From assembly GCA_030595125.1 (NCBI GenBank), contig JAUVDV010000012.1:1-64000 (forward strand): 64,000 nt of DNA, given 5' to 3'. Numbering within the stretch: position 1 is the stretch's first letter; every line of letters begins with the position of its first letter. A program made the translations under genes and the position numbers. The notes under the pieces are model-generated. The model had not been told where the DNA came from and did not search any database. It saw nothing but the letters and a program-made list of their open reading frames with translations. Positions 1-64,000 of this stretch are shown piece by piece. The DNA comes from Deltaproteobacteria bacterium. GTDB taxonomy: Bacteria; Myxococcota_A; Polyangia; JAAYKL01.

Positions 1-91
1 CTAGTGAAATTCAGAGGCCTGTACATTAGGGAAATCAACCTGAGAAACAATAGTACTCGTCCGATTGTGAGGCAGGATCACCAGATCAAGG

Positions 92-127
92 TGTAAACCA
101 TGTCCTGATAATTTCTGTAAACCATGT
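92..127. repeat. Short direct repeat in intergenic DNA
   Basis: The 12-mer tgtaaaccatgt occurs at 92-103 and again at 116-127. It lies outside any supported gene. The first 182 bases otherwise hold nothing I can identify. Function is unknown; it could be a remnant of a mobile-element end or an operator pair. Confidence 0.4.
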
Positions 128-182
128 GTTGACAATCTACATACATGGAATCGCCCCTACGTCCAAACGATTACCTTTTTTT

Positions 183-1238
183 TCAGGGCGCAGCAGGCTG
201 CGCCCCTACTCCAAATGCCTTCGCGATCGCGGCGATCTGCTCACCCTCACCGGAGATGGGGATCCATCCGCCCAACCGGGTGTTGTCGGAGAAGACGGCA
301 AAGGTGCTCATGGCCGGTGGCAGCGCTGCGTAGGGCGCCAGCGCCTCGGGGAAGTTGCGTGCCGGGACGATGACCGAGCGGCTGTAGGATCCCCAGTTGT
401 CATCCGAATCGGCGAAGGACGAGTCGGCGGTGAACTGGTAATGGATCGTCAGCCCCACGCCGGGAAGAAGGCCGGGCTTGATGGTTGTCAGTTCGAGATC
501 TTCCGGGCGATCCACGGTCACCAGGTTGTCCGTGCGCACCTCGTTGAAAGCGGCGGTTTGCTCCTCCTCCAGGATCCTGGAGCGCTCTTCGTCCGTGAGG
601 ATCTCCACCGTTTCGCGTCTGGCAACATCGAATACCGTAAATTGGGAAGACCAGGAGTTGTGGGCGGCGCCGCAGGCCAGGACCTCCTTAACCGAGCGAA
701 TGAAGAGATACGGTCCGACGGATGCAATGACGCCGGCGCCGAACGAGTGATCTGTGTAGGCGGGATCTTCCTCGTTCGCCGCATCCGGCGAAGGGACAGG
801 GGACAACTCATCGCCGTTGCGCAGGTTGACCAGGACGATGCTCTCTCCTGTCGCCGTTTCATTCGACACCGGGCAAGAGCCCTCCATCCCGTTTTCGGTC
901 CACGTGTCGCAATCGCACAGGGGCAGGTCGACTGTTCTGGTTTCGATCTCCCATATCCCGTCGGTCATCGGAAACAGCAGACCTTCGCGGGACGCCAGGA
1001 TCACCGCGCCAAAGCGGTTTCCCCGAAGCCAGTGGGAAGTGATTCGGTCATCCCGGTCCATGGTCCAGATCAACACGTCCTGCGTCGGTTCGTTTGCAAC
1101 GATCAGGGCTACTCCGACCGCCACGTCGGCTTCGGTGGAATCACCCTGGCTCGATGGAGATCTGGAGCCGCAGCCAGGACAAAGCAGGGCCGCTGACAGG
1201 AAAAGAAGCGCATATCTGGAAGGGCCGGTGTTGTTCAT
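183..1238 (-). CDS. Predicted lipoprotein of unknown function
   Basis: A 351-residue protein when started at the ATG at 1238, which puts a compact hydrophobic signal at residues 9-19 followed by Cys23. An upstream ATG at 1283 would only add a polar extension. The lipobox (C-P-G-C) is imperfect because of the Pro. The mature part has no domain I recognise. It has several cysteines (a C-D-C and further single Cys) and alternating short hydrophobic strands, which would suit a beta-rich secreted fold. The overlapping plus-strand reading frame is Arg-rich and lacks any signal or domain, so I take the minus frame as real. Its last residues fall within a palindromic repeat. Confidence 0.6.
   Translation of the reverse strand: MNNTGPSRYALLFLSAALLCPGCGSRSPSSQGDSTEADVAVGVALIVANEPTQDVLIWTMDRDDRITSHWLRGNRFGAVILASREGLLFPMTDGIWEIETRTVDLPLCDCDTWTENGMEGSCPVSNETATGESIVLVNLRNGDELSPVPSPDAANEEDPAYTDHSFGAGVIASVGPYLFIRSVKEVLACGAAHNSWSSQFTVFDVARRETVEILTDEERSRILEEEQTAAFNEVRTDNLVTVDRPEDLELTTIKPGLLPGVGLTIHYQFTADSSFADSDDNWGSYSRSVIVPARNFPEALAPYAALPPAMSTFAVFSDNTRLGGWIPISGEGEQIAAIAKAFGVGAQPAAP
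186..205. repeat. GC-rich perfect inverted repeat at the 3' end of a lipoprotein gene
   Basis: gggcgcagc (186-194) and gctgcgccc (197-205) are perfect reverse complements separated by two bases. The element overlaps the last codons of the minus-strand gene at 183-1238, so that protein's Ala/Pro-rich tail is encoded by it. It looks like a dispersed intergenic palindrome and may also act as a transcription stop. There is no clear T-run. Confidence 0.5.
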
Positions 1239-1512
1239 CTCTTGACCTTGGGGCTCGCGCAAAAACAACTTCCCATTTTGCACCGCCGATTCATCCCGCC
1301 TGGCTGCGTTACTCCTCCTCGAATTGGCGCTGCCAGTCCTTCGTTGTCGTACCTTGCCAGACGGGCGCCTCGACGCCGCAAATCTGGGAATTTATTCTTT
1401 CACGAACCCTCACTTCAGAGTCCCGGAGGGTAGTGTATAAGAAGCACTGGCAAAAGCGGTTTCGACGGTGTTAAAATTCCATATTGATATTTTTCTGCAT
1501 AAGGAGGACGAA

Positions 1513-2526
1513 ATGGGTAATTCGATCTGGTTATTAATTGCCTTGTTTGCGCTTGCGGGTAACGTCACCAGTTGCGCCAAGGACCCATCTGGCACCGGTG
1601 TCCCTGATACCGACACTGATACCGACACTGACTCTGATTCGGACGGAGATACCGATTCCGACTCTGATTCGGACGGAGATTCCGACTCGGACTCCGATTC
1701 GGATGGAGATCTGGTCGCCGATCACACCCACACGGACCTGTCTGACATACCCGAATCGGCCATCGAGCAGGCAAAGAACACGTTGCACATAGCTTATCAG
1801 CACACTTCCCACGGCAGCCAGCTCGTCACCGGCATGGATACTCTGGCCTCCTTCCCCGCTTTTGGGGATCTGTACGCCTGGGACGACAGCGGACAGGAGG
1901 CGAATGCCCTCGATCTGGACGATTACGGAATACCCGCCGCCTGTGAAGATCTCAGCCAGGGCGACCTGGTCGACGGTGACGGCGACACGCCCTGGGTAGT
2001 GGGTACCCGCATTTTTCTGGACGCCGACGCGAACAGCCACATCAATGTGATCATGTGGTCGTGGTGCAGCATCGAAGGTCACGACGCTCAGCGGTACGTC
2101 GACAACATGGACAAGCTCGTCGAGGAGTATCCGGATGTCACGTTCATCTACATGACCGGTCACGCTCAGGGGCAGGGCGAGGACACAACCCCAGACAGTG
2201 TGCACTATAACAACCAACTCATCCGTGCCCACTGCGCCGCCAACGATCGCTGGCTCTTCGATTTCGCCGATATCGAAGCATACGACCCGGAGGACGAGTA
2301 CTTCTGGGATCTCAACTTATTGGACAACCTGGACTACGACAGCGGCAACTGGGCGGTCGAGTGGTTGGGCGCAAACCAGGGCTCCGAGCTGGACGAGTTA
2401 ACGGCCATTACCACCGACTGCGCCCACTCTGACATCCCCGAAGAGGCAAACCTCAACTGCGTACTCAAGAGCCGGGCGTTGTGGTGGTTGTTTGCGCGTA
2501 TAGCCGGGTGGGGTCAGGCCAGGTAG
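1513..2526 (+). CDS. Lipoprotein with Asp/Ser/Thr linker and unknown secreted domain
   Basis: A 337-residue protein. The start at 1513 is chosen because a strong ribosome-binding site (aaggagg) sits just upstream and it yields a clean signal peptide ending in the lipobox V-T-S-C21. Residues about 32-70 are an almost pure Asp/Ser/Thr/Gly linker encoded by repeating six-base units. The remaining 265 residues form one domain containing a H-T-S-H-G-S segment near residue 100, a W-S-W-C-S segment and an I-Y-M-T-G-H segment. The arrangement of Ser/His-bearing strands faintly recalls SGNH-type hydrolases, but I cannot assign it. The gene ends 13 bases inside the convergent HEAT/barrel gene. Likely an outer-surface or periplasmic lipoprotein. 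Confidence 0.75.
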   Translation: MGNSIWLLIALFALAGNVTSCAKDPSGTGVPDTDTDTDTDSDSDGDTDSDSDSDGDSDSDSDSDGDLVADHTHTDLSDIPESAIEQAKNTLHIAYQHTSHGSQLVTGMDTLASFPAFGDLYAWDDSGQEANALDLDDYGIPAACEDLSQGDLVDGDGDTPWVVGTRIFLDADANSHINVIMWSWCSIEGHDAQRYVDNMDKLVEEYPDVTFIYMTGHAQGQGEDTTPDSVHYNNQLIRAHCAANDRWLFDFADIEAYDPEDEYFWDLNLLDNLDYDSGNWAVEWLGANQGSELDELTAITTDCAHSDIPEEANLNCVLKSRALWWLFARIAGWGQAR

Positions 2527-3491
2527 AAATGCAACACGAGCCTGACGAAGGGCACCACCGGCCAGACGTTGGGATTCTCGGTTCCCTTTTTGGCGACGTT
2601 GTCTATCCAGTCCTCGACGACTGGGTGGTAGAGAATGCCCAGCTCGCCGCCCCACGAAAAGAACCCCTCTTCATTGAGTAATTCAAAACCATAACCCAAC
2701 ATGAAGAACGGGCCCTGCCCGACGTTCCAGCCTGACCGCAGAGGGATGTAGTGGTTCCTGTGCAGGTAAAGTAATACCGCTCCGCCCGGGGAGATGATCT
2801 TCCAGCGGGTATCGCTGTCGGTCATATCGTCCGTGTACCCCGAGATGATGGGGAAACCGGTGGGGGGAGTCCATCCCACGCCCGCCTCCAATCCAACCCA
2901 CGGCAGCCCGGGGGCGCCGGTTGGAATGCGACCTCGAACATCCAGCGCGGCGATGCCGTATCCGCCCATCGTTCCGAAACCGAGCGCAATGTGGCGCGTT
3001 TTGAGTTCGATTTCGTCATTCATAATGGTGGGTTTTTTAAACCCGTCATCCGATTCCACCTCGTTGCCGGTGTCTTCACCTTCCAGAGCCGTTCCGAGGA
3101 TCGGCTTGTCCTGCGTCGGTTCGGGTTCACCCCGGATCATGCGGGCCGCCTTCTGCGCCTGGGCCCTTACCCCGGCGTTCGCGTCGTACTTCCCAAGATG
3201 ATCGAGCAGGTCCAGCTGATCCTGGGTTTGCAGTGTTCCCAGGGCGCGGCACGCGGCCTCTCTGACCTCGGAGGATGAATCATCGCGCGCCATCGACGCG
3301 AGTTTTCCTTTTGCCGACGCGAGTTTTTCTGCTTCCACCTGCGCGATCGCGGTCACCCTGATCGCGGGGTCTGAATCAAAGAGGCCGTCCGGTAACCGTC
3401 CTGAAGTGGGATCCGCAGCGTGTGCGGGAAAGCTCACAGTGACGAATGCCGCCAGCGTGGCCAGGGCGTATAAAAAAGGTTTTAAAATCAT
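2514..3491 (-). CDS. HEAT-repeat / outer-membrane beta-barrel fusion protein
   Basis: A 325-residue protein with a Sec signal peptide (residues 1-25, A-H-A cleavage site). About 100 residues of HEAT/PBS-lyase-like helical repeats follow, including a D-S-S-S-E-V-R-E-A-A-C-R-A-L-G segment, then a charged Pro/Glu linker. The C-terminal 160 residues are Gly/aromatic-rich amphipathic strands ending in L-H-F-Y-L-A, typical of a small outer-membrane barrel. The same order (signal, HEAT, linker, barrel) is found in the gene at 57856-59583. Its 3' end overlaps the convergent lipoprotein gene by 13 bases. Function unknown; probably outer-membrane, with the HEAT part in the periplasm. Confidence 0.75.
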   Translation of the reverse strand: MILKPFLYALATLAAFVTVSFPAHAADPTSGRLPDGLFDSDPAIRVTAIAQVEAEKLASAKGKLASMARDDSSSEVREAACRALGTLQTQDQLDLLDHLGKYDANAGVRAQAQKAARMIRGEPEPTQDKPILGTALEGEDTGNEVESDDGFKKPTIMNDEIELKTRHIALGFGTMGGYGIAALDVRGRIPTGAPGLPWVGLEAGVGWTPPTGFPIISGYTDDMTDSDTRWKIISPGGAVLLYLHRNHYIPLRSGWNVGQGPFFMLGYGFELLNEEGFFSWGGELGILYHPVVEDWIDNVAKKGTENPNVWPVVPFVRLVLHFYLA

Positions 3492-3551
3492 GTTCTCTCC
3501 GTTTTTGCGACGACTCCATTATATTTGACTCATTCTCATGAAGGAATCAAA

Positions 3552-4538
3552 ATGGACTCATATCGGGGGTTAATTATGGTGTGCCATCCTTTCCATGTCA
3601 GCCGTACGATCATGCTGGCGCTCGCGGTCTTGTGCCTGAGAGCAACAGGTTGCCTCCCCGCTGACGAGAGCCGGGGCGGTAACAGCGACTCCGATGCGGA
3701 TTCGGACGCGGACTCCGATACGGAAACCGACACCTACGACATCTTCGACTGCGACTGTCCTTCCCCCGAGGGCACCGAGGATCAGAAAATGGCCGGCGCC
3801 ATAACTATTTGCATGGACCATGAGGTGTTCACGGTGGAGCGGATCTTTACCTCGGACAATGGCCATCTCGGTTTCAGCGTTTTGGATTCCATGGGGACGA
3901 ACGATTGCCTGCTGCCCAGGCACGGGTGCCAGATGATCACTCTGGGTACCGGACCCGTGGCGCAAGCGAATCCGAACGATGCGGTGGATATGGGGGATCA
4001 CGACGCCCAGACCGATCTGGATCCCATGCCCGAGTATCAGGGATACAACCTGAACGCAGACACTCCCGTGGCCTCGTGCGACGTGAGCCAGCTGAAGTTC
4101 GGACTGACCGCGCCGTCGAACGCCCTCGGGTTCTCCTTCGATTTCCTGTTCGCGTCCTCCGAGTACGACGAATATCTGAACCAGGGGTACAACGACACCT
4201 TCTACGCCATCATGGTGTCGTCCGAACTCAACGCCGGCGCCACCACAAACATCGCCTTCGACGACAACGGCAGCGAGATCGAGGTGGACACCAACTTCTT
4301 CGAGAACAATGACCACCCCTGCGATGAGTCCGGCTCCGGATGGGATCCTTCGATAGAGGACGTGTCCGGCTCCACCGGCTGGCTTCGCACGAGCTGGCCC
4401 GTATCCGGGGGACACCAGTTCGGCCTGACCTTTTCCATCCACGACGAGGGCGATTGCATCTACGATTCCATCGTGTTCATCGACAACTTCCAGTGGTCGG
4501 GAGATCCGGTGACCGGCGGGACTGTTCCCATCGAATAA
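3552..4538 (+). CDS. Choice-of-anchor L domain lipoprotein
   Basis: A 328-residue protein starting at 3552, with aagga just upstream; a start at 3576 is also possible. The signal ends in the lipobox A-T-G-C34. A short Asp/Ser/Thr linker follows (about residues 42-65). The body contains the hallmark of the choice-of-anchor L domain, F-D-F-L-F-A-S-S-E-Y-D-E-Y followed by a Y-N-D-T-F-Y-A-I-M strand. Four Cys in the N-terminal half (C-D-C and others) may form disulfides. Proteins of this family are secreted and common in Myxococcota; their ligands are not known. Stand-alone plus-strand gene, divergent from the HEAT/barrel gene. Confidence 0.8.
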   Translation: MDSYRGLIMVCHPFHVSRTIMLALAVLCLRATGCLPADESRGGNSDSDADSDADSDTETDTYDIFDCDCPSPEGTEDQKMAGAITICMDHEVFTVERIFTSDNGHLGFSVLDSMGTNDCLLPRHGCQMITLGTGPVAQANPNDAVDMGDHDAQTDLDPMPEYQGYNLNADTPVASCDVSQLKFGLTAPSNALGFSFDFLFASSEYDEYLNQGYNDTFYAIMVSSELNAGATTNIAFDDNGSEIEVDTNFFENNDHPCDESGSGWDPSIEDVSGSTGWLRTSWPVSGGHQFGLTFSIHDEGDCIYDSIVFIDNFQWSGDPVTGGTVPIE

Positions 4539-4663
4539 CCCAGACATCGCGCCGGCATTTGGATCAATTATTCGGGAATAGCCTGAATCGTATGGCCGTT
4601 GTTTGGGTAGAAAAATTGACCACTTGGTGATCGACAGCGTACCAAATGATCATGGAGGTAAGT

Positions 4664-5413
4664 ATGTCCAGATGCCTGAAATACTTGTTTTTCCCGTTTG
4701 TGATTGCGCTCGCGGTGGTGGGGTGCAAGCCCGATTACCCCAATTGCAAGAAGGACACGCACTGTCACGAGGGCGAATACTGCGTCAACAATATCTGCCA
4801 GCAGTGTCGCGACAACGGGGATTGCCCCGAAGGACAGGAGTGTGCCGCCGGCGCGTGCAGGGACATTCCTTCTTATTGCCAGGACTCGGCGGATTGCGCG
4901 CAGGGCCAGATCTGTCGGGAGAACAGATGCGGACCGTGCCTGTCTGCCGGGGATTGCCCGGACGGAAGGGTATGTCTTGACGGCAGCTGCATAGAGGCAG
5001 AGTGCAAGAGCACGGAAGATTGTCCCGCCGGGCTCTCCTGCGTCAACTACAAGTGCCAGGTGGACTCGTCCGCCGCTTCGGGGATCGGCGCCGGCGATTG
5101 CAAGATCGAACCCATATACTTTGAGTTCGACTCCTCCGAAGTGACAACGCAGATGCGAGAGGTGCTTCAAAACAATTACGAGTGCCTTCTCAAGCGCGGT
5201 GGAAAAGTGGTCCTCGAGGGTCATTGTGACGCGAGCGGAACGACCGAGTACAACATGGCCCTGGGCGAGCGGAGGGGCGGGATGGCTCGCAAGCTCATGA
5301 AGGCGCTCGGGTTCGAGAGATCGAAGATGCGCGTCATCTCCAAGGGCGAGGAGGAGGCCACCGGCGTGGGAGAGAACGGGCGCATCAAGGATCGCCGTGT
5401 GGATTTCGAGTAG
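4664..5413 (+). CDS. Pal-like OmpA-family lipoprotein with Cys-rich repeats
   Basis: A 249-residue protein started at 4664, behind ggaggtaagt. The signal peptide ends in V-V-G-C21. Residues about 22-125 contain repeated short Cys modules (C-x5-C-x4-6-C-x4-C spacing) like the Dickkopf-type Cys repeats of myxobacterial secreted proteins. Residues about 140-249 are an OmpA/Pal peptidoglycan-binding domain with F-E-F-D-S-S, G-H-C-D-A-S-G-T-T-E-Y-N and an R-R-V-D-F end. The Asp and Arg that hold diaminopimelate in this family are present. It is followed after six bases by a CpoB/YbgF-like gene, the usual Tol-Pal neighbourhood, although no tolB or tolQRA is visible. Confidence 0.85.
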   Translation: MSRCLKYLFFPFVIALAVVGCKPDYPNCKKDTHCHEGEYCVNNICQQCRDNGDCPEGQECAAGACRDIPSYCQDSADCAQGQICRENRCGPCLSAGDCPDGRVCLDGSCIEAECKSTEDCPAGLSCVNYKCQVDSSAASGIGAGDCKIEPIYFEFDSSEVTTQMREVLQNNYECLLKRGGKVVLEGHCDASGTTEYNMALGERRGGMARKLMKALGFERSKMRVISKGEEEATGVGENGRIKDRRVDFE

Positions 5414-5419
5414 CCTGCC

Positions 5420-6256
5420 ATGACAAGGTTTTCACTTACGACACTTGTTCTCATCGCACTTTTTTCAAATGGTTGTTTTCTGTGGACCAACAGGGAAGAG
5501 GGCGAGACCCTCAAACAGGATGTCCAGCACCTGAAGGACAGGTTGGTTCAGGTGGAAAACGAAAACGAAGAGGATCGTCAACGTCTCACCGAGATGATAG
5601 AGCGCGCTCGCACCGAGGTTGGCAACCTGGAGGAAACCCTCACTCGGGCCACGCGTATCCTGGCTCGCAACTCTGCGGATTTCGGCGCGGAAATGGAGAC
5701 GCTGAAGGATAGTATGAGGACTGTGGACGGGTCGCTCGCCGAGATCGAGCACGAGATTGGTCTCATGGGCACGCGAGTGGACAATACCGACCGAAAGGTC
5801 AACGAGTTCGCGCTCGCCGCCGGGCTGGATCTGCCGGTGGACGAGTCCAAGGTCCCGGCAAAGGCAAAGGAACACTTCCCCATGATCCGGGATTCTCTCG
5901 CCGCCGGGCGATACGGGGAGGTTCGCTCCCTGGCCAAGCTGTACATCCAGCGATATCCAAAGGACGGCAAGGCCGACGACGCCCAGCTAATGATCGGGAA
6001 ATCCTACCTGGAGCAGAAGAGATGGGCCAAGGCGCTCGGTGCTCTGCGACGTTTCACCGACAGGTATCCAAGGAGCCCGTTGACCCCGGAGGTGCTCTAC
6101 GAAATGGCGCGAGCCTTCTACAAGCTAGGGGTCTGCACCGACGCGCGGATCCTGCTGGACGCCGTCACCTCCCGGTACAAATCCAGCCCCTTCGCCAAAA
6201 AGGCGAGCAAACTCCAGGCCGACATCAACAATAACAAGGCTCGCTGTACGAGTTAG
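5420..6256 (+). CDS. CpoB/YbgF-like coiled-coil TPR lipoprotein
   Basis: A 278-residue protein. The signal ends at S-N-G-C19, so probably a lipoprotein. Residues about 25-125 form a charged coiled coil; the C-terminal half (about 145-275) holds three tetratricopeptide-type repeats, including G-K-S-Y-L-E-Q-K-R-W-A-K-A. This order matches YbgF/CpoB, which in other Gram-negatives links Tol-Pal constriction to peptidoglycan synthesis. Unlike E. coli CpoB it appears lipid-anchored. Co-transcription with the Pal-like gene six bases upstream is likely. An inverted repeat at 6284-6304 follows. Confidence 0.8.
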   Translation: MTRFSLTTLVLIALFSNGCFLWTNREEGETLKQDVQHLKDRLVQVENENEEDRQRLTEMIERARTEVGNLEETLTRATRILARNSADFGAEMETLKDSMRTVDGSLAEIEHEIGLMGTRVDNTDRKVNEFALAAGLDLPVDESKVPAKAKEHFPMIRDSLAAGRYGEVRSLAKLYIQRYPKDGKADDAQLMIGKSYLEQKRWAKALGALRRFTDRYPRSPLTPEVLYEMARAFYKLGVCTDARILLDAVTSRYKSSPFAKKASKLQADINNNKARCTS

Positions 6257-6283
6257 TTAACTCGGGTCACCCTGCTTTTCCAA

Positions 6284-6304
6284 CCCGCGCAGATCCTGCG
6301 CGGG
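6284..6304. terminator. Inverted repeat between convergent genes
   Basis: cccgcgca (6284-6291) and tgcgcggg (6297-6304) form an eight-base-pair GC stem with a five-base loop. It sits between the 3' ends of the CpoB-like gene (+) and the FG-GAP lipoprotein gene (-). No T-run follows on either strand, so intrinsic termination is only a possibility. Confidence 0.35.
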
Positions 6305-6321
6305 TATTAGGCGACAGCGTC

Positions 6322-6340
6322 AAATGTGTCTGGCACCCTT
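6322..6340 (+). repeat. Dispersed element (tgtgtctggcacc type)
   Basis: A copy of the A-rich/tgtgtctggcacc element found elsewhere at 30366-30385, 30493-30510 and 30513-30531, and inverted at 13029-13047. It lies in the gap before the 3' end of the FG-GAP lipoprotein gene. No transposase is nearby. Confidence 0.6.
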
Positions 6341-6345
6341 GTGGT

Positions 6346-7632
6346 TCACGGAATACAGTCGCTCTCCCACCATGTGATTTCACCGACGCTGGAGGCTAGT
6401 TCATCCCAAGCCGCGCCGAGTACGTCCATGTCGCCGTCTCCGTCGATGTCCGCCGCGTATACTGAAGCGGCCCAATTAAATGCCCCATCCACCGTGTGCT
6501 CGGTCCAGGCGGTGCCATCACCCGCAGTGTTCTCCCACCAGGTGATGTCGTCGTCCATGCAGGCCGCGCCGAGCACGTCCAAATCTCCATCTCCGTCCAC
6601 ATCGGCAGCGTATACCGAACTGGCGCCATCGAATGCCCCATCCACCGTGTGCTCAATCCAGGCGGTACCATCGCCCGCTGTATTCTCCCACCAGGTGATG
6701 TCATTGTCCGCTTGTGCCGCGCCGAGCACGTCCAAATCTCCATCTCCGTCCACATCGGCGGCGTATGCCGAACTGGCGCCATCGAATGCCCCATCCACCG
6801 TGTGCTCAATCCAGGTGGTACCATCGCCCACTGTATTCTCCCACCAGGCGATGTCAGCGTCAAAACCCGCCGCGCCAAGCACGTCCATGTCGCCGTCTCC
6901 ATCAACGTCCGCCGCGTATACCGACCCGGCACCGTCGAAACTCCCATCCACCGTATGCTTGGCCCAGGCGGTGCCGTTACCCGAAGTGTTCTCCCACCAG
7001 GCGATCTCGTCGTCATCCCAGGCCGCGCCAAGCACGTCCATGTCGCCGTCGCCGTCCACGTCGGCGGCGTACACCGAACAGGCGACATCGAAGAACCCAT
7101 CCACCGTGTGCTCGGTCCAGGCGGACCCGTCACCCGAAGTGTTCTCCCACCAGGCGATCTCGTCGTCATCCCAGGCTGCGCCAAGCACGTCCATGTCGCC
7201 GTCCCCGTCGACGTCCGCCGCGTATACTGAATTGGCGCCAAAGAATGCCCCATCCACTGTGTGCTTGGTCCAGGCGGTGCCATCACCCGCAGTGTTCTCC
7301 CACCATGTGATGTCATTGTCACTACCAGCCGCGCCGAGCACGTCCAAATCTCCATCGCCGTCCACATCGGCGGCGTATACAGAATAGGCGCCACCGAATT
7401 CCCCATCTAACGTGTGCTCGGTCCAGTTAGGAGTCGAAGCACAAACCGGATCGGTGTCCGTGTCCGTATCGGCATCCGTGTCCGTATCGGTGTCCGTGTC
7501 CGTATCGGCATCCGTGTCCGTATCCGTATCTGCATCCGGGCCGGCATCTCTATCCAGGCTACCGATATGATGACAACCAAACACCATCGCGGCTGCCAAC
7601 CCTGAAACAAGGAAATGTTTTTTACTCATCAT
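6346..7632 (-). CDS. FG-GAP/VCBS repeat lipoprotein
   Basis: A 428-residue protein. The start at 7632 is preceded by a gggaggggg ribosome-binding site (the next ATG, 7629, is equally possible). The lipobox is V-F-G-C20. Residues about 32-62 are an Asp/Thr/Ala linker encoded by six-base repeats. The rest is seven near-identical repeats of about 50 residues, each with the calcium-binding core Y-A-A-D-V-D-G-D-G-D-x-D-V-L-G-A-A and a W-W-E-N-T motif. These are FG-GAP/VCBS blades, so seven would close one beta-propeller. Repeats are very similar at DNA level, indicating recent expansion or gene conversion. Likely a surface-exposed, calcium-stabilised lipoprotein. Confidence 0.88.
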   Translation of the reverse strand: MMSKKHFLVSGLAAAMVFGCHHIGSLDRDAGPDADTDTDTDADTDTDTDTDTDADTDTDTDPVCASTPNWTEHTLDGEFGGAYSVYAADVDGDGDLDVLGAAGSDNDITWWENTAGDGTAWTKHTVDGAFFGANSVYAADVDGDGDMDVLGAAWDDDEIAWWENTSGDGSAWTEHTVDGFFDVACSVYAADVDGDGDMDVLGAAWDDDEIAWWENTSGNGTAWAKHTVDGSFDGAGSVYAADVDGDGDMDVLGAAGFDADIAWWENTVGDGTTWIEHTVDGAFDGASSAYAADVDGDGDLDVLGAAQADNDITWWENTAGDGTAWIEHTVDGAFDGASSVYAADVDGDGDLDVLGAACMDDDITWWENTAGDGTAWTEHTVDGAFNWAASVYAADIDGDGDMDVLGAAWDELASSVGEITWWESDCIP

Positions 7633-7648
7633 CTTCCCCCTCCCGGAC

Positions 7649-9376
7649 TCAGGGCGATATCTCCTTGATCATCTCGCGGGCGTCGGTGGCTTCCGATTCG
7701 GAGGGGCCGGAGTCGAGGAATTCGCGGAGGAGTTTTACTGCTTCGGCCTTCTGTCCCATGGCCTTGTAGCAAAGGGCCAGGTTGTAGACGAGATCCGGTA
7801 TGGGCAGGAAGCTGTACGCCATGGCGAAGCGCTTGGACGCGGCCTCGAACTGACCCACGTTGTACAACTCCACCCCGATGCCGAAGAGTTGTTTGGCCTG
7901 ATCCACATTCTGCGCCTCGGGAACGATGCGCTGGTACTCGGCGAAGAAGTCCATGGCGGTGCCGAGCCTGCCGGCCTTCAGGTGCGCGAGTCCGATATTG
8001 TATAAAATATCCGGATGCTTTGCGTAGGCGAACGCCTGCTGGAAGGCGTCGATGGCCCCCTCCCATTCCCCTTGCTCAAAGAGGCGCTGTCCCATCACGA
8101 AGAACCGTCTCGCCTCGTGGGACATCACGGCGGCCTCGCTCTGAGAAAAGATGCTCTTGCCCGCCTCCAGTAACTGGATTTTCTCCTTTGCCGAGGCCAG
8201 ATCCTCGCCCTCTACGAGTTTTGCGTACTTGCGCATCAGTTTGAGGGACTTGTCGAGCTTATCGTTTCGAGCGTGGGCTCGCGCGGCCTCGTACAGCAAT
8301 ATGGGCTTTTTGGAGGTCCTGTACGCCTTTTCGAAGAGCCTCGCGGCCGATGCGTGCTTCCCGACCAGGGTGGCCAGCCACGCTTGCTCCAGGATGGTGC
8401 CCCTGGAATGGGATTTTCCCAGGGGAACGGCCTTCGCGGGCGGCAGGTCGGTGATCTTCCGGGTGGCGGCGTGGGCGGTTTGGGGCTCTGCGAGGAAGAG
8501 GGTAACCGCGATGGATCCGGTCTCGTGATCCGGGTGGTTTCCCTGGGCGACACCGATGCCGATGAAGGCGAGGGCGGGGTCGCTCGTGCGCTCGGGTATG
8601 ATCACGGAATTCAGGTCATCGGCCACCTGGAAGGAGATGGTCACCATGCCCAGCGCGAATTTCTTCGATTCGATGGCCGCCTGAGCTTTTTCGATGAGAC
8701 GATCGCTGGTCTCCTCTCGCGCCATGAATCGCTGGGCCATGTCCCTTGCCGCCTTGTCCAGGTTCTCATCCACTTTCAGGGGGGGGACGTTGTTGAGGTC
8801 GCGTTTGCGAACCGCCATGGAAACGATCTCGGCGTGGGCCTCACCGGGTTTTATTGGTGCCATCACCCTTGCAAGGTCGAGGATCACGATCCGTTCACCT
8901 CGCTTTTTGGCAATTCCGATCCCCATGTGGGTGACCCCCGAGTGCGTAATCTTGCTGATTCCAAGAGGGTCGGCGATGAGATTTTCCACCGCCTTTTTCA
9001 CGTTGGCGCCCGTCGCTCCGTGTGAGAGGGCGAACCGGGCGAAACAGCCCGACTTGATGATCCTGGGCAGGGGGGTCTCCTCCGACAACCCAACATCGGT
9101 GGACACCGCGGCGGCGGCACGGTCGCCGGCTGTTCGGTTGAGGAACGAATCAATAATCAGAGGCGGCAGATTCTCGTTGCCTCGAACCGTGTTGATATCC
9201 TCGGCGACAATGTTGATATCGGCCTGATGCCCCGCGCCGAAGGAGGTTGCTCCGCAGCCTGTGAAAAGAAACGCAGAAACAAATATCTGCAATCCAAAAA
9301 TGCAAAGACCTATGAAAAAGTTGTACAATATTGGAAATCTTGCACGGGATGTAATTATCTTTGGATATGAAATCAT
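7649..9376 (-). CDS. CAP-domain and TPR lipoprotein
   Basis: A 575-residue protein with an unusually long, aromatic-rich N-terminal region before the lipobox F-T-G-C41. Residues about 50-190 and 195-310 each resemble CAP/SCP-PR1 domains: an A-E-D-I-N-x-V-R-x-x-x-x-L-P-P-L-like opening helix, and T-H-M-G-I-G-I / F-I-G-I-G-V strands. The catalytic-looking His/Glu set of canonical CAP proteins is not clearly conserved. Residues about 330-570 are tetratricopeptide repeats (Y-E-A-A-R-A-H, Y-N-I-G-L-A-H-L-K-A-G, Y-N-L-A-L-C-Y-K-A-M-G). The only ATG giving this signal is at 9376 and shares a CATG with the divergent gene's start, so the true start may be an internal TTG. Confidence 0.7.
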   Translation of the reverse strand: MISYPKIITSRARFPILYNFFIGLCIFGLQIFVSAFLFTGCGATSFGAGHQADINIVAEDINTVRGNENLPPLIIDSFLNRTAGDRAAAAVSTDVGLSEETPLPRIIKSGCFARFALSHGATGANVKKAVENLIADPLGISKITHSGVTHMGIGIAKKRGERIVILDLARVMAPIKPGEAHAEIVSMAVRKRDLNNVPPLKVDENLDKAARDMAQRFMAREETSDRLIEKAQAAIESKKFALGMVTISFQVADDLNSVIIPERTSDPALAFIGIGVAQGNHPDHETGSIAVTLFLAEPQTAHAATRKITDLPPAKAVPLGKSHSRGTILEQAWLATLVGKHASAARLFEKAYRTSKKPILLYEAARAHARNDKLDKSLKLMRKYAKLVEGEDLASAKEKIQLLEAGKSIFSQSEAAVMSHEARRFFVMGQRLFEQGEWEGAIDAFQQAFAYAKHPDILYNIGLAHLKAGRLGTAMDFFAEYQRIVPEAQNVDQAKQLFGIGVELYNVGQFEAASKRFAMAYSFLPIPDLVYNLALCYKAMGQKAEAVKLLREFLDSGPSESEATDAREMIKEISP

Positions 9377-10964
9377 GCTGACAAACTCATTTTTCAGGTG
9401 GCTGGTCTATTTCTCCATTGTATTCGTTGTGAGCTTCACCGCAAGGATCGGGACTGTCGAGGCTCAACAAGCTGGGGAAGGGCTGTCGGTGGACACCTTC
9501 AAACCCTCGACGAGCACCAACTCGATCTTCGAACTCACCCTGACCGAGCCCAAGAAGCATCTGGAGTGGTCGGCGAGCGGTCTGGCTTTTTACAGCCACA
9601 GGCTTGTCCGGCGGGAGAGATTGGTAGAGTTGACCGGTGAAACCTCTGAAATCGCCTATCCGGTAAACACGCGCCTTAACCTGGACCTGATGTTCGCACT
9701 GGGGTTGTGGGATGTTCTGGAGATCGGCCTCGCGGTTCCGGTAATAGTCTTTCAGACGGGGGAGGGGGGCGAACCGGATGGGAGCATTCAACGGGCGGGG
9801 CTCGGTGACCCGCGTCTCGATTTGAAGGCGAGGCTGGTGGACGCAGGCGCGTTTCAGGGGGGGCTCGGCCTCACCGCGACCGCTCCTGTTGGTCACTACC
9901 TCTCGTCAGGCATGGACCTGCTCGGATATGTGGGCCCCACGGTTGAACCGAAGATCCTGGCGGACCTGACCATGGGCCCGATCCTCCTTGCCTTCAACGG
10001 GGGGTTCCTGTTGCGGCCCTACGGCGAGTTGGCCGACTACGAGCAGAACCACGCGGTGACCTGGAACGCGGCGTTGGCCTTTGACCTGATGGATTTTCAG
10101 GAGCCGGGGGGATTGCGCGTGGCGGTCGAGGCAAACGGTGAGGTGGGGATTGGCTTCCATTCTCTGGTGGAGACGCCAATGGAAGCCCTCGCCGGGGTGA
10201 AATACCGCACCCAAAATGACCTGATATTCAGCGCCGGCGCCGGGGGCGGAATCTCTACAGCGGTGGGGACGCCCGCGTTCAGGATTTTCTTCGGGCTGGC
10301 CTACGATTCACTCAAGCGAAGTTGTCAGACGGGGCCCGAGGACTTCGACGGGTTCGAGGACAACGACAACTGCATGGATCCGGACAACGATCAGGACGGG
10401 TTGCTCGACGAGATCGACGACTGTCCGAATTCCGCCGAGGACATGGACGGTTACCAGGACGAAGACGGTTGCCCGGACTGGGACAACGACGGCGACGGCG
10501 TACCGGATCAACTGGACAGTTGCCCGATGATCCCCGAGGACAAGGATGGCTTTGAAGACGAGGACGGGTGTCCCGAAGAGGGTCCGGGCAAGCCCACGGT
10601 GAAGATCACGGACACCCAACTATTGCTTTCGAGCAAGATTTACTTCGACTTCAACAAGGTGGTTGTCAACAAGGTCAGCCATCCCATCCTCGACGCGCTG
10701 GCGGAGGCTCTTGACACCAACGCCTATATCAAGAAGGTCCGGGTGGAGGGGCACACGGACAACGAAGGCACCGCAGAATACAACATGGATCTATCCAAAC
10801 TCAGAGCGAAGGCGGTGGTGGATTATCTCGTTCGCAAGGGTGTCGATCCGGCACGGCTTACGTTCAAGGGTTTCGGGTTGACCATGCCGAAGGCGTCCAA
10901 CCAGACGGAGGAGGGAAGGGCCATCAACAGAAGAGTCGAGTTTACGATATTAGATAAAGAATAG
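9375..10964 (+). CDS. OmpA-family outer-membrane protein with thrombospondin type 3 repeats
   Basis: A 529-residue protein. Starting at 9375 gives a good Sec signal with cleavage after V-E-A30; an in-frame start at 9261 would add 38 residues that spoil it. Residues about 35-315 are amphipathic beta strands of an outer-membrane barrel. About 320-405 hold three calcium-binding thrombospondin type 3 modules (D-x-D-x-D-G ... D-x-C-P). The C-terminal 115 residues are an OmpA peptidoglycan-binding domain (I-Y-F-D-F-N, G-H-T-D-N-E-G-T-A-E-Y-N, N-R-R-V-E-F). This architecture tethers the outer membrane to peptidoglycan and is typical of Myxococcota. The start codon shares CATG with the divergent CAP/TPR gene. 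Confidence 0.85.
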   Translation: MLTNSFFRWLVYFSIVFVVSFTARIGTVEAQQAGEGLSVDTFKPSTSTNSIFELTLTEPKKHLEWSASGLAFYSHRLVRRERLVELTGETSEIAYPVNTRLNLDLMFALGLWDVLEIGLAVPVIVFQTGEGGEPDGSIQRAGLGDPRLDLKARLVDAGAFQGGLGLTATAPVGHYLSSGMDLLGYVGPTVEPKILADLTMGPILLAFNGGFLLRPYGELADYEQNHAVTWNAALAFDLMDFQEPGGLRVAVEANGEVGIGFHSLVETPMEALAGVKYRTQNDLIFSAGAGGGISTAVGTPAFRIFFGLAYDSLKRSCQTGPEDFDGFEDNDNCMDPDNDQDGLLDEIDDCPNSAEDMDGYQDEDGCPDWDNDGDGVPDQLDSCPMIPEDKDGFEDEDGCPEEGPGKPTVKITDTQLLLSSKIYFDFNKVVVNKVSHPILDALAEALDTNAYIKKVRVEGHTDNEGTAEYNMDLSKLRAKAVVDYLVRKGVDPARLTFKGFGLTMPKASNQTEEGRAINRRVEFTILDKE

Positions 10965-10997
10965 GGGTGTAAGCGGTTAGAAATGCTGCGTTAATCC

Positions 10998-11057
10998 TTG
11001 CCATGGGTTCTTTGGGGAAAGCAGGATAATAATGTTATTGGTAAAATCCCCAGGCAA
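10998..11057 (+). other. Possible structured leader upstream of the TSP3 protein gene
   Basis: ttgcc (10998-11002) and tgggg (11013-11017) can pair with cccca (11048-11052) and ggcaa (11053-11057). An inner aataa/ttatt pair lies at 11028-11039. The helix would have a ten-base bulge. It does not match a riboswitch I know and may be chance. Confidence 0.2.
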
Positions 11058-11105
11058 TGACGACTAATTGTATATGAAATCTATTGCAGCGAAAGATGGT
11101 AATCC

Positions 11106-12767
11106 ATGAATGCATTTAAAACTATAATATTGGTCACTGCCCTGGCCTTGCCGGGGATCGTCCTCGCCGAGACCTGCCCGATTACAGCGGACATGGCAGA
11201 GGATCAGGACCACGACGGGATCCTGAACGATGTGGATCAGTGCTGCTACGTGGCTTCATTTCCGGGGGATACGACGAACGCAATGTGCAATGCGGCCGTG
11301 GCTGTCAACCAAGACATGAACGGTAACGGTGTCCCCGCGAATGCGGAGGGGAACTGCTGCGTCGATCTGGATGAAGGTTACTGTTACTTTAACGGTACCT
11401 CCACGGACTGTGAGGACGACGAGTTAGTGCCGTGTGACAAACTGCTCCTGTACAACAACATGGTGAATGCCAGCGCGGTTACGTTCAACTGCTCGAACGG
11501 CACATGTGCGTGCTTCACAGTGGGGGACTACGACGGGGATGGGTTCTTGCTGGGAGATCCGGGGCCCTTTGACAATTGCCCGGCTACAACGGCCTCCAGT
11601 CAGGCCAATTTGGACTATGATATCTGGGGAGAACCGTGCGATGCCTGCAGCGCCAACAACGAGTATGTTTTTGATTCGTGCACCATGGGCGGCTCCGACT
11701 GCGGGATTGTGGGCGAGTGCGTCGTGTGGGCGTTTCAGGACACCACGTACGGGCTCGTCTGGGATCATTTATGCACCTACCCACCGGACTGGGACGGGGA
11801 CTACGTTGGAGATGTCTGCGACAACTGCGAGGAGACCCACAACCCCACCCAGGACGACCAGGATGGAGATAACGTGGGTGATGAGTGCGACAATTGCCCC
11901 TGGGACTACGGTGTCGCCCAGGACGGCATGGAATCGGACTATGACGGCGACGCCATTGCGGATATCTGTGACAACTGCGAGACCGTTTCCAACTGGTGGC
12001 AGGAGAACAACGACAGCGATGAGTTTGGGGACGCGTGCGACAACTGCCCCCATATCTCCAATCAGGATCAGGCGGACATGGACAGCGACGAAGTTGGCAA
12101 CGTCTGCGATAATTGCCCTTCAATTTCCAATGAAGGCCAGGAGGACGAGGACACGGACGGCACCGGGGATGCTTGTGATACTTGTCCGTTCGGCGAGCCG
12201 CTTTTCGAGGGCGAGCCCGACGACGACGAGGACGGGATCGTGAACTCCTGCGACAACTGCCCCGAGGACGCCAACTTCGAGCAGGACAACGAGGACGATG
12301 ATATTTTCGGTGATTTGTGCGATCCCTGCCCCGAAGTGTTCGCAAACGAGTACCACTGGTCGGACGAGGATGAATTTGCCGACGAATGCGACAACTGCCC
12401 GGAAGTGAAGAATGACGATCAGCTTGACCAGGACCAGGATTGCATCGGCGACGCGTGCGACAACTGTCCTGAAGTGGAAAATTTCGAGCAGAAGGACATG
12501 GACGACGACGAAGTGGGTGACGTGTGCGACAACTGTCCTGAAGTAAAGAACGAATACCAGGAGGACATAGACGACGACGGCTTCGGAGATGCCTGCGACA
12601 ACTGTCCGTCGGTCGCCAACGAGGACCAGGCCGATGCCGATGGTGACGGCATCGGGGACGTATGCGAGTTCTACGACGCGTACACCGGCGCGTTTTCCTG
12701 CAATTGCGGGGTCATTTCCAGCAAATCTCCTTCATCCCTGCTGTCGGTCCTTGCAGCTGCCATCTGA
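11106..12767 (+). CDS. Secreted thrombospondin type 3 repeat protein
   Basis: A 553-residue acidic protein with a Sec signal (cleavage near V-L-A21). From about residue 25 to 530 it is a run of calcium-binding thrombospondin type 3 modules marked by repeated D-N-C-P and D-x-D-x-x-G-D-x-C-D motifs, the most regular ones after residue 235. The C-terminus has a C-N-C-G segment followed by a short Leu/Ala stretch and then stops. That resembles the start of a MYXO-CTERM sorting tail (Cys motif, hydrophobic helix, Arg cluster), but the Arg cluster is absent. The mature protein is probably extracellular or surface-bound and calcium-dependent; ligand unknown. Confidence 0.82.
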   Translation: MNAFKTIILVTALALPGIVLAETCPITADMAEDQDHDGILNDVDQCCYVASFPGDTTNAMCNAAVAVNQDMNGNGVPANAEGNCCVDLDEGYCYFNGTSTDCEDDELVPCDKLLLYNNMVNASAVTFNCSNGTCACFTVGDYDGDGFLLGDPGPFDNCPATTASSQANLDYDIWGEPCDACSANNEYVFDSCTMGGSDCGIVGECVVWAFQDTTYGLVWDHLCTYPPDWDGDYVGDVCDNCEETHNPTQDDQDGDNVGDECDNCPWDYGVAQDGMESDYDGDAIADICDNCETVSNWWQENNDSDEFGDACDNCPHISNQDQADMDSDEVGNVCDNCPSISNEGQEDEDTDGTGDACDTCPFGEPLFEGEPDDDEDGIVNSCDNCPEDANFEQDNEDDDIFGDLCDPCPEVFANEYHWSDEDEFADECDNCPEVKNDDQLDQDQDCIGDACDNCPEVENFEQKDMDDDEVGDVCDNCPEVKNEYQEDIDDDGFGDACDNCPSVANEDQADADGDGIGDVCEFYDAYTGAFSCNCGVISSKSPSSLLSVLAAAI

Positions 12768-12816
12768 AACCTCTAAATATTGAAGTAGACGATTGTGCCA
12801 TAGCAAGGCCACTGCC

Positions 12817-13014
12817 ATGATCTCGATTAACGGAGAAAATGTAGAGTACCAGGGTAGCCTTACGGTTTTCGATATGCTCGAGAACCGGGGGTTCGTGTTT
12901 CCGCTATTGATCGTTCGGATAAACGGCAAGCTCGTGAACCGCAACTCTTATGAAAAGACAACGATATCGGACGAAGATCGGATCGATGTGATCCACATGA
13001 TGAGTGGAGGATGA
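12817..13014 (+). CDS. thiS: ThiS/MoaD-type sulfur-carrier protein
   Basis: A 65-residue ubiquitin-like protein from the ATG at 12817, preceded by caagg. It matches ThiS in length, in the M-I-S-I-N-G-E opening and in the terminal M-M-S-G-G. The C-terminal Gly-Gly is what ThiF-type enzymes adenylate and turn into a thiocarboxylate to donate sulfur in thiazole synthesis. No thiG, thiF, thiH or thiO lies nearby, so it is a stand-alone carrier here. Its stop overlaps the ATG of the following lipoprotein gene (ATGA at 13011), suggesting translational coupling to an unrelated gene. The symbol is by family; it could serve another sulfur pathway. Confidence 0.75.
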   Translation: MISINGENVEYQGSLTVFDMLENRGFVFPLLIVRINGKLVNRNSYEKTTISDEDRIDVIHMMSGG

Positions 13015-13523
13015 GAACTGTTATGGGCGGTGCCAGACACATTTTTTCAGGAGATATCGCGATTGTCCTCGTGGTGGCGGTCGTTGCGACGGCAGGCTTC
13101 GGTTGTGGTTCGAGCCGGTCGGATCCTGTGGTCGTGGTCGCGAGCTCGCGGGTGGAGCCGGCCTTTACCAACAAGCTCGGCGGTGCGTTCGTGCTGCAGC
13201 GTGTGGAGATGCGAGTGGATGGAAAGCTGCTAGGAAAGCATGTCGCCGACAAGGACGGAAGCCTCGATGCCGATCTCTCGTTTTCCGCTTCGACCGTTCC
13301 TTCGGGCGAGCATGAGGTTGCGGTCCATGCGGTATACCGAGGGGAGGGGCACGGGGTATTCTCCTATCTCAAGGAGTACAGTTTCAAGGTGAAGTCCGCG
13401 TACGAGTTTCGCGCGCCGCCCCTGAAGACGATCGCGATTACCGCGGTGTGCTTCGAGAAGGGTGGCCCCACTACCGCACTGGAAGACCGACCGGCGATCC
13501 GCTGGGTAGAGGAAATCCGTTAA
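13011..13523 (+). CDS. Predicted lipoprotein of unknown function
   Basis: A 170-residue protein whose ATG overlaps the stop of the ThiS-like gene. A hydrophobic segment (residues 15-31) leads to G-F-G-C32. The mature region is beta-rich: a strand pattern with V-E-M-R-V-D-G-K-L-L-G and S-G-E-H-E-V-A-V-H-A-V-Y-R-G suggests an immunoglobulin-like or PEGA-like sandwich, not assignable further. An inverted copy of the dispersed tgtgtctggcacc element (13029-13047) lies inside codons 7-13, so G-A-R-H-I-F of the signal's n-region comes from the repeat. A start at 13023 is an alternative. Confidence 0.65.
   Translation: MRTVMGGARHIFSGDIAIVLVVAVVATAGFGCGSSRSDPVVVVASSRVEPAFTNKLGGAFVLQRVEMRVDGKLLGKHVADKDGSLDADLSFSASTVPSGEHEVAVHAVYRGEGHGVFSYLKEYSFKVKSAYEFRAPPLKTIAITAVCFEKGGPTTALEDRPAIRWVEEIR
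13029..13047 (-). repeat. Dispersed element inside a signal-peptide coding region
   Basis: ggtgccagacacatttttt is the reverse complement of the element at 30366 and 30513. Here it is read as coding sequence near the 5' end of the lipoprotein gene at 13011. Confidence 0.6.
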
Positions 13524-13550
13524 CCTCGATCACTGGATGGTCTCCCGCCG

Positions 13551-15905
13551 CTAATAAACACGAACCCGCTGGATCACGATGCTCAAGTGCTCGCCGCCAT
13601 GCAACACGTCAATCACCATAACGGATCCGATCTTTCCTGCGATGGCCTTTTGCGCGTGTGCGGGGCCGGTTATCTTGACGTTGTCCACTGCGATGATCCG
13701 ATCTCCCGCGGCAAGGCCAGAGCCGGCCACCAGTGTACCGGGCTGAACCGATTTGACGAAAACCTTGCCCTTGGAGACGCGAAGCGTAATAGGCAAACCA
13801 CCCTTGCCGGACGGAGGGCCGGTGACAACGAGTCTGTCAGCCCGACCATATTCCGAGTTTACGGATCCGAGGCTGTCTTCGGTGTGGGTAATTGCTATCA
13901 TGCCCAGGTTCTCACCGCCCGGTGACTCGGAAGGCTCAACGAGGGCTCCAGCCGGAATTTCGGGGAGGTTGATATTGGGCTGGACCTGGGTGCCAGTATG
14001 CGCGCCGGCCACCAGCGTGATATCATTGTCGCCCGTGACGTTCCCCACCTGAGCCAGGATCTTTCCGTCCTTCTCGGCGACCAGGTGGTAGCTTCCCTTC
14101 CCAGCCTTTTCCAGGGTGAAGGAACCGTCGGTCCCCGTGTTGCACTGGATCACCTGGACCAGTCCCCTGGTTATTGATTTTGCGGTGATGGATACGTCCG
14201 CTACTCCGAAACCGTCCTTGTCGATCACCCGCCCCCGGATAGCCTTGTCCGCCGGCGGCAGGGTGATGTTTACTTCCATCTCGTATCCGAGTCTGCCCTT
14301 GATCCGGGCCGTGGCGGGGATCATGTCGTCCGCGCTCGCCTCGATGCGGAAAGTTCTCGGAAGTCCGCCGAACTCGGCATAGCCGTCTGTGCGGGTAGGG
14401 AGGGACGCAATATCGTTTTCGTTCCGGTCGTAGGCGGTTACCAGGGCGTTTCTGATGGGATAGCCAGCCTCGTTCAAAACTCTGACCCTGGCGACGACGC
14501 CGCGCTTGACGGTGATGGTGACGCCGGATATTCGTGCGCCTGGCTCCATGGTGACGGTTGTCTTGTCGCCGGTCACGAACTCCTTGTGATCGGCCGTGAG
14601 GACTATTCGGCCGGCGGGCAAACTGCTCAACTCAAAGTGTCCCTGTTCGTCAGTCGGCCGCCACCTGCCCTTGTCCGAATCGGAGTCCCCTTTCGATTGT
14701 ATGACCGGGAGCGGCAAGTTGGCGGGCCCGGCCAGGGCGACATCATCGTCCGGCGCTGCTGTCATTGATGGCCAACCTTCGGAGGCGGCGTTGAGCAGAT
14801 GTGAGGAGAACTTCCTGGAAGATCCGCCGGGCATGGCCGTGAGTGCCCCCCCCATCTCCATGTCGGCCAGGATGTGCGCGCCCGCCACCGGTGTGCCGTC
14901 GGTCGTCTGGACCACGCCAGATATCACTCCGCCTTCATCGAGAACGAAGGAGACCTCTGCACCTGGGGCAACGGGTTTGGGTTCGGATCTCACGTATCCG
15001 TTTGCGACAACCCACGTCACGTTATCGTCGGTGGCCAGGCCGGGCAGGATCGCGGTCCCGTCTTCCCCGGTCCGAAACACGCGATGTAGCAGGGATGCAG
15101 TGGCCGGTCCCACGAGAACCGCCGCGCCCGGTATCGGCTTCTTGGTTTCATCGGTTACGATTACCCTGGCCGGGGTTGCGATTTGAAGGCGCAGAGTGAT
15201 CTCGGCCTCTTCGCCAGCCTGAATCTCCAGAGGCTCCTGCGAGGTGTAGGCTGATCGGGCGTCAGGGGTGCGACCGTGAATCATGAAGAACCCCGGCGTG
15301 AGACCCTCGATGGTCAACTCTCCTGCGTCGTTGGTCATGGCGCGGCGCGTGGGCCACAGGGAGCTTCCTGCGAGCATCACATCCACCGGGCCGACGGGCT
15401 TGTCCTTGAGATCTACGAATTTCACGGAGAGGGTTGCGCCCTTTTCAAGCACGAGATGGGTCTTGGCGCCGCATTGGGCATCCTCGTAGTCCGTGACGGC
15501 GTTTCCGTGCGACCATGCCCAGAGTTGGTATTTCGCGCTCCTTGTAAGCCCTTCGAATGTAAAGAGGCCCTTGTCGTCCGTTTCGGTTACCAGGTCGAGA
15601 TCCGCGCTCACCCACGGTTCGTCGAGAAGCCTCACGCGGACAAGGGTCTTCTGTGCCGGTTGTCCGTCCGGGGCGATCACCGAGCCGGACAGAACACAAT
15701 CTCCGGTGAGATCACGGTCGGTCGTCCTGGATCCGGGTCGGACGCCGGCGGTTCGCGGCTTTTCGCCGTCTGATGCCTCGGTGTCGCCCTTGTCCTCCAC
15801 AGTCGTGGAGCAGGGCTCGGAGCACAGCACGAACAGCAAGGCGGTCAACGCGGAGCCGAGTATGGCTCCGGCGGACACATGGATCACTGATCGTTGTTTT
15901 ACCAA
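13551..15905 (-). CDS. Large secreted protein with carboxypeptidase-regulatory repeats and a C-terminal PDZ domain
   Basis: A 784-residue protein. The start is a TTG at 15905 with gaggg just upstream; no suitable ATG exists. Residues about 10-28 form an N-terminal membrane anchor or signal. Residues about 68-640 hold about six carboxypeptidase-regulatory-like (transthyretin/CnaB-fold) modules, recognisable by G-x-V-x-D-x-x-G-x-P-V-x-G-A-x-V and D-x-x-G-x-F-x-x-x-x-L motifs. The last about 90 residues form a PDZ domain with the G-L-A-A-G-D-R-I-I-A-V-D core. The modules are probably extracytoplasmic spacers; PDZ implies binding of a protein C-terminus. No protease domain is present. Partner unknown. 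Confidence 0.75.
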   Translation of the reverse strand: MVKQRSVIHVSAGAILGSALTALLFVLCSEPCSTTVEDKGDTEASDGEKPRTAGVRPGSRTTDRDLTGDCVLSGSVIAPDGQPAQKTLVRVRLLDEPWVSADLDLVTETDDKGLFTFEGLTRSAKYQLWAWSHGNAVTDYEDAQCGAKTHLVLEKGATLSVKFVDLKDKPVGPVDVMLAGSSLWPTRRAMTNDAGELTIEGLTPGFFMIHGRTPDARSAYTSQEPLEIQAGEEAEITLRLQIATPARVIVTDETKKPIPGAAVLVGPATASLLHRVFRTGEDGTAILPGLATDDNVTWVVANGYVRSEPKPVAPGAEVSFVLDEGGVISGVVQTTDGTPVAGAHILADMEMGGALTAMPGGSSRKFSSHLLNAASEGWPSMTAAPDDDVALAGPANLPLPVIQSKGDSDSDKGRWRPTDEQGHFELSSLPAGRIVLTADHKEFVTGDKTTVTMEPGARISGVTITVKRGVVARVRVLNEAGYPIRNALVTAYDRNENDIASLPTRTDGYAEFGGLPRTFRIEASADDMIPATARIKGRLGYEMEVNITLPPADKAIRGRVIDKDGFGVADVSITAKSITRGLVQVIQCNTGTDGSFTLEKAGKGSYHLVAEKDGKILAQVGNVTGDNDITLVAGAHTGTQVQPNINLPEIPAGALVEPSESPGGENLGMIAITHTEDSLGSVNSEYGRADRLVVTGPPSGKGGLPITLRVSKGKVFVKSVQPGTLVAGSGLAAGDRIIAVDNVKITGPAHAQKAIAGKIGSVMVIDVLHGGEHLSIVIQRVRVY

Positions 15906-15924
15906 GTTTCCCTCTTTCCAGAAC

Positions 15925-16548
15925 TCAAGGAGGTAGCACGATATCGGCGCGGGCCTTGTGAGCGCTTATGATCTCGTGTTCGATCTCCAGAACCCGATTG
16001 ATGAACTCGCCCTCTGCCGGGTCCCGGGCGCGCTTCTTTCTGTGTTTCAGGGTGTCGTGATAGGTCCGGTCGATGAAGGCCCTGAAATCGACCTCCTCCA
16101 GGATCGAAGTGTATGTCCCCTCTGCGATCACCACGTTTACGCCTTCCAGGGAGACGATCTCCTCACCGATTGTGTTTTCCTTGAAATGGACCAGCGGTTT
16201 GGTGATCGATGTGTCGCCGCGTTTCGCAGCCGCGAGGTGTTCGTCGAGGAGATCCAGGCGAACCTCACCGGATCCAACCCAATCGATCCCCTCGAGCCTG
16301 CGGGCGGAGTTGGATTTTGGAGGCAGCACGAAATAGTCGTCCTGTCCCAGGATCAATACCTTCTTGCCCAGCTTCTCCAGCTCCTGTGCGGTAGTGGCGG
16401 CGGTTTCGGATTTTCCCGAACCAGACTCCCCGGCCACAGCAATGGTGAAGGTCCGATTGGATTTTTTTAACTGATCGGCGCACGCCCGAGCGACCTTCCG
16501 GCCGTTGGACAGGTGGTATTCGGTAATTACGAGCTTGTCTCCTATCAC
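15925..16548 (-). CDS. Uridine-kinase/phosphoribulokinase-like P-loop kinase
   Basis: A 207-residue cytoplasmic protein beginning at a GTG (16548) with aaggga upstream. The Walker A motif is G-E-S-G-S-G-K-S-E-T-A at residues about 41-51. Q-D-D-Y-F near residue 70 and V-V-I-A-E-G-T-Y-T near 135 are the conserved blocks of the uridine kinase/PRK family. These enzymes phosphorylate a nucleoside or sugar with ATP/GTP. The substrate is uncertain because the family also includes pantothenate- and sugar-specific kinases. The gene lies downstream of no obvious partner and 19 bases before the PDZ protein on the same strand. Confidence 0.75.
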   Translation of the reverse strand: MIGDKLVITEYHLSNGRKVARACADQLKKSNRTFTIAVAGESGSGKSETAATTAQELEKLGKKVLILGQDDYFVLPPKSNSARRLEGIDWVGSGEVRLDLLDEHLAAAKRGDTSITKPLVHFKENTIGEEIVSLEGVNVVIAEGTYTSILEEVDFRAFIDRTYHDTLKHRKKRARDPAEGEFINRVLEIEHEIISAHKARADIVLPP

Positions 16549-16631
16549 TGCTTGTCCCTTTTGTTTATTGAAGAACGAGAAACACTAACATGTTTATTCC
16601 CCCGGTGGCAGGGGGCGCGCCACCAACACAA

Positions 16632-16660
16632 TTGACAAAGCGCATCGATGATGATAACGT
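16632..16660 (+). promoter_or_regulatory. Candidate sigma-70 promoter of the vapBC module
   Basis: A perfect -35 ttgaca (16632-16637) is followed after 17 bases by taacgt (16655-16660), a weak -10. A ggaggt ribosome-binding site and the vapB ATG follow at 16692. Such modules are usually repressed by the antitoxin at this site. Confidence 0.5.
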
Positions 16661-16691
16661 ATTACAAAGAGGTATCGATGGAGGTTTTGTC

Positions 16692-16898
16692 ATGCTAACT
16701 GTGACTGTTTCACCAAAGTATCAGGTCGTTATCCCCAAATCCGTAAGAGAGTCCCTGACGCTTCGTCCCGGCCAGAAGATGCAGGTTGTGGAATATGAAG
16801 GACGGATCGAGCTTATCCCTGAACGCGACATCAAGGAACTGCGCGGATTTCTCAAAGGCATCAATACGGAGTTCAAGAGAGAGAAGGACAGGATATGA
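16692..16898 (+). CDS. vapB: AbrB/MazE-type antitoxin (VapB-like)
   Basis: A 68-residue protein from the ATG at 16692 (ggagg upstream). The first 45 residues are a SpoVT/AbrB swapped-hairpin DNA-binding domain: V-S-P-K-Y-Q-V-V-I-P-K-x-V-R-E and L-x-P-G-Q-K-M-Q-V. The rest is a charged tail expected to wrap the toxin. Its TGA overlaps the ATG of the PIN toxin gene (ATGA at 16895). The pair forms a type II toxin-antitoxin module in which the complex autoregulates the promoter upstream. Confidence 0.88.
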   Translation: MLTVTVSPKYQVVIPKSVRESLTLRPGQKMQVVEYEGRIELIPERDIKELRGFLKGINTEFKREKDRI

Positions 16899-17272
16899 AC
16901 ATCGTTGATTCCTCCGGCTGGCTTGCGTACTTTGCAGATGAGCCGGGTGCAAAGCACTTCCATAAACCCCTGAATGATACGGAATCTCTTGTTGTCCCGA
17001 CCATAACCATCTACGAAGTCTTCAAGGTGGTGCTTCGGGAATCCGGAGAGAATGACGCCTTACACACTGCTGCCGCAATGCGGAAAGGCAAGGTTGTGGA
17101 ACTGACATCCACGCTCGCACTTTCGGCTTCAAAACTAAGCCTGGAATACAACCTGCCGATGGCCGACAGTATTATTTTGGCCACAGCAAGGGCATTTGAT
17201 GCCGCCATATGGACGCAGGATTCCGATTTCAATGACATCAAGGGCGTCAAGTACTTCCAGAAAAAGAAATAG
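16895..17272 (+). CDS. vapC: PIN-domain ribonuclease toxin (VapC-like)
   Basis: A 125-residue PIN-domain protein. The four expected acidic residues are present: D5 (I-V-D-S-S), E41 (I-Y-E-V), D91 (M-A-D-S-I-I) and D109 (T-Q-D-S-D-F). They bind the metal ions used to cut RNA, in VapC proteins usually tRNA or rRNA loops. Length and order match VapC. Translation is coupled to the antitoxin by a four-base overlap. All catalytic residues are intact, so the toxin should be active unless bound by its partner. Confidence 0.9.
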   Translation: MNIVDSSGWLAYFADEPGAKHFHKPLNDTESLVVPTITIYEVFKVVLRESGENDALHTAAAMRKGKVVELTSTLALSASKLSLEYNLPMADSIILATARAFDAAIWTQDSDFNDIKGVKYFQKKK

Positions 17273-17300
17273 TCTACGCTTTGTGCGTGGTGAGCCGCCT

Positions 17301-18719
17301 CTACCGACAATTTTGACCGACGGAAACACGTATGGTTCGAACAGGTTCGCCGTCGTACCGACGAAGGATGATGTCTTCGAGGAATTCGATGCGGTCACAC
17401 ATGGTTTTGGGTTTCGCGTCCCCCCACTCACCCACCTGATCGAGGATTATCCACTTTCCGCTCGAGACGATGTGAGGTCGATCCGTGCTGACGATCGGGA
17501 TATCGATGGAGTCATCGCGGGCGTCCCACCTGGCTTGCGCGGCGAGGCCGTAGTTGTCGCAAACGATCGCATCTACGCCGTTTGTGTCAGGCAGCTTTGA
17601 CAGCAAGTCGTTCCAGCCGTGCAGGCGGGAGACGGGATCTTTCATGGAGGGAAGCGGAAGGAATGGGCGGGTTGCGTGAATGTGGATGACTACTGTGAGG
17701 ACCGCCGCGAGGCCGACGGTTGCGGCCATGAGCACGCGCCGTTTGCGGATCGTGGAGGCGACGGCGATCGCCGCCATAGGGTGTCCCAGCGAAGCCCAGT
17801 TCTGCTCGGGATGGGTAAAGACAGCCGCTGCCAACGTGGCCAGGATTGGAATAAAGAGCCCGGCCAGGATGATCCGGTGCGCGGGATCCAGTTTGCGATA
17901 TCTGGAAAGCTGCGCGCCCGCGAGGATCGCGACCAGCGGTGTCAGGAGACCGAACTGACCTGCGAGCAGATCCGACAGGCGAAGAGGGAAACCGGCAATG
18001 CTCGTGCTGCTCCCACGGAGACCTCCGCTCAGATGCGAGATCTGGTGGCCGATCGACGGGAAACCGGCGCTCGCTTCAGCGTAAAAATATGGGAGTGCGA
18101 TCAATCCGGCCAGTCCCGCGGCCAGCCAGGGATGTACGGTGCGAATACGAGCCCGAATTGAGGGGAAAATCCAGAGAAGGAATAGCGTGGTGATCGGGAT
18201 CAGCGCGGCAGAGTGTTTTGCGAGCAGGCCTGCTCCCGTCGCCGCTCCGAGAATGTACCAGTTGATGTTCGATCCGTGACGGGCCAGTTTCGCGAGGGAA
18301 AGGATCGCAACGGACCAGCACAGGGCCAGCGGGGCGTCCGGGGTGGCCATGATCGCTCCCGTAGCGGGCATGGGGAGGAGATTGACGAAGGCGGCGCAGA
18401 TGGCCGCGCGTGGAGTGTCAAGATCGGCGGTTTTTGCAACAAGGTAGATCACCGGCACCACCGCCGCTCCGAGCAGAACCGAAGAGAGGCGGACACCGAG
18501 CGCCCCGGCCGGCGCGAGCCATGTTCCGCCCCGGATGAGCCAGGCCAGGAGGGGAGGGTGATCGTGATAATGAAGGGACGGATCGAGAGACCATGTCCAG
18601 TAGTAGGCTTCGTCCGGGGCGAGTCCGAGATTCGTCGCGTACCAGAGTCGAATAGCTGTAATACCAACCGTGAAGATCGCCAGAGCGAAGATGGCGCCTC
18701 TTTTCGAAAGGCCGCTCAT
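17301..18719 (-). CDS. GT39/ArnT-type membrane glycosyltransferase
   Basis: A 472-residue polytopic membrane protein with about ten hydrophobic segments in the first 340 residues and a soluble C-terminal part of about 120. The first loop has the family signature A-P-D-E-A-Y-Y-W-T-W, with the acidic pair, and H-D-H-P-P-L-L-A-W, as in dolichyl-phosphate-mannose/ArnT glycosyltransferases. Such enzymes use polyprenyl-phosphate sugars at the outer face of the inner membrane to modify lipid A, glycans or proteins. The acceptor is unknown. The gene starts five bases before the stop of the TrmH-family gene and is probably the last gene of a pyrF-rlmB-GT operon. Confidence 0.82.
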   Translation of the reverse strand: MSGLSKRGAIFALAIFTVGITAIRLWYATNLGLAPDEAYYWTWSLDPSLHYHDHPPLLAWLIRGGTWLAPAGALGVRLSSVLLGAAVVPVIYLVAKTADLDTPRAAICAAFVNLLPMPATGAIMATPDAPLALCWSVAILSLAKLARHGSNINWYILGAATGAGLLAKHSAALIPITTLFLLWIFPSIRARIRTVHPWLAAGLAGLIALPYFYAEASAGFPSIGHQISHLSGGLRGSSTSIAGFPLRLSDLLAGQFGLLTPLVAILAGAQLSRYRKLDPAHRIILAGLFIPILATLAAAVFTHPEQNWASLGHPMAAIAVASTIRKRRVLMAATVGLAAVLTVVIHIHATRPFLPLPSMKDPVSRLHGWNDLLSKLPDTNGVDAIVCDNYGLAAQARWDARDDSIDIPIVSTDRPHIVSSGKWIILDQVGEWGDAKPKTMCDRIEFLEDIILRRYDGEPVRTIRVSVGQNCR

Positions 18720-18723
18720 GGCC

Positions 18724-19464
18724 TCATGAGGACCTGGAACGGAGCGCCGTGAAAAGCGAGATCGCCGCCGCCGAGGAGACGTTGAGCGAGTCGAAGCCCG
18801 AGTGCAGGGGAATGCTAAACAGCTCGTCGCAGTTTTCCTGGGTGAGTCTCCTCAACCCCCGTCCCTCGTTGCCGAGCACGATGGCTATCGGGCCGCTCCA
18901 GTCGATGTGATCGATGTCCGTGCCAGTTTTACCCGCCGCGCCGAGAACCCGAAACCCATGGTCGCGAAGTTGTTCGAGGCAACGGGCCAGGTTGGTCACT
19001 CGGGCGATTCCCGTGAGTTCGCACGCCCCCGCCGATGCCCGGACCGCCGCTGGAGTCACGGCCGCCGAGCGATCCCTGGTGAGGATCAGCCCGGCGCCTC
19101 CGAGGGCGTGGGTAGAGCGGACGATGGCGCCGAGGTTTCCCGGATCCTGTATCTGATCAAGCACCACGATGACTGGATCCACGATGTCGGAGATCGATTT
19201 CAGGAGTCCGTCCAGATCCAGATAAGTGTAACTGCCGGTGATCGCCATCACGCCCTGGTGGTTCAGCCCTCCGGAGAGGGTATCCATCGACTCGCGTGGA
19301 ACGACGTCCGATCGAACATTCATCTTGCTGCACAGCTTGTCGATGCGCTTGAAGGTTGCCCCGGCCAGGCCTTGCGCGAGGTAGACGACGCTGATCGACG
19401 AATCAGCCCCCGGCGAGGTCAGAGCCTCGGTTACCGCGTTCGGGCCTGCGATGATCCGCTTCAT
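18724..19464 (-). CDS. rlmB: TrmH/SpoU-family RNA 2'-O-methyltransferase
   Basis: A 246-residue SPOUT enzyme. An N-terminal substrate-binding domain (residues 1-70, I-A-G-P-N-A-V-T-E-A-L) precedes the knotted domain with motif 1 (D-Q-I-Q-D-P-G-N-L-G-A-I-V-R), motif 2 (I-V-L-G-N-E-G-R-G-L) and motif 3 (L-N-V-S-S-A-A-A-I-S-L). The asparagine and arginine of motif 1 and the serines of motif 3 are those that act on RNA with S-adenosylmethionine. Length and N-terminal domain fit RlmB (23S rRNA Gm2251), but closely related paralogues exist, so the symbol is provisional. Its ATG overlaps the pyrF stop. Confidence 0.85.
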   Translation of the reverse strand: MKRIIAGPNAVTEALTSPGADSSISVVYLAQGLAGATFKRIDKLCSKMNVRSDVVPRESMDTLSGGLNHQGVMAITGSYTYLDLDGLLKSISDIVDPVIVVLDQIQDPGNLGAIVRSTHALGGAGLILTRDRSAAVTPAAVRASAGACELTGIARVTNLARCLEQLRDHGFRVLGAAGKTGTDIDHIDWSGPIAIVLGNEGRGLRRLTQENCDELFSIPLHSGFDSLNVSSAAAISLFTALRSRSS

Positions 19465-20180
19465 TTTTTTTCCAGGGCTCCCCGTATCTCGTCGACGATG
19501 GCATCGGCCGCCGCCGCAGGATCAGCCGCGCCACGGATAGGGCGTCCCACCACAAGGTAGTCGGCACCGTCGCCTATGGCGCTCGAAGGTGTTGCGGCGC
19601 GTTTCTGATCTCCAACATCCGCACCGGTAGGCCTGATCCCCGGGGTGATTATGGAGACTTTCGGTCCCACGGCCTCGCGGACGAGGCGAATTTCCTTGGG
19701 AGAACAAACTATGCCGCCGCATCCTGTCTCGGCGGCGAGTTGCGCGCGCACACGGACAACCTCGGAGGGGGTACCGGAGATCGCCACCGGCGGAAGATCC
19801 TCGGGACCCATGCTCGTGAGCAGAGTGACTCCCAGAATTTTGAGAGTGTTGGACGCTTCTGTAGAAGCGGCTTCGAGCATGGCGCGGCCGCCCCCGGTGT
19901 GTACCGTGAGCATGGAAGCGCCAAGGGTATTGGCGGAACGAACCGAGCCGGCGACGGTGGCCGGGATATCGTGAAGCTTGAGGTCTAGAAAGACCTTGAA
20001 TCCTCGATCCAGGACCATCTGGACAGCGGCAGGTCCACAGGCTGTGAAGAGTTCGAGGCCAACCTTGACCAGACCCACCCGGCCTTCGATCTTGTTCAGC
20101 AGGGCGCTGCCCGTCTCGAGGTCGGGCACATCAAGGGCGAGTATGAGCCTCTCGCGAGCTTGCTCGGTTGTTGTCTCCAT
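19461..20180 (-). CDS. pyrF: Orotidine 5'-phosphate decarboxylase
   Basis: A 239-residue TIM-barrel enzyme that removes CO2 from orotidine monophosphate, the last step of UMP synthesis. The signature D-L-K-L-H-D-I-P is present, with the Asp/Lys/Asp charge network used for catalysis. L-A-L-D-V-P-D near the N-terminus and P-G-I-R-P (phosphate loop) near residue 185 are also intact, and length is normal. It starts behind aggga and overlaps rlmB by ATGA. A strong terminator of the preceding gene ends just upstream, so pyrF probably has its own promoter. Confidence 0.95.
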   Translation of the reverse strand: METTTEQARERLILALDVPDLETGSALLNKIEGRVGLVKVGLELFTACGPAAVQMVLDRGFKVFLDLKLHDIPATVAGSVRSANTLGASMLTVHTGGGRAMLEAASTEASNTLKILGVTLLTSMGPEDLPPVAISGTPSEVVRVRAQLAAETGCGGIVCSPKEIRLVREAVGPKVSIITPGIRPTGADVGDQKRAATPSSAIGDGADYLVVGRPIRGAADPAAAADAIVDEIRGALEKK

Positions 20181-20199
20181 GATTTGTGTGTCTCCCTGG

Positions 20200-20234
20200 A
20201 AAAAAAAAGGCGAGGACCGTGCGGGGCCCTCGCC
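20200..20234 (-). terminator. Rho-independent terminator of the coiled-coil gene
   Basis: On the minus strand, ggcgagg (20234-20228) pairs with cctcgcc (20215-20209) and is followed by nine T residues (20208-20200). It directly follows the coiled-coil membrane protein gene and separates it from pyrF. Confidence 0.85.
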
Positions 20235-20257
20235 TGAAGATAACTGACAAAAAAGAG

Positions 20258-21031
20258 CTACAGGTCAAGCCCGCCCAGAGGATCGTCCGAAAGGCCCGAT
20301 TTCTTCTTTTTGCCGCCACCGGACTTGCCCGCCGGACGCTTTTTCCTGGCCTTCTTGGCTGCGGCTGCGGCCTGGGCTGCCAGCTGCTTGGCGCGCTCGA
20401 GGGCTTCCTTCTCCGCGAGAGTGCCCTTGGCGGCGGCTGCTTCCTTGGCGGCCCTCTCAGCTGCGGCCTGGATCTCTCTCAACCTGGCCTCGCTGGCCTT
20501 GCGCTCCGTGGCGGCCGTCGCCTCGCGCTCGATCCTCTCCGTCTCCGCCGTCGCCGCTACCTGGGCCTTTTCGGATTCGGATTTCATGTACATGTAGATA
20601 CCGATGCCGGCGCCGATCAAGATGATGCCGGCGATGAGACCGTAGACCCACTTGGGCAGGCCTCCCTTCTCTATCTCGATGCGCTTGAGCTCCTCCTCGT
20701 GTTGAAGCAAGCGTACTTGCTCATCCCCGCGGGCCTTCGCCTCCGCGTCGAGCTTGAGCTTGAGCTTGGCTTCCTCCGCCTCTCGGACCTTGAACTCTGC
20801 CTCATCTTTGGTAGCCTTTTCGGCAGAGATGCGGGCGTCCTCCTCCTCCTTGCGCTTGCGCTCCTCTTCTTCCTTGCGCTTGCGCTCCTCCTCCTCGCGA
20901 GCTTCGCGCTCCGCTTTTTCCTCGGCCTCGCGCTCCTTCTCTTCCTTGGTCTGACGGTCATCCTCCATGCCCATCAGTTCCTGAAGCGCAAAGTTTACTG
21001 AATTTTCTTTGGAATCCGATTTCCTGGCCAT
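20258..21031 (-). CDS. Coiled-coil single-pass membrane protein of unknown function
   Basis: A 257-residue protein with gaggg before its ATG. Residues about 25-120 are an extremely charged Glu/Lys/Arg coiled coil. A single transmembrane segment follows (about 126-150, W-V-Y-G-L-I-A-G-I-I-L-I-G-A-G). Then come an Ala/Glu/Lys-rich helical stretch and a basic tail ending in D-D-P-L-G-G-L-D-L. The layout, with the membrane helix between charged helices and a D-x-L-x-x-L-type acidic end, resembles the AgmX-like protein at 62275-63399 without its globular C-terminal domain. Topology and role are unknown; a TolA-like envelope-spanning part is one possibility. Confidence 0.65.
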   Translation of the reverse strand: MARKSDSKENSVNFALQELMGMEDDRQTKEEKEREAEEKAEREAREEEERKRKEEEERKRKEEEDARISAEKATKDEAEFKVREAEEAKLKLKLDAEAKARGDEQVRLLQHEEELKRIEIEKGGLPKWVYGLIAGIILIGAGIGIYMYMKSESEKAQVAATAETERIEREATAATERKASEARLREIQAAAERAAKEAAAAKGTLAEKEALERAKQLAAQAAAAAKKARKKRPAGKSGGGKKKKSGLSDDPLGGLDL

Positions 21032-21184
21032 GTTTTCGCCCTCATTTACAGCTTGTTGCCCGAACAGTCGTCCCCCGACTCAATTGTTCTCTTATTAATA
21101 TAACGCTTGTTCTCTGAAAAGGATCTCCAAATCGCTCAACAAACAACATTTCTCGTCAAAACCCGGAATTCCAGAGCGTTGACT

Positions 21185-21225
21185 GGTTTGGCAGACTATC
21201 AAAAGACAGCAAGATAAGTCAAACC
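21185..21225. repeat. Imperfect inverted repeat between the coiled-coil gene and asd
   Basis: ggtttg (21185-21190) pairs with caaacc (21220-21225). Inside it gactatc (21194-21200) pairs with gataagtc (21212-21219) with one bulge. There is no T-run. It sits downstream of asd in an AT-rich gap and may be a weak terminator or a protein site. Confidence 0.35.
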
Positions 21226-21243
21226 TTGACAATTAAAATTTAT

Positions 21244-22269
21244 TTATCGTGCGATGTGTTGATCTTCCGCCAGAACTTCGGCGATCTGAACCGCATTCAG
21301 AGCCGCTCCCTTTCTGAGATTGTCGGTTGTTACCCACATGTCGATGGCGTTTTTGCAGGAAGGATCGCGGCGGATTCTTCCCACGAAGACGGAGTTTTTC
21401 CCCGCACAATCGAGTTGCAAGGGATACGAGGCGTTGGCCGGATCATCCATGACCTCCACGCCTGGTGCGTCGCGCAGCATATCCCGCGCCTCGTCCGGGC
21501 TCAGGGGGGATTCGGTCTCCACGTTGATAGCCTCCGAGTGGCCGATCATCACTGGAACACGAACACAAGTTGCAGTGATACGGATAGAGTCATCGGAGAG
21601 GATCTTGCGGGTCTCCATTATCATCTTGTGTTCTTCCTTCGTGTAACCGTCATTGAGGAAAACGTCGATGTGAGGAAGACAGTTGAAACCGATGACGTGC
21701 GGGAAAGCCGGCCCGGCTGTGGGTGTCTCGCCACGCAGTATTTTGGCGGAGGTTCTTTCGAGTTCTTCGACGGCGCGAGCGCCCGCTCCGGAGACCGACT
21801 GGTAAGTGGAGACGACTATCCTCTTGATGCGAGTCTTGCGATGGATCGGCGCGAGGGCCATTACCATCTGGATGGTGGAACAATTGGGGTTTGCGATTAT
21901 ACCCCTGGGCCTGTCGGCGATCGCCTCCGGATTTACCTCGGGGATCACCAGGGGAACGTCTGGTTCCTGGCGGAATACCGACGTGTTGTCCACGACGATC
22001 GCGCCGGCCGATGTTGCTCTTGGGGCGTGCTCCAGGCTGACGGAACCGCCCGCTGAGAACAGGGCAATGTCCACGTTGGCGAAGTCAAAATTCGAGAGAT
22101 CGGTAACCGGGATATCCTGGTTGCGGAAATGGACGGTTGTTCCGGCGCTTCGAGCGGAGGCCAGAGCGAAGATGCGTTCGACCGGGAAGTCACGCTCCTG
22201 AAGGATACGAAGCATCGTACGACCCACGGCCCCCGTGGCGCCCACAATAGCAATCCTGCATGCATTCAT
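21244..22269 (-). CDS. asd: Aspartate-semialdehyde dehydrogenase
   Basis: A 341-residue enzyme that reduces aspartyl phosphate to aspartate semialdehyde with NADPH, the branch point to lysine/diaminopimelate, threonine and methionine. The N-terminal G-A-T-G-A-V-G dinucleotide loop, the catalytic Cys130 in N-P-N-C-S-T and the H-S-E-A-I-N-V-E substrate segment are all present. Length and sequence fit the common bacterial type. It lies 24 bases downstream of lexA on the same strand, so it may be transcribed partly from the lexA promoter, which would be unusual for a biosynthetic gene. Confidence 0.95.
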   Translation of the reverse strand: MNACRIAIVGATGAVGRTMLRILQERDFPVERIFALASARSAGTTVHFRNQDIPVTDLSNFDFANVDIALFSAGGSVSLEHAPRATSAGAIVVDNTSVFRQEPDVPLVIPEVNPEAIADRPRGIIANPNCSTIQMVMALAPIHRKTRIKRIVVSTYQSVSGAGARAVEELERTSAKILRGETPTAGPAFPHVIGFNCLPHIDVFLNDGYTKEEHKMIMETRKILSDDSIRITATCVRVPVMIGHSEAINVETESPLSPDEARDMLRDAPGVEVMDDPANASYPLQLDCAGKNSVFVGRIRRDPSCKNAIDMWVTTDNLRKGAALNAVQIAEVLAEDQHIAR

Positions 22270-22293
22270 GATTGAACGACTCTTGGCCCGAAG

Positions 22294-22920
22294 CTACATA
22301 CGGCGGAACGCGCCGATGACCACTCCGAGAATTTGGGTGGGGCGGAAATCTTTCTTGCGCACGATGATGGGCGCGTAGTCTTCATTGGCGGGCAGCAACC
22401 TGATGCTGTCCTGACCCGGATGAAAGTACTTGACGGTGACCTCGTCATCGATGAGCGCCACGACGATCTCGCCCTTCTCGGCGTGCATTTGTTTTCGGAC
22501 GAAGATGAAATCGCCATCGTCTATCCTTGCGTCGATCATGGAGTCGCCCTGGACCTTGAGGGCGAACACCTCGCGCTGGTTTCCGATGAAGAAACGATCC
22601 ATCATGATGGTATCTTCCACGTTCTGCACAGCCAGCACAGGTTCGCCGGCAGCCACGCGGCCCACCAGGGGAACGCTGACCAGATCTTCCTGGTCGGTGT
22701 TGTTGATGTTCTTTACGGGGCGCAGCGCTCTGGACTTCATGTCCTCGCGCTTGAGGTAGCCCTTGCGCTCCAGCGCCCGGAGATGATCGTTGACGCCGTT
22801 GGTGGAGCGGATCCCCAGGTGCGAACCGATCTCTCTGAGGGTGGGCGGAAAGCCGCGGTCCGTGATTGACTGGGTGATGAAGTCCAGAACCATCTGCTGT
22901 CTTTTGGTTAGTCCTATCAT
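22294..22920 (-). CDS. lexA: LexA SOS repressor / self-cleaving protease
   Basis: A 208-residue protein with the normal two-domain layout. The N-terminal winged helix-turn-helix spans residues 1-68 (P-P-T-L-R-E-I-G and N-G-V-N-D-H-L-R-A-L). The C-terminal S24 peptidase domain has the Ala91-Gly92 cleavage site, catalytic Ser126 (G-D-S-M) and Lys163 (V-T-V-K). It represses DNA-damage genes until RecA filaments trigger autocleavage. A good promoter with an embedded operator-like sequence lies directly upstream (22978-23007), consistent with autoregulation. asd follows after 24 bases. Confidence 0.97.
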   Translation of the reverse strand: MIGLTKRQQMVLDFITQSITDRGFPPTLREIGSHLGIRSTNGVNDHLRALERKGYLKREDMKSRALRPVKNINNTDQEDLVSVPLVGRVAAGEPVLAVQNVEDTIMMDRFFIGNQREVFALKVQGDSMIDARIDDGDFIFVRKQMHAEKGEIVVALIDDEVTVKYFHPGQDSIRLLPANEDYAPIIVRKKDFRPTQILGVVIGAFRRM

Positions 22921-22977
22921 TCCTTAACGAGGCCTCCGCTTTTGTTGACGTACACTCCTGAACTTCACAAGTATGCA

Positions 22978-23007
22978 ATCATACTGAACAACGGTTTACC
23001 ATGTCAA
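22978..23007 (-). promoter_or_regulatory. lexA promoter with embedded SOS-box-like operator
   Basis: On the minus strand a perfect -35 ttgaca (23007-23002) and a near-perfect -10 tatgat (22983-22978) are separated by 18 bases. The spacer contains gtaaaccgttgttcag (22999-22984). It fits the published Myxococcus xanthus LexA box (CTRHAMRYBYGTTCAG core, recalled) at 13 of 16 positions, including the whole GTTCAG half. Repressor bound there would cover both promoter elements. Confidence 0.6.
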
Positions 23008-23019
23008 ATAGTTGTGGAG

Positions 23020-26000
23020 TCAGTGTGGATAAACTGTGAATTCAATTGTGGAGACCCGGTCGTGGAGTTGGGAGAACTCCAGGAACTTCGGGTATTCCGG
23101 GGGCTCCACGCGGATGGCGTCGAAGGTTGACTCCACGCGCACTTTGAGGGTGTTGCCGTCGATCGAGATCTCCCGCCGGATCGCTCCCCACGGTCCTCTG
23201 GCTTCGTTCGGCCCGGTGACGGCCGAGATCCTGGTTCCCGTCGGCGTTGTAAACGAGATGTTCACGGTCTTCGAATCGTGAGAGGCCATGACCACCGCGG
23301 TGGTTCGCGTGGGCAACGCCCCCATGCTCTGTTGCAGGGAGGATTCGAACGGCAGTTTCACCTCGAGCCCTCCTGTGCCCCGGCGGGCGAAGCGATCGAC
23401 CTTGAATGAATATTTCAGCACCAGCGGGCTCTGCGGCAAATCGAGGTTTTCAAACGACAGGGAGGTCAGCTCGGCACGGCTGACCGTGTCCGCGAGGTAG
23501 CTCTCCTGAAAACGCTGTTCGATTTCCGCCGCCGGAATCTGACGAATGCGCGTCCTCCATGATGCTGCGAGCTGTCCCGTGAGTTCCTCGACGACGTGTC
23601 CCTCCATTGAACCGTCCGCGCTCATCGCGAAACGCGCGTCGATATTCCGGCCATCCGCGCCGACGGAGCCGCCCGTGGTCTCCACCATCTCGCAGGAGTC
23701 GGTGAAGAGCGCCGGCCGGTGTCTCATCTCCGGGGGGAGATAACCGTACTTCGAACCCTCCTCGTCCAGGTTGACCCACTCATCGTCCCCGACCAGCACT
23801 GCGCTCCTGGACATGATGCCCATGTCGGGCGTTTCGGATACGGTCTCGTCCTCGCCCGCCTGCTTGACCAGCGCCAGCCTCCCCTCGAGTCCGGCCGCGT
23901 GGAGCAGCGCCAGGAATGCCCGCGCCCGGCTCCCGGCCCGCCTTCCGATGATGTGGCCGGCCTGCTCGAAGAGGTCGTCCTCGTTCTGGATGTGCTCCAT
24001 TACCCAGTGGTACAGAGCTGTTTTGACTGCGGTCGCGTCGTCTCTGGAGATGCCGTCGAGGGCGCTCGAGAGGGCTTCGTCTATGGGGCCCGCCGGACGT
24101 TCGAGACCGGCGATCATGTCGTTGAAGCGCGAGCACAGCGACTGCTGCGTCCCGCCGTGAGAGGCCTTGATAGATGGGAGATACTCCGACGCGACCGGCG
24201 CGCGGGGTTCACGTCCGCGGGGCAGTTTTTTCCTTGTGCGCCAGATCCATACTTTCGTGTCGCCGTCCTCGCGAATCTCCACGGCCGGGCAGTCACCCCT
24301 CGGATCGGCCTGGATTTCCATCGACCGGGGCGCGACAACCATCACCTCGGATCGGTGAAAGGCCGTGTTGAAGTCCTGAAAATAAAAACGACCGGTTTCG
24401 AAGCCGCCCAGAAAGATCGGGGAGGTGAGGGCGAACGCCACGTACTCCTGCTCGATGAAGTCTCCGCGCTCCAGGTCCGGAAGGGAAATCGTCGACTTGC
24501 CGGCGATCTCCTCGGGTTCCACAATGCGGCCGTCCTTCTTGATCGTTCTGGCCGTTAGCAGGATCGCCCTGCTCGGGAGCGACATCTCACCGTGCTCCTC
24601 AACCGCCTCGTCGGTTTTGAGGTGAGCGATGTTGTGCACGATCTCCGTGCGCGCCCCGCTTCTCCCTACTATGTGTACAGCCCGGTCCAGAACCCACACG
24701 GCGGCGGTGTTGTACTCCACACCCTTTTTTTTGTACTCGTCGATAACCGCAAGACCGTCGATTCGCATCTGAGCGTATGGTTTCCTTGAATCGAGGGTGT
24801 CGATGGCGTTGTGGATGATCGGGTGCGGCCCGGGCAGGATCGCGAGGCCCTGCTCAATGACGGCCCGCGCGTCGTCTTTCCTGCCCAGGGCGATCAGCGC
24901 GTCTGCAAGGGACAACCTCGACGGTGTATTCGCGGGATCCAGATCGAGGACTCTGGAGGTGGACTGCACGAATCCCTCCAGATCGGCGCTCGCCAGTCGG
25001 GCCCCACCGAGCTCCTTGTTGAAGAGCACGCTGTCCGGGCGCAGGCGGGCGATGCGCTCGTATTCTTGCGCTGATAACTCATATTGTCCGGAGCGTCCCA
25101 GTTCTTCGGCCAATCCTGCTGCGTTGGAGTTGCATGCGCGCTGAGCCTCGCCAAGTCGCCGCGCTTCGTCGAAGCGGTTGAGCTGCCTTGCGAGAAAGAG
25201 GCGCCAGCCCAGGGTCTTGCAGGAAGAGGGCATCAGCCGGTCCATCTCGTTGACCGCATAAAGGGTCTCCGAGTACCAGCCCAGGCCGACCGCCAGCTCC
25301 GCGAGGCGACCAAAGAGAGCGGGCTCATCGGGGCAAAGAGCGATACCTTCTCGTATGAGGTCGACGGCCACTTTGTCGCGCCCGTCCGAAGCCTCGGTGA
25401 TCGCGATCTGATCGCGAGCCTCGATCATGCGCGGTTCTTTGCCAAGCGCCTCGATCATCAGGTTTCTCGACAATTCGAACGCGACCTCTCCGGGGAGAGA
25501 GGGATCGATCTTCACGGCCTGCGCCCTCAAGGTGAGCACCACCGGGGATTCACCGAAACCTTCGGCGGTCAGCCACGAAAGAAGATTCTCGGCCAGGTCT
25601 CGATCTTCCCACCAGACGGCGGCGCGAAGTTGAGCCAGGGCGCAGGACGGGCTTTGCGGTTTGTGTTGTGGCGAAGCGTGCGGCGCGGCCAACGCCCTGC
25701 CTCCGGAAGGTGAAAGATCTGTGCCGTGCCCGGCGGCGAGCGACGTTCCATTCCGAGTGGTCGCGACAAGCGAAAAGGTCCGGGCGTAACCGGGATCGGC
25801 CAGCTCCACAACGATTTCGGTGGTTCCTCCAGGGAGATCCGCTCCGAACCAGTGGACCATGGAAGGCCAGTTCGCGCGGGGATCCCTCAAGAACACCAAC
25901 TCTTTTCCGACGAAGACCTTTGCGGCGGAAGAGGTCTCCATTCGAAACAGCACGGGCTCGGGTTTGACAAGGGAGATGGTGGTGCGGGACCAGCTGACGC

Positions 26001-26715
26001 CCTCCATCGAGTTCGTCCGATCTCCGGTGGAGACGGTGCAGGTCCTGGCGCGCTCTGTTCTCACGGAAGATTTGCCTCGGCCGGGTCCGAGATCGACGCC
26101 GCCCGGCCAGGGACGCAGAGGATCCGTCATCTCGCTCATCAACCGTTCGTCGTCGAAGGTCTCCCATACGAACGGCCCGAAGGATCCGGCGGTTTTCCAG
26201 TTTGTCAGGCACCCGATGCCCTCGAGGAGATCGGCGGAAGCATCCGCGTCATCGGATTTGAGCGCGATTCCGAAGATCAAATTTCTCAGCTGGAAAAGCG
26301 CCTCCGGGGGCAGCTTGCCCGGCTTGTTCGCGCGCTCGTTCCAGAAAGCCTTGAAAATATCGTTGAACGCCTCGACCCGATTCCGAATGGCCACCGTCCC
26401 CATGGCTGCGGCGACGGCCTCGTTCTGTCCGGCGCCGGAAAGGTGGGTCTCTTTCAGCGCGCGCAGATAGTGATCGAGGGCTTGTGCGGGGCGCCCGGTG
26501 ACATCGAGGAGATCTCCAAGCAGGAAGTGAGCCTCCGGTGAAGTCGGATCGATGCCGAGGGCCGCTTCAAGATCGGTCTGTGCCCTGTCCAGATCGCCAT
26601 CGGCCAGGTAGGCCTGCTGTGCGCGGGACAGGCGATCCGAGAAGGAGCCGGGGCCTCTCAGGGCGGGACCGCATGAGGCGAGAACGCAAACGGCAATGAG
26701 CAGGATGCGTCTCAT
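23020..26715 (-). CDS. DUF3857/TPR lipoprotein with an inactive transglutaminase-like domain
   Basis: A 1231-residue protein with a lipoprotein signal (L-A-S-C15). The N-terminal about 600 residues hold tetratricopeptide repeats, interrupted near residues 180-330 by a beta-rich region. A DUF3857 domain follows (about 640-830), then a transglutaminase-like domain (about 860-1010) and a beta-rich C-terminal domain. Where the upstream paralogue has the catalytic G-D-C-K-D-K-A, this one reads A-G-S-R-A-R-A with Ser929 in the Cys position, and the catalytic His is also lost. It is therefore probably a pseudoenzyme with a structural or regulatory role. Its ATG overlaps the stop of the paralogue by four bases. 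Confidence 0.82.
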   Translation of the reverse strand: MRRILLIAVCVLASCGPALRGPGSFSDRLSRAQQAYLADGDLDRAQTDLEAALGIDPTSPEAHFLLGDLLDVTGRPAQALDHYLRALKETHLSGAGQNEAVAAAMGTVAIRNRVEAFNDIFKAFWNERANKPGKLPPEALFQLRNLIFGIALKSDDADASADLLEGIGCLTNWKTAGSFGPFVWETFDDERLMSEMTDPLRPWPGGVDLGPGRGKSSVRTERARTCTVSTGDRTNSMEGVSWSRTTISLVKPEPVLFRMETSSAAKVFVGKELVFLRDPRANWPSMVHWFGADLPGGTTEIVVELADPGYARTFSLVATTRNGTSLAAGHGTDLSPSGGRALAAPHASPQHKPQSPSCALAQLRAAVWWEDRDLAENLLSWLTAEGFGESPVVLTLRAQAVKIDPSLPGEVAFELSRNLMIEALGKEPRMIEARDQIAITEASDGRDKVAVDLIREGIALCPDEPALFGRLAELAVGLGWYSETLYAVNEMDRLMPSSCKTLGWRLFLARQLNRFDEARRLGEAQRACNSNAAGLAEELGRSGQYELSAQEYERIARLRPDSVLFNKELGGARLASADLEGFVQSTSRVLDLDPANTPSRLSLADALIALGRKDDARAVIEQGLAILPGPHPIIHNAIDTLDSRKPYAQMRIDGLAVIDEYKKKGVEYNTAAVWVLDRAVHIVGRSGARTEIVHNIAHLKTDEAVEEHGEMSLPSRAILLTARTIKKDGRIVEPEEIAGKSTISLPDLERGDFIEQEYVAFALTSPIFLGGFETGRFYFQDFNTAFHRSEVMVVAPRSMEIQADPRGDCPAVEIREDGDTKVWIWRTRKKLPRGREPRAPVASEYLPSIKASHGGTQQSLCSRFNDMIAGLERPAGPIDEALSSALDGISRDDATAVKTALYHWVMEHIQNEDDLFEQAGHIIGRRAGSRARAFLALLHAAGLEGRLALVKQAGEDETVSETPDMGIMSRSAVLVGDDEWVNLDEEGSKYGYLPPEMRHRPALFTDSCEMVETTGGSVGADGRNIDARFAMSADGSMEGHVVEELTGQLAASWRTRIRQIPAAEIEQRFQESYLADTVSRAELTSLSFENLDLPQSPLVLKYSFKVDRFARRGTGGLEVKLPFESSLQQSMGALPTRTTAVVMASHDSKTVNISFTTPTGTRISAVTGPNEARGPWGAIRREISIDGNTLKVRVESTFDAIRVEPPEYPKFLEFSQLHDRVSTIEFTVYPH

Positions 26716-29700
26716 TTCTTCCTCTTCAGGGTGATCCGTGCGGCGAGGATCTCGTCCACGGCCCGGCAGAATTTAATGAAGCGCGGATAGTCCACGGTCG
26801 TTACCCGGTGGACCGAGAACTCGAACCGACGGTCGATCACGATCTGGTCGTCTTTCCGAGTGATTTCCACCACGAGTTTTCCGAAATCGGCTTCCAGTCG
26901 AGCCGCCGCAGGAAGATCCGCGATATTGTAGCCCTCGGGGATCGAGATGGTGATTTTGCGTGAGGATTTCCGACTTGGCCCGACGATCAGATCGTGCGTT
27001 CGGCGCGGTGTTCTGACGTACCGATCGGCCAGATCCAGGCCCCCGTCTAAAGGGATTTTAAGGAGGTCGTTTTGAACGATACCGAACCGGGGAACCACGG
27101 CCGAGAAGGAGTATCGCACCGGCGATTCCAGATCGTCCATGGACTGGAACTCAAGATCAGTCAGAGCGGCGCCGGGAAACACGAGAACGAGCGCGTTCTC
27201 GAAACGTTTCCGTCGGCTGTGCTCCGCTTCGAACTCCCTGCGCAACCTCGGGGCGAAGTACGCGCCTGAGACCTCCGATTCTACCTTCAGCGTCGCCTCT
27301 CCATCCGTGGAGATGTCTGCAGTGATGATCTCTCTCCTGGTGTTGTTCGAGGCGTCGAGGGTGGGAGTGGTGACCAGGCTTACACCGTCGTTCGAGAGCC
27401 GGAGGGCCGTAACGCCCTGGTCCTCGAACGGGAAGTCGGCGGTTCCGTGGTGTTCCGCTGTGCCGTCCAGCCAGAGATTTAGAGAGGGCACATAGGCGAT
27501 GGCGTGATTGAACACGGAAAGGGAAGCCGGCGAGCGATCCATCTCCCCGAGGGAACGTGTCCTGACAAGCGCAAACTGTGCCTCTACTCCGACCACGCGC
27601 AACATGGTCACCAGCAGAGATGCCTTGTCCTTGCAGTCACCGAACCCGCGGGAAACCACGAGGGATGCGCGGTAGGGCTTGTATCCGTGTATTCCGAATT
27701 CCAGACCCACGTATCGCGTGGCGGTGACCACCCAGCCATAAATTGCAGCGACCCTGGATGCGTCGTTCTTTGCGCCTCTCGTCAGTTCCAGAGCCTTCTG
27801 CGTGATCCTTCCGTCCGGCAGCATCTGGTTTCGCACGAGCCCTCTGTACCAGTTACCGAGATCCTCGAAAGAGCGGTAGGTCGACACGTGAATGTAGTCG
27901 GTTCCGGCGGTAGCCCCGGGCATGTCCGCCTCCCTGGGGATCACCGGCACCTCGGTTGCCTCGAAGGATTCGAACAGTGTGTCTCCCCTGGTCTGAGACT
28001 CGCGCACGAGATGTTTCGCAAGGGGCTCGCGGATCTCCAGGTGCCGGGATTTTGGAATGATCAAGTTGTAGCGCCAGAGAGTCTTGGGATGCAGGTCGTT
28101 TATGAAAACCAGATCTCCGAAATAGTCGGAATACACGTTGCGCACGGCCGTGTCGTCCACCCGATAGGAGTACTCGACCACGTCGCCCGGTTCCAGGGGA
28201 GGGAGTTCGATCACTTCCGCCTCGATGTCGTAGTACAATCGGTACCATGGCTCGGCGATGGGCACGATCCCTCGTCCGACGGCGTTTTCGACCCCTCCGT
28301 CCGGGTGAAAGACGCGAGCGTGAATCACCTTCACCCGCTGGGTCGAAGGGGAGTACTGGATCGAGAACCGCCGCCAGTTTCGAGCGGTCTCCACCGTGTT
28401 CACCTTCACCACCACCTGGGTAAATCTCGACGACAGCCCCGTCTCGAAGACCCGCACCACCGTGGAGTCCAGCAAGTATCGTGCGTCTTCACCGTCCTTG
28501 CCTGCTGTGCGCCCGGATAGGAATTCCTCGCTGGACACAATAAAGGGAACTTCGAAGCCGGGCGTCGGGTTCAGGTGATCCAGGTAGTCCGCCAGCCACG
28601 CGTCCTGGGGCCGCAAGAGCCTTGCCATCTCCAGATATCGTACGGCCGCTTTTTTGTCTCCATGGCGAAGCCCGAAGAGTCCGAGTTTGCGCAGTGCGTC
28701 TGCGTCCGAAGGGCAAAGGGAGTGAGCCAGTTCCAGTGTTTTCAAAGCCCGCTCCTCGAGACCGGCCCCCTCGAGTAGTGAGGCCGTCTCCCACAGGGCG
28801 TCGCGGTCGTGCGAAGCCAGTGTGAGGATCGCCTCCAGTTCGCGGTGGAATTCGTCGGTTCGGTTGCCCGCGAGGGCGGCGCGGGCGAGAGTCTCGTGAA
28901 AGGACAAGCGGTCGAAGAGCGTTTTCGATGCTTCTTGTGTGAGATCGAGCGCCGCAGACATGATACCCGCGGACTCTGCCGTCGCTGCGGCAAGTGCTAT
29001 GGGTCCCGGGATCGATCGGTTGATCTTCGCGAGCTTCGCGGCTTCCCTGTAAGCCCGCAGGGGGAAGCCTTCGTCGGCGGTTACCTCTATCATGAGCATT
29101 TTGGCTTCGAGGTTTTCAGGTTCGAGGACCAACGCTTTGTGCACCAGTCCGCGTGCGCGATGGATGCTGGTTCCACCCCGTTCCAGTTGCGCGCTTGCCA
29201 GCAGGGACGGTACGTGATTGGGGGATGAGGCAAGGGCTTGCGTGACGGCGAGGATGCGTTCGTTTCTGTCGAGTGCGAGAGCGCGCCAGGTGAGGCAATG
29301 TTCCGGCGAGCCGGATCTCTCACAGGCTGCACGGGCGAGATTTCGCGCACGGTGTGATGATGGGTGCAGGGCGTTTGTTTCCAGGGCGTATCTGGCCGCA
29401 GCCGCCATATTGGAGGGGCGGGCGTTCCTGGCGGAAGCGCGACGGAAGAACTTCCGGATTGAGGATACCCCAGGTTTTCTCCCTCGCGGGGCGATGCGCG
29501 CGTGGATGCCCATGGCTCCGGTCTCGTCAGAGCACACCTTGACAACCAGCCGGTTCTCGCCGCGTTTTACCTTTATCGGGGCCCAAAACCGATCCGGGTC
29601 ACTGCCTCGATATTTGTCGTCCGCGATGGCCTTCGTCCCGTTCCAATAGGCTCGAAAAGCCCCGCTCGTTCCGATGAGGAGGGCGCCCCTGTGTGCACGG

Positions 29701-30281
29701 TCCGAGACGACCGTGGTGGAGGCGATCACGCAGACGCTTTTCCCCTCGACCATTGAATCAAGATGGGTGTAGCCAAACGAGAATATCTCCTGCGGCGCGC
29801 TTCTCCACTGGATCGGACCGTCCACGCCGTCGTATTCCAGGGACGTATCGATTGGACCCGACGCGATCTCGAGGAGCGGACGATCGACGCCAAACCCCGT
29901 GCCGCCGTCGTTGTCGAAAGGGCCGAGCACTTTCCACTGGGAGATGAATCCGCGTTTGTCGTAACCCTCTTGAGCGGCCTTGGGGTCTCCGGTTCGAAGT
30001 CGTGCCGTCGCCAGTAGATGTTCGGACCTTTCCCGCGCAGCAAAAGATATCCTGGGCAAGGCCGCGATCTTTTGTAGGGCCTCGATGACGATTTTGGGGT
30101 CGCTGGTTTCCCATTTGCCGAACACCTCGATGACGTACAGCTCCGCGTCCAGTCCGCCGGGGTTCTTCCTGATCTTTCTCACGAGATCGTCGATGGAGTC
30201 GTCCCGCGCCGTGGTGATCGTCGGTACCGCGAGCAGCACCGACAGGGCCAGGAAAGCAGCGTGGAAGTGTTTGCGGATCAT
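26712..30281 (-). CDS. DUF3857 transglutaminase-like secreted protein with TPRs
   Basis: A 1189-residue protein; I use the ATG at 30281, next to an in-frame TTG at 30284. A Sec signal ends near T-T-A-R. The N-terminal about 600 residues contain a sandwich-like region and tetratricopeptide repeats. DUF3857 occupies about residues 640-800 and the transglutaminase-like domain about 830-960, with an intact triad: Cys883 (G-D-C-K-D-K), His926 (F-N-H-A-I-A-Y) and Asp939 (L-D-G-T-A). A beta-rich domain ends the protein. Known relatives are periplasmic or exported proteins of unclear substrate. It is followed, with a four-base overlap, by a paralogue lacking the catalytic Cys. Confidence 0.85.
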   Translation of the reverse strand: MIRKHFHAAFLALSVLLAVPTITTARDDSIDDLVRKIRKNPGGLDAELYVIEVFGKWETSDPKIVIEALQKIAALPRISFAARERSEHLLATARLRTGDPKAAQEGYDKRGFISQWKVLGPFDNDGGTGFGVDRPLLEIASGPIDTSLEYDGVDGPIQWRSAPQEIFSFGYTHLDSMVEGKSVCVIASTTVVSDRAHRGALLIGTSGAFRAYWNGTKAIADDKYRGSDPDRFWAPIKVKRGENRLVVKVCSDETGAMGIHARIAPRGRKPGVSSIRKFFRRASARNARPSNMAAAARYALETNALHPSSHRARNLARAACERSGSPEHCLTWRALALDRNERILAVTQALASSPNHVPSLLASAQLERGGTSIHRARGLVHKALVLEPENLEAKMLMIEVTADEGFPLRAYREAAKLAKINRSIPGPIALAAATAESAGIMSAALDLTQEASKTLFDRLSFHETLARAALAGNRTDEFHRELEAILTLASHDRDALWETASLLEGAGLEERALKTLELAHSLCPSDADALRKLGLFGLRHGDKKAAVRYLEMARLLRPQDAWLADYLDHLNPTPGFEVPFIVSSEEFLSGRTAGKDGEDARYLLDSTVVRVFETGLSSRFTQVVVKVNTVETARNWRRFSIQYSPSTQRVKVIHARVFHPDGGVENAVGRGIVPIAEPWYRLYYDIEAEVIELPPLEPGDVVEYSYRVDDTAVRNVYSDYFGDLVFINDLHPKTLWRYNLIIPKSRHLEIREPLAKHLVRESQTRGDTLFESFEATEVPVIPREADMPGATAGTDYIHVSTYRSFEDLGNWYRGLVRNQMLPDGRITQKALELTRGAKNDASRVAAIYGWVVTATRYVGLEFGIHGYKPYRASLVVSRGFGDCKDKASLLVTMLRVVGVEAQFALVRTRSLGEMDRSPASLSVFNHAIAYVPSLNLWLDGTAEHHGTADFPFEDQGVTALRLSNDGVSLVTTPTLDASNNTRREIITADISTDGEATLKVESEVSGAYFAPRLRREFEAEHSRRKRFENALVLVFPGAALTDLEFQSMDDLESPVRYSFSAVVPRFGIVQNDLLKIPLDGGLDLADRYVRTPRRTHDLIVGPSRKSSRKITISIPEGYNIADLPAAARLEADFGKLVVEITRKDDQIVIDRRFEFSVHRVTTVDYPRFIKFCRAVDEILAARITLKRKK

Positions 30282-30365
30282 CAATGAGGAATAGGGCAGG
30301 GGGTCGGTCGGGTCAAGGTCAGGACAACGCTGTGCAGTTTACGCTACTTGTCAAAATACCCCTTG

Positions 30366-30385
30366 AAAATGTGTCTGGCACCCTT
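30366..30385 (+). repeat. Dispersed element (tgtgtctggcacc type)
   Basis: aaaatgtgtctggcaccctt, in the gap between the DUF3857 gene pair and the small lipoprotein gene. It is nearly identical to the copy at 6322-6340. Confidence 0.65.
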
Positions 30386-30492
30386 GGAAGTAACGCGTTC
30401 AAGCACTTCTGGAAAAGCAATTAATATTAATATGATAGAGTGTTATTGCTCATCTTGAGGATTAGCTTGTTGGGGGATAATCTTTGCTCCTC

Positions 30493-30531
30493 AAAAATGT
30501 GTCTGGCACCTCAAAAAATGTGTCTGGCACC
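30493..30531 (+). repeat. Two adjacent copies of the dispersed element
   Basis: Two head-to-tail copies, 30493-30510 and 30513-30531, each an A-run followed by tgtgtctggcacc and separated by two bases. The gap 30282-30546 otherwise holds only AT-rich sequence that may carry the promoter of the DUF3857 genes. Confidence 0.7.
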
Positions 30532-30546
30532 CCTGGGAGCGGAGAA

Positions 30547-30990
30547 CTATTCCCAGACGCAGCTGAGGTCGTCTTCGAGCCAATCGCAGTACTGACTATC
30601 GTAGTAGGGATCGGTTAAATCCTCGCAGGACAAGCCGTCGACTTCGTCGAGGCAATTGGTGATTTCCGATTGAGAGATCGTCACACCGGAAGCTTCGCAA
30701 GCATTTGTGCAGTCGGTCGCGGCGTCGCCTGCGGGATCGGAGAATTCCCCTTCGCAGTCTTCATTTATTTTCTCATAGCTCGCGGTGAGAACGGCTTCGC
30801 AAGCCTCCTGTCCGTTACCGTCGCTGTCACTATCGGTGTCCGAATCGGTGTCTGAGTCGGAGTCGCTGTCCGAATCGGAATCGCTGTCTGTATCGACGTC
30901 CGACGAAGAATCATCGTCGCCGCAACCGATCGTCGCTCCAAAAGAGAAGAGCAGAGCGAGTAACACTGCCAGCCAAGTTGTTCTGAACAT
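30547..30990 (-). CDS. Small Cys-rich lipoprotein with Asp/Ser linker
   Basis: A 147-residue protein from the ATG at 30990, preceded by gggaggtg. The signal ends in T-I-G-C23. Residues about 32-58 form an Asp/Ser/Thr linker like those of four other lipoproteins in the window. The C-terminal about 85 residues contain six regularly spaced cysteines (A-C-E, D-C-E, D-C-T-N-A-C-E, N-C-L, S-C-E, Y-C-D, S-C-V), suggesting a small disulfide-bonded helical domain. No family recognised. A DsbA-like gene lies just upstream on the same strand, which would suit a disulfide-rich export. Confidence 0.72.
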   Translation of the reverse strand: MFRTTWLAVLLALLFSFGATIGCGDDDSSSDVDTDSDSDSDSDSDSDTDSDTDSDSDGNGQEACEAVLTASYEKINEDCEGEFSDPAGDAATDCTNACEASGVTISQSEITNCLDEVDGLSCEDLTDPYYDSQYCDWLEDDLSCVWE

Positions 30991-31063
30991 TTTAACACCT
31001 CCCATGCTGATACGATCTTTGCATTAATTGACATATTACCACGGTCACCAGGCGTTGTCCGCC

Positions 31064-31660
31064 TCATCGTCGCGATTGAGCGATCGCTTCCTCCAGATCG
31101 AGGTAAGATCCGTGAAAAGGCATCCTGTTGATGAAGAAGTACGGAGTTCCGTCGATACCGAGGGCTTCCCCCTTCGCGCGATCGGCCGATACTTCGTTCG
31201 CTATTCGCGGCGACGACATATCGGCGTTGAATCGCTTGACATCGAGATCGAGCCGCGCCGCGAGATCCGCGTAGATTTCGTCGTTCAACTCGGTCGCGTG
31301 GCCGTAGAGGAGATCGTGCATCTCCCAGAACTTACCCTGGGCTCCGGCGGCCTGCGATGCCCGCGCGGCGTTGTTTGCCTGGGGATGGTAGGACAACGGG
31401 TAGTGCTTGAAATAGAACTTCACGCGCCCCGGGCGCCTGGTGTTGATGCGTCTCATCTCCGCTGCGGCCCGCTTGCAAAAAGCGCACTGGAAGTCGGAGA
31501 ACACGACGACCTCCACCGGGGCGTACTTTGGGCCGAGTCGATACGAATGCGCAAGATCCATTGAACGGGCACCGTGACAGCAAGGTACGAGAATCAGGAA
31601 TATCAGTAAAGCCGGCCACTTGTGCACAAGGCTCACCCGACGTCGCCTCGCAGGAGGCAT
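31064..31660 (-). CDS. DsbA-family thioredoxin-fold oxidoreductase
   Basis: A 198-residue protein when started at the ATG at 31660 (gaagag upstream); an in-frame ATG at 31699 adds 13 residues. A basic n-region and hydrophobic segment (residues 1-28, ending L-V-P-C-C) act as a signal or lipid anchor. The thioredoxin fold holds the active site C59-A-F-C62 after V-V-F-S-D-F-Q, and a G-I-D-G-T-P-Y-F-F cis-Pro loop near residue 175. It belongs to the DsbA/Thioredoxin_4 group that oxidises or isomerises periplasmic disulfides. It is adjacent to a Cys-rich lipoprotein on the same strand and divergent from the vWA lipoprotein. Confidence 0.85.
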   Translation of the reverse strand: MPPARRRRVSLVHKWPALLIFLILVPCCHGARSMDLAHSYRLGPKYAPVEVVVFSDFQCAFCKRAAAEMRRINTRRPGRVKFYFKHYPLSYHPQANNAARASQAAGAQGKFWEMHDLLYGHATELNDEIYADLAARLDLDVKRFNADMSSPRIANEVSADRAKGEALGIDGTPYFFINRMPFHGSYLDLEEAIAQSRR

Positions 31661-31745
31661 GATTTTGTGTTGCTCTTCAATATATTTCACAACAAACACA
31701 CCGAATTGGTTATCCTAATGTTGTAGCAATGAAAAGGAGAGAACG

Positions 31746-32663
31746 ATGAAATCAGTGCTTTGCTCAGTGCTTTCTTTGTTGCTCGTCTCGGTATCGATGG
31801 GCTTTGGCAATTCGGGATGTGGAGATGACGGTGATGATCGTTTCGGGGAAACAGATAGCGACGGGGATGGGGATACCGACGGAGACACGGACGGAGATTC
31901 TGATACAGATTCGGACACTGACTCAGACACGGACTCGGACGGGGACACGGATACGGAAGACTGCTACGAGGGCATCGACATAGTCTTTGTGCTCGATGTT
32001 TCCACATCCATGAGCATGATGCTCAGCGAGCTCGAGGCCGATATCGCCGAGGTATGGACTGCGGCGAACGACCTCACCCCCGAGGAAAACGACGTGTTTT
32101 TCGGGCTGGTGGTGTTCGTGGATGACTTTCTGGTGGCGAACGACGGCTCTACTCCCTACGCATCTGCAGCGGAGCTCCAGGCCGACTTCAACAGCTGGTA
32201 TACCTTTACCTCCAGCAACCAGCAGACCCAGTCCACCGCCTCGAACACGGACTGGCCCGAGAACACTCTCGATGCGCTGGTGGCGGCGGCCGACCAGTAC
32301 CAGTGGCGGGACCCGGAGACCACCTTGCGGGTGATAATCCACGCCACCGACGATACGTTTCTCGAAACGCCGTCATCTTTCTCGAGCGGAATCCAGGTTC
32401 AAAACGATTACGCGGGAACCATCGCCACCCTTCAGGCCGGAACGATCCGCGTCGCGAGCTTTGCGGCTCATCTCGGCGGGATGGCGGGCAATATCGACGT
32501 GGCGCCCGGCTTTTTCACGGATTACGGCGTCCAGTCTCCCATCCCAAACGCCACCTCCGGCAGCGTGTTTGACATCGATCTGGTAGGCGTTTCGCTCTCC
32601 CTGGCGGACGCTATCAACGACTTTGTCGCCGAGGAGTTCTGCGACGACTACGTTATCGAGTAG
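31746..32663 (+). CDS. von Willebrand factor A-domain lipoprotein
   Basis: A 305-residue protein with aaaaggag before its ATG. The signal ends in N-S-G-C25. Residues about 32-72 are an Asp/Gly/Ser/Thr linker. The remainder is a vWA domain beginning I-D-I-V-F-V-L-D-V-S-T-S-M-S, the D-x-S-x-S metal-ion-dependent adhesion site, with the further T and D residues in later loops (H-A-T-D-D). Such domains bind protein ligands through a divalent metal. The last 11 bases overlap the convergent MMPL gene. Probably surface-displayed; ligand unknown. Confidence 0.85.
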   Translation: MKSVLCSVLSLLLVSVSMGFGNSGCGDDGDDRFGETDSDGDGDTDGDTDGDSDTDSDTDSDTDSDGDTDTEDCYEGIDIVFVLDVSTSMSMMLSELEADIAEVWTAANDLTPEENDVFFGLVVFVDDFLVANDGSTPYASAAELQADFNSWYTFTSSNQQTQSTASNTDWPENTLDALVAAADQYQWRDPETTLRVIIHATDDTFLETPSSFSSGIQVQNDYAGTIATLQAGTIRVASFAAHLGGMAGNIDVAPGFFTDYGVQSPIPNATSGSVFDIDLVGVSLSLADAINDFVAEEFCDDYVIE

Positions 32664-35076
32664 GCCGCTCCACCAGAGACAGAAAAGCGGGGAAGAACAC
32701 AACCGCGGCGATGAAGGTGGCGGTGATCCCCACGACCGCAGTGGAACCGAGGGTTTGCAAACCGACGTTGTGGGAGATCATGCTCGATCCGAAGCCCACC
32801 GCAGTGGTCAACGAGGCCAGGAATGTGGCTGCTCCCGTAGTTCGAACGACGAGGGCCACCGAGCCGGGGCCTTCGTTCAGGTAGCGATGGTAGATGTGAA
32901 CTGCGTTGTCTATCCCGATGCCGATGATGCTGGGTATCACCACCATGTTGAACATGTTCAACTCCATGCCCATGGAATGGAGCGCTCCGACGAACATCAT
33001 CATTCCGACCGAGAGAGGGAATGCGACAAGGAGGGCGCGTTTGAAGCTTCGGAAATCGATCAATAGAATGAGGAAGACCAGCGCGGCGGCCACGGCAAGC
33101 AAGGGCGGTCCGTCTGCCCGAACAATACGGTAGATCCATGCCACGATGAGGGTCTCGTCCGCCATCTTGTGCTTCACCCCCGCGTCCTTCAGATTCGAGG
33201 AGAGATCGTACAACTCCTCCTCCCACGCGGCGGCCTGGTAGTCGGCGTCGTTGCGCTGGGACGGCCAGACATAGGTGATGTACTTGTCACGAGCCAGGGT
33301 CGTGAAACGGCGGCGAACCGTATCCGGCAGTTCTTTTACTTCCCAGGGTACGATTCTGACCATCCGCCTCGCCTCGATCAGCTTGTCCGCCCGGTGGCCG
33401 CCTTTTTCTGCGGCCGAGTCGAGTTTGGGATCCCACAGGATTCGCTCCAGTTGTGCGATGTATCCGGAATGGGCGTCGATGTCCGAAGGGAGGAGGCTCG
33501 ACACCGATACCACTTTCCCCATGCGCGACGCCTTGCCGTTCGACAATCCCTTGTCCCGTATCTCCAGGGCGGCCTCTTCGATCATTGCCGCATCCTTGAC
33601 GGATGAGGAAAGGAAGACCGCCGGATTGAAGCCGGCTCCCAGGTTCTCGTCCACGTACTCGAAGAACTCGGTCGCTTCAGATTTTCCCCTCAGCTGCTTG
33701 AAGTTGTTCCGAAAAGGAATGTCGGTCGCGTGGATTATACCGTAGATAGCGCCAAGGCCGATCACCGCTACGGCGCCGACAGCGAAGCGACGGGAGATCC
33801 TGGAACCCGCGATGGCGTGTGGGTCTTTTTCGGCGCTCGAGGGAACCGGTTTCCGATTGCGGTGGAAGACATAGAGGAGGGGAGGGAGAACCATGAAGCT
33901 CGAGAGCAGGGTCATGACAACCCCGATTCCGGCGATGAGCCCGAACTCCGAAAATCCCCTGAAATCGGCGATGGCAAAAGAAAAGAAGACTCCGGCGGTG
34001 GTGAGGGCGCTTGTGAGCGCCGGGGCGCTTGTGCCTTTCACGAAGGCGACGACCGCTTCGGAGATGGAAACTCCCGGGCGAAGAGACTCCTGCCGAAATC
34101 GCACGAAAAGATGGATGCCGAAGTCAATTCCAAGACCGATCAACACCGCTGCGAGAAACCCGGTGATGATGTTTACATGTCCGACGAGGAGCTTCGCCAG
34201 GGCGAATGTCCAGGCCACGCCGGAGACCAGGGCGGACCCGATAAGGAGGGGAGCGGATACGCGACGGGTGAACCCGGCCAGGATGAGTATGCCGAATACC
34301 AGGGCAAGAATCGAGGCGTTGCGCAGGTCCGAACTCATGGTGAGGTGTTGCTCCTGAACCACTTTCAGGTTGCCGGCGTACTTCACCTCGATGTTTCGGG
34401 ACGTCGGATCCAGTTCCTGGACCGCTTTCTCAATATCGTCGAGTACCCTCCTGCCCGCCTTCATGTCGGTAAACTTGATGGATGGGATGACAACGAGGAA
34501 TGTGTACTTCCCGTCCTTGCTGGTCAGGACTTCATCAAAGCCTTGCCCTCCCATTTTGGCGGTGATGATTTCATCCACCTTCTTCCAGGCGGCGTCCAGT
34601 TCCCTCTTTTCCTCCTCCTCGTCCAGGTGGAGAGCGAGGGGATTAGCTTGTATTTTCGCAATCTTGACAGCGTCTTCGACGGCCGGGACAAGCTCCTTTA
34701 GCGTGGAGATATCAGTCAGCCACAGGCCTCGATCCTTGAAAAACGCCACAGGTAACTCCAGATCGGCACATCTGATGTGGTCTACATTCTCGAGCTTTTT
34801 TTGCAGATCCTTGCCGAACTCCAGACGGGCATCCGGATCCTTGCCGCCCAGCGCGACGATGAGTTGTCTCGTGCCACCTGTCTGTTCGCGAACCGCGTCG
34901 GCGTTGACGACCTCGGGGGCGCCCACCGGAAGAAGCGCCTCGTAGCTGGAATCGAACTCCAGGGTTGATGCCGTGAGCCCGGCCGCCAGAGTGATCGTCG
35001 CCGCGGCAATGAGGAATCGCCAGGGATGAGCTACCTGCGCACGGGCCAGTTTTTCGGCTAACACGGTCAGTTTCAT
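32653..35076 (-). CDS. MMPL-family RND transporter
   Basis: An 807-residue inner-membrane protein from the ATG at 35076 (gtgagg upstream; a longer start at 35148 would add 24 polar residues). It has the two-fold RND layout: transmembrane helix 1 (residues about 20-40), an extracytoplasmic loop to about 245, five helices to about 400, helix 7, a second loop and five final helices. The G-L-G-I-D-F-G-I-H segment and the later G-I-G-I-D-N-A-V-H segment are the characteristic helix-4/10 motifs. Size and organisation resemble HpnN/MmpL lipid exporters. It is divergent from, and 162 bases away from, the lipid-synthase operon, so export of that operon's product is a reasonable inference. Confidence 0.85.
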   Translation of the reverse strand: MKLTVLAEKLARAQVAHPWRFLIAAATITLAAGLTASTLEFDSSYEALLPVGAPEVVNADAVREQTGGTRQLIVALGGKDPDARLEFGKDLQKKLENVDHIRCADLELPVAFFKDRGLWLTDISTLKELVPAVEDAVKIAKIQANPLALHLDEEEEKRELDAAWKKVDEIITAKMGGQGFDEVLTSKDGKYTFLVVIPSIKFTDMKAGRRVLDDIEKAVQELDPTSRNIEVKYAGNLKVVQEQHLTMSSDLRNASILALVFGILILAGFTRRVSAPLLIGSALVSGVAWTFALAKLLVGHVNIITGFLAAVLIGLGIDFGIHLFVRFRQESLRPGVSISEAVVAFVKGTSAPALTSALTTAGVFFSFAIADFRGFSEFGLIAGIGVVMTLLSSFMVLPPLLYVFHRNRKPVPSSAEKDPHAIAGSRISRRFAVGAVAVIGLGAIYGIIHATDIPFRNNFKQLRGKSEATEFFEYVDENLGAGFNPAVFLSSSVKDAAMIEEAALEIRDKGLSNGKASRMGKVVSVSSLLPSDIDAHSGYIAQLERILWDPKLDSAAEKGGHRADKLIEARRMVRIVPWEVKELPDTVRRRFTTLARDKYITYVWPSQRNDADYQAAAWEEELYDLSSNLKDAGVKHKMADETLIVAWIYRIVRADGPPLLAVAAALVFLILLIDFRSFKRALLVAFPLSVGMMMFVGALHSMGMELNMFNMVVIPSIIGIGIDNAVHIYHRYLNEGPGSVALVVRTTGAATFLASLTTAVGFGSSMISHNVGLQTLGSTAVVGITATFIAAVVFFPAFLSLVERPTR

Positions 35077-35110
35077 GGAGCGGGCCTCACAGTTATGGAT
35101 CGCTCTTCCG

Positions 35111-35163
35111 TCAGGCAGCTTACCGTCTGACAGCTTGACTGAGAACACCGAACGGAAAATAAC
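35111..35163 (+). promoter_or_regulatory. Candidate operator and promoter of the lipid-synthase operon
   Basis: Two imperfect direct repeats share cagctt at 35116-35121 and 35131-35136, spaced 15 bases, each preceded by a gtc-g block. The second runs into ttgact (35135-35140), which with aataac (35158-35163, 17-base gap) could form a sigma-70 promoter reading toward the operon. A regulator bound here could control both divergent units. Confidence 0.4.
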
Positions 35164-35238
35164 AAATTGTCAATATGTGGGTGGGAACTATCGACGCGAA
35201 GTGATAAGAAACTCGCCTTGTAAGAAACGAATTCGAAA

Positions 35239-36030
35239 ATGATATTGATTAGATTCATACTGCTGTTTTTTCGGGCCATCATCGCGATGCTCTGGACTCT
35301 GTCTATCCATATCTTTTTTGTACGTTTGCCCCAAGTTCTGACACCCGGCAAGAGACGGATATTCGCGCGCCCCATAGCTGTCTGGGGAAGAGGGTTGGCC
35401 TGGATAATGGGCGTGCGCTTACACCGGCGCAACAAACGAGACTGGCCCATGGGCGACCTGATTGTATCCAACCACATGGGTTTTCTGGATATTCCACTGA
35501 TGCTCTCCTTTTTTCCTGCGGTCTTCGTGATCAAAATGGAGATGCGGCGGGTCTTCTATTTCGGGAAGGCGCTCGAACTCCAGGGGCATATTTTCGTCGA
35601 CAGGAAGGACGCCAAGTCCAGGCGAAAGGCGGGGGTAGCGGTGATGCGACTGTTGAAGGGCAATAACAGACTGATCGTATTTCCGGAGGGATTTGCGAGC
35701 CCCAAGGCGAAAAGGCCGGCATTTCAACCCGGGTCGCTGATAGCCGCCAAGCGCCTGCGCAAGCGCGTGGAGCTGTGTGTGATAGACTATCTCCCAGATC
35801 GCCGCTCGCTGGAATGGGACGTGAACAAGAGCACGTTTGGACAGCTGGTGAATCTGTTCGGCAGGTTCAGGACAGATATCGGCATCGAGTTTTTCCCCTC
35901 GGAACTGATAGAGGGGGATCCGTCCGAGCTGACAGTGAAGTACCATGACATTGTGGAAGAATGTCTTCACAGAAACGATCGAGAACGTGAAGAGCGCGAG
36001 GGAACCGCGCAGGCGGCGGCGAGCGAGTGA
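35239..36030 (+). CDS. PlsC-type 1-acylglycerol-phosphate acyltransferase
   Basis: A 263-residue protein with an N-terminal hydrophobic helix (residues 1-28). It has the acyltransferase motifs in order: H79-M-G-F-L-D84 (catalytic HX4D), F-V-D-R-K near residue 118, and F148-P-E-G151. These enzymes transfer an acyl chain from acyl-ACP or acyl-CoA to lysophosphatidate or another alcohol at the inner membrane. First gene of the operon. Its TGA overlaps the GTG start of the HAD gene (GTGA at 36027). In this context it may attach the chain made by the synthase downstream; a housekeeping plsC elsewhere in the genome cannot be excluded. Confidence 0.87.
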   Translation: MILIRFILLFFRAIIAMLWTLSIHIFFVRLPQVLTPGKRRIFARPIAVWGRGLAWIMGVRLHRRNKRDWPMGDLIVSNHMGFLDIPLMLSFFPAVFVIKMEMRRVFYFGKALELQGHIFVDRKDAKSRRKAGVAVMRLLKGNNRLIVFPEGFASPKAKRPAFQPGSLIAAKRLRKRVELCVIDYLPDRRSLEWDVNKSTFGQLVNLFGRFRTDIGIEFFPSELIEGDPSELTVKYHDIVEECLHRNDREREEREGTAQAAASE

Positions 36031-36716
36031 GCGAACAATGCACCAGGGGAATCATCTTCGACCTCGACGGAACGCTCTATGCGTTGCGCTGGATGAAACT
36101 GCGCATGGCTCTGTCGCTGCGCGGATCGGTCGGTGTGCTGAGAAAGCTCACGGGCGCGCGGGCCGTATTGCGGGCCGGAACCTATGCGGATCGGGAGAGC
36201 CTGCTGGCGGCGTTGTTTCAGGAGCTGGGCCGGCGAGCGGGAATAGGCGTCGAACGAGCGGAGGCCTGGTATCACGAGCGTTTCATGGAGGCGTTCGTGA
36301 AGTTGCTGGGAAAAAGCGGCCGGGCCCGGCCGGAACTCGACGGAGTGCTGACCCGGCTTCGCGCCGCGAACATCAAGCTGGCGGTGGTTTCGGACTTCGG
36401 CCGGGTGGAGGATCGTCTGAGGGCGCTTGGAATAGCGCCGGACTTGTTCGACGATGTGGAGGCCATGGAGAACTACGGTGTGCTCAAGCCCTCTCCGAAG
36501 CCGATGCTGGCGCTTGCCGGAAAATGGGGTATCGATCCGCGCGAGATGGTGATAGTGGGGGATCGGACCGATCTCGACGGCGAATGCGCGCGCGCAGCAG
36601 GAATGGAATTCTGGGGAATAACAGATCGTCCATCGAGAGCCCGAAGTGGGTTCGTGGACTGGAAATCAACCTCGGCAATGCTCGAGGCTAGAGCAAAGGA
36701 ATCGGTACGTACATGA
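36027..36716 (+). CDS. HAD-superfamily phosphatase
   Basis: A 229-residue protein starting at a GTG overlapped by the upstream stop. Motif I is F-D12-L-D14-G-T, giving nucleophile and acid/base. Motif II is V-V-S-D-F-G, motif III the Lys of V-L-K-P-S-P-K-P, and motif IV V-G-D-R-T-D-L-D. All are intact. A helical cap follows motif I, placing it in the phosphoglycolate-phosphatase-like group. The substrate is unknown; between an acyltransferase and a lipid synthase it could dephosphorylate a phosphatidate-like intermediate or a precursor. The stop overlaps the synthase ATG (ATGA at 36713). Confidence 0.85.
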   Translation: MSEQCTRGIIFDLDGTLYALRWMKLRMALSLRGSVGVLRKLTGARAVLRAGTYADRESLLAALFQELGRRAGIGVERAEAWYHERFMEAFVKLLGKSGRARPELDGVLTRLRAANIKLAVVSDFGRVEDRLRALGIAPDLFDDVEAMENYGVLKPSPKPMLALAGKWGIDPREMVIVGDRTDLDGECARAAGMEFWGITDRPSRARSGFVDWKSTSAMLEARAKESVRT

Positions 36717-39700
36717 GCCGCTACGACATCGCCATCATCGGCATGGGTTGCGTCTTTCCAAACGCCCACGATGTTCAGCAGTACTGGAAGAACATCGAGA
36801 GCGGAGACACCTATTTCAAGAAGATGCCCAATCGCCTGTGGCACATTGACAATTTCTATTCTCCCCAAAAAGGGAACCCGGAAAAATCATATACGAATGT
36901 TGGTTCGTTTGTTGAGGGTTTCGAATTTCCGTTTCTGGATTACAAGCTCCCGCCGGCTGCCATGCGAGGAGTGGACGCCACGCAGCTTATGGCCATTGCC
37001 GCCACGCGCCAGGCACTGGACGATGCCGGCATCGAAATGCGCTCGGACGAGTTGACCGATGCGGCGACGATGATCGGGGCCAGCGGTGTGGACGCCTTTG
37101 CCCACTCGGCGGTGTTCCTCAAGCGGCACCGCTTCATAAAAAAGTTAAGGCCGCTGCTCGAGAAACGAGGCGTCAAGAGCGCGCTTATCGATCGAATGGC
37201 GGATGACCTGACACAGGAACTGGACGCTCGCGGCCACATATGGGTTCCTTCCATGGCGGCGGTAGGTGCAATCTCGTCCTCGCTCTCCAATCGAGTCGCC
37301 CAGGTTTTTGGAATACGCGGTTTCAACATGACCCTGGACGCCGCATGCGGCTCGTCCTTCGTGGCCATCGATGTTGCCTGCCAGGCGCTCATGGCGGGTG
37401 ACGCCCGGGTAGCGATCGCGGGCGGAGCCGATCTGGGGGTCAATCCTCCCATCTACATAGGTTTCAGCAGAGTCGACGGTCTGAGCGCTTCGGGAATGTC
37501 CAACACCTTCGATCACACGGCGGACGGCCTGGTGATCGGCGAGGGTGTCGGCATGCTCGTGCTCAAGAAACTCGAAGATGCCATCGACGACGGCAACGAT
37601 ATCAAGGCAGTGATTCGCGGTGTGGGATCCTCCAGTGACGGAGCCGGACAGGCTATCTACGCGCCTTCAGCCTCCGGCAGGGCGGAGGCGCTGCAGGCGG
37701 CTCTCGCCAGCGCGCAGATAGAGCACTCAGAAGTCCAGTATCTGGAAGCCCACGCAACCTCCACCATAGTGGGTGACGCCAACGAATACGATTCCATTTC
37801 CATGGTTTACGGAAAGGACAGAAATGCGCCCGAGCCCCTGTATCTGGGCAGCGTCAAGAGTCAGATAGGCCATCTCAAGGCGGCTGCGGGAGTGGCGGGA
37901 ATGATCAAGACGGTGCTCGCCATGAACGAGGGAAAGATCCCGCATCTTCCCAGGTTCACCAAGCTCACACCCGGAGCCACCCTTCCCAGTGAGCATCTGG
38001 CCATCCCGACCGAGATCAAACCCTGGCACAAGGGCAAGGATGGAATGCGTATCTCGGCGATCACCACCAGTGGATTCGGCGGGGTCAACTATCACGCCAT
38101 CCTCGAACAGGGAGATTCGTATACACGCCCGCAACAACGGCCAGAGATCTCTCGCGAAGTGGCCATTGTCGGTGTGCAGGTGCGGGTAGCCGGAGCGGAT
38201 ACGCCCGAGAAATTCTGGGACAATCTTGTCGAGGGCGTCGATGTCTTCACCGATGTCGACCCCAAGGATCACGGGTGGGAGGACTGCTACGAAACGGGCC
38301 CCCAAAACGAGATAATCAATACAAATGTGGTGTCCAAAATTGAGCCGTACAAGGTTAACCTGCTTCGCCACAAGATCTTCCCAAATTCGGTCTCTCAGAT
38401 ATCCCCCACCCAGATTCTGGGTCTCGATCTGGCAGACAAGCTTCTGACGTCAGCCGGTTTTACCCTGGAGGAGCCCAAGAAAATCGGTGTGAGCGTCGGC
38501 TGTATGCACGACGATTATTTCCCGACGATCTTTCCGCCCATGATCACCGACGAGTACATCGACGCGCTCTTCGCGTGCGCCTCGGCCGGGGAAGTGGATG
38601 CGTCGGTTCTCAAGGAGTGCTGCGCTGCGGCGAAGGAGGAGATCAGGGGCGAGTTTCCCCCGGTCACCGAGCACACTCTGCCTGGCTGGATGACAAACGT
38701 CACCGCCGGAAGGATCGCGAACAGGCTCAACTTGCACGGCCCCAACTTCACGGTCGATTCCGCCTGCTCATCCAGTATCGCTTCGTCATTGCCCGCCATG
38801 TACCAGCTCATGTACGGCAACGTCGACCTGATGATCTCCGGTGGTCTCAACAGGCAACTCAGCGACACGTTCACTTCCGGTGTCTGCGCACTCGGCGCCG
38901 TGGCCAAGAGGATCGCCCGGCCGTTCGACAGGGAAGGGACCGGATATCTGATAGGCGAGGGCGGTGTGCTCTTCCTGCTCAAGCTTCTGAAGAACGCCCA
39001 ACGCGACGGCGACGATATCTTCGGGGTGATTCACGCGATCGGGGGATCTTCGGAGGCGGACAGCAAGTCCATGGTGGCGCCCACGGAGAAGGCTGTTTCG
39101 CGTGCCATCAGCAATGCGTTCCGGAACACAGATATCGATCCGAGTGAGATTGGCATTTCCGAAACCCACGGATCAGCGAACGAATTGTCGGATATCGTTG
39201 AGGCTCAGGGCCTGGCAAAGGGGCTCAGAGCTGGTGACGGCGGCGATCCTGTCCAGATGACGGCTGTGAAATCCCACGTGGGTCATTTATACGGCGGATC
39301 CGGCGCGGCCTCGATCTTCAGCACAATTCAGTCGCTTCGAACCGGGATTGTACCGGGCATTCGACACCTCGAGAATGTCAGACCTGAGATCCTGGAGGTT
39401 GCGGACAAGGTGGAGCCCAGAAAAGAAACCGGACCTCTGGACAAGAAAATCACAATGGGAGGCGTGAACTCCCTGGGGCTTGGCGGCGCTAGCTACTTTG
39501 CCGTTGTCTCCGCAGGTGGGGAAGCGGGGGAGCCGGTTCTGGCGGGGTCAAAAGTTCGGGAGGGAGACGAGGGCCAGGACGATGTGTTCCTCTGTCTCGC
39601 AGAGTCCGAAAAGAGTTTTGCAGCGGCGCTGGGCCGGGCTCTTTCCCAGAATCCAATACCCGAGGTCATCTCTGAGGGTGCGGATGTCAATGCCAGGATG

Positions 39701-42700
39701 ACGGTGTCGTTCGAGGATCAAAAGTCTCTTCGAACCAAGCTCAAATCTGCACTCAAGATGATCGAGGGCGGGCACGGATTGAAACCGCTCGAGTCCCAGG
39801 GGCTCTTCTCTGCGGATATTCCCCGGGAGGGCGAAGAAGAGAATCTCGTATTCTGTTTCCCCGGGCAAGGGGTTCACTACATCACAATGGGGCGACATCT
39901 CTACGAGGAGGACCCCAACTTCGCAAATGTTGTCGATGAGGTTCACAAGCTCGCGATGAGCGAGTTCGGATTTGATTTGCTTGGACACATTTACGGAGAT
40001 GAAGACGACGAGCAGCTCAAGAAAAATCTGGGCACCCTGGTCGGCGCTCAGACATCGTTGTTCGCCGTTGAGCTTGGCGTGGCGAAGGTCCTCGAAGCCA
40101 AGGGTGTCCGTCCGGATGTGATGGTGGGCCACAGCTTTGGAGAGATCTCGGCGCTCGCTGTAGCAGGAGTCTGGGACATCGAGACCGCCTACAAGGTGGT
40201 TGTCGAGCGGATCAAGGCCGCTCAGCTGATAGCGGAAGGCGGCGGTCCCGATCTGGGCATGGCCAGCGTAGTGTGTTCGGAGGATCAACGTGATGCCATC
40301 CTCGGCCTGGTGGGTGACAAGGTATTCCTCACCAACGTCAACGCTCCGGGGCGTTTTGTCCTGGCGGGAGAAAAAGAAGCCGTCAAGCGAACTGTCGTTG
40401 TGGCCGAGTCCTTCGGAGTGGAAGCCAGACTTCTGCCAATAGGAGCCGCGTTCCATTCCAAGTACATGGAGCCGGCGAGAGAACCTTTCCGCAAGGCGCT
40501 CGAGAAGCTGCCGTGCTCCCCGCCAACCATTCCAATAATATCGACGATCACCGGCACGTATGTCGATGCCGCGAACCTGGACAGCATTTCGCTGGCCAGG
40601 CATCTGTCACAGCAGCTGATCACCCCGCTCAACCTGCCCAGGGAGATCAACAGGCTGTACGAGGATGGGGCCAGGACCTTCCTGGAAGTCGGACCGGGAT
40701 GGGCCATGACCAAGATGATAGCGGCGATCCTGGAGGGCAAGGCTTACAACTCCGCGCCTACCCTCCATCCGAAGGTCGGCGATGTAGAGACATTCAGACG
40801 GGCGAGGGCGCTTCTCATGGCCGTCGGCCGCATCGGATCGGCAGCGGAACGCCAGGATGTACCCGGGATGTTCTCGCCCGATTTCCTGCAGTACATGAAA
40901 GAGAACGAGCCCTCCGTGCTCTCGCTGATCGAGGAGGTTCACGGGCGGTTTTTGTCCGGCATATTGACGGCAAGCAAGCCAAAGGCTCCCACAGTCGCCA
41001 GACCGGTGGCGGCAAGTATCGTCGAGCCCAAAGGGAGCATTGTAAAATCAACGAAACCACCTGCAGCAGTTCAGGCAAAGCCCGTGAAGGCAAAGAGCGG
41101 CGGCGGAGGTGTGGACAAGTGGATCGAGCGGCTTCGCGACAAACTGGTTACAACCACCGGTTACCCGCCGGAGATGCTGGAAGTGGATCTGGATCTGGAG
41201 GCTGATCTGGGCGTGGACTCGGTTCAGCGCGCGGAGATATGGGTTTCGCTGACCACGGAGCACGATCTGGACGCGGAGGCACGGCCTTCGGGGGCGCGCA
41301 CGATCGCTCAACTGGCGGAGATCCTCGCGCAGATGGCGGGGGGCGACGGTCCCGGAGACGAAGTGTCGGCAGACAAGGAGCCGGCGGACAAAGAGCCGGC
41401 AAACAAAGTGTCAGCGGACAAATGGATCGAGCGGCTTCGCGACAAACTGGTCACAACCACCGGTTACCCGCCGGAGATGCTGGAAGTGGACCTGGATCTG
41501 GAGGCTGATCTGGGCGTGGACTCGGTTCAACGCGCGGAGATATGGGTTTCGCTGACCACGGAGCACGGTCTGGACGCGGAAACGCGGCCTTCGGGGGCGC
41601 GCACGATCGCTCAACTGGCAGAGATCCTCGCGCAGATGGAGGGGGGCGACGACTCGGCGAGCAATGAGCCGGCGGAGATTCCGATGGAGGAACCTCCCAG
41701 CACCCCGGAGCCGGTAGGTGGCGGTATCCAGCTGGACAAGTGGATCGAGCGCCTTCGCGACAAGCTGGTCACAACCACCGGTTACCCGCCGGAGATGCTG
41801 GAGGTGGATCTGGACCTGGAGGCTGATCTGGGCGTGGACTCGGTTCAACGCGCGGAGATATGGGTTTCGCTGACCACGGAGCACGGTCTGGACGCGGAGG
41901 CACGGCCTTCGGGGGCGCGCACGATCGCTCAGCTGGCGGAGATCCTTGCGCAGATGGAGAGGGGCGACGGTAGCGGCAAGAATGACGCGGCCGAAAAAGC
42001 GACGGCTGGAAGTAGTGCCTCGATAGATGATACGAGCGCCTGCGGGCTTTTCCTTGGTGGAAGCGATCCCATTGATCAAAAGGACATGGAGGAGTTCTCC
42101 TGCAAGAGAGTGCTCATCGTGGTGGGTGACGGCGATACCACCGGCGGCAAGCTCAAGAGACGATTCCTGAAGCGCGATATCGAGATGACCACGGTCAAGG
42201 TCTCCACCCTGTCGGGTCAAATGGCTGCGGGGGACGTCAGCGCTCTGCTTGAAGGATGCGATACCGTCGTCTACGCGGCGCACTCCAAGCTACTGGATAT
42301 TCCTCGCAAGGGCGAGAGCATGCGCCTGGCGCTGCAAGAGGCGACCACCGATCTCTACCAGGCTTTCCGCGCGCTTGTTCCGGTACTGGAAGAGCGCCCG
42401 GCCAGGTTGATCTTCCCGGTTTCCATGGACGGAGCTTTCGGAGTCTCCTCAAGCGGTGAACGGTTGCTCGGAGCGTTCCCCTCGGGCTTCGTGCGCAGCT
42501 TGCGCAGGGAGTTGCCCGACTGCAAGTTCCAGTTGATCGATGCTGGCGAAATTTCATGGGCAGACGCAATCGATCAGAACATCGAGTTGATGGGGCCCGG
42601 TCTGGAAATCGGAATGAGACCGTCCGGGCGGGTTGTTTCCAAAGTGTCAGTCATGTCCCCGTCCCCGGAATATCGTCAGCCTCTGGACAGGGGCGATCTG

Positions 42701-44416
42701 GTGGTCGTAACCGGCGGAGCCAGGGGAATCGTGTTCGAGTGCGTGATGGAGCTGGCCAGACAGACCGGGTGTCGTTTGTTGCTAACGGGCAGGACGGATC
42801 TCCCGATGGGTCGACCCGAGTGGCTCTCAACGGATTCGGGCGACATTGACAAAGTCGTACGGGATATTGAGATCAATCTGGTCAAACAGGATGGGCTCAG
42901 GCTGCCCGAAGCAAAACGCGTGGGACGGAATATCCGATCCCAGTGGGAGCTCTCACGAAACCTGGACCGGCTGGAGAATGCCGGAATAGAGGCCCGGTAC
43001 GAGAAGTGCGACGTATCTGACCGGGAAGCGTTCAGCAAGTTGCTGAGGCAGATATTGTCAGAAGATGTCGTCCGAGGCGTTGTTCACGGATCGGGAGTTC
43101 AAAAGGCCAAGCTGGTCACCGAGCTGACGGACGAGGCTATCGCCCAGACGATGGACACCAAGCTCACGCCCGTGTTCACAATGATCGATGAACTCGATTG
43201 GGCAACAATAAAAATGTTCTCGGGATTCGGATCCATTGCCGGGTTGTTCGGCAACTCCGGACAGACCGATTATGCCCTTGCCAACGACATGCTGGCCTGG
43301 ATCGTCACTGGTCTTCGCGCCGCACATCCCGGATTGCACGCCCAGACGATCGAATGGACGGCATGGGTGGGCACGGGAATGGTGAGCGTGGAGGAGAGCA
43401 AGCGCTTCGAGCAAGCCGGACTGACGCCGGTGAAGGTGGACGAAGGTGTTGCCTTTTTCATGGAAGGCCTGACCGGAAGCGCCCACAGTAGACTCGCGGT
43501 TTTCAACCAATCGGCAGAGTTCTCGGAGATTCGAAAGATCGGAGAGCACCCCGCCGCCGCGCGTCCCAGGGCCAGGCTGGTCGATCCGGCTGATGGAGAC
43601 AAGGGAGCCCGGGCCAACTTCTCCCTGGAGCAGGACGTGTACATCAATCAACATCTGGTCAAGATGGAACCGGTGGTGCCTGGCACCTTCGTTACCGAGA
43701 TATTCGCGGAAGCCATCGAGGGTGAGGGAATGACGCCCACAGATATCCAGTTCAGGCGACCTCTGCAGCTGCGCGGGGATGAACTGGAGGTGGAGATCAT
43801 TCGCAAGGACGACCTCATGATGCTGGTGCCGGCCCAGAGACCGGAGCTGGGAGACAAGGGCCTTGCGAACCTGGCGTACGCCACGTGCAAGCTCGTTAGT
43901 GGCGATCTCCTGGACGATGAAGGGTTGGTCATTTCAAAGAAGGACTTCAAGAGTCTGCGCGAAGAGGGGTCCTCTACGGGGGCGTCATTCTACAGCATGC
44001 TGGACTCCAAGTTTTCCGGCGCCCTCAAGACGGGTCCGGTGTTCAGAGGACTTCGCTCCACCATGGAGAAGGGCGACATGTTCTATAGCGCCGTTACAAT
44101 CACAGACGAGGCGGCGGCTTTGTTGGAGGTTCCCGGGGAGTTCGTCTTCAACCCGGTGCTTGCTGACATGGCGGTGCAGGTTGCTGCGGCATGGGCCATG
44201 ATTCGGCACGATGTGATGGAGATCCCCTTCGAGATAGGTGCGCTTCATGTCGCAAGGGATCTGAGCGGCCGGGATGCAGTCGTCATTTGTCGCGCGCTGG
44301 AGATAACCGCCGAACAGTCCGTCATGGACCTGGCGGTGAGGGATCTGGACGGAAATCTGATCCTGGGAATGGAACGACTGGTTCTCAAGGCGATTGCGCC
44401 CAGGGAGGAAGACTAG
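36713..44416 (+). CDS. Iterative type I lipid/polyketide synthase (KS-KS-AT-ACP3-KR-DH), PfaA-related
   Basis: A 2567-residue multidomain synthase. KS1 (about 1-460) opens with I-A-I-I-G-M-G-C-V-F-P-N-A like PfaA and has Cys212, His347 and His387. KS2 (about 480-930) also has a full triad: Cys685, His819 and His858. The acyltransferase (about 1040-1360) has Ser1141 (G-H-S-F-G) and His1248. Three near-identical carrier domains carry phosphopantetheine serines 1503, 1604 and 1710 in G-V-D-S-V-Q. The ketoreductase (about 1985-2270) has T-G-G-A-R-G-I, Ser2174 and Tyr2187. A C-terminal hotdog dehydratase has His2314. No enoyl reductase or thioesterase is on the chain. Repeated condensation, reduction and dehydration would give an unsaturated acyl chain; the product is unknown. 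Confidence 0.93.
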   Translation: MSRYDIAIIGMGCVFPNAHDVQQYWKNIESGDTYFKKMPNRLWHIDNFYSPQKGNPEKSYTNVGSFVEGFEFPFLDYKLPPAAMRGVDATQLMAIAATRQALDDAGIEMRSDELTDAATMIGASGVDAFAHSAVFLKRHRFIKKLRPLLEKRGVKSALIDRMADDLTQELDARGHIWVPSMAAVGAISSSLSNRVAQVFGIRGFNMTLDAACGSSFVAIDVACQALMAGDARVAIAGGADLGVNPPIYIGFSRVDGLSASGMSNTFDHTADGLVIGEGVGMLVLKKLEDAIDDGNDIKAVIRGVGSSSDGAGQAIYAPSASGRAEALQAALASAQIEHSEVQYLEAHATSTIVGDANEYDSISMVYGKDRNAPEPLYLGSVKSQIGHLKAAAGVAGMIKTVLAMNEGKIPHLPRFTKLTPGATLPSEHLAIPTEIKPWHKGKDGMRISAITTSGFGGVNYHAILEQGDSYTRPQQRPEISREVAIVGVQVRVAGADTPEKFWDNLVEGVDVFTDVDPKDHGWEDCYETGPQNEIINTNVVSKIEPYKVNLLRHKIFPNSVSQISPTQILGLDLADKLLTSAGFTLEEPKKIGVSVGCMHDDYFPTIFPPMITDEYIDALFACASAGEVDASVLKECCAAAKEEIRGEFPPVTEHTLPGWMTNVTAGRIANRLNLHGPNFTVDSACSSSIASSLPAMYQLMYGNVDLMISGGLNRQLSDTFTSGVCALGAVAKRIARPFDREGTGYLIGEGGVLFLLKLLKNAQRDGDDIFGVIHAIGGSSEADSKSMVAPTEKAVSRAISNAFRNTDIDPSEIGISETHGSANELSDIVEAQGLAKGLRAGDGGDPVQMTAVKSHVGHLYGGSGAASIFSTIQSLRTGIVPGIRHLENVRPEILEVADKVEPRKETGPLDKKITMGGVNSLGLGGASYFAVVSAGGEAGEPVLAGSKVREGDEGQDDVFLCLAESEKSFAAALGRALSQNPIPEVISEGADVNARMTVSFEDQKSLRTKLKSALKMIEGGHGLKPLESQGLFSADIPREGEEENLVFCFPGQGVHYITMGRHLYEEDPNFANVVDEVHKLAMSEFGFDLLGHIYGDEDDEQLKKNLGTLVGAQTSLFAVELGVAKVLEAKGVRPDVMVGHSFGEISALAVAGVWDIETAYKVVVERIKAAQLIAEGGGPDLGMASVVCSEDQRDAILGLVGDKVFLTNVNAPGRFVLAGEKEAVKRTVVVAESFGVEARLLPIGAAFHSKYMEPAREPFRKALEKLPCSPPTIPIISTITGTYVDAANLDSISLARHLSQQLITPLNLPREINRLYEDGARTFLEVGPGWAMTKMIAAILEGKAYNSAPTLHPKVGDVETFRRARALLMAVGRIGSAAERQDVPGMFSPDFLQYMKENEPSVLSLIEEVHGRFLSGILTASKPKAPTVARPVAASIVEPKGSIVKSTKPPAAVQAKPVKAKSGGGGVDKWIERLRDKLVTTTGYPPEMLEVDLDLEADLGVDSVQRAEIWVSLTTEHDLDAEARPSGARTIAQLAEILAQMAGGDGPGDEVSADKEPADKEPANKVSADKWIERLRDKLVTTTGYPPEMLEVDLDLEADLGVDSVQRAEIWVSLTTEHGLDAETRPSGARTIAQLAEILAQMEGGDDSASNEPAEIPMEEPPSTPEPVGGGIQLDKWIERLRDKLVTTTGYPPEMLEVDLDLEADLGVDSVQRAEIWVSLTTEHGLDAEARPSGARTIAQLAEILAQMERGDGSGKNDAAEKATAGSSASIDDTSACGLFLGGSDPIDQKDMEEFSCKRVLIVVGDGDTTGGKLKRRFLKRDIEMTTVKVSTLSGQMAAGDVSALLEGCDTVVYAAHSKLLDIPRKGESMRLALQEATTDLYQAFRALVPVLEERPARLIFPVSMDGAFGVSSSGERLLGAFPSGFVRSLRRELPDCKFQLIDAGEISWADAIDQNIELMGPGLEIGMRPSGRVVSKVSVMSPSPEYRQPLDRGDLVVVTGGARGIVFECVMELARQTGCRLLLTGRTDLPMGRPEWLSTDSGDIDKVVRDIEINLVKQDGLRLPEAKRVGRNIRSQWELSRNLDRLENAGIEARYEKCDVSDREAFSKLLRQILSEDVVRGVVHGSGVQKAKLVTELTDEAIAQTMDTKLTPVFTMIDELDWATIKMFSGFGSIAGLFGNSGQTDYALANDMLAWIVTGLRAAHPGLHAQTIEWTAWVGTGMVSVEESKRFEQAGLTPVKVDEGVAFFMEGLTGSAHSRLAVFNQSAEFSEIRKIGEHPAAARPRARLVDPADGDKGARANFSLEQDVYINQHLVKMEPVVPGTFVTEIFAEAIEGEGMTPTDIQFRRPLQLRGDELEVEIIRKDDLMMLVPAQRPELGDKGLANLAYATCKLVSGDLLDDEGLVISKKDFKSLREEGSSTGASFYSMLDSKFSGALKTGPVFRGLRSTMEKGDMFYSAVTITDEAAALLEVPGEFVFNPVLADMAVQVAAAWAMIRHDVMEIPFEIGALHVARDLSGRDAVVICRALEITAEQSVMDLAVRDLDGNLILGMERLVLKAIAPREED
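41111..41959 (+). repeat. Three tandem near-identical carrier-domain units
   Basis: Units at about 41111-41338, 41416-41641 and 41733-41959 encode the three acyl-carrier domains of the synthase. They are almost identical in DNA as well as protein, including synonymous positions, while the linkers between them differ in length and sequence. The pattern indicates recent duplication or ongoing gene conversion. Tandem carrier domains are typical of PUFA synthases, where copy number raises yield. Confidence 0.9.
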
Positions 44417-44419
44417 ATC

Positions 44420-46957
44420 ATGATGGGAGGGGGCAACAACGAAGGGAATGGATCTTCCCTCGAGGGATACGATGTGCTCGTGATCGGCGCCGGCTTAGGA
44501 GGGCTCACCTGCGCCACCGAGCTGGCCAGGCAGGGACTCAGGGTCTGCGTCTTTGAGCAGCACAGGGTGGCTGGGGGTTATGCCCAGGCGTTTCGTCGAA
44601 AGGGTTACCATTTCGACGTTTCCCTGCACTACACCGGCGGTCTTGATCCCGGCAGTATGGCACACGGGATTCTCAAGAGCCTGGGTGTTTTCGACAAACT
44701 GCGGATTGTACGCTCCAGGAGCCTCTTCACTGCCGAGTTTCCCGGGCTTTTCGTGGACATGCCCAATGATCGCGATAGCATCATCAACAAGCTAGTGGAG
44801 CTGTTTCCCCATGAAGAGCGGGGGATCAAGTCTCTCTTCGAATTCATGCCCAGGTTGAAGCACGACGTGATCGGACCCCACATCGTAACGGATTTTGACA
44901 TTCACAAACAAGATACTCTGAGCGCTCACTATACGGAGAGCATCTTTGCGGAGGTACTCAAGGAGCACGTTACTGATCCCAAGCTCCTGGCCGTGCTGGG
45001 CCAGATGTGGATGTACGTGGGTCTGCCGCCGGACAGGTCTTCGGCCAACTTCACCACCTGCGTCTTTTCGGCGGGCTGGCTCGAAGGCGCCTATCATGTC
45101 GTTGGTGGTGGTGGAGCCATCGTTCGATCCATGGTGGAGAAACTCCGTGAGTTCGGAGGGGAATGTCTGCCGAAAACTCCGGTGGTCCGCATATTGATGG
45201 AGGACGGTGTTGCTAGCGGAGTCGAGCTTTCGAGCGGCCGCGTCGTCAAGGCGCCGACGGTGATCAGCGCGGTGAGTCCGACACAAACCTTCTTCGACCT
45301 TCTGAGCGAGGACGCGGTGTCCAAGATCTACAGGTACAGGTTGGAGAAGATGGAGCCGTCCCTGTCCATGTATACGACTTACCTGGGGCTCGATTGTGCG
45401 CCTAGCCGTGTGGGAATACCCATGGGTAACTTCTTCTACAACCACGGCTTCGACTGGAATGAATCCTATCGGCGCATAATGGACAACGAGATTGAGCATA
45501 CAGACTGGTGCATCACCAGCAACGAAGGTCTCGATGATACAATGTGCCCCACAGGTGGCGGAATTGTTTCCGCAGTGGAGTTGACCCCGGCGGATGACTG
45601 GCTCGATCTGGACAATGATGCATACGCCGAAAGAAAAAAACAGGTGGCCCAAAAGCTGTTGAACAAGTACGAGCAGCGGTTTCCGGGCCTCAAGGGCCAC
45701 GTGGTCGTACACGAAATGGGCACACCCAGGACGATCGCCCGTTTCAGCAGGAATCACCGAGGGGCGGTATGTGGCCTGGCTCAGAGCCTGGACCAATCCA
45801 ACAGCAAACGCCTCGTGAACAGGACACCGATACCGGGGCTCTTTCTTACCGGCGCCTGGACCTGGTCGGGGGGTGGGTACGAGGGCGCCATGATGTCCGG
45901 AGTTCAGACCGCATCTGCGGCCATGGCGGAAACCAGGTCCCCGTACAAGGTATCCAAGATCGCGCTGGTCGAAGATATATCGAGGGAATCGTCAAAAAAC
46001 GGCGAGGTCGTTCGTGCATCGGCGGTGGATCGCGTACTCAGCGAAGAGGTGGAGCGGGAACACTATCGCCATCGCCTCAGGGTGCGTGTTTACGGTGACG
46101 ATCTCAACTCACGCGGTCACGCGGACGCCTCCTCCTACCTTCGCTACATGGATCGTGGGAGAGTGGAGGCAATAGAAAAAATATGCGCCGATGCCGGTGA
46201 TGAGTCATGGCTGACAAAATATGTGGTCAATGTTTATCGGATAGAAGCGAGGCTGGCCACAATCGTGGGGCTCGCTGATGAACTCGAGATACGAACCGGA
46301 TTACGCCGTGTGACAACACACCGGGCGTCCTTCGATCAGCGGATTGTCAACGTGAAGACGGGGGATCTGGTTGTGGACGCAAACGTGGAGGTGCTTTTCC
46401 TCGACAGGGAAATGAACCTCATACCTGCTCCTGCAGAGGTTTTGACGTGCAAACATGAGATTCCAGGGCTTTCCGAGGAAAGGTCGGAGTCAGTTCCGTT
46501 CGGCATCGAAGAGCAGTTTCCATTCCGGACGCCTTTTAGGGTGTACTTCGAGGATACTGATACTCAGCAGATCACCTACCATGTTTCCTACGCCAGGTTC
46601 TGCGAGCGGGCGCTCTTCGAAATGGTGCGGGCTGTCTGGGCGGATCTGAGCGCGAGCGCATGGATGGCCAAGAACAGGAGCAACGTCTCCCGGATGGACC
46701 TGCGGTATCTCAACTCATCGAAGTTGGGGGACAGGCTGGAGGTTTGCACCGGTATCCTGGCGATCACCGAGGAAAAGATCACCATGGGGCAACGGATTAT
46801 CTTTGCGGGAACCAACAAGGTTGTCGTGGACGCAGCCACGGACGTGGAATTCCGCGACGAGAACGAGAGAATCGTTCCTGTTCCCAAGCAGATCCTCGAT
46901 CTGAGCAAGGCAAACCTGACCAGCACCAACGGTGGCAAGCCCAAGAGATCTCCATGA
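44420..46957 (+). CDS. FAD desaturase/saturase-like oxidoreductase fused to two hotdog thioesterase domains
   Basis: An 845-residue protein. Residues about 12-520 are a CrtI/retinol-saturase-type flavoprotein: V-I-G-A-G-L-G-G-L near the start, V-A-G-G-Y-A-Q-A-F, and the C-terminal F-L-T-G-A-W-T-W-S-G-G-G-Y-E-G-A-M signature. Two 4-hydroxybenzoyl-CoA-thioesterase-like hotdog domains follow, about 545-680 (R-G-H-A-D-A-S-S-Y-L-R-Y) and 695-830 (F-E-D-T-D-T-Q-Q-I-T-Y-H-V-S-Y). The flavin part could isomerise, saturate or desaturate double bonds of the chain made by the synthase, which lacks an enoyl reductase. The hotdogs could release it or act as extra dehydratases. I know of no characterised protein with this fusion. 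The stop overlaps the next ATG. Confidence 0.85.
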   Translation: MMGGGNNEGNGSSLEGYDVLVIGAGLGGLTCATELARQGLRVCVFEQHRVAGGYAQAFRRKGYHFDVSLHYTGGLDPGSMAHGILKSLGVFDKLRIVRSRSLFTAEFPGLFVDMPNDRDSIINKLVELFPHEERGIKSLFEFMPRLKHDVIGPHIVTDFDIHKQDTLSAHYTESIFAEVLKEHVTDPKLLAVLGQMWMYVGLPPDRSSANFTTCVFSAGWLEGAYHVVGGGGAIVRSMVEKLREFGGECLPKTPVVRILMEDGVASGVELSSGRVVKAPTVISAVSPTQTFFDLLSEDAVSKIYRYRLEKMEPSLSMYTTYLGLDCAPSRVGIPMGNFFYNHGFDWNESYRRIMDNEIEHTDWCITSNEGLDDTMCPTGGGIVSAVELTPADDWLDLDNDAYAERKKQVAQKLLNKYEQRFPGLKGHVVVHEMGTPRTIARFSRNHRGAVCGLAQSLDQSNSKRLVNRTPIPGLFLTGAWTWSGGGYEGAMMSGVQTASAAMAETRSPYKVSKIALVEDISRESSKNGEVVRASAVDRVLSEEVEREHYRHRLRVRVYGDDLNSRGHADASSYLRYMDRGRVEAIEKICADAGDESWLTKYVVNVYRIEARLATIVGLADELEIRTGLRRVTTHRASFDQRIVNVKTGDLVVDANVEVLFLDREMNLIPAPAEVLTCKHEIPGLSEERSESVPFGIEEQFPFRTPFRVYFEDTDTQQITYHVSYARFCERALFEMVRAVWADLSASAWMAKNRSNVSRMDLRYLNSSKLGDRLEVCTGILAITEEKITMGQRIIFAGTNKVVVDAATDVEFRDENERIVPVPKQILDLSKANLTSTNGGKPKRSP

Positions 46958-47841
46958 GCATCGGTTCATTTCTGGCAACCGGCGAAAATCTCGAACTGGT
47001 CAAGAAGAACTCGTGGAAGTTCGGACGCCCGAAGATCATCGAGATGGGTATGCGCTATTACGAGCAGCATCCCGGGCAAGTTCAGGTTGTTGCCGACAAC
47101 CTCGAGAAGATGGAGTTGCCGTGTACGGGGGCGGCGCTCGACGAGGTACTGCGCGAGATTGTGGTGCACTACTACGAGAAGCTGTTTGTTCTGGTCAAGA
47201 CCTACGAGGCCTACTGGATCGCCAAGAACCGCATCGACGTGGGTGACAGTCTGGAGCACTTTGTCGAGGCTCGTGAAGCCGGCAAGGCCGTCTTCATCGG
47301 CCAGTCTCATTTCGGTGCAACGTACTTTATGGCCAGTGTACTCATGGTTCACGGCCTGGAGGTATACACGGTGGGCAACTTTCCAGAACCCGTGGGGAGC
47401 ATGCTCGAGAACACCGTGGACGTTATCAGTAAAAAGTACGGAACAGCTCGGGCGAATCTGCTGAACTTGGCCGACAGCAGCGTAGACGTACCCGGCGAGA
47501 TGATGCGGCTTCTCATGCTCAAGAAGATCGTGTCCAACGTGTACGACGAGAACAATAGTTTCTGCAGGCCGGTCAAGCTGCTGGGCAAAACCCTGTTCGG
47601 CGGCACCGGCATGGATTTGATTCTGAAGCCTTTTTCAGACGACAAGGTCGTGATTCTGACGCCGTTCCTGGTGAGGACATCCGATGAGACTTTTCGATAC
47701 GAGGTGGACAGGCACTACCTGTCCGACGGCGACATTGTCGAGAGTTTCTACAGATCCCTCGAGGAGCGGGTGAAAAAGTACCATTCGCAATGGTACTTCA
47801 TCCACGAACTCCACGAGAGCTTCGAAGACCTGAGAACATGA
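46954..47841 (+). CDS. Divergent LpxL/HtrB-like acyltransferase
   Basis: A 295-residue protein; the ATG at 46954 overlaps the upstream stop, and longer in-frame extensions only re-read the thioesterase gene. Central features recall the lipid A lauroyl acyltransferase family: G-K-A-V-F-I-G-Q-S-H119-F-G, then a small domain with V-H-G-L-E-V-Y-T-V, and L-L-G-K-T-L-F-G-G-T-G followed by V-V-I-L-T-P-F-L-V-R. The acidic residue expected five positions after the His is Tyr124, so the HX4D/E motif is incomplete and activity is uncertain. There is no N-terminal membrane helix. It may be a soluble chain-transfer or acyl-binding relative. It overlaps the UPF0371 gene by ATGA. Confidence 0.6.
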   Translation: MSIGSFLATGENLELVKKNSWKFGRPKIIEMGMRYYEQHPGQVQVVADNLEKMELPCTGAALDEVLREIVVHYYEKLFVLVKTYEAYWIAKNRIDVGDSLEHFVEAREAGKAVFIGQSHFGATYFMASVLMVHGLEVYTVGNFPEPVGSMLENTVDVISKKYGTARANLLNLADSSVDVPGEMMRLLMLKKIVSNVYDENNSFCRPVKLLGKTLFGGTGMDLILKPFSDDKVVILTPFLVRTSDETFRYEVDRHYLSDGDIVESFYRSLEERVKKYHSQWYFIHELHESFEDLRT

Positions 47842-49349
47842 TTACTGCATTTGACAACGAGAAGTATCTGGCCGAGCAGACCGAGGCAATCCTCAAGCGT
47901 ATCGATCGTTTCGATAACAAATTGTACCTGGAGTTCGGTGGCAAGCTGCTTTTCGACTACCACGCGTCGAGGGTATTGCCGGGCTTCGATCCCAACGTAA
48001 AGATTCGCCTGCTCCAGAGAATGAAAAGTAAAACAGAGATCATTCTTTGTGTTTATGCCGGAGATATCGAACGGCGAAAGATCCGCGCTGACTTCGGCAT
48101 CACGTACGATTCGGATACGCTCAAGCTTATAGACGATCTTCGGGAGTGGGGTCTGGAAGTTCGGGCGGTGGTCATCACGCGTTTTGACGGACAGCCTGCA
48201 GCCGAGGCGTTTCAGAAGAAACTGGAGCGCCGTGGAGTGAAGGTGTATCGGCACAAGGCCATCAAGGGCTATCCTGCGGATGTGGATCGCATAGTCAGCG
48301 AAGATGGATACGGCGCCAACCCATTTATAGAGACCAGCAGTTCACTGGTAGTGGTCAACGCCCCTGGGCCCAACAGCGGAAAAATGGGTACGTGTTTGTC
48401 TCAGATCTATCACGAGTATCGACAAGGAGTTCACGCGGGATACGCCAAGTTCGAGACCTTTCCGATCTGGAACCTGCCAATCAGGCATCCTGTCAACGCA
48501 GCGTACGAGGCGGCCACAGCAGATCTTCGCGACGTCAACATGATCGACCCGTTCCATCTGGAGGCCTACGGCGTCAGCGCAGTCAATTACAACAGAGATG
48601 TTGAAGCCTTCCCCTTGCTGAAGAGGAGCATCGAAAGGATAACCGGCGAGACCCTCTACCAGTCGCCCACGGATATGGGCGTAAACAGAGCGGGATTTGC
48701 CATCATCGACGACAACGCGGCCGTTGAGGCTGGCAAGCAGGAGATCGTTCGCCGTTACTTTCGCTACTCTTGCGACGTGGTCGCCGGATTGGAAGAACCC
48801 GAATCGGTCAGCCGAGTCAAGAACCTGATGGAGGAGTTCGACGTTCAGCCCGAAGACCGTTCAGTGGTGATGCCGGCGAGGGAAGTAGCACGAGCAGCCG
48901 AGGCCAAGGTAGAGAAGGGTAATATGGGAGTGTTCAGCGGCGCGGCGGTGGAGTTGCTGAACGGCAAAATAGTCACCGGACACAACTCGCCACTTTTACA
49001 TGCGGTGTCCTCCCTGGTGCTTAACGCAATCAAGGAACTGGCCGGCATCCCCCATCACCTTGATCTGCTGAGCCCCAATATTATCGAGTCTATCGGAAGG
49101 CTTCGAAAGGAGATACTTGGGGAGTATTCGATCAGCCTCAATTTGGAGGAGACACTGATTGCGCTCAGCATCAGCTCTACAACAAATCCCGTTGCACAGG
49201 AGGCGATGCAGAAGCTGGCCATGCTCAAGGGTTGTGAGCTGCATACAACCCACTTGCCGCCTCCCGGAGACGAGAAGGGTTTGCGACATCTTGGAGTAAA
49301 CCTCACCTGCGATCCAAACTTTGCCAGCAAGAAGCTTTTTGTATCTTAG
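47838..49349 (+). CDS. UPF0371 (DUF1846) family protein
   Basis: A 503-residue protein starting at 47838, where ATGA overlaps the previous stop; this length matches the family. Family blocks are very well kept: L-Y-L-E-F-G-G-K-L, H-A-S-R-V-L-P-G-F-D, S-G-K-M-G-T-C-L-S-Q-I-Y-H-E, A-K-F-E-T-F-P-I-W-N-L-P, H-P-V-N-A-A-Y-E-A-A-T and N-M-I-D-P-F-H. The G-P-N-S-G-K segment looks like a nucleotide-binding P-loop. A structure exists for the family, but its reaction is, as far as I know, unestablished. Its place as last gene of a coupled lipid-synthase operon is the most direct hint here that it acts on a precursor, cofactor or product of that pathway. Confidence 0.92.
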   Translation: MITAFDNEKYLAEQTEAILKRIDRFDNKLYLEFGGKLLFDYHASRVLPGFDPNVKIRLLQRMKSKTEIILCVYAGDIERRKIRADFGITYDSDTLKLIDDLREWGLEVRAVVITRFDGQPAAEAFQKKLERRGVKVYRHKAIKGYPADVDRIVSEDGYGANPFIETSSSLVVVNAPGPNSGKMGTCLSQIYHEYRQGVHAGYAKFETFPIWNLPIRHPVNAAYEAATADLRDVNMIDPFHLEAYGVSAVNYNRDVEAFPLLKRSIERITGETLYQSPTDMGVNRAGFAIIDDNAAVEAGKQEIVRRYFRYSCDVVAGLEEPESVSRVKNLMEEFDVQPEDRSVVMPAREVARAAEAKVEKGNMGVFSGAAVELLNGKIVTGHNSPLLHAVSSLVLNAIKELAGIPHHLDLLSPNIIESIGRLRKEILGEYSISLNLEETLIALSISSTTNPVAQEAMQKLAMLKGCELHTTHLPPPGDEKGLRHLGVNLTCDPNFASKKLFVS

Positions 49350-49353
49350 AGGT

Positions 49354-50037
49354 TCAAGAATGCGTTTTATCCTTGCGTCCCCCCAGAGCGCCGACGATCA
49401 GTAGTATTCCAGAGGCGGACAGAATCACAATCGTGAGAGGGGGGATTGCCTCCGAAGCGCTGTTGAGTGTTACCAGACGCTCTCCGGCAATCGAATATAG
49501 CAGGACTATCGGTATGTCGCCGATAAACGATCCAGCGACAAAGTTACGATATCGCAAGTCGGTCAGGGCGGCGACTATGGTGATAGGGCCGTAGGGGAGG
49601 TTGACCAGGAGTCGCAACCCGGCGATCGCGAGTATGGGCCGGCGGCGCAGTCGCTCTTCCAGCCTTTGAGCGCGATGTCCGAAACGTTCGCGGGCGCTGT
49701 GCCCAAAGAGATTGCGTGTGGCGAAGAAAAGAGCCGTGGTGCCGATCAAGACTCCGGTGAAGGTTGTGAAGAAACCGATCAGGGGACCCAGCAGAGCGCC
49801 GGCCATGATCGTGAGGAGCGCCTTTGTGGGCATGGAGAAGGCCATTCCGATCATCTGGGCTCCCAGCAAGGCGGCGATCACGGTGGGTCGGTTGTCCCTG
49901 GCATACAGTGACAGCGCATCCGCCAGTTGTTTCACGTCCTCAAGAGTCAGGTAACGATATGCCAGGAACCACAGGGTGCCGACAAAGGCAGCCGCGACTA
50001 TCGCAAGAGGCAAAATTGGATAGGATTTCAAGCTCAT
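49354..50037 (-). CDS. TVP38/TMEM64 (DedA-superfamily) membrane protein
   Basis: A 227-residue inner-membrane protein with about five hydrophobic segments. The family core is visible: G-A-L-L-G-P-L-I-G-F-F near residue 82 and the later basic loop plus R-L-L-V-N-L-P-Y-G-P re-entrant segment near 145. Relatives in the DedA/VTT group move lipids such as undecaprenyl phosphate or phosphatidylethanolamine across membranes. It is convergent with the UPF0371 gene, four bases away, and not part of that operon. It lies downstream of the terminator of the GT operon, so it probably has its own promoter within 50038-50070. Confidence 0.8.
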   Translation of the reverse strand: MSLKSYPILPLAIVAAAFVGTLWFLAYRYLTLEDVKQLADALSLYARDNRPTVIAALLGAQMIGMAFSMPTKALLTIMAGALLGPLIGFFTTFTGVLIGTTALFFATRNLFGHSARERFGHRAQRLEERLRRRPILAIAGLRLLVNLPYGPITIVAALTDLRYRNFVAGSFIGDIPIVLLYSIAGERLVTLNSASEAIPPLTIVILSASGILLIVGALGGRKDKTHS

Positions 50038-50070
50038 GGCAGGAAAGCTTGCATATTCGATGTTATGGAC

Positions 50071-50119
50071 AAAGAAAAAAACTTCCCCCCTCCCAATTGG
50101 AATACTGGGAGAGGGGAAG
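50071..50119 (-). terminator. Rho-independent terminator of the PilZ-glycosyltransferase operon
   Basis: On the minus strand, cttcccctctccca (50119-50106) pairs with tgggaggggggaag (50095-50082) with one mismatch and is followed by seven T residues. The rest of the 413-base gap 50038-50450 shows no open reading frame with a signal or ribosome-binding site and no RNA I recognise. Confidence 0.8.
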
Positions 50120-50450
50120 AGAGATTCGGGAAGAGGGCAGCTGGTGGTTCAGGTTACGAGTCAGGATGAGTACAGCAGAGAAGGAACGTTAGATAGTGTC
50201 TGAAGATCAGTGTTCGCATCAGTAATAGAAAAGGAAACCTCTTTCCGCTCGAAGTGATTCTTAATGCAACGGGTATGCCTACAATCGACTCGGTTTTGAG
50301 ATCGAGAGAAACCTCATATTTTTACAGTGGAAATGGGACTTATCGAAACTTTGCAACTCGCAAGAAATCGGTACGATCAGAAACCGACATTTCAATTCTG
50401 GAATAGCGTCGCTCCCTTTTGCAAGTACGGAGCCCCAGTTGTGAATAATC

Positions 50451-51629
50451 TCAAATGTGTCTGACTCGCCGGGGGCGGGGGAGTCCAGTGTACACATTTT
50501 CGATGTTGGCAAGATAAGTTTCTTTTGAATACAACCGCTTCACAGCTCTTGATGCTCCAACGGACAACCTTTTGCGAAGCAGATCGTCCGTGATCATCCT
50601 CTCGATACCCCGGGACACCGACGGGGGATCGCTCATGTCCACGAGCAAGGCCTCCTCCCCGTCGAAAAGGTCCACGGCTATCCGGCGATCCGCAAGGACC
50701 GGGAGCGAAGCAGCCAGGGCGTTGATGAGCTTGATAGGGATTCCTCCAGGTGAGTGACGAGGCACTATTGCAAAATCCGCTCTGGTCGTGCGGCCCCATG
50801 CGTCCTCGAAGGAACCGTGTTCGACGACACGGACGAGGTCTGCAAGTCCCTGGGTTGCGACCTTGTTGGATATTCGATTGATATCGCCGCAGATCACGAG
50901 ATCCAGCTGCAATCCGGCTCTTGTTCCCGGTTCCAGCATTCCCATGGCAGCCAGCAATTCATCCAGTCCCTGATAATTATCCGTGTTTCCAACGTACACG
51001 GCGGTCAACCGGCGGTCGCCGTGTCCCGAGGGACGGGTGCGACCGTTTTTCGGAACGTCGGCAGGAGGATTGGCCGTAAACACATCGTCCGGATCGAACC
51101 CCATGGAAATCAGGTGAGACCGAATCCACCCGTTGACTGTGATGACCCGATTTGCCAGATGAGGGACAAATCGATCCAGTGTGCTACCGACGAAGTTCGC
51201 CGCAGGGGCGAGGGAACTTTCGAGATAGGTGCGCAGCTCCGGTTCCATCAGGGCGTGGAGATGAAATACCAGGGGCCGTGAATTCAGGGGATCGGCCATA
51301 CGTGCGGCGAGGAGTGCCTCGTAATGATGTGCGTGGACGATGTCAGGGCGGATCTTTCGGCAAAGCCGGCGGCAGTGGATCGCCAGAGACAGATCGAGAA
51401 CCCCCTTTTTCCAGTGAGGGCCCGATCGCTCGCTATTGAAACGGGGTATGTCGGGGATCCGGTGAATGGTGTACTCGTGCTCCCTTCTTGATCCTTCGTG
51501 CGCGTAGCACAGCAGGTGAACGTCATGACCGCTTTGGGAGAGGAGATCGCACGTCTGTCCAACGAGGACCTGTGTCCCCTGTACGGTGGGAAAGGGGCCT
51601 GCGAAAAGATGCAGGATCCTCAATGGCAA
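50451..51629 (-). CDS. GT4-family glycosyltransferase
   Basis: A 392-residue GT-B enzyme beginning at a TTG (51629) with cggag upstream; the start overlaps the GT2 gene by ten bases. N-terminal Rossmann half: L-H-L-F-A-G-P-F-P-T-V-Q-G-T-Q. D-I-V-H-A-H-H-Y near residue 95. C-terminal donor half: V-Y-V-G-N-T-D-N-Y-Q-G-L and H-S-P-G-G-I-P-I-K-L-I-N-A-L-A, where the conserved glutamate pocket is partly altered. It transfers a sugar from a nucleotide donor to a glycan or lipid. The last codons (R-H-I-stop) come from a degenerate copy of the dispersed tgtgtctg element. Last gene of the operon before the terminator. Confidence 0.85.
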   Translation of the reverse strand: MPLRILHLFAGPFPTVQGTQVLVGQTCDLLSQSGHDVHLLCYAHEGSRREHEYTIHRIPDIPRFNSERSGPHWKKGVLDLSLAIHCRRLCRKIRPDIVHAHHYEALLAARMADPLNSRPLVFHLHALMEPELRTYLESSLAPAANFVGSTLDRFVPHLANRVITVNGWIRSHLISMGFDPDDVFTANPPADVPKNGRTRPSGHGDRRLTAVYVGNTDNYQGLDELLAAMGMLEPGTRAGLQLDLVICGDINRISNKVATQGLADLVRVVEHGSFEDAWGRTTRADFAIVPRHSPGGIPIKLINALAASLPVLADRRIAVDLFDGEEALLVDMSDPPSVSRGIERMITDDLLRKRLSVGASRAVKRLYSKETYLANIENVYTGLPRPRRVRHI

Positions 51630-52666
51630 ATGTCGTCTCCGGTTCTCTTTTCTTCTCGGAGTTCTTTTTGAGCCGGTTTGGGATGCGGAAGGTTAGTCTT
51701 TTGACTGCTTCTGGACGTCGACTGCTCCCCACGTTGAGATTTGGTGCGGTTGGCGACGATGTATCTGGGGCGTCGCTTCACCTCCACATGGATCCGCGCC
51801 ACGTATTCTCCCAGAACGCCGATGAGCAGAAACTGGATCCCCATGAGGAGCGCAATGAGAAGAATAGTGGACGCATAACCAGGTTGGGGGTGTTCCCAGA
51901 AGAAGTGGCGCACGCCCACGTAGGCGCCGTAACCCAGCGAGAAGAGGGTCATCGCAATGCCGATGTACGTGGCCAGACGCAGGGGGAAGGTCGAGAATGA
52001 CGTAATGCCGCGCGCAGCGAACCCGATCATTTTGCCCATGGAGTACTTGGTCTTGCCGGATCTTCGCAGACCTGCTTGATAGGGAGTTCGGGTCTGCCGG
52101 TAGCCTATCCAGGTTGCAATGCCGCGCAGGAAAAAGTCTGCCTCAGGCATGGAAAGAACGGCGTCAACCACCTTGCGATCCAGCAGCCTGAAATCAAGCA
52201 TTCCCGGTTCCATGGGGATCCTCGAGAGGAAGCTGAAAACGCGATAGAACCAGCGGGATGTAACCCTCTTGATGAACGGTGTGTCGGGATGGTCCTTCCT
52301 GACGCTGTGTACTACCTGATTGCCCTTTTCCCACAGATCGATCATTTGCGGGATGACTGATGGAGGTTGCTCCAGATCCGCGTCGATGGTGACGACTGCG
52401 TCGCCGGTAGCTTCGTCGAGGCCGGCGAGGAGCGCGTTCTGATGTCCGAAGTTCCTGGCCATGAATATGCCGTTGACACGATGGTCCGACTCGGCGAGTT
52501 CTGCGATTGCCTCTGCTGTGCCGTCCGTAGAGCCGTCGTCCACGATGATCAGTTCCCAGTCGTGATCACCGGAACGCAGGGCGGCTTCGATCTCATTTTT
52601 GAGATCGTGCAGGTTGCCTTCCTCGTTGAAGGCGGGCACCACAATGGAGATCAACTTGCGTTTCAT
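51620..52666 (-). CDS. GT2-family polyprenyl-phosphate glycosyltransferase (DPM1/GtrB-like)
   Basis: A 348-residue protein. The GT-A domain (residues 1-225) has I-V-V-P-A-F-N-E-E-G-N at the start, V-D-D-G-S-T-D and the metal-binding I-D-A-D-L-E-Q-P-P. Two transmembrane helices follow (about 235-255 and 270-295), then a basic, Gln/Lys-rich tail. This is the layout of dolichol/undecaprenyl-phosphate glycosyltransferases that charge a lipid carrier with one sugar. Such products feed GT39/ArnT-type enzymes, one of which is encoded at 17301-18719. It overlaps the GT4 gene and lies four bases from the phosphodiesterase gene. Confidence 0.88.
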   Translation of the reverse strand: MKRKLISIVVPAFNEEGNLHDLKNEIEAALRSGDHDWELIIVDDGSTDGTAEAIAELAESDHRVNGIFMARNFGHQNALLAGLDEATGDAVVTIDADLEQPPSVIPQMIDLWEKGNQVVHSVRKDHPDTPFIKRVTSRWFYRVFSFLSRIPMEPGMLDFRLLDRKVVDAVLSMPEADFFLRGIATWIGYRQTRTPYQAGLRRSGKTKYSMGKMIGFAARGITSFSTFPLRLATYIGIAMTLFSLGYGAYVGVRHFFWEHPQPGYASTILLIALLMGIQFLLIGVLGEYVARIHVEVKRRPRYIVANRTKSQRGEQSTSRSSQKTNLPHPKPAQKELREEKRTGDDICH

Positions 52667-52670
52667 GAGG

Positions 52671-54365
52671 TCAGTCCTCGAAGTATCCCAATCTCCTCAA
52701 ACGTTCGGCCACCACTTTCTCTTGTGCGCGAGTGTACGACCGTGTCGTCTCCTTTGAAACCAGATCATTCGATCGGTCCGTCTTTTTTTCCTTTGGTGGC
52801 TTCATGAGACCATGGGGGGAGGTTCCCTCGAACCAGGGCGCGGCAGGAGTGTTGGTGGCGGCGCATATGAGCATTGGAACATCGTGGATCCGGGCCCCTT
52901 CTATCTGTTTTTGGGGGACGCCGGGGCCGTTCAGCATGAGGATTCCGTCGGGAGTGTGGCAGCCCGGCATGGATCGGCCTTTTCGACCGAGCATGGCATC
53001 TGATTCCAGGCGTTCGACCGGGTTGCCGTTTCGCGCTCTCGAGGACAGGCATACGGGTGTGAACCCGTCGACGTTCGCCAGCTCCAGAATCAGGTCCGGG
53101 AAGCGGTGGAGATGAGCGCCGTGATGAATTTCCTCTCGTCGGATGACACTGTGCACGAGTCGAGCGCCGTCAGGGGTGGCCAGCCCTAGTGCGGCCTCTT
53201 CGACCCTGGATGCGATGTGCTCGCGTTCAGCAAACGGCATCGCGCCGTCGGGCTCTCTTCCCAGTTGATTGAACCAGATCGAGGGGGCGTAGTTGATCTC
53301 TTCGGAGAAGGCTACAGTACGGCTCCAGTCAATCCCGCCCATTCGCAATTGCGATTCCACCAGCGCCGGCACGAGTCCCTTGGAGAAACGAAAAAGGGGA
53401 CGCCTGAGTCGTCTGGGCAGGAGTCCCACCGCCTTGCCGCGAATGAAGGAAGGGTCGATCCCTTGCCTGCCCGCCGATCTGAACTCGAGCAGGCCGGCTC
53501 GTTGAAGCATGCGATTGAGATAGATGGCAATATCCGATGAGCCGCCCGAACCGTGATCGGACATGACCATCACCGTTGTATCATCACCCACGGCATCCAC
53601 CAGTCTACCGACGGCCTCGTCAGCCGCAATGTACACGTTGCGAAGGGCGTGCGACAGGCGGGGATCGAAAGTCTCGGGACGTCTCGGAGAGGCCGGATCG
53701 TGGAACGCGAAGAAGTGATGGGCCGCAGTGTCGGTTTGACCGAAATAGAATGCGGCGACATCCACCGGGTAGTTCGCGAGCATATGAAGTGCGATCTCAG
53801 TGCGTTTCTCGATGCGTTCGAGGAGGGCTCCGGCTGTGGCGATGTGCCAGTTGTCGGTATCGGAGAACTCGTCGATGGTATCGAAGGACAGATGTTCTTC
53901 TCCAAATCGAGTGGCCAGGTCCGTGTGCAGCGCGCCCGGATGAACGAAGGAGGAATCCCCGCGGGACGTTACCGGAGAATCCCATCCGGAGATGTGATAT
54001 CCGCACAGAGGGAGTGGTGGATAGGTCATGGGAAACCATGCGACGCCCACGCGGAGGCCCAGTGATTCCAGGTGCTCCATCCAGGTGGGCGCACGGCGAT
54101 CGGCCGCCCCCGCAAAGGATATTCGATAGCCTTTTCTTATCGTGAAGTCGGGAATTCCGTGACTCGACGGTTCGGCGCCGGTAAGGAAGCTGCTCCAGGC
54201 GGGGAAGGTCGTGGGCGGCGTTGTCGACCTCAGGGGACCATAGGCGCCTTTATCCATCAGCCTCGACAGGTTGGGAAGATCTCCTGCTTCCACCAGGGGG
54301 TCGAGAATCTCCGGGCCGACGCCGTCCAATCCGATCAGCAGCAGCGATGGCTTTGGTCGAGTCAT
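52671..54365 (-). CDS. Alkaline-phosphatase-superfamily type I phosphodiesterase
   Basis: A 564-residue protein without a clear signal peptide. The N-terminus L-L-L-I-G-L-D-G-V-G holds the first metal Asp. T-T-P-P-T-T-F-P-A-W-S-S-F-L-T-G provides the nucleophilic Thr. V-M-S-D-H-G-S-G-G near residue 270 and a later G-C-H line supply further ligands. This is the nucleotide pyrophosphatase/phosphodiesterase branch. Its likely substrates are phosphodiesters or activated sugars; none can be specified. Start codon overlaps the PilZ gene stop (ATGA), tying it to that operon with two glycosyltransferases downstream. Confidence 0.82.
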   Translation of the reverse strand: MTRPKPSLLLIGLDGVGPEILDPLVEAGDLPNLSRLMDKGAYGPLRSTTPPTTFPAWSSFLTGAEPSSHGIPDFTIRKGYRISFAGAADRRAPTWMEHLESLGLRVGVAWFPMTYPPLPLCGYHISGWDSPVTSRGDSSFVHPGALHTDLATRFGEEHLSFDTIDEFSDTDNWHIATAGALLERIEKRTEIALHMLANYPVDVAAFYFGQTDTAAHHFFAFHDPASPRRPETFDPRLSHALRNVYIAADEAVGRLVDAVGDDTTVMVMSDHGSGGSSDIAIYLNRMLQRAGLLEFRSAGRQGIDPSFIRGKAVGLLPRRLRRPLFRFSKGLVPALVESQLRMGGIDWSRTVAFSEEINYAPSIWFNQLGREPDGAMPFAEREHIASRVEEAALGLATPDGARLVHSVIRREEIHHGAHLHRFPDLILELANVDGFTPVCLSSRARNGNPVERLESDAMLGRKGRSMPGCHTPDGILMLNGPGVPQKQIEGARIHDVPMLICAATNTPAAPWFEGTSPHGLMKPPKEKKTDRSNDLVSKETTRSYTRAQEKVVAERLRRLGYFED

Positions 54366-55081
54366 TTGTGAAGGAGTCTTTTTGCCGCTTCGCGAACAGA
54401 TGACGGGTAGCTGACCTGTCTGGGAACCAGCAGGAGCTCACTTCTGGGCAGTGTGGTAAGAATCCTCCGCGCCTGTTCCTTGCTCAACCTGCGGTTTGCG
54501 AGGAGGGCTCTCTTCACCTGTGGGGACTGCAACCACGCCGCGTTGCTTACGATCTTGTCGAGTAGAGGGAGGGGTAGGGCTCCCTTGCGCGCGATCCGGG
54601 CGATTTCGGGCAGGGTGATCCTGGTGTGTTTGAGCAGATCCGCCCAGACGGTATTCCCGAACTTGCGCTCGAGGGCCACACGCTCTGAGGCTGAACCCTC
54701 CCGGGCCATTTTCTGCAACTGGGCCATCGGCAGGTTTTTTATTCGTTCGAAGACGGGTTGAGCGCCCGTTTTCTCCGCCGGATCGGGGGACTGCTCACAG
54801 TTGACGAACGCCTCGATGTCGGATTTTTCGGTGCGGCCAAAATACAAAAACGCGAACGCGGACCCTGTTTGGGGGCCGTCGGATACTACCGAGACGACGC
54901 GGGCGCTGGCCGCGTAAGTGTCTTCCGTTTCGGGATGATTCAGGACGATCTCGCAAATGTCCCCGGGCTCCATGTCCGTGGTGTTTGCACTGAAGGCTCC
55001 GCCGCAAACCAGGTTGGCCGCGAACTCCGCTTTCAGGGCGTTCGCGTCATCGAAGTAGATTTCTATTCTGCGCGTCGCCAT
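54362..55081 (-). CDS. PilZ-domain protein with helical-repeat C-terminus
   Basis: A 239-residue cytoplasmic protein. Residues about 1-95 resemble a PilZ barrel (R-R-I-E-I-Y-F, G-G-A-F-S-A-N-T-T-D-M-E-P-G-D, S-A-R-V-V-S-V). The usual R-x3-R and D/N-x-S-x-x-G c-di-GMP motifs are not well preserved, so ligand binding is doubtful. Residues about 115-235 are short helical repeats of HEAT/DUF2336 style. First gene of a coupled minus-strand operon with a phosphodiesterase and two glycosyltransferases; it may control that glycan pathway. Divergent from the TlpA-like gene. Confidence 0.65.
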   Translation of the reverse strand: MATRRIEIYFDDANALKAEFAANLVCGGAFSANTTDMEPGDICEIVLNHPETEDTYAASARVVSVVSDGPQTGSAFAFLYFGRTEKSDIEAFVNCEQSPDPAEKTGAQPVFERIKNLPMAQLQKMAREGSASERVALERKFGNTVWADLLKHTRITLPEIARIARKGALPLPLLDKIVSNAAWLQSPQVKRALLANRRLSKEQARRILTTLPRSELLLVPRQVSYPSSVREAAKRLLHK

Positions 55082-55164
55082 TTCACCGTTTCAATCATGC
55101 CTATTGTGCGATTCCCATACTATCGATTGTTCTTGAATTGGACCAGTGATAGGTTGCTTCCGAC

Positions 55165-55773
55165 ATGGTGAACCGCAAGAAAGACACTCGAAAGGTCGTT
55201 CCAGGAAAGATGCTGGCGCTCTGCATCGCCGGGGTTGTCGCGGTTCTGTTGTTCTGGAGCTACTCCGGGGCCGTGGCGGAGGGGATGGATTGGCATCGCA
55301 AGTCCGAGATGAAGGTGATCGCGCCGGATTTCGTTGCGGCCGACATGGCAGATGCCAGACGCGTTCCGGATTTCACTGCTCTGGATCGTTTCGGCAACAA
55401 GGTCAAACTCTCGCAGTTTTCTTCGGTGGATCTTCTTATCGTCAACATCTGGTCCGAAGGTTGTCCGGTATGTCGTGAGGAAGTTCCGGAGTTGACCGAG
55501 ATGGACCGGCGCATCGGCGATCTCGGCAGCGCTGCGCTCATCACCATTGCTGTCGCGGAAAAGTGGGAGGATGTGGCAAATTACTTCCCCAAGGGCACTG
55601 ACCTCAGAGTGCTCTTTGATCCCGATAACAAGATCGGGAAGGGCATCTTCGGCACGGTGAAATACCCGGAGACCTTCATCCTCGATAAACAGAGACGAAT
55701 CAGGGCGCGGTTCGACGGCAAGAGACCCTGGTATTCCGAAACCATGTTCGATTACCTCGAGACGTTTATGTAG
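55165..55773 (+). CDS. TlpA/ResA-like membrane-anchored thioredoxin
   Basis: A 202-residue protein with a basic n-region and one hydrophobic anchor (residues 15-34); an alternative start at 55210 has a better ribosome-binding site (aggaaag). The periplasmic thioredoxin fold begins with P-D-F-T-A-L-D-R-F-G and has the active site C100-P-V-C103 after I-W-S-E-G. The cis-Pro loop is K-Y-P-E-T-F-I. Proteins of this group reduce disulfides, often in cytochrome c maturation, but no cytochrome genes are nearby. A repeat-rich gap of about 190 bases follows. Confidence 0.85.
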   Translation: MVNRKKDTRKVVPGKMLALCIAGVVAVLLFWSYSGAVAEGMDWHRKSEMKVIAPDFVAADMADARRVPDFTALDRFGNKVKLSQFSSVDLLIVNIWSEGCPVCREEVPELTEMDRRIGDLGSAALITIAVAEKWEDVANYFPKGTDLRVLFDPDNKIGKGIFGTVKYPETFILDKQRRIRARFDGKRPWYSETMFDYLETFM

Positions 55774-55792
55774 GGGCGGGTCCCCTTTAAAC

Positions 55793-55868
55793 GGTGCCAG
55801 TCACTTTTATTCTTGATTTATTTCGCGATGTTAGCCCCCGGAGAAAGGGTGCCAGTCATCTTTTTTTC
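55793..55868. repeat. Two degenerate copies of the dispersed ggtgccag element
   Basis: ggtgccagtcactttt (55793-55808) and gggtgccagtcatcttttttt (55848-55868) are same-direction variants of ggtgccagacacatttttt (compare 13029-13047), with agtca replacing agaca. They lie between the TlpA-like gene and the small exported protein gene. Confidence 0.45.
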
Positions 55869-55911
55869 AGGTTCCATCCCCGATTTCACCCCCCGAATTT
55901 CAGACAGAAAG

Positions 55912-55940
55912 TTGTCCAGAATACTTACATGTAGTACAAA
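55912..55940 (+). promoter_or_regulatory. Candidate promoter of the exported protein-ndk pair
   Basis: ttgtcc (55912-55917) and tacaaa (55935-55940) are separated by 17 bases, 19 bases before the ggagg ribosome-binding site region of the gene at 55960. Weak match to sigma-70. Confidence 0.35.
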
Positions 55941-55959
55941 AGATCACATGGAGGCGTTC

Positions 55960-56484
55960 ATGAAACATTTATCTATTTCGATCATCGTGGCGGCGCTGGT
56001 TATGACGGCGACTTCCAATGTTGAGGCGAAGACGACCAGGGATCTCACATATCGTTCCAGTCAGATATGGCGCAGCGCGGTGCGGTTCTTGAGAGTGGAT
56101 CAGGATTTCAAGGTTCTCGAGAAGGACAAGGACGCCGGTTATCTCATCTTCGAGTACGCGGATGCCGGGAAAAAATACTCTGCTTCCATGGAGATGATAC
56201 CCCTGGTCAAGAACGACAAACGCTACGTGCGAGCGAGCATCAGGATAGAGGCGATGCCGTCTTATGTGGAGGTCGTGCTCATTGACAGGTTCCTTAGAAA
56301 GCTCAAGGAGGAGTACGGCGTCCAACCGCCGGCCAGGGTGGTTATCAGGGCCGCTCCAGAGTCTGTTACGGGTTCGCAGGGCTCTGCGGCCGCCGATGTC
56401 GCAAAAAAGGGCGATGAGGGAAACGAGGAAGATCTCGAGGTGACCGAGGAAGATCTCGAAGACAACGTCAAGGAGGACGACTGA
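55960..56484 (+). CDS. Small exported protein of unknown function
   Basis: A 174-residue protein started at 55960, where ggagg lies eight bases upstream; a start at 55948 would place the ribosome-binding site inside the gene. Signal peptide with cleavage near V-E-A22. The mature domain (about 25-130) has alternating strands and helices: R-F-L-R-V-D-Q-D-F-K-V-L-E-K-D-K-D-A-G-Y followed by I-F-E-Y. The tail is a repeated acidic segment (E-E-D-L-E-V-T-E-E-D-L-E). No family recognised with confidence. Its stop overlaps the ndk start (TGATG). Confidence 0.7.
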   Translation: MKHLSISIIVAALVMTATSNVEAKTTRDLTYRSSQIWRSAVRFLRVDQDFKVLEKDKDAGYLIFEYADAGKKYSASMEMIPLVKNDKRYVRASIRIEAMPSYVEVVLIDRFLRKLKEEYGVQPPARVVIRAAPESVTGSQGSAAADVAKKGDEGNEEDLEVTEEDLEDNVKEDD

Positions 56485-56900
56485 TGACTGATCGAACATT
56501 GTGCGTTATCAAACCCAACGCGGTCGCGGACAACAAGATTGGGGAAATCGTCAAGTGTTTCGAGGATAAGGGTCTCAGGGTAGCGGCCTTCCGGATGACG
56601 TGTCCGGGGCGCGCCGCCGTCGAGTCCTTCTATGCGGAGCACGAAGGCAAGGATTTCTTCGGCAGACTTGTGGATTTCATGACCTCCGGCCCCGTGTGTG
56701 CGCTAGTGCTCGAAGGGTCGGATGCGGTGGATCGAGCTAGGGCGATCATGGGTGCCACCGATCCGGAAAAAGCGACCGCAGGCACCATTCGCGCTCTTTA
56801 TGGCAAGAGCATGACCGAGAATGCTGTCCACGGATCCGACTCGTCCGAATCCGCGACCCGAGAGATCGGGTTCTATTTTGCGGGTTTCGACATCTTTTGA
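56484..56900 (+). CDS. ndk: Nucleoside diphosphate kinase
   Basis: A 138-residue enzyme of normal length that transfers the terminal phosphate between nucleoside triphosphates and diphosphates. The catalytic His116 lies in N-A-V-H-G-S-D-S, the family signature. The N-terminal L-C-V-I-K-P-N-A-V strand and the R-x-x-x-G-x-T-D-P region (I-M-G-A-T-D-P) that bind the nucleotide are intact. Translation is coupled to the small exported protein gene upstream by a one-base overlap. Confidence 0.96.
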   Translation: MTDRTLCVIKPNAVADNKIGEIVKCFEDKGLRVAAFRMTCPGRAAVESFYAEHEGKDFFGRLVDFMTSGPVCALVLEGSDAVDRARAIMGATDPEKATAGTIRALYGKSMTENAVHGSDSSESATREIGFYFAGFDIF

Positions 56901-57013
56901 ATACGGCCTGTTTTCCAAACTATTAATTCTAGTTGTTGTTACCGGAGCGTTCGCCAACTATATTACTCCAAGCTGGCCTCCATCATCTTCCCCTTCCCCT
57001 CGAACGGGAAGCA

Positions 57014-57044
57014 GGCCCTCCGTCGCCTTGGCGAAGGAGGGGCC
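57014..57044. repeat. GC-rich hairpin in the ndk-PP2C gap
   Basis: ggccctccgtcgcc (57014-57027) can pair with ggcgaaggaggggcc (57030-57044) with small bulges. No T-run follows. It resembles a dispersed intergenic palindrome more than a terminator. The remainder of the gap 56901-57097 shows nothing else. Confidence 0.4.
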
Positions 57045-57097
57045 GGGATGGGGTTGGTTCGACTGATTTTGGTTGATTGTGGAGGATAAGGGTAACA

Positions 57098-57859
57098 ATG
57101 CGTCTGGTTTCGTGTGGAAAATCCGATATAGGAAAGCGCCGGAAGGTCAATCAGGACGCTTTCATGTGTGACGACGAGCTCGGTCTGTATATTGTCGCCG
57201 ATGGGATGGGTGGTCACGCGGCCGGGGAGGTTGCCGCGCGAGAGTCGGTGGAGGTTGTGCATGACATGGTGCTCCGCGGCAAGGAAACCATCGATTCGTT
57301 TCGTGAGCACCAGGTGACCAGGGAGTCATCCCGCGCCATCTGCAGGCTCCTGGAGAGTGCTGTGCAGTCCGCGACCTACATGGTCTACGGGATGGCGGAA
57401 CAGAAGCCGAACTACCAGGGCATGGGCACCACAGTGTCGGTTCTGCTTCTGGTGGGAGCGTACGGAATTACCGCCCAGGTCGGCGACACCCGGATCTATT
57501 GTATTCGCAAGGGTGATGCCATTCAGTTAACCGAGGATCACACTCTCATCAACTGGCAGATCAGAGAGGGCGTGATCACCGCCGAGGAGGGGGCGCGCTC
57601 TCCCCACAAGAACGTCATCACGCGGGCGGTGGGCAACAAGGACTATGTCCAGGTGGACACCCAGATTATCTCGGTGAAGGTGGGAGATCGTTTTCTGATC
57701 TGTTCCGACGGTCTCCACGGCTACCTGAAACGAGACGAGATTGCGCCTGTCTTTATTGACGGAGATCTGGAGAAGGCATGCCAATCCCTGGTAGACCTCG
57801 CCAACCAGCGCGGGGGCAAGGACAACATCACCGCAGTTTCCATAGAGATTTCTGACTAA
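57098..57859 (+). CDS. PP2C-family Ser/Thr protein phosphatase
   Basis: A 253-residue soluble enzyme of the bacterial Stp1/PrpC type. The start at 57098 follows ggataaggg and opens with the normal L-V-S-C-G-K-S-D-I-G-K-R-R-K-V-N-Q-D. Metal-binding and catalytic motifs are complete: R-x-x-N-Q-D, A-D-G-M-G-G-H, G-D-T-R-I-Y, C-S-D-G-L and K-D-N-I-T. Such phosphatases reverse Hanks-type kinases; no kinase gene is adjacent. Its 3' end overlaps the convergent HEAT/barrel gene by four bases. Confidence 0.93.
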   Translation: MRLVSCGKSDIGKRRKVNQDAFMCDDELGLYIVADGMGGHAAGEVAARESVEVVHDMVLRGKETIDSFREHQVTRESSRAICRLLESAVQSATYMVYGMAEQKPNYQGMGTTVSVLLLVGAYGITAQVGDTRIYCIRKGDAIQLTEDHTLINWQIREGVITAEEGARSPHKNVITRAVGNKDYVQVDTQIISVKVGDRFLICSDGLHGYLKRDEIAPVFIDGDLEKACQSLVDLANQRGGKDNITAVSIEISD

Positions 57860-59583
57860 AACTCGTAACCGGCGCTGAGGGCAAGGCCGACTCTGCGACC
57901 CACGCCACATGCCGTACTGGGGGCACTCTGATTTTCGGGGTTGGACTGCAGGCCTGTGCACTGGAAAGGTTTGGCGGAGTCCCCTCCCGCCTGAATGTCC
58001 AGGGTGAGCGCGAGATCGATCATGTCGGAGATCCGGTACGATATGCCGGGGACAATGCCGAACGAGGCAAGGCCGCCGTCCGTCGATTTTCCCAGGTAGA
58101 AGGCCGGCGACAGAGCCAACTGGACGCCGAGGGTGTCGTCGAGGAATCGATATTGAGCGCCGATGTGCGTGATGAGGAACATGTTTGTTGTGTCCCTCTC
58201 AGCGACATCGGTGGTCCAGGCCCCGCTGGGCGGGGACCACTCTTCACGTGTCGAGTACTTTAGAAGGACCGCCAGGTAAGTGAAGTCGGCGTAGACAGTG
58301 AGCCCGTCGAGGGGCGAGAAGCTGGCCACCACGCCCGGTTCGATCCCCCAGGCGGATGCGTTTCGGGTAATGTACAGGCGGCGTTCGTCTGGGTCGGTCG
58401 GCAAGAAAAGATCCGGAGCGCCGATGCCGACTTCGAAGCGGTCGCCGGTGTGAGTGGGGAATGTGAGCCGGAAGGCAACGCCCAGATGTAACATGTCTGT
58501 CCTAAAAAAGACGCTCTTGAGATCAAGGGCCATAAAGCCGAGAGCGGCGCCCTTGTATCCCGCATCGTTGCTCACGTTATCGAGATCCCACTCATCGCCG
58601 TCGCTCTCCCAGTTTTGTTTGTGCTCGCTCTTTTCGACGGTGAGCACCTCCGCCTGCACACCGATCTCGATGAACTCGATGGGTGACCAGCTTCCCTGGA
58701 GGATCAGGGAGAAGTCGGTGTTTTTGAAGTCGTTGAAGCCCTCGGCGTCCTCATCGGTGATCCTGTCGACGGCGTCGATGTCATTGGAGAAGGAGCCGCT
58801 CCCCAATCCGACCTGAAGTCCGACTTGTGTACGAGAGAGAGTGGTCCTGGGAGATCCCATGGCACCGTCATAGCCGAGTTGAGGCATGAATCCCGAGTGT
58901 TGTCTCTCCACGACCTTCTCATCGACCACCGCCTCCGCATCTGTCGCAACACCCCAGGCGGGTGGGGCGGTTCCCTCGTCCCCGTCGAGATATCCGGGGG
59001 GGAGTTCGTTGCCGTCCGCGTCATAGCGTTTGGGCGGCTCCTCGGGTTGTGGCTGAGCCGGAGTTGCAGCGGGTGGCTTGTCCGGAGGTGTTGTTGTCGC
59101 GGGTTGCTCGCCCGGAGGTGTCGTCGTTGCGGGTTGACCGGCGGCGGGAGCGGGGGCTTGTCCCATACCTGCGGCCGTGCGGGCGGCAGTTCGGACCCTG
59201 TCGTCCTTGTCGTGCTCGCCGATGTACATGAGGATAGGGAGGCTGGCCTGCTCCTTGCGCTTGGCCAGTATTCTCACAGCCTCGAACCTGATGCGTGATT
59301 CCGGGTCGTACTGCGCCGCCTCGGTGATCCATTTGCGGATGTTCTCTCCGGGTTCGCTCGACATGCGGCGAAGGGCGGCCATCCGGGTACCTTTGTCGGA
59401 TGATCGCAGGTTGACGACGGCTTGCTCCAGGGTCCATTTCTTGAAATCAGGTATCTGGATCTGTTCGCTCGCGGCCTGGGGCCCCGGGGCACAACGAGGA
59501 GGGCCCATTGCCTGCGCGCTGGGAGAAAGTGCGACAATTGCGGCGGTAAGCACAAAAATCCGGGAGTAAAACAGATTATTCAT
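57856..59583 (-). CDS. HEAT-repeat / outer-membrane beta-barrel fusion protein
   Basis: A 575-residue protein from the ATG at 59583, with gaggaaga upstream; an in-frame ATG at 59622 only adds a polar stretch. A signal peptide (A-Q-A-M-G) is followed by HEAT-like repeats (about 45-130, K-G-T-R-M-A-A-L-R-R-M and R-I-R-F-E-A-V-R-I-L). A repetitive Pro/Ala/Thr linker (T-T-T-P-P-G-E-Q-P-A repeats, about 135-175) comes next, then about 350 residues of amphipathic beta strands ending in A-L-S-A-G-Y-E-F, an outer-membrane barrel terminus. Same architecture as the gene at 2514-3491, so a small paralogous family. Function unknown. Confidence 0.8.
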   Translation of the reverse strand: MNNLFYSRIFVLTAAIVALSPSAQAMGPPRCAPGPQAASEQIQIPDFKKWTLEQAVVNLRSSDKGTRMAALRRMSSEPGENIRKWITEAAQYDPESRIRFEAVRILAKRKEQASLPILMYIGEHDKDDRVRTAARTAAGMGQAPAPAAGQPATTTPPGEQPATTTPPDKPPAATPAQPQPEEPPKRYDADGNELPPGYLDGDEGTAPPAWGVATDAEAVVDEKVVERQHSGFMPQLGYDGAMGSPRTTLSRTQVGLQVGLGSGSFSNDIDAVDRITDEDAEGFNDFKNTDFSLILQGSWSPIEFIEIGVQAEVLTVEKSEHKQNWESDGDEWDLDNVSNDAGYKGAALGFMALDLKSVFFRTDMLHLGVAFRLTFPTHTGDRFEVGIGAPDLFLPTDPDERRLYITRNASAWGIEPGVVASFSPLDGLTVYADFTYLAVLLKYSTREEWSPPSGAWTTDVAERDTTNMFLITHIGAQYRFLDDTLGVQLALSPAFYLGKSTDGGLASFGIVPGISYRISDMIDLALTLDIQAGGDSAKPFQCTGLQSNPENQSAPSTACGVGRRVGLALSAGYEF

Positions 59584-59723
59584 TCTGTGATCTTCCTCTC
59601 GTTTACGTCGATTGACTGTCAATCTTTACAACATAGTGTCGATATGACATCAACACCGGTTTCGCATTCGTTAACTATTTGGAGACAATGTGCGGGGAAA
59701 AAGGCTCAAAAACCGCCGATATC

Positions 59724-62240
59724 TTACTCGATTTTGGTTTTGGCGAAGAGGTCGATGAGCATCTTCTCGTGCACCGATCCCCTGGCCGACCACGCGATGT
59801 GCCCCTTTGGATGAATGAGGTAACTGATGGGAAGGGCGTTGGTAGCCTTGAAAATCTCGGGGAACCCGGCTTCTTCCACGTCGTCCGGGCCCTTAAGGGC
59901 GATATGCCTCCACAGGTCTGCTTCGTCTGCGAACTTGCGGGCCGATTTCACGGTGTCCTCGTCTTCGAAGGCGATGGTCAACAGTTTGATATGCGGGGCC
60001 GTCGCCAGCGCCGGTGGGAAATCGTTCTTGAGCTCTTTTCTGCAGGGCTTGCACCAGGAGGCCCACAGGTTTACGAACACCCACTTCCCTCGGAAGCTCG
60101 ACAGCTTGACTTTCTTGCCGGTCTTGAAGTCCGGGAATTCAAAGTCGACAGGTGCGCCCGTTGTTGCGATCTCCAGTGGCGCCTTGTCGTGTTCGGCAGT
60201 CCCTGCGTCGACCTCGCTCGCAGTGCCTCCGTCATTGCCGGAAGCATCGGGTTTGGGCTCTGTCGGCTTGACGCGCTCGAACGCCGCCAGGCCCTTGTCG
60301 AGGAAGGCCACGTACTTGTCGACGTCCCTGCTCATATCCGGATGCTTGGCGAGGACAGTGTCAGTGTGAGGGTCGATGATGACATAGTAGGGTAACGCCA
60401 CGTCCTTGAAACGATCGATCTGGTACTGGCGTTGCTCGCCGTGTATGTCCTTCGGTCCATCAGTGAAAGCCTGCACTCTCACCATCTTTTCGAGTCTCGA
60501 GCGAACTTTCGTCCGGGGGAACATGTTGGCTTCCATCAGTCGGCAGTTGGTGCAGCTCAGTCCCGTAAAGTCGATGAAGAGCGCCTTGTTCTCCTTCTTG
60601 CCGACCTCGAAACCCTTGTCGATGTCATCCTTGATCCAGGAGAGATGACCTGAATCATCGCCCGAAGCGGTATCATCAATTTCGCCGGGGTAGGGAGCGG
60701 GAGGGAGCCAGCTGTCGATCCATCCCCCCATGGGCCTGTTGTGAGTGATTCCGGTGAATGAATACGCCGCGAGCGCCAGGATGAGGAAAGCGAAGAACAT
60801 TCTGATGGGGCCGATGCTTTGCGCTTTTGTATCGTTGTGGGGGAGCGCGAACAAGCGCAACAGGTAAAGCCCGGCGAGTCCGAACAGAGCGGTCCACAAT
60901 GTCAGCACCAGGGGGCGGGTGATGAATGACCATTCGTAGTAGAGGTCCAGGTTGGAGAGGAACTTGAAAGCGCCTGCGAGCTCCAGGAAACCGAGAACCA
61001 CCTTTACTGCGACCATCCAGTCGCCGCCCTTGCCTTTCAGTTTTTCCGCCCAGGAGGGGAAGATCGCCAGGAAAAAGAAGGGAAGGGCAAAAGCAACTGA
61101 GAACGCGAGCATCCCGACGATGGGGTAGAACCACTCGCCTTGCGAGGCCATTGCGAGGATGCCGCCGATAAACGCCACGGTACATGTGAACGATACCAGC
61201 GTGAATGTGACCGCCATGAAGAAGACGCCCGCCGCCTGACTCCGAAAAGAGCCGTCGCCGCCGGTGAGCTCCTGTTCTTTTTGCGCGGAGCGGGAGATGA
61301 GCCAGTTGGGCATCTGGATCTCGAAAAGCCCGAAGAGGTTGAACGCGAAGACAATCAACAGAAGGGCAAGGAATACGTTGAACGCGGGATGCGAGGCGAT
61401 GTTCTGCATGCTGTCCGCGCCGAAAATCGCGGACATGATCACGCCGACGAGAGTGAACATGAGGATCATGGCAAAGGCATAGATGAAAGCCATGGACACC
61501 GAACGGCGCAGGGATACCTTTGCGAACTTGGAGAAGAAGCTCACGGTGATCGGAATCATGGGGAATACGCACGGCGTCACGAGCGCGCCGAGACCGGCAA
61601 GGAATGCGATGATGAGGAAAGCGAGCAATCCCCTGTCACTGGGTGATTCACCATCGGCGTCCGCCTCGCCGGGGGGCGATCTGTTTTCGTCGAATACTTC
61701 TCCGGTGAGTGTGGGTGTCCCTGTGTGTTCGGCGCGGGCCGCGCCTTCAACGTGCGAAAGCTTGACCTCGACGGTTTCTCTCAACGGGATGCAATGGTCG
61801 ACATTGCAGATCTGTCCCCTGAATTTCAGCTTGATGACACCGCCGCTCGGAGCGCCAAGAACCTTGAAGGCTCGCTTATGAGTCACGGTGCCCGCGTAGA
61901 ATTCAACGAATTTCTCGAACCCATTGTCGTATTCCACGGACGGTTTCGGGGCGTGCCACTCGCCGACGGCCGCAAGGGCCGCATCGTCGATCTCCAGCTG
62001 CATCCTCAGGGGGCCGTCAGGAATGGTAGTCATTGAGTACAGGTGATATCCGCCTGGTATCACGGCCTCGACCGAGACAGTCGCCATCTCACCTTTTCGG
62101 ACGGACGCAGGGTCGAAGGAGGCTTTCAGGTCGACACTGTCGTTCGGCGCGCCGCGCCCCGTAACGGGTTGGAGCACGAACGCTATCGCAAGGGAGACAA
62201 CGATAAACGCGGCGGAAAGTCCGAGTGAGGGTTTCTTCAT
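59724..62240 (-). CDS. DsbD-type thiol:disulfide interchange protein fused to a TlpA-like thioredoxin
   Basis: An 838-residue protein from the ATG at 62240 (aggaatg upstream). After the signal come the DsbD alpha domain with C145-N-V-D-H-C150, an eight-helix transmembrane core with the redox pairs T-P-C-V-F-P and F-T-C-T-V-A, and the gamma thioredoxin C563-T-N-C566. An additional C-terminal TlpA-type thioredoxin carries C730-K-P-C733. Canonical DsbD stops after the gamma domain. Electrons from cytoplasmic thioredoxin would pass through the membrane core to the periplasm; the extra domain may be a built-in acceptor that reduces specific substrates. It overlaps nothing and follows the AgmX-like gene by 34 bases. 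Confidence 0.92.
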   Translation of the reverse strand: MKKPSLGLSAAFIVVSLAIAFVLQPVTGRGAPNDSVDLKASFDPASVRKGEMATVSVEAVIPGGYHLYSMTTIPDGPLRMQLEIDDAALAAVGEWHAPKPSVEYDNGFEKFVEFYAGTVTHKRAFKVLGAPSGGVIKLKFRGQICNVDHCIPLRETVEVKLSHVEGAARAEHTGTPTLTGEVFDENRSPPGEADADGESPSDRGLLAFLIIAFLAGLGALVTPCVFPMIPITVSFFSKFAKVSLRRSVSMAFIYAFAMILMFTLVGVIMSAIFGADSMQNIASHPAFNVFLALLLIVFAFNLFGLFEIQMPNWLISRSAQKEQELTGGDGSFRSQAAGVFFMAVTFTLVSFTCTVAFIGGILAMASQGEWFYPIVGMLAFSVAFALPFFFLAIFPSWAEKLKGKGGDWMVAVKVVLGFLELAGAFKFLSNLDLYYEWSFITRPLVLTLWTALFGLAGLYLLRLFALPHNDTKAQSIGPIRMFFAFLILALAAYSFTGITHNRPMGGWIDSWLPPAPYPGEIDDTASGDDSGHLSWIKDDIDKGFEVGKKENKALFIDFTGLSCTNCRLMEANMFPRTKVRSRLEKMVRVQAFTDGPKDIHGEQRQYQIDRFKDVALPYYVIIDPHTDTVLAKHPDMSRDVDKYVAFLDKGLAAFERVKPTEPKPDASGNDGGTASEVDAGTAEHDKAPLEIATTGAPVDFEFPDFKTGKKVKLSSFRGKWVFVNLWASWCKPCRKELKNDFPPALATAPHIKLLTIAFEDEDTVKSARKFADEADLWRHIALKGPDDVEEAGFPEIFKATNALPISYLIHPKGHIAWSARGSVHEKMLIDLFAKTKIE

Positions 62241-62274
62241 TGCGCTCATTCCTGTTTCGGCGAGCACCGTCGCG

Positions 62275-63399
62275 CTATTTGAGGATGATCGGGTATGTGA
62301 AACTGAATGTGGAGTCCGCGAACTTCGGGAACTTGGCCGAACGCGACATCATGGCCACGCACTTTCCGGCCTGGTTTCCGGCGAATGCACCTTTGGGGCT
62401 GGCCGACTTGACCCTGCCGTTGCTGCCTTTGACTACGACCTGAACCTGGACAGTACCCGTGGAGTATTTGGCGCAACTTTTTTGGGCGCGAGCCTGAACC
62501 GGACCCATGGCCTTTTTGACCTCGGCCTTGGTGGGTTTCTTTGCCATGTCATTAGCCGGCGCGGTCTTTGGCTTGTCTTTTTCCTTCTTGGGGCCGCTCA
62601 GCAGTGAATCCAACTCCGAAGTGCCGCTCTTCTTGGTTGGCGCCTTCTTCTCGACTTTCTTCTTGGGGGTCACAGTCTTTGGAGTGGTGTCGACCTTCTT
62701 GGGCTTGGTGGTCGTCTTCTTGGGCTTGTCCGTTTTCGTCTTTGAGGCCGCTTCCGCTTCCTTGGCCGCGAGATCATCGTCCTTCTTTTTCGCGGCCTCA
62801 AGTTCGGCCTTCAGAGCGGCCATTTCTGCGGCTGCGGTCTCATCGGCGGAACCCTTGTCCATCTCCGCGAGCTTGGCCATCATCTGGGCCATTGCATCCT
62901 GGTTGGCCTTGCGTTCCGCTTCGAGCGCCGCCTTCGCGTCGGCCATCATCTGGGCCATTATTGCATCTTGGTTGGCCTTGCGTTCCGCTTCGATGTCGTC
63001 ATCGCCGTTCCTGGTTGCGAAGTACCCGATGGCCACGACCGCGATGATCACAACCGCGATGAGGGCAAAGATCGGCCCCTGGCTCTTCTTCTCACCCTGA
63101 GCCGGCGCCTGAATTCCCGTCTGGGTCTGAACAACGCCGGAAGGATCTTGTGCAGTCCCCGGAGATCCGCCCTCCATGGGCGGAGGCATTATCGATGGCG
63201 TTCGCGCAACCTCTACGGAAGAATCGGCCACCATCTTGGCCAGGTTGACCATGCCGGAATCGGGCTCGTCGGCTCGGTGATCAACTCGCTTGGGCTCATC
63301 TGAAGAGGAGTCGTCTCCTCCACCAAGCAGATCGGAAAGGGACATGTCTTCCGCGTTTTCTTCCTTCTTGACGTCGCTGCTGCTATCGGGATCTTTCAC
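62275..63399 (-). CDS. AgmX/PglI-type TonB-like envelope protein
   Basis: A 374-residue protein starting at a GTG (63399) with aaggagg upstream. Residues 1-105 are an acidic/Pro-rich cytoplasmic stretch (L-S-D-L-L-G-G-G-D-D). One transmembrane helix spans about 107-128. Then a Lys/Ala/Glu-rich helical rod contains two copies of E-A-E-R-K-A-N-Q-D-A, a Lys/Thr/Pro segment, and a C-terminal domain (about 295-374) like AgmX/PglI: Q-K-S-C-A-K-Y, G-T-V-Q-V-Q-V-V-V, G-K-C-V and F-x-F-x-x-P-I. This order recalls TonB/TolA energy transducers. In myxobacteria AgmX-like proteins belong to gliding-motility and focal-adhesion machinery; motility here is only a possibility. Confidence 0.78.
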   Translation of the reverse strand: MKDPDSSSDVKKEENAEDMSLSDLLGGGDDSSSDEPKRVDHRADEPDSGMVNLAKMVADSSVEVARTPSIMPPPMEGGSPGTAQDPSGVVQTQTGIQAPAQGEKKSQGPIFALIAVVIIAVVAIGYFATRNGDDDIEAERKANQDAIMAQMMADAKAALEAERKANQDAMAQMMAKLAEMDKGSADETAAAEMAALKAELEAAKKKDDDLAAKEAEAASKTKTDKPKKTTTKPKKVDTTPKTVTPKKKVEKKAPTKKSGTSELDSLLSGPKKEKDKPKTAPANDMAKKPTKAEVKKAMGPVQARAQKSCAKYSTGTVQVQVVVKGSNGRVKSASPKGAFAGNQAGKCVAMMSRSAKFPKFADSTFSFTYPIILK

Positions 63400-63578
63400 G
63401 AGATCAACCTCCTTCGGCGTCGGGCCGATTATTGTCGCTTCTAGTTATGTATACGTTTATCCATTGCAAGCGTTCAGTTCAATTAAGAAAAGCGGCACGA
63501 AGTTTACCAGTGATACAACTGCCCAATCAACCGTAAAAGAACAACATTACAAGAGTTTTTGTTTTGTTTTCATGCCGA

Positions 63579-64000
63579 CTATTTCCAGGGGTCGTCGTAG
63601 TCGATTCTCCTCACCTTTTTGATGTTCAATTCGAGAGAGAGAGTTTGGCCGGGCTGGACGAACACGGTTTTCCTCAAAACCACCTCGTCATTATCTTCAA
63701 TAACCAGCTCATATATTCCGGCGCGCACGTCGAAAAGCACGGGGGTTGGCTGTGGTACGAGGTAGTCGTTCATGAAAACCGTCAGGCCCGACGGGGTTGT
63801 TGCTATGGTGACAGTGCCGGGCTCGGTGCTTTCCTCGAGTTTGCGAACGAGGATGTCCGAGTTTTTTGCTTTTTTCTTTGGGGGGCGGCTGGCGACAAGG
63901 TTGACGTGGGCGTGGAGGATCTTGTTCTCCTTGACCACCACTCTTTTCGAGGCGGCTTTGTGTCCGCGGCTCGAGATCACGATCTTGTGTTTCCCGCAGG
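63579..64000 (-). CDS. PEGA-domain protein (5' end beyond the window)
   Basis: Partial: the reading frame stays open through the window edge, and the internal GTG at 63980 is not a likely start because the codons before it read G-K-H-K-I, the usual PEGA motif. At least two PEGA beta-domains are visible: G-K-H-K-I-V-I-S-S-R-G-H-K next to the edge, and P-S-G-L-T-V-F-M-N-D with a later A-G-I-Y-E-L-V-I-E-D. The protein ends in a basic/acidic tail (R-R-I-D-Y-D-D-P-W-K). PEGA domains are surface or periplasmic modules often fused to kinases or lipoproteins; the missing N-terminal part prevents further assignment. The 180 bases between this gene and the next show only AT-rich promoter-like sequence. 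Confidence 0.75.
   Translation of the reverse strand, partial: CGKHKIVISSRGHKAASKRVVVKENKILHAHVNLVASRPPKKKAKNSDILVRKLEESTEPGTVTIATTPSGLTVFMNDYLVPQPTPVLFDVRAGIYELVIEDNDEVVLRKTVFVQPGQTLSLELNIKKVRRIDYDDPWK

Follow-up and report, generated by a model that had tools for sequence, protein, structure and literature searches.

A chain-length factor (CLF) is understood as a ketosynthase (KS) that has lost its active site, and the origin of this division is an open question. The window analysed here, a stretch of 64,000 nucleotides (positions 1 to 64,000 of contig JAUVDV010000012.1, assembly GCA_030595125.1, from a Deltaproteobacteria bacterium), encodes a synthase that begins with two KS domains in direct succession, and the question that it raises is whether the second of these is a CLF or a second active ketosynthase. 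A didomain of CLF geometry with two intact, diverged sites would be a direct test of what the dead partner gave up, and on a single chain with one AT, one KR and one DH, convenient for experiments, any effect on chain length or unsaturation could be assigned to one KS. A preliminary description of the window had drawn attention to the interval 36713-39510, which covers the KS1-KS2 didomain, and had called both domains fully catalytic.

Domain organization and distribution

The synthase is a 2567-amino-acid open reading frame with the order KS1-KS2-AT-ACP-ACP-ACP-KR-DH. The features of the locus are as follows.

32653..35148, minus strand: HpnN-like RND transporter, which many relatives also have next to the operon
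35239..36030, plus strand: 1-acylglycerol-3-phosphate acyltransferase-like gene (Pfam, NCBIfam)
36027..36716, plus strand: HAD-family phosphatase gene that overlaps the start of the PKS
36713..44416, plus strand: type I iterative PKS/PUFA-like synthase (Pfam, NCBIfam, motif positions)
36713..38110, plus strand: KS1 (aa 1-466), with C212, H347, K382, H387, E358 and gate F455; DAACGSS, EAHATST, GFGG
38111..38158, plus strand: KS1-KS2 linker, 16 residues (aa 467-482)
38159..39520, plus strand: KS2 (aa 483-936), with C685, H819, K853, H858, E830 and D827; HGSAN (819-823), GLGG (L923)
39848..40810, plus strand: AT, malonyl type, with GHSFGE and AAFHS motifs (Pfam)
41111..41338, plus strand: ACP1, Ser1503, DLGVDSV at aa 1498
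41414..41641, plus strand: ACP2, DLGVDSV at aa 1599
41732..41959, plus strand: ACP3, DLGVDSV at aa 1705, PP-binding match
42701..43366, plus strand: KR, with VVVTGGARGI and GQTDYALAN (Pfam)
43610..44404, plus strand: DH (PS-DH), NQHLVKMEPVVPGT (Pfam)
44420..46957, plus strand: CrtI/carotenoid-isomerase-like FAD protein with two hotdog thioesterase domains (4HBT_2, YbgC-like), adjoining the PKS in relatives too

Pfam places two N-terminal and two C-terminal ketoacyl-synthase stretches on the synthase together with PP-binding and one AT, one KR and one PS-DH, the same single set that had been counted from the sequence. The best NCBIfam match is omega_3_PfaA at 823 bits, below the cut-off of 1010, and the PfaA-type KS-MAT-ACPn-KR core is present in the order AT-ACP3-KR-DH. 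DLGVDSV is found three times, and hence three ACPs are assigned; these repeats (41111-41959) are almost identical, and relatives carry anywhere from 1 to 4 ACPs.

Scanning 84,980 species genomes returned 25 loci in total, every one from an uncultured assembly and most of them labelled Deltaproteobacteria or Myxococcota, with a few Sumerlaeota or Salinivirgaceae; 379 genomes drawn evenly from the phylum gave three strong matches, the source genome among them. The KS1-KS2 synthase family is rare, comes from uncultured bacteria and is undescribed in the open-access literature searched. Within the taxonomic family of the source genome, most genomes carry KS2 relatives at 57-98% identity with KS1 directly upstream. 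The order HAD-KS1-KS2-AT-ACP(1-4)-KR-DH followed by CrtI-hotdog-hotdog recurs, with the acylglycerolphosphate acyltransferase often upstream and the RND transporter nearby. An assembly artefact or decayed gene is ruled out, since about 20 loci, spread over many genomes, share this order. A near-identical operon order is also found in three loci from bins labelled Sumerlaeota and Salinivirgaceae (L052, L054 and L059), which may reflect gene transfer or mis-binning. In five loci KS1-KS2 stands alone as a protein of approximately 1000-1050 amino acids with neither AT nor ACP, and no pathway was recognised among the neighbours of these genes. We note that two of them adjoin genes whose bacterial products carry LDL-receptor class A repeats, 6 in one case (L063:4598-6706) and 13 in the other (L064:4121-6763), both on the minus strand.

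Catalytic residues of the two ketosynthases

The triad of KS1 consists of Cys212 (ACGSS), His347 (EAHAT) and His387 (IGH) and that of KS2 of Cys685 (ACSSS), His819 (ETHGS) and His858 (VGH), all six positions being exactly those given in the preliminary description. The catalytic lysines, K382 in KS1 and K853 in KS2, complete both sites, and the Cys-His-His plus Lys set of elongating ketosynthases (KAS I/II-like) is present in each. Across 23 homologous didomains, in which KS2 identity ranges from 48 to 98%, C685, H819, K853, H858, E830 and D827 of KS2 are invariant, as are the catalytic C, H, K, H and E positions of KS1. With 16% of the columns in the KS2 alignment invariant, the chance of this for five columns named beforehand (C685, H819, K853, H858 and E830) is about 1e-4. 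By a rough Nei-Gojobori estimate against the nearest relative, dN/dS is approximately 0.07 for KS2 and 0.13 for KS1. KS2 is under strong purifying selection, and the alignments support the view that both triads are real, old and maintained by such selection. One relative (L033:12583-13953, minus strand, genome G010) has a single in-frame stop inside KS2, from sequencing error or decay.

KS1 retains the HATST loop and the GFGG gate, whereas KS2 has neither the HGTxT loop nor GFGG: it carries HGSAN where other KSs have HGTxT or HATST, and GLGG (L923) where elongating KSs have GFGG, both changes being fixed in 23/23. In FabF it is the GFGG phenylalanine that acts as the gate (PMC7138838), and in KS2 this residue is Leu throughout the family. 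With both the loop and the gate replaced in all members, KS2 may lack elongation activity. Aliphatic gate residues do also occur in the reference set, in a trans-AT KS (GIGG) and a KSQ (GMGG), and GVGG KSs exist too; as there are KSs with GIGG or GVGG, the change at the gate alone does not disqualify KS2 as an elongating KS, and to judge from these comparisons the gate and loop changes are a specialisation and not proof of inactivity. The claim that both domains are fully catalytic holds for the intact triads but goes beyond the sequence in its wording, and because HGSAN and GLGG are lineage-wide, catalysis by KS2 is something that we infer.

Predicted pairing of KS1 and KS2

An AlphaFold model of the didomain (mean pLDDT 90.3, pTM 0.93) had as its first match in the PDB the PfaC KS-CLF of Moritella marina (6riw), with 957 aligned columns, TM 0.82/0.83 and 22% identity; the other PDB matches listed align one KS each (TMq 0.40-0.44). 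A second model, of a stand-alone paralogue, also matched 6riw (pTM 0.92, TM 0.82), the two models being not fully independent as their underlying alignments share members. Both AF2 models predict two KS folds on one chain as a pseudo-dimer that matches 6riw over its full length, a pairing that could come from training, as known KS dimers and 6riw may have guided AlphaFold. The linker is 16 residues long in 22/23 homologues, and the distances among KS1 and among KS2 sequences mirror each other (r 0.92, 0/5000 permutations). This fixed linker, the co-evolution of the two domains and the existence of stand-alone KS1-KS2 paralogues indicate that the didomain is one unit. A heterodimer-like pair had been raised beforehand as a question for modelling, and the models support a placement in which KS2, with its triad intact, would occupy the CLF slot of an intramolecular KS-CLF-like pseudo-heterodimer. 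Our preferred reading, to which we assign a probability of about 60%, is that KS1-KS2 is a KS-CLF-type pseudo-heterodimer with two non-identical active sites that heads an iterative polyene/lipid synthase.

KS2 and chain-length factors

The main alternative is that KS2 is a chain-length factor in practice, shaping the KS1 tunnel, with a centre that is structural or weakly active. The geometry of the CLF slot in the predicted models and the fixed HGSAN and GLGG deviations would fit this. Loss of the Cys is, however, what marks real CLFs: the residue is kept in 0/30 Pfa-type CLFs sampled from the same phylum (28 Glu, 1 Asp, 1 Pro; the His/Lys columns of these sequences, many of them short, aligned less reliably), and the CLF of 6riw has Glu at this position. 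The dead second unit that defines the PfaC/HglC type of KS-CLF didomain, and that the open-access literature on such didomains describes as inactive, is not found here, as KS2 keeps C685, H819, K853 and H858 in 23/23. A CLF with a chance Cys is ruled out by this conservation together with the absence of Cys from the sampled CLFs.

The trees bear on the same alternative from both sides. Under LG+C20, KS1 and KS2 each form a clade with 100/100 support on a long stem, and KS2 stands beside active iterative KSs (95/84), apart from the CLFs. Approximately unbiased (AU) tests rejected a grouping of KS2 with all CLFs (p 0.015) but not one with the PfaC CLFs alone (p 0.27), and in a quick tree with 13 CLFs KS2 joined these with weak support (SH-aLRT 73). 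In a second dataset, trees that placed KS2 with iterative KSs or with KS1 scored slightly better than those that placed it with CLFs. Sisterhood of KS1 and KS2 was neither supported nor rejected (AU p 0.31 in the first dataset and 0.59 in the second), and a grouping of KS1 with the PfaC KS gave p 0.27. A recent tandem duplication is ruled out by the mutual identity of 25% and the separate, long-stemmed clades. The long branches leave KS2 with no firm tree position in the two datasets; the trees disagree on its exact place, and the outcome that the preliminary description had named as contrary to its view, KS2 firmly within the CLF clade, was not obtained. With all five catalytic positions invariant and the all-CLF grouping rejected, we regard a CLF role for KS2 as unlikely and retain the pseudo-heterodimer with two active sites.

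Classical CLFs do occur in the source genome, where two neighbouring type II proteins, each a KS-CLF fusion with a dead CLF half, lie on contig C26 (L073:4594-7062 and 7063-9366); a PDB sequence search with another CLF of this genome (L074:3782-4849) gave no matches. A PKS of the same class in genome G089 (L082:3126-10244, minus strand) has a second KS-like domain (aa 1123-1485) on a very long branch, in which the Cys (NAACASTT) and both His residues are kept and the loop, HETYT, is strongly altered.

Comparison with known systems

The PfaC KS-CLF didomain resembles KS1-KS2 in having two KS folds per chain joined by a short linker, and in fused PfaBC/HglC proteins an AT follows the KS-CLF as it follows KS2 here (PMC3098273). 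It differs in that the PfaC CLF has broken His/Lys positions besides Glu for Cys, at sites where KS2 keeps Cys-His-Lys-His, and in the PfaD ER and FabA-type DH of PUFA (Pfa) synthases, a pair that is absent here, the sole DH of the PKS being the PS-DH. By the models, KS1-KS2 would thus be a variant of the KS-CLF kind, like it in geometry and without its defining dead second unit. PUFA synthases share out the chain lengths between two active KSs, which lie on different polypeptides and of which one is paired with a dead CLF (PMC9702510; PMC12895367), whereas a single pair would contain both active sites here. Type R secondary-lipid synthases (KS-MAT-CLF-ACPn-KR) likewise combine a KS, a CLF-like unit, MAT, several ACPs and KR on one polypeptide; their second unit, named a CLF, stands after the MAT (PMC3098273), and KS2 follows KS1 directly with its catalytic residues intact. 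Aryl polyene synthesis by ApeO-ApeC and ApeR is likewise a polyene pathway with two working KSs, although these are separate type II proteins and ApeC, a shortened CLF, provides no second active site (PMC8358021). The type Q polyene PKS RerA/RerB of Rhodococcus erythropolis PR4 shares AT-tandem ACP-KR-DH, the lack of an ER and an adjoining thioesterase; RerA is an iterative enzyme (AT-ACP2-KR-DH) with a single KS that makes C22 nonaenes, and its partner protein is PPTase plus TE in place of CrtI and two hotdogs (PMC11563203). In the open-access literature searched, no adjacent pair of KSs that are both active is described.

A model for the synthase

We propose that KS1 folds back onto KS2 in solution to form a KS-CLF-type pseudo-heterodimer, in which the complete Cys-His-(Lys)-His centre of KS2 in the CLF slot would give two active sites for the same ACP array. 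KS1, with its canonical HATST and GFGG, would most likely be the general iterative condensing enzyme, and KS2, with HGSAN and GLGG, would most likely serve as a second, specialised site for condensation (or for priming/decarboxylation) and may also line the KS1 chain tunnel as a CLF does. The two sites may, as the preliminary description suggested, act on chains that differ in length or reduction state. In each cycle malonyl would be loaded by the single AT and the chain then processed by KR and DH. It is possible, although we put this forward tentatively, that the didomain represents a new KS class: an obligate intramolecular heterodimer whose two protomers are each catalytic and specialised, perhaps a state between the homodimeric KS and the KS-CLF with one dead partner, and which supplies a single ACP array within a one-chain polyene/lipid synthase.

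Another possibility is that KS1 performs all condensations and that KS2 is either a priming/decarboxylating unit, which with its Cys in place would take a KSQ-like role and make the starter from malonyl-ACP, or a chain-editing transacylase/hydrolase. The synthase has no dedicated loading domain, KS2 retains the His/His/Lys needed for decarboxylation, and its aliphatic gate residue has counterparts in the reference KSQ and trans-AT KS domains. KSQ domains, however, have Gln for the Cys that every KS2 keeps, and priming by decarboxylation of malonyl-ACP is already within the scope of PfaA-type KSs (PMC12895367), so that a separate priming unit is not required; we consider this role for KS2 improbable beside the pair of condensing sites proposed above. 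The chains of type I synthases usually dimerise through their KS domains, and KS1 and KS2 could in principle be ordinary KSs forming separate homodimers for different substrates, with no KS-CLF-like pairing, but the single compact KS-CLF arrangement in both models and the linker fixed at 16 residues make this very improbable.

Operon and predicted product

The AT carries GHSFGE and the AFH motif expected for malonyl, and the AT, KR and DH motifs are intact in relatives. A PfaD-type ER was not found above the cut-off in the genome assembly, and one PPTase is encoded elsewhere in the genome. Without an ER, the chain is expected to remain unsaturated; it would be released by the hotdog domains and then modified or used by the CrtI-like oxidoreductase and the acyltransferase. 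The malonyl-type AT, KR and DH, the lack of an ER, the hotdog thioesterases, the CrtI-like oxidoreductase and the acyltransferase lead us to predict, by analogy with RerA, that the product is likely to be a polyene or other unsaturated chain or lipid. The CrtI-like FAD protein and the two hotdog domains would fit release and double-bond chemistry, and this CrtI-hotdog-hotdog neighbour suggests that uncultured Myxococcota-related bacteria make an unknown polyene or unsaturated lipid. The fusion itself (44420-46957) is unusual, and in one related locus (L060) the hotdog domains occur without CrtI.
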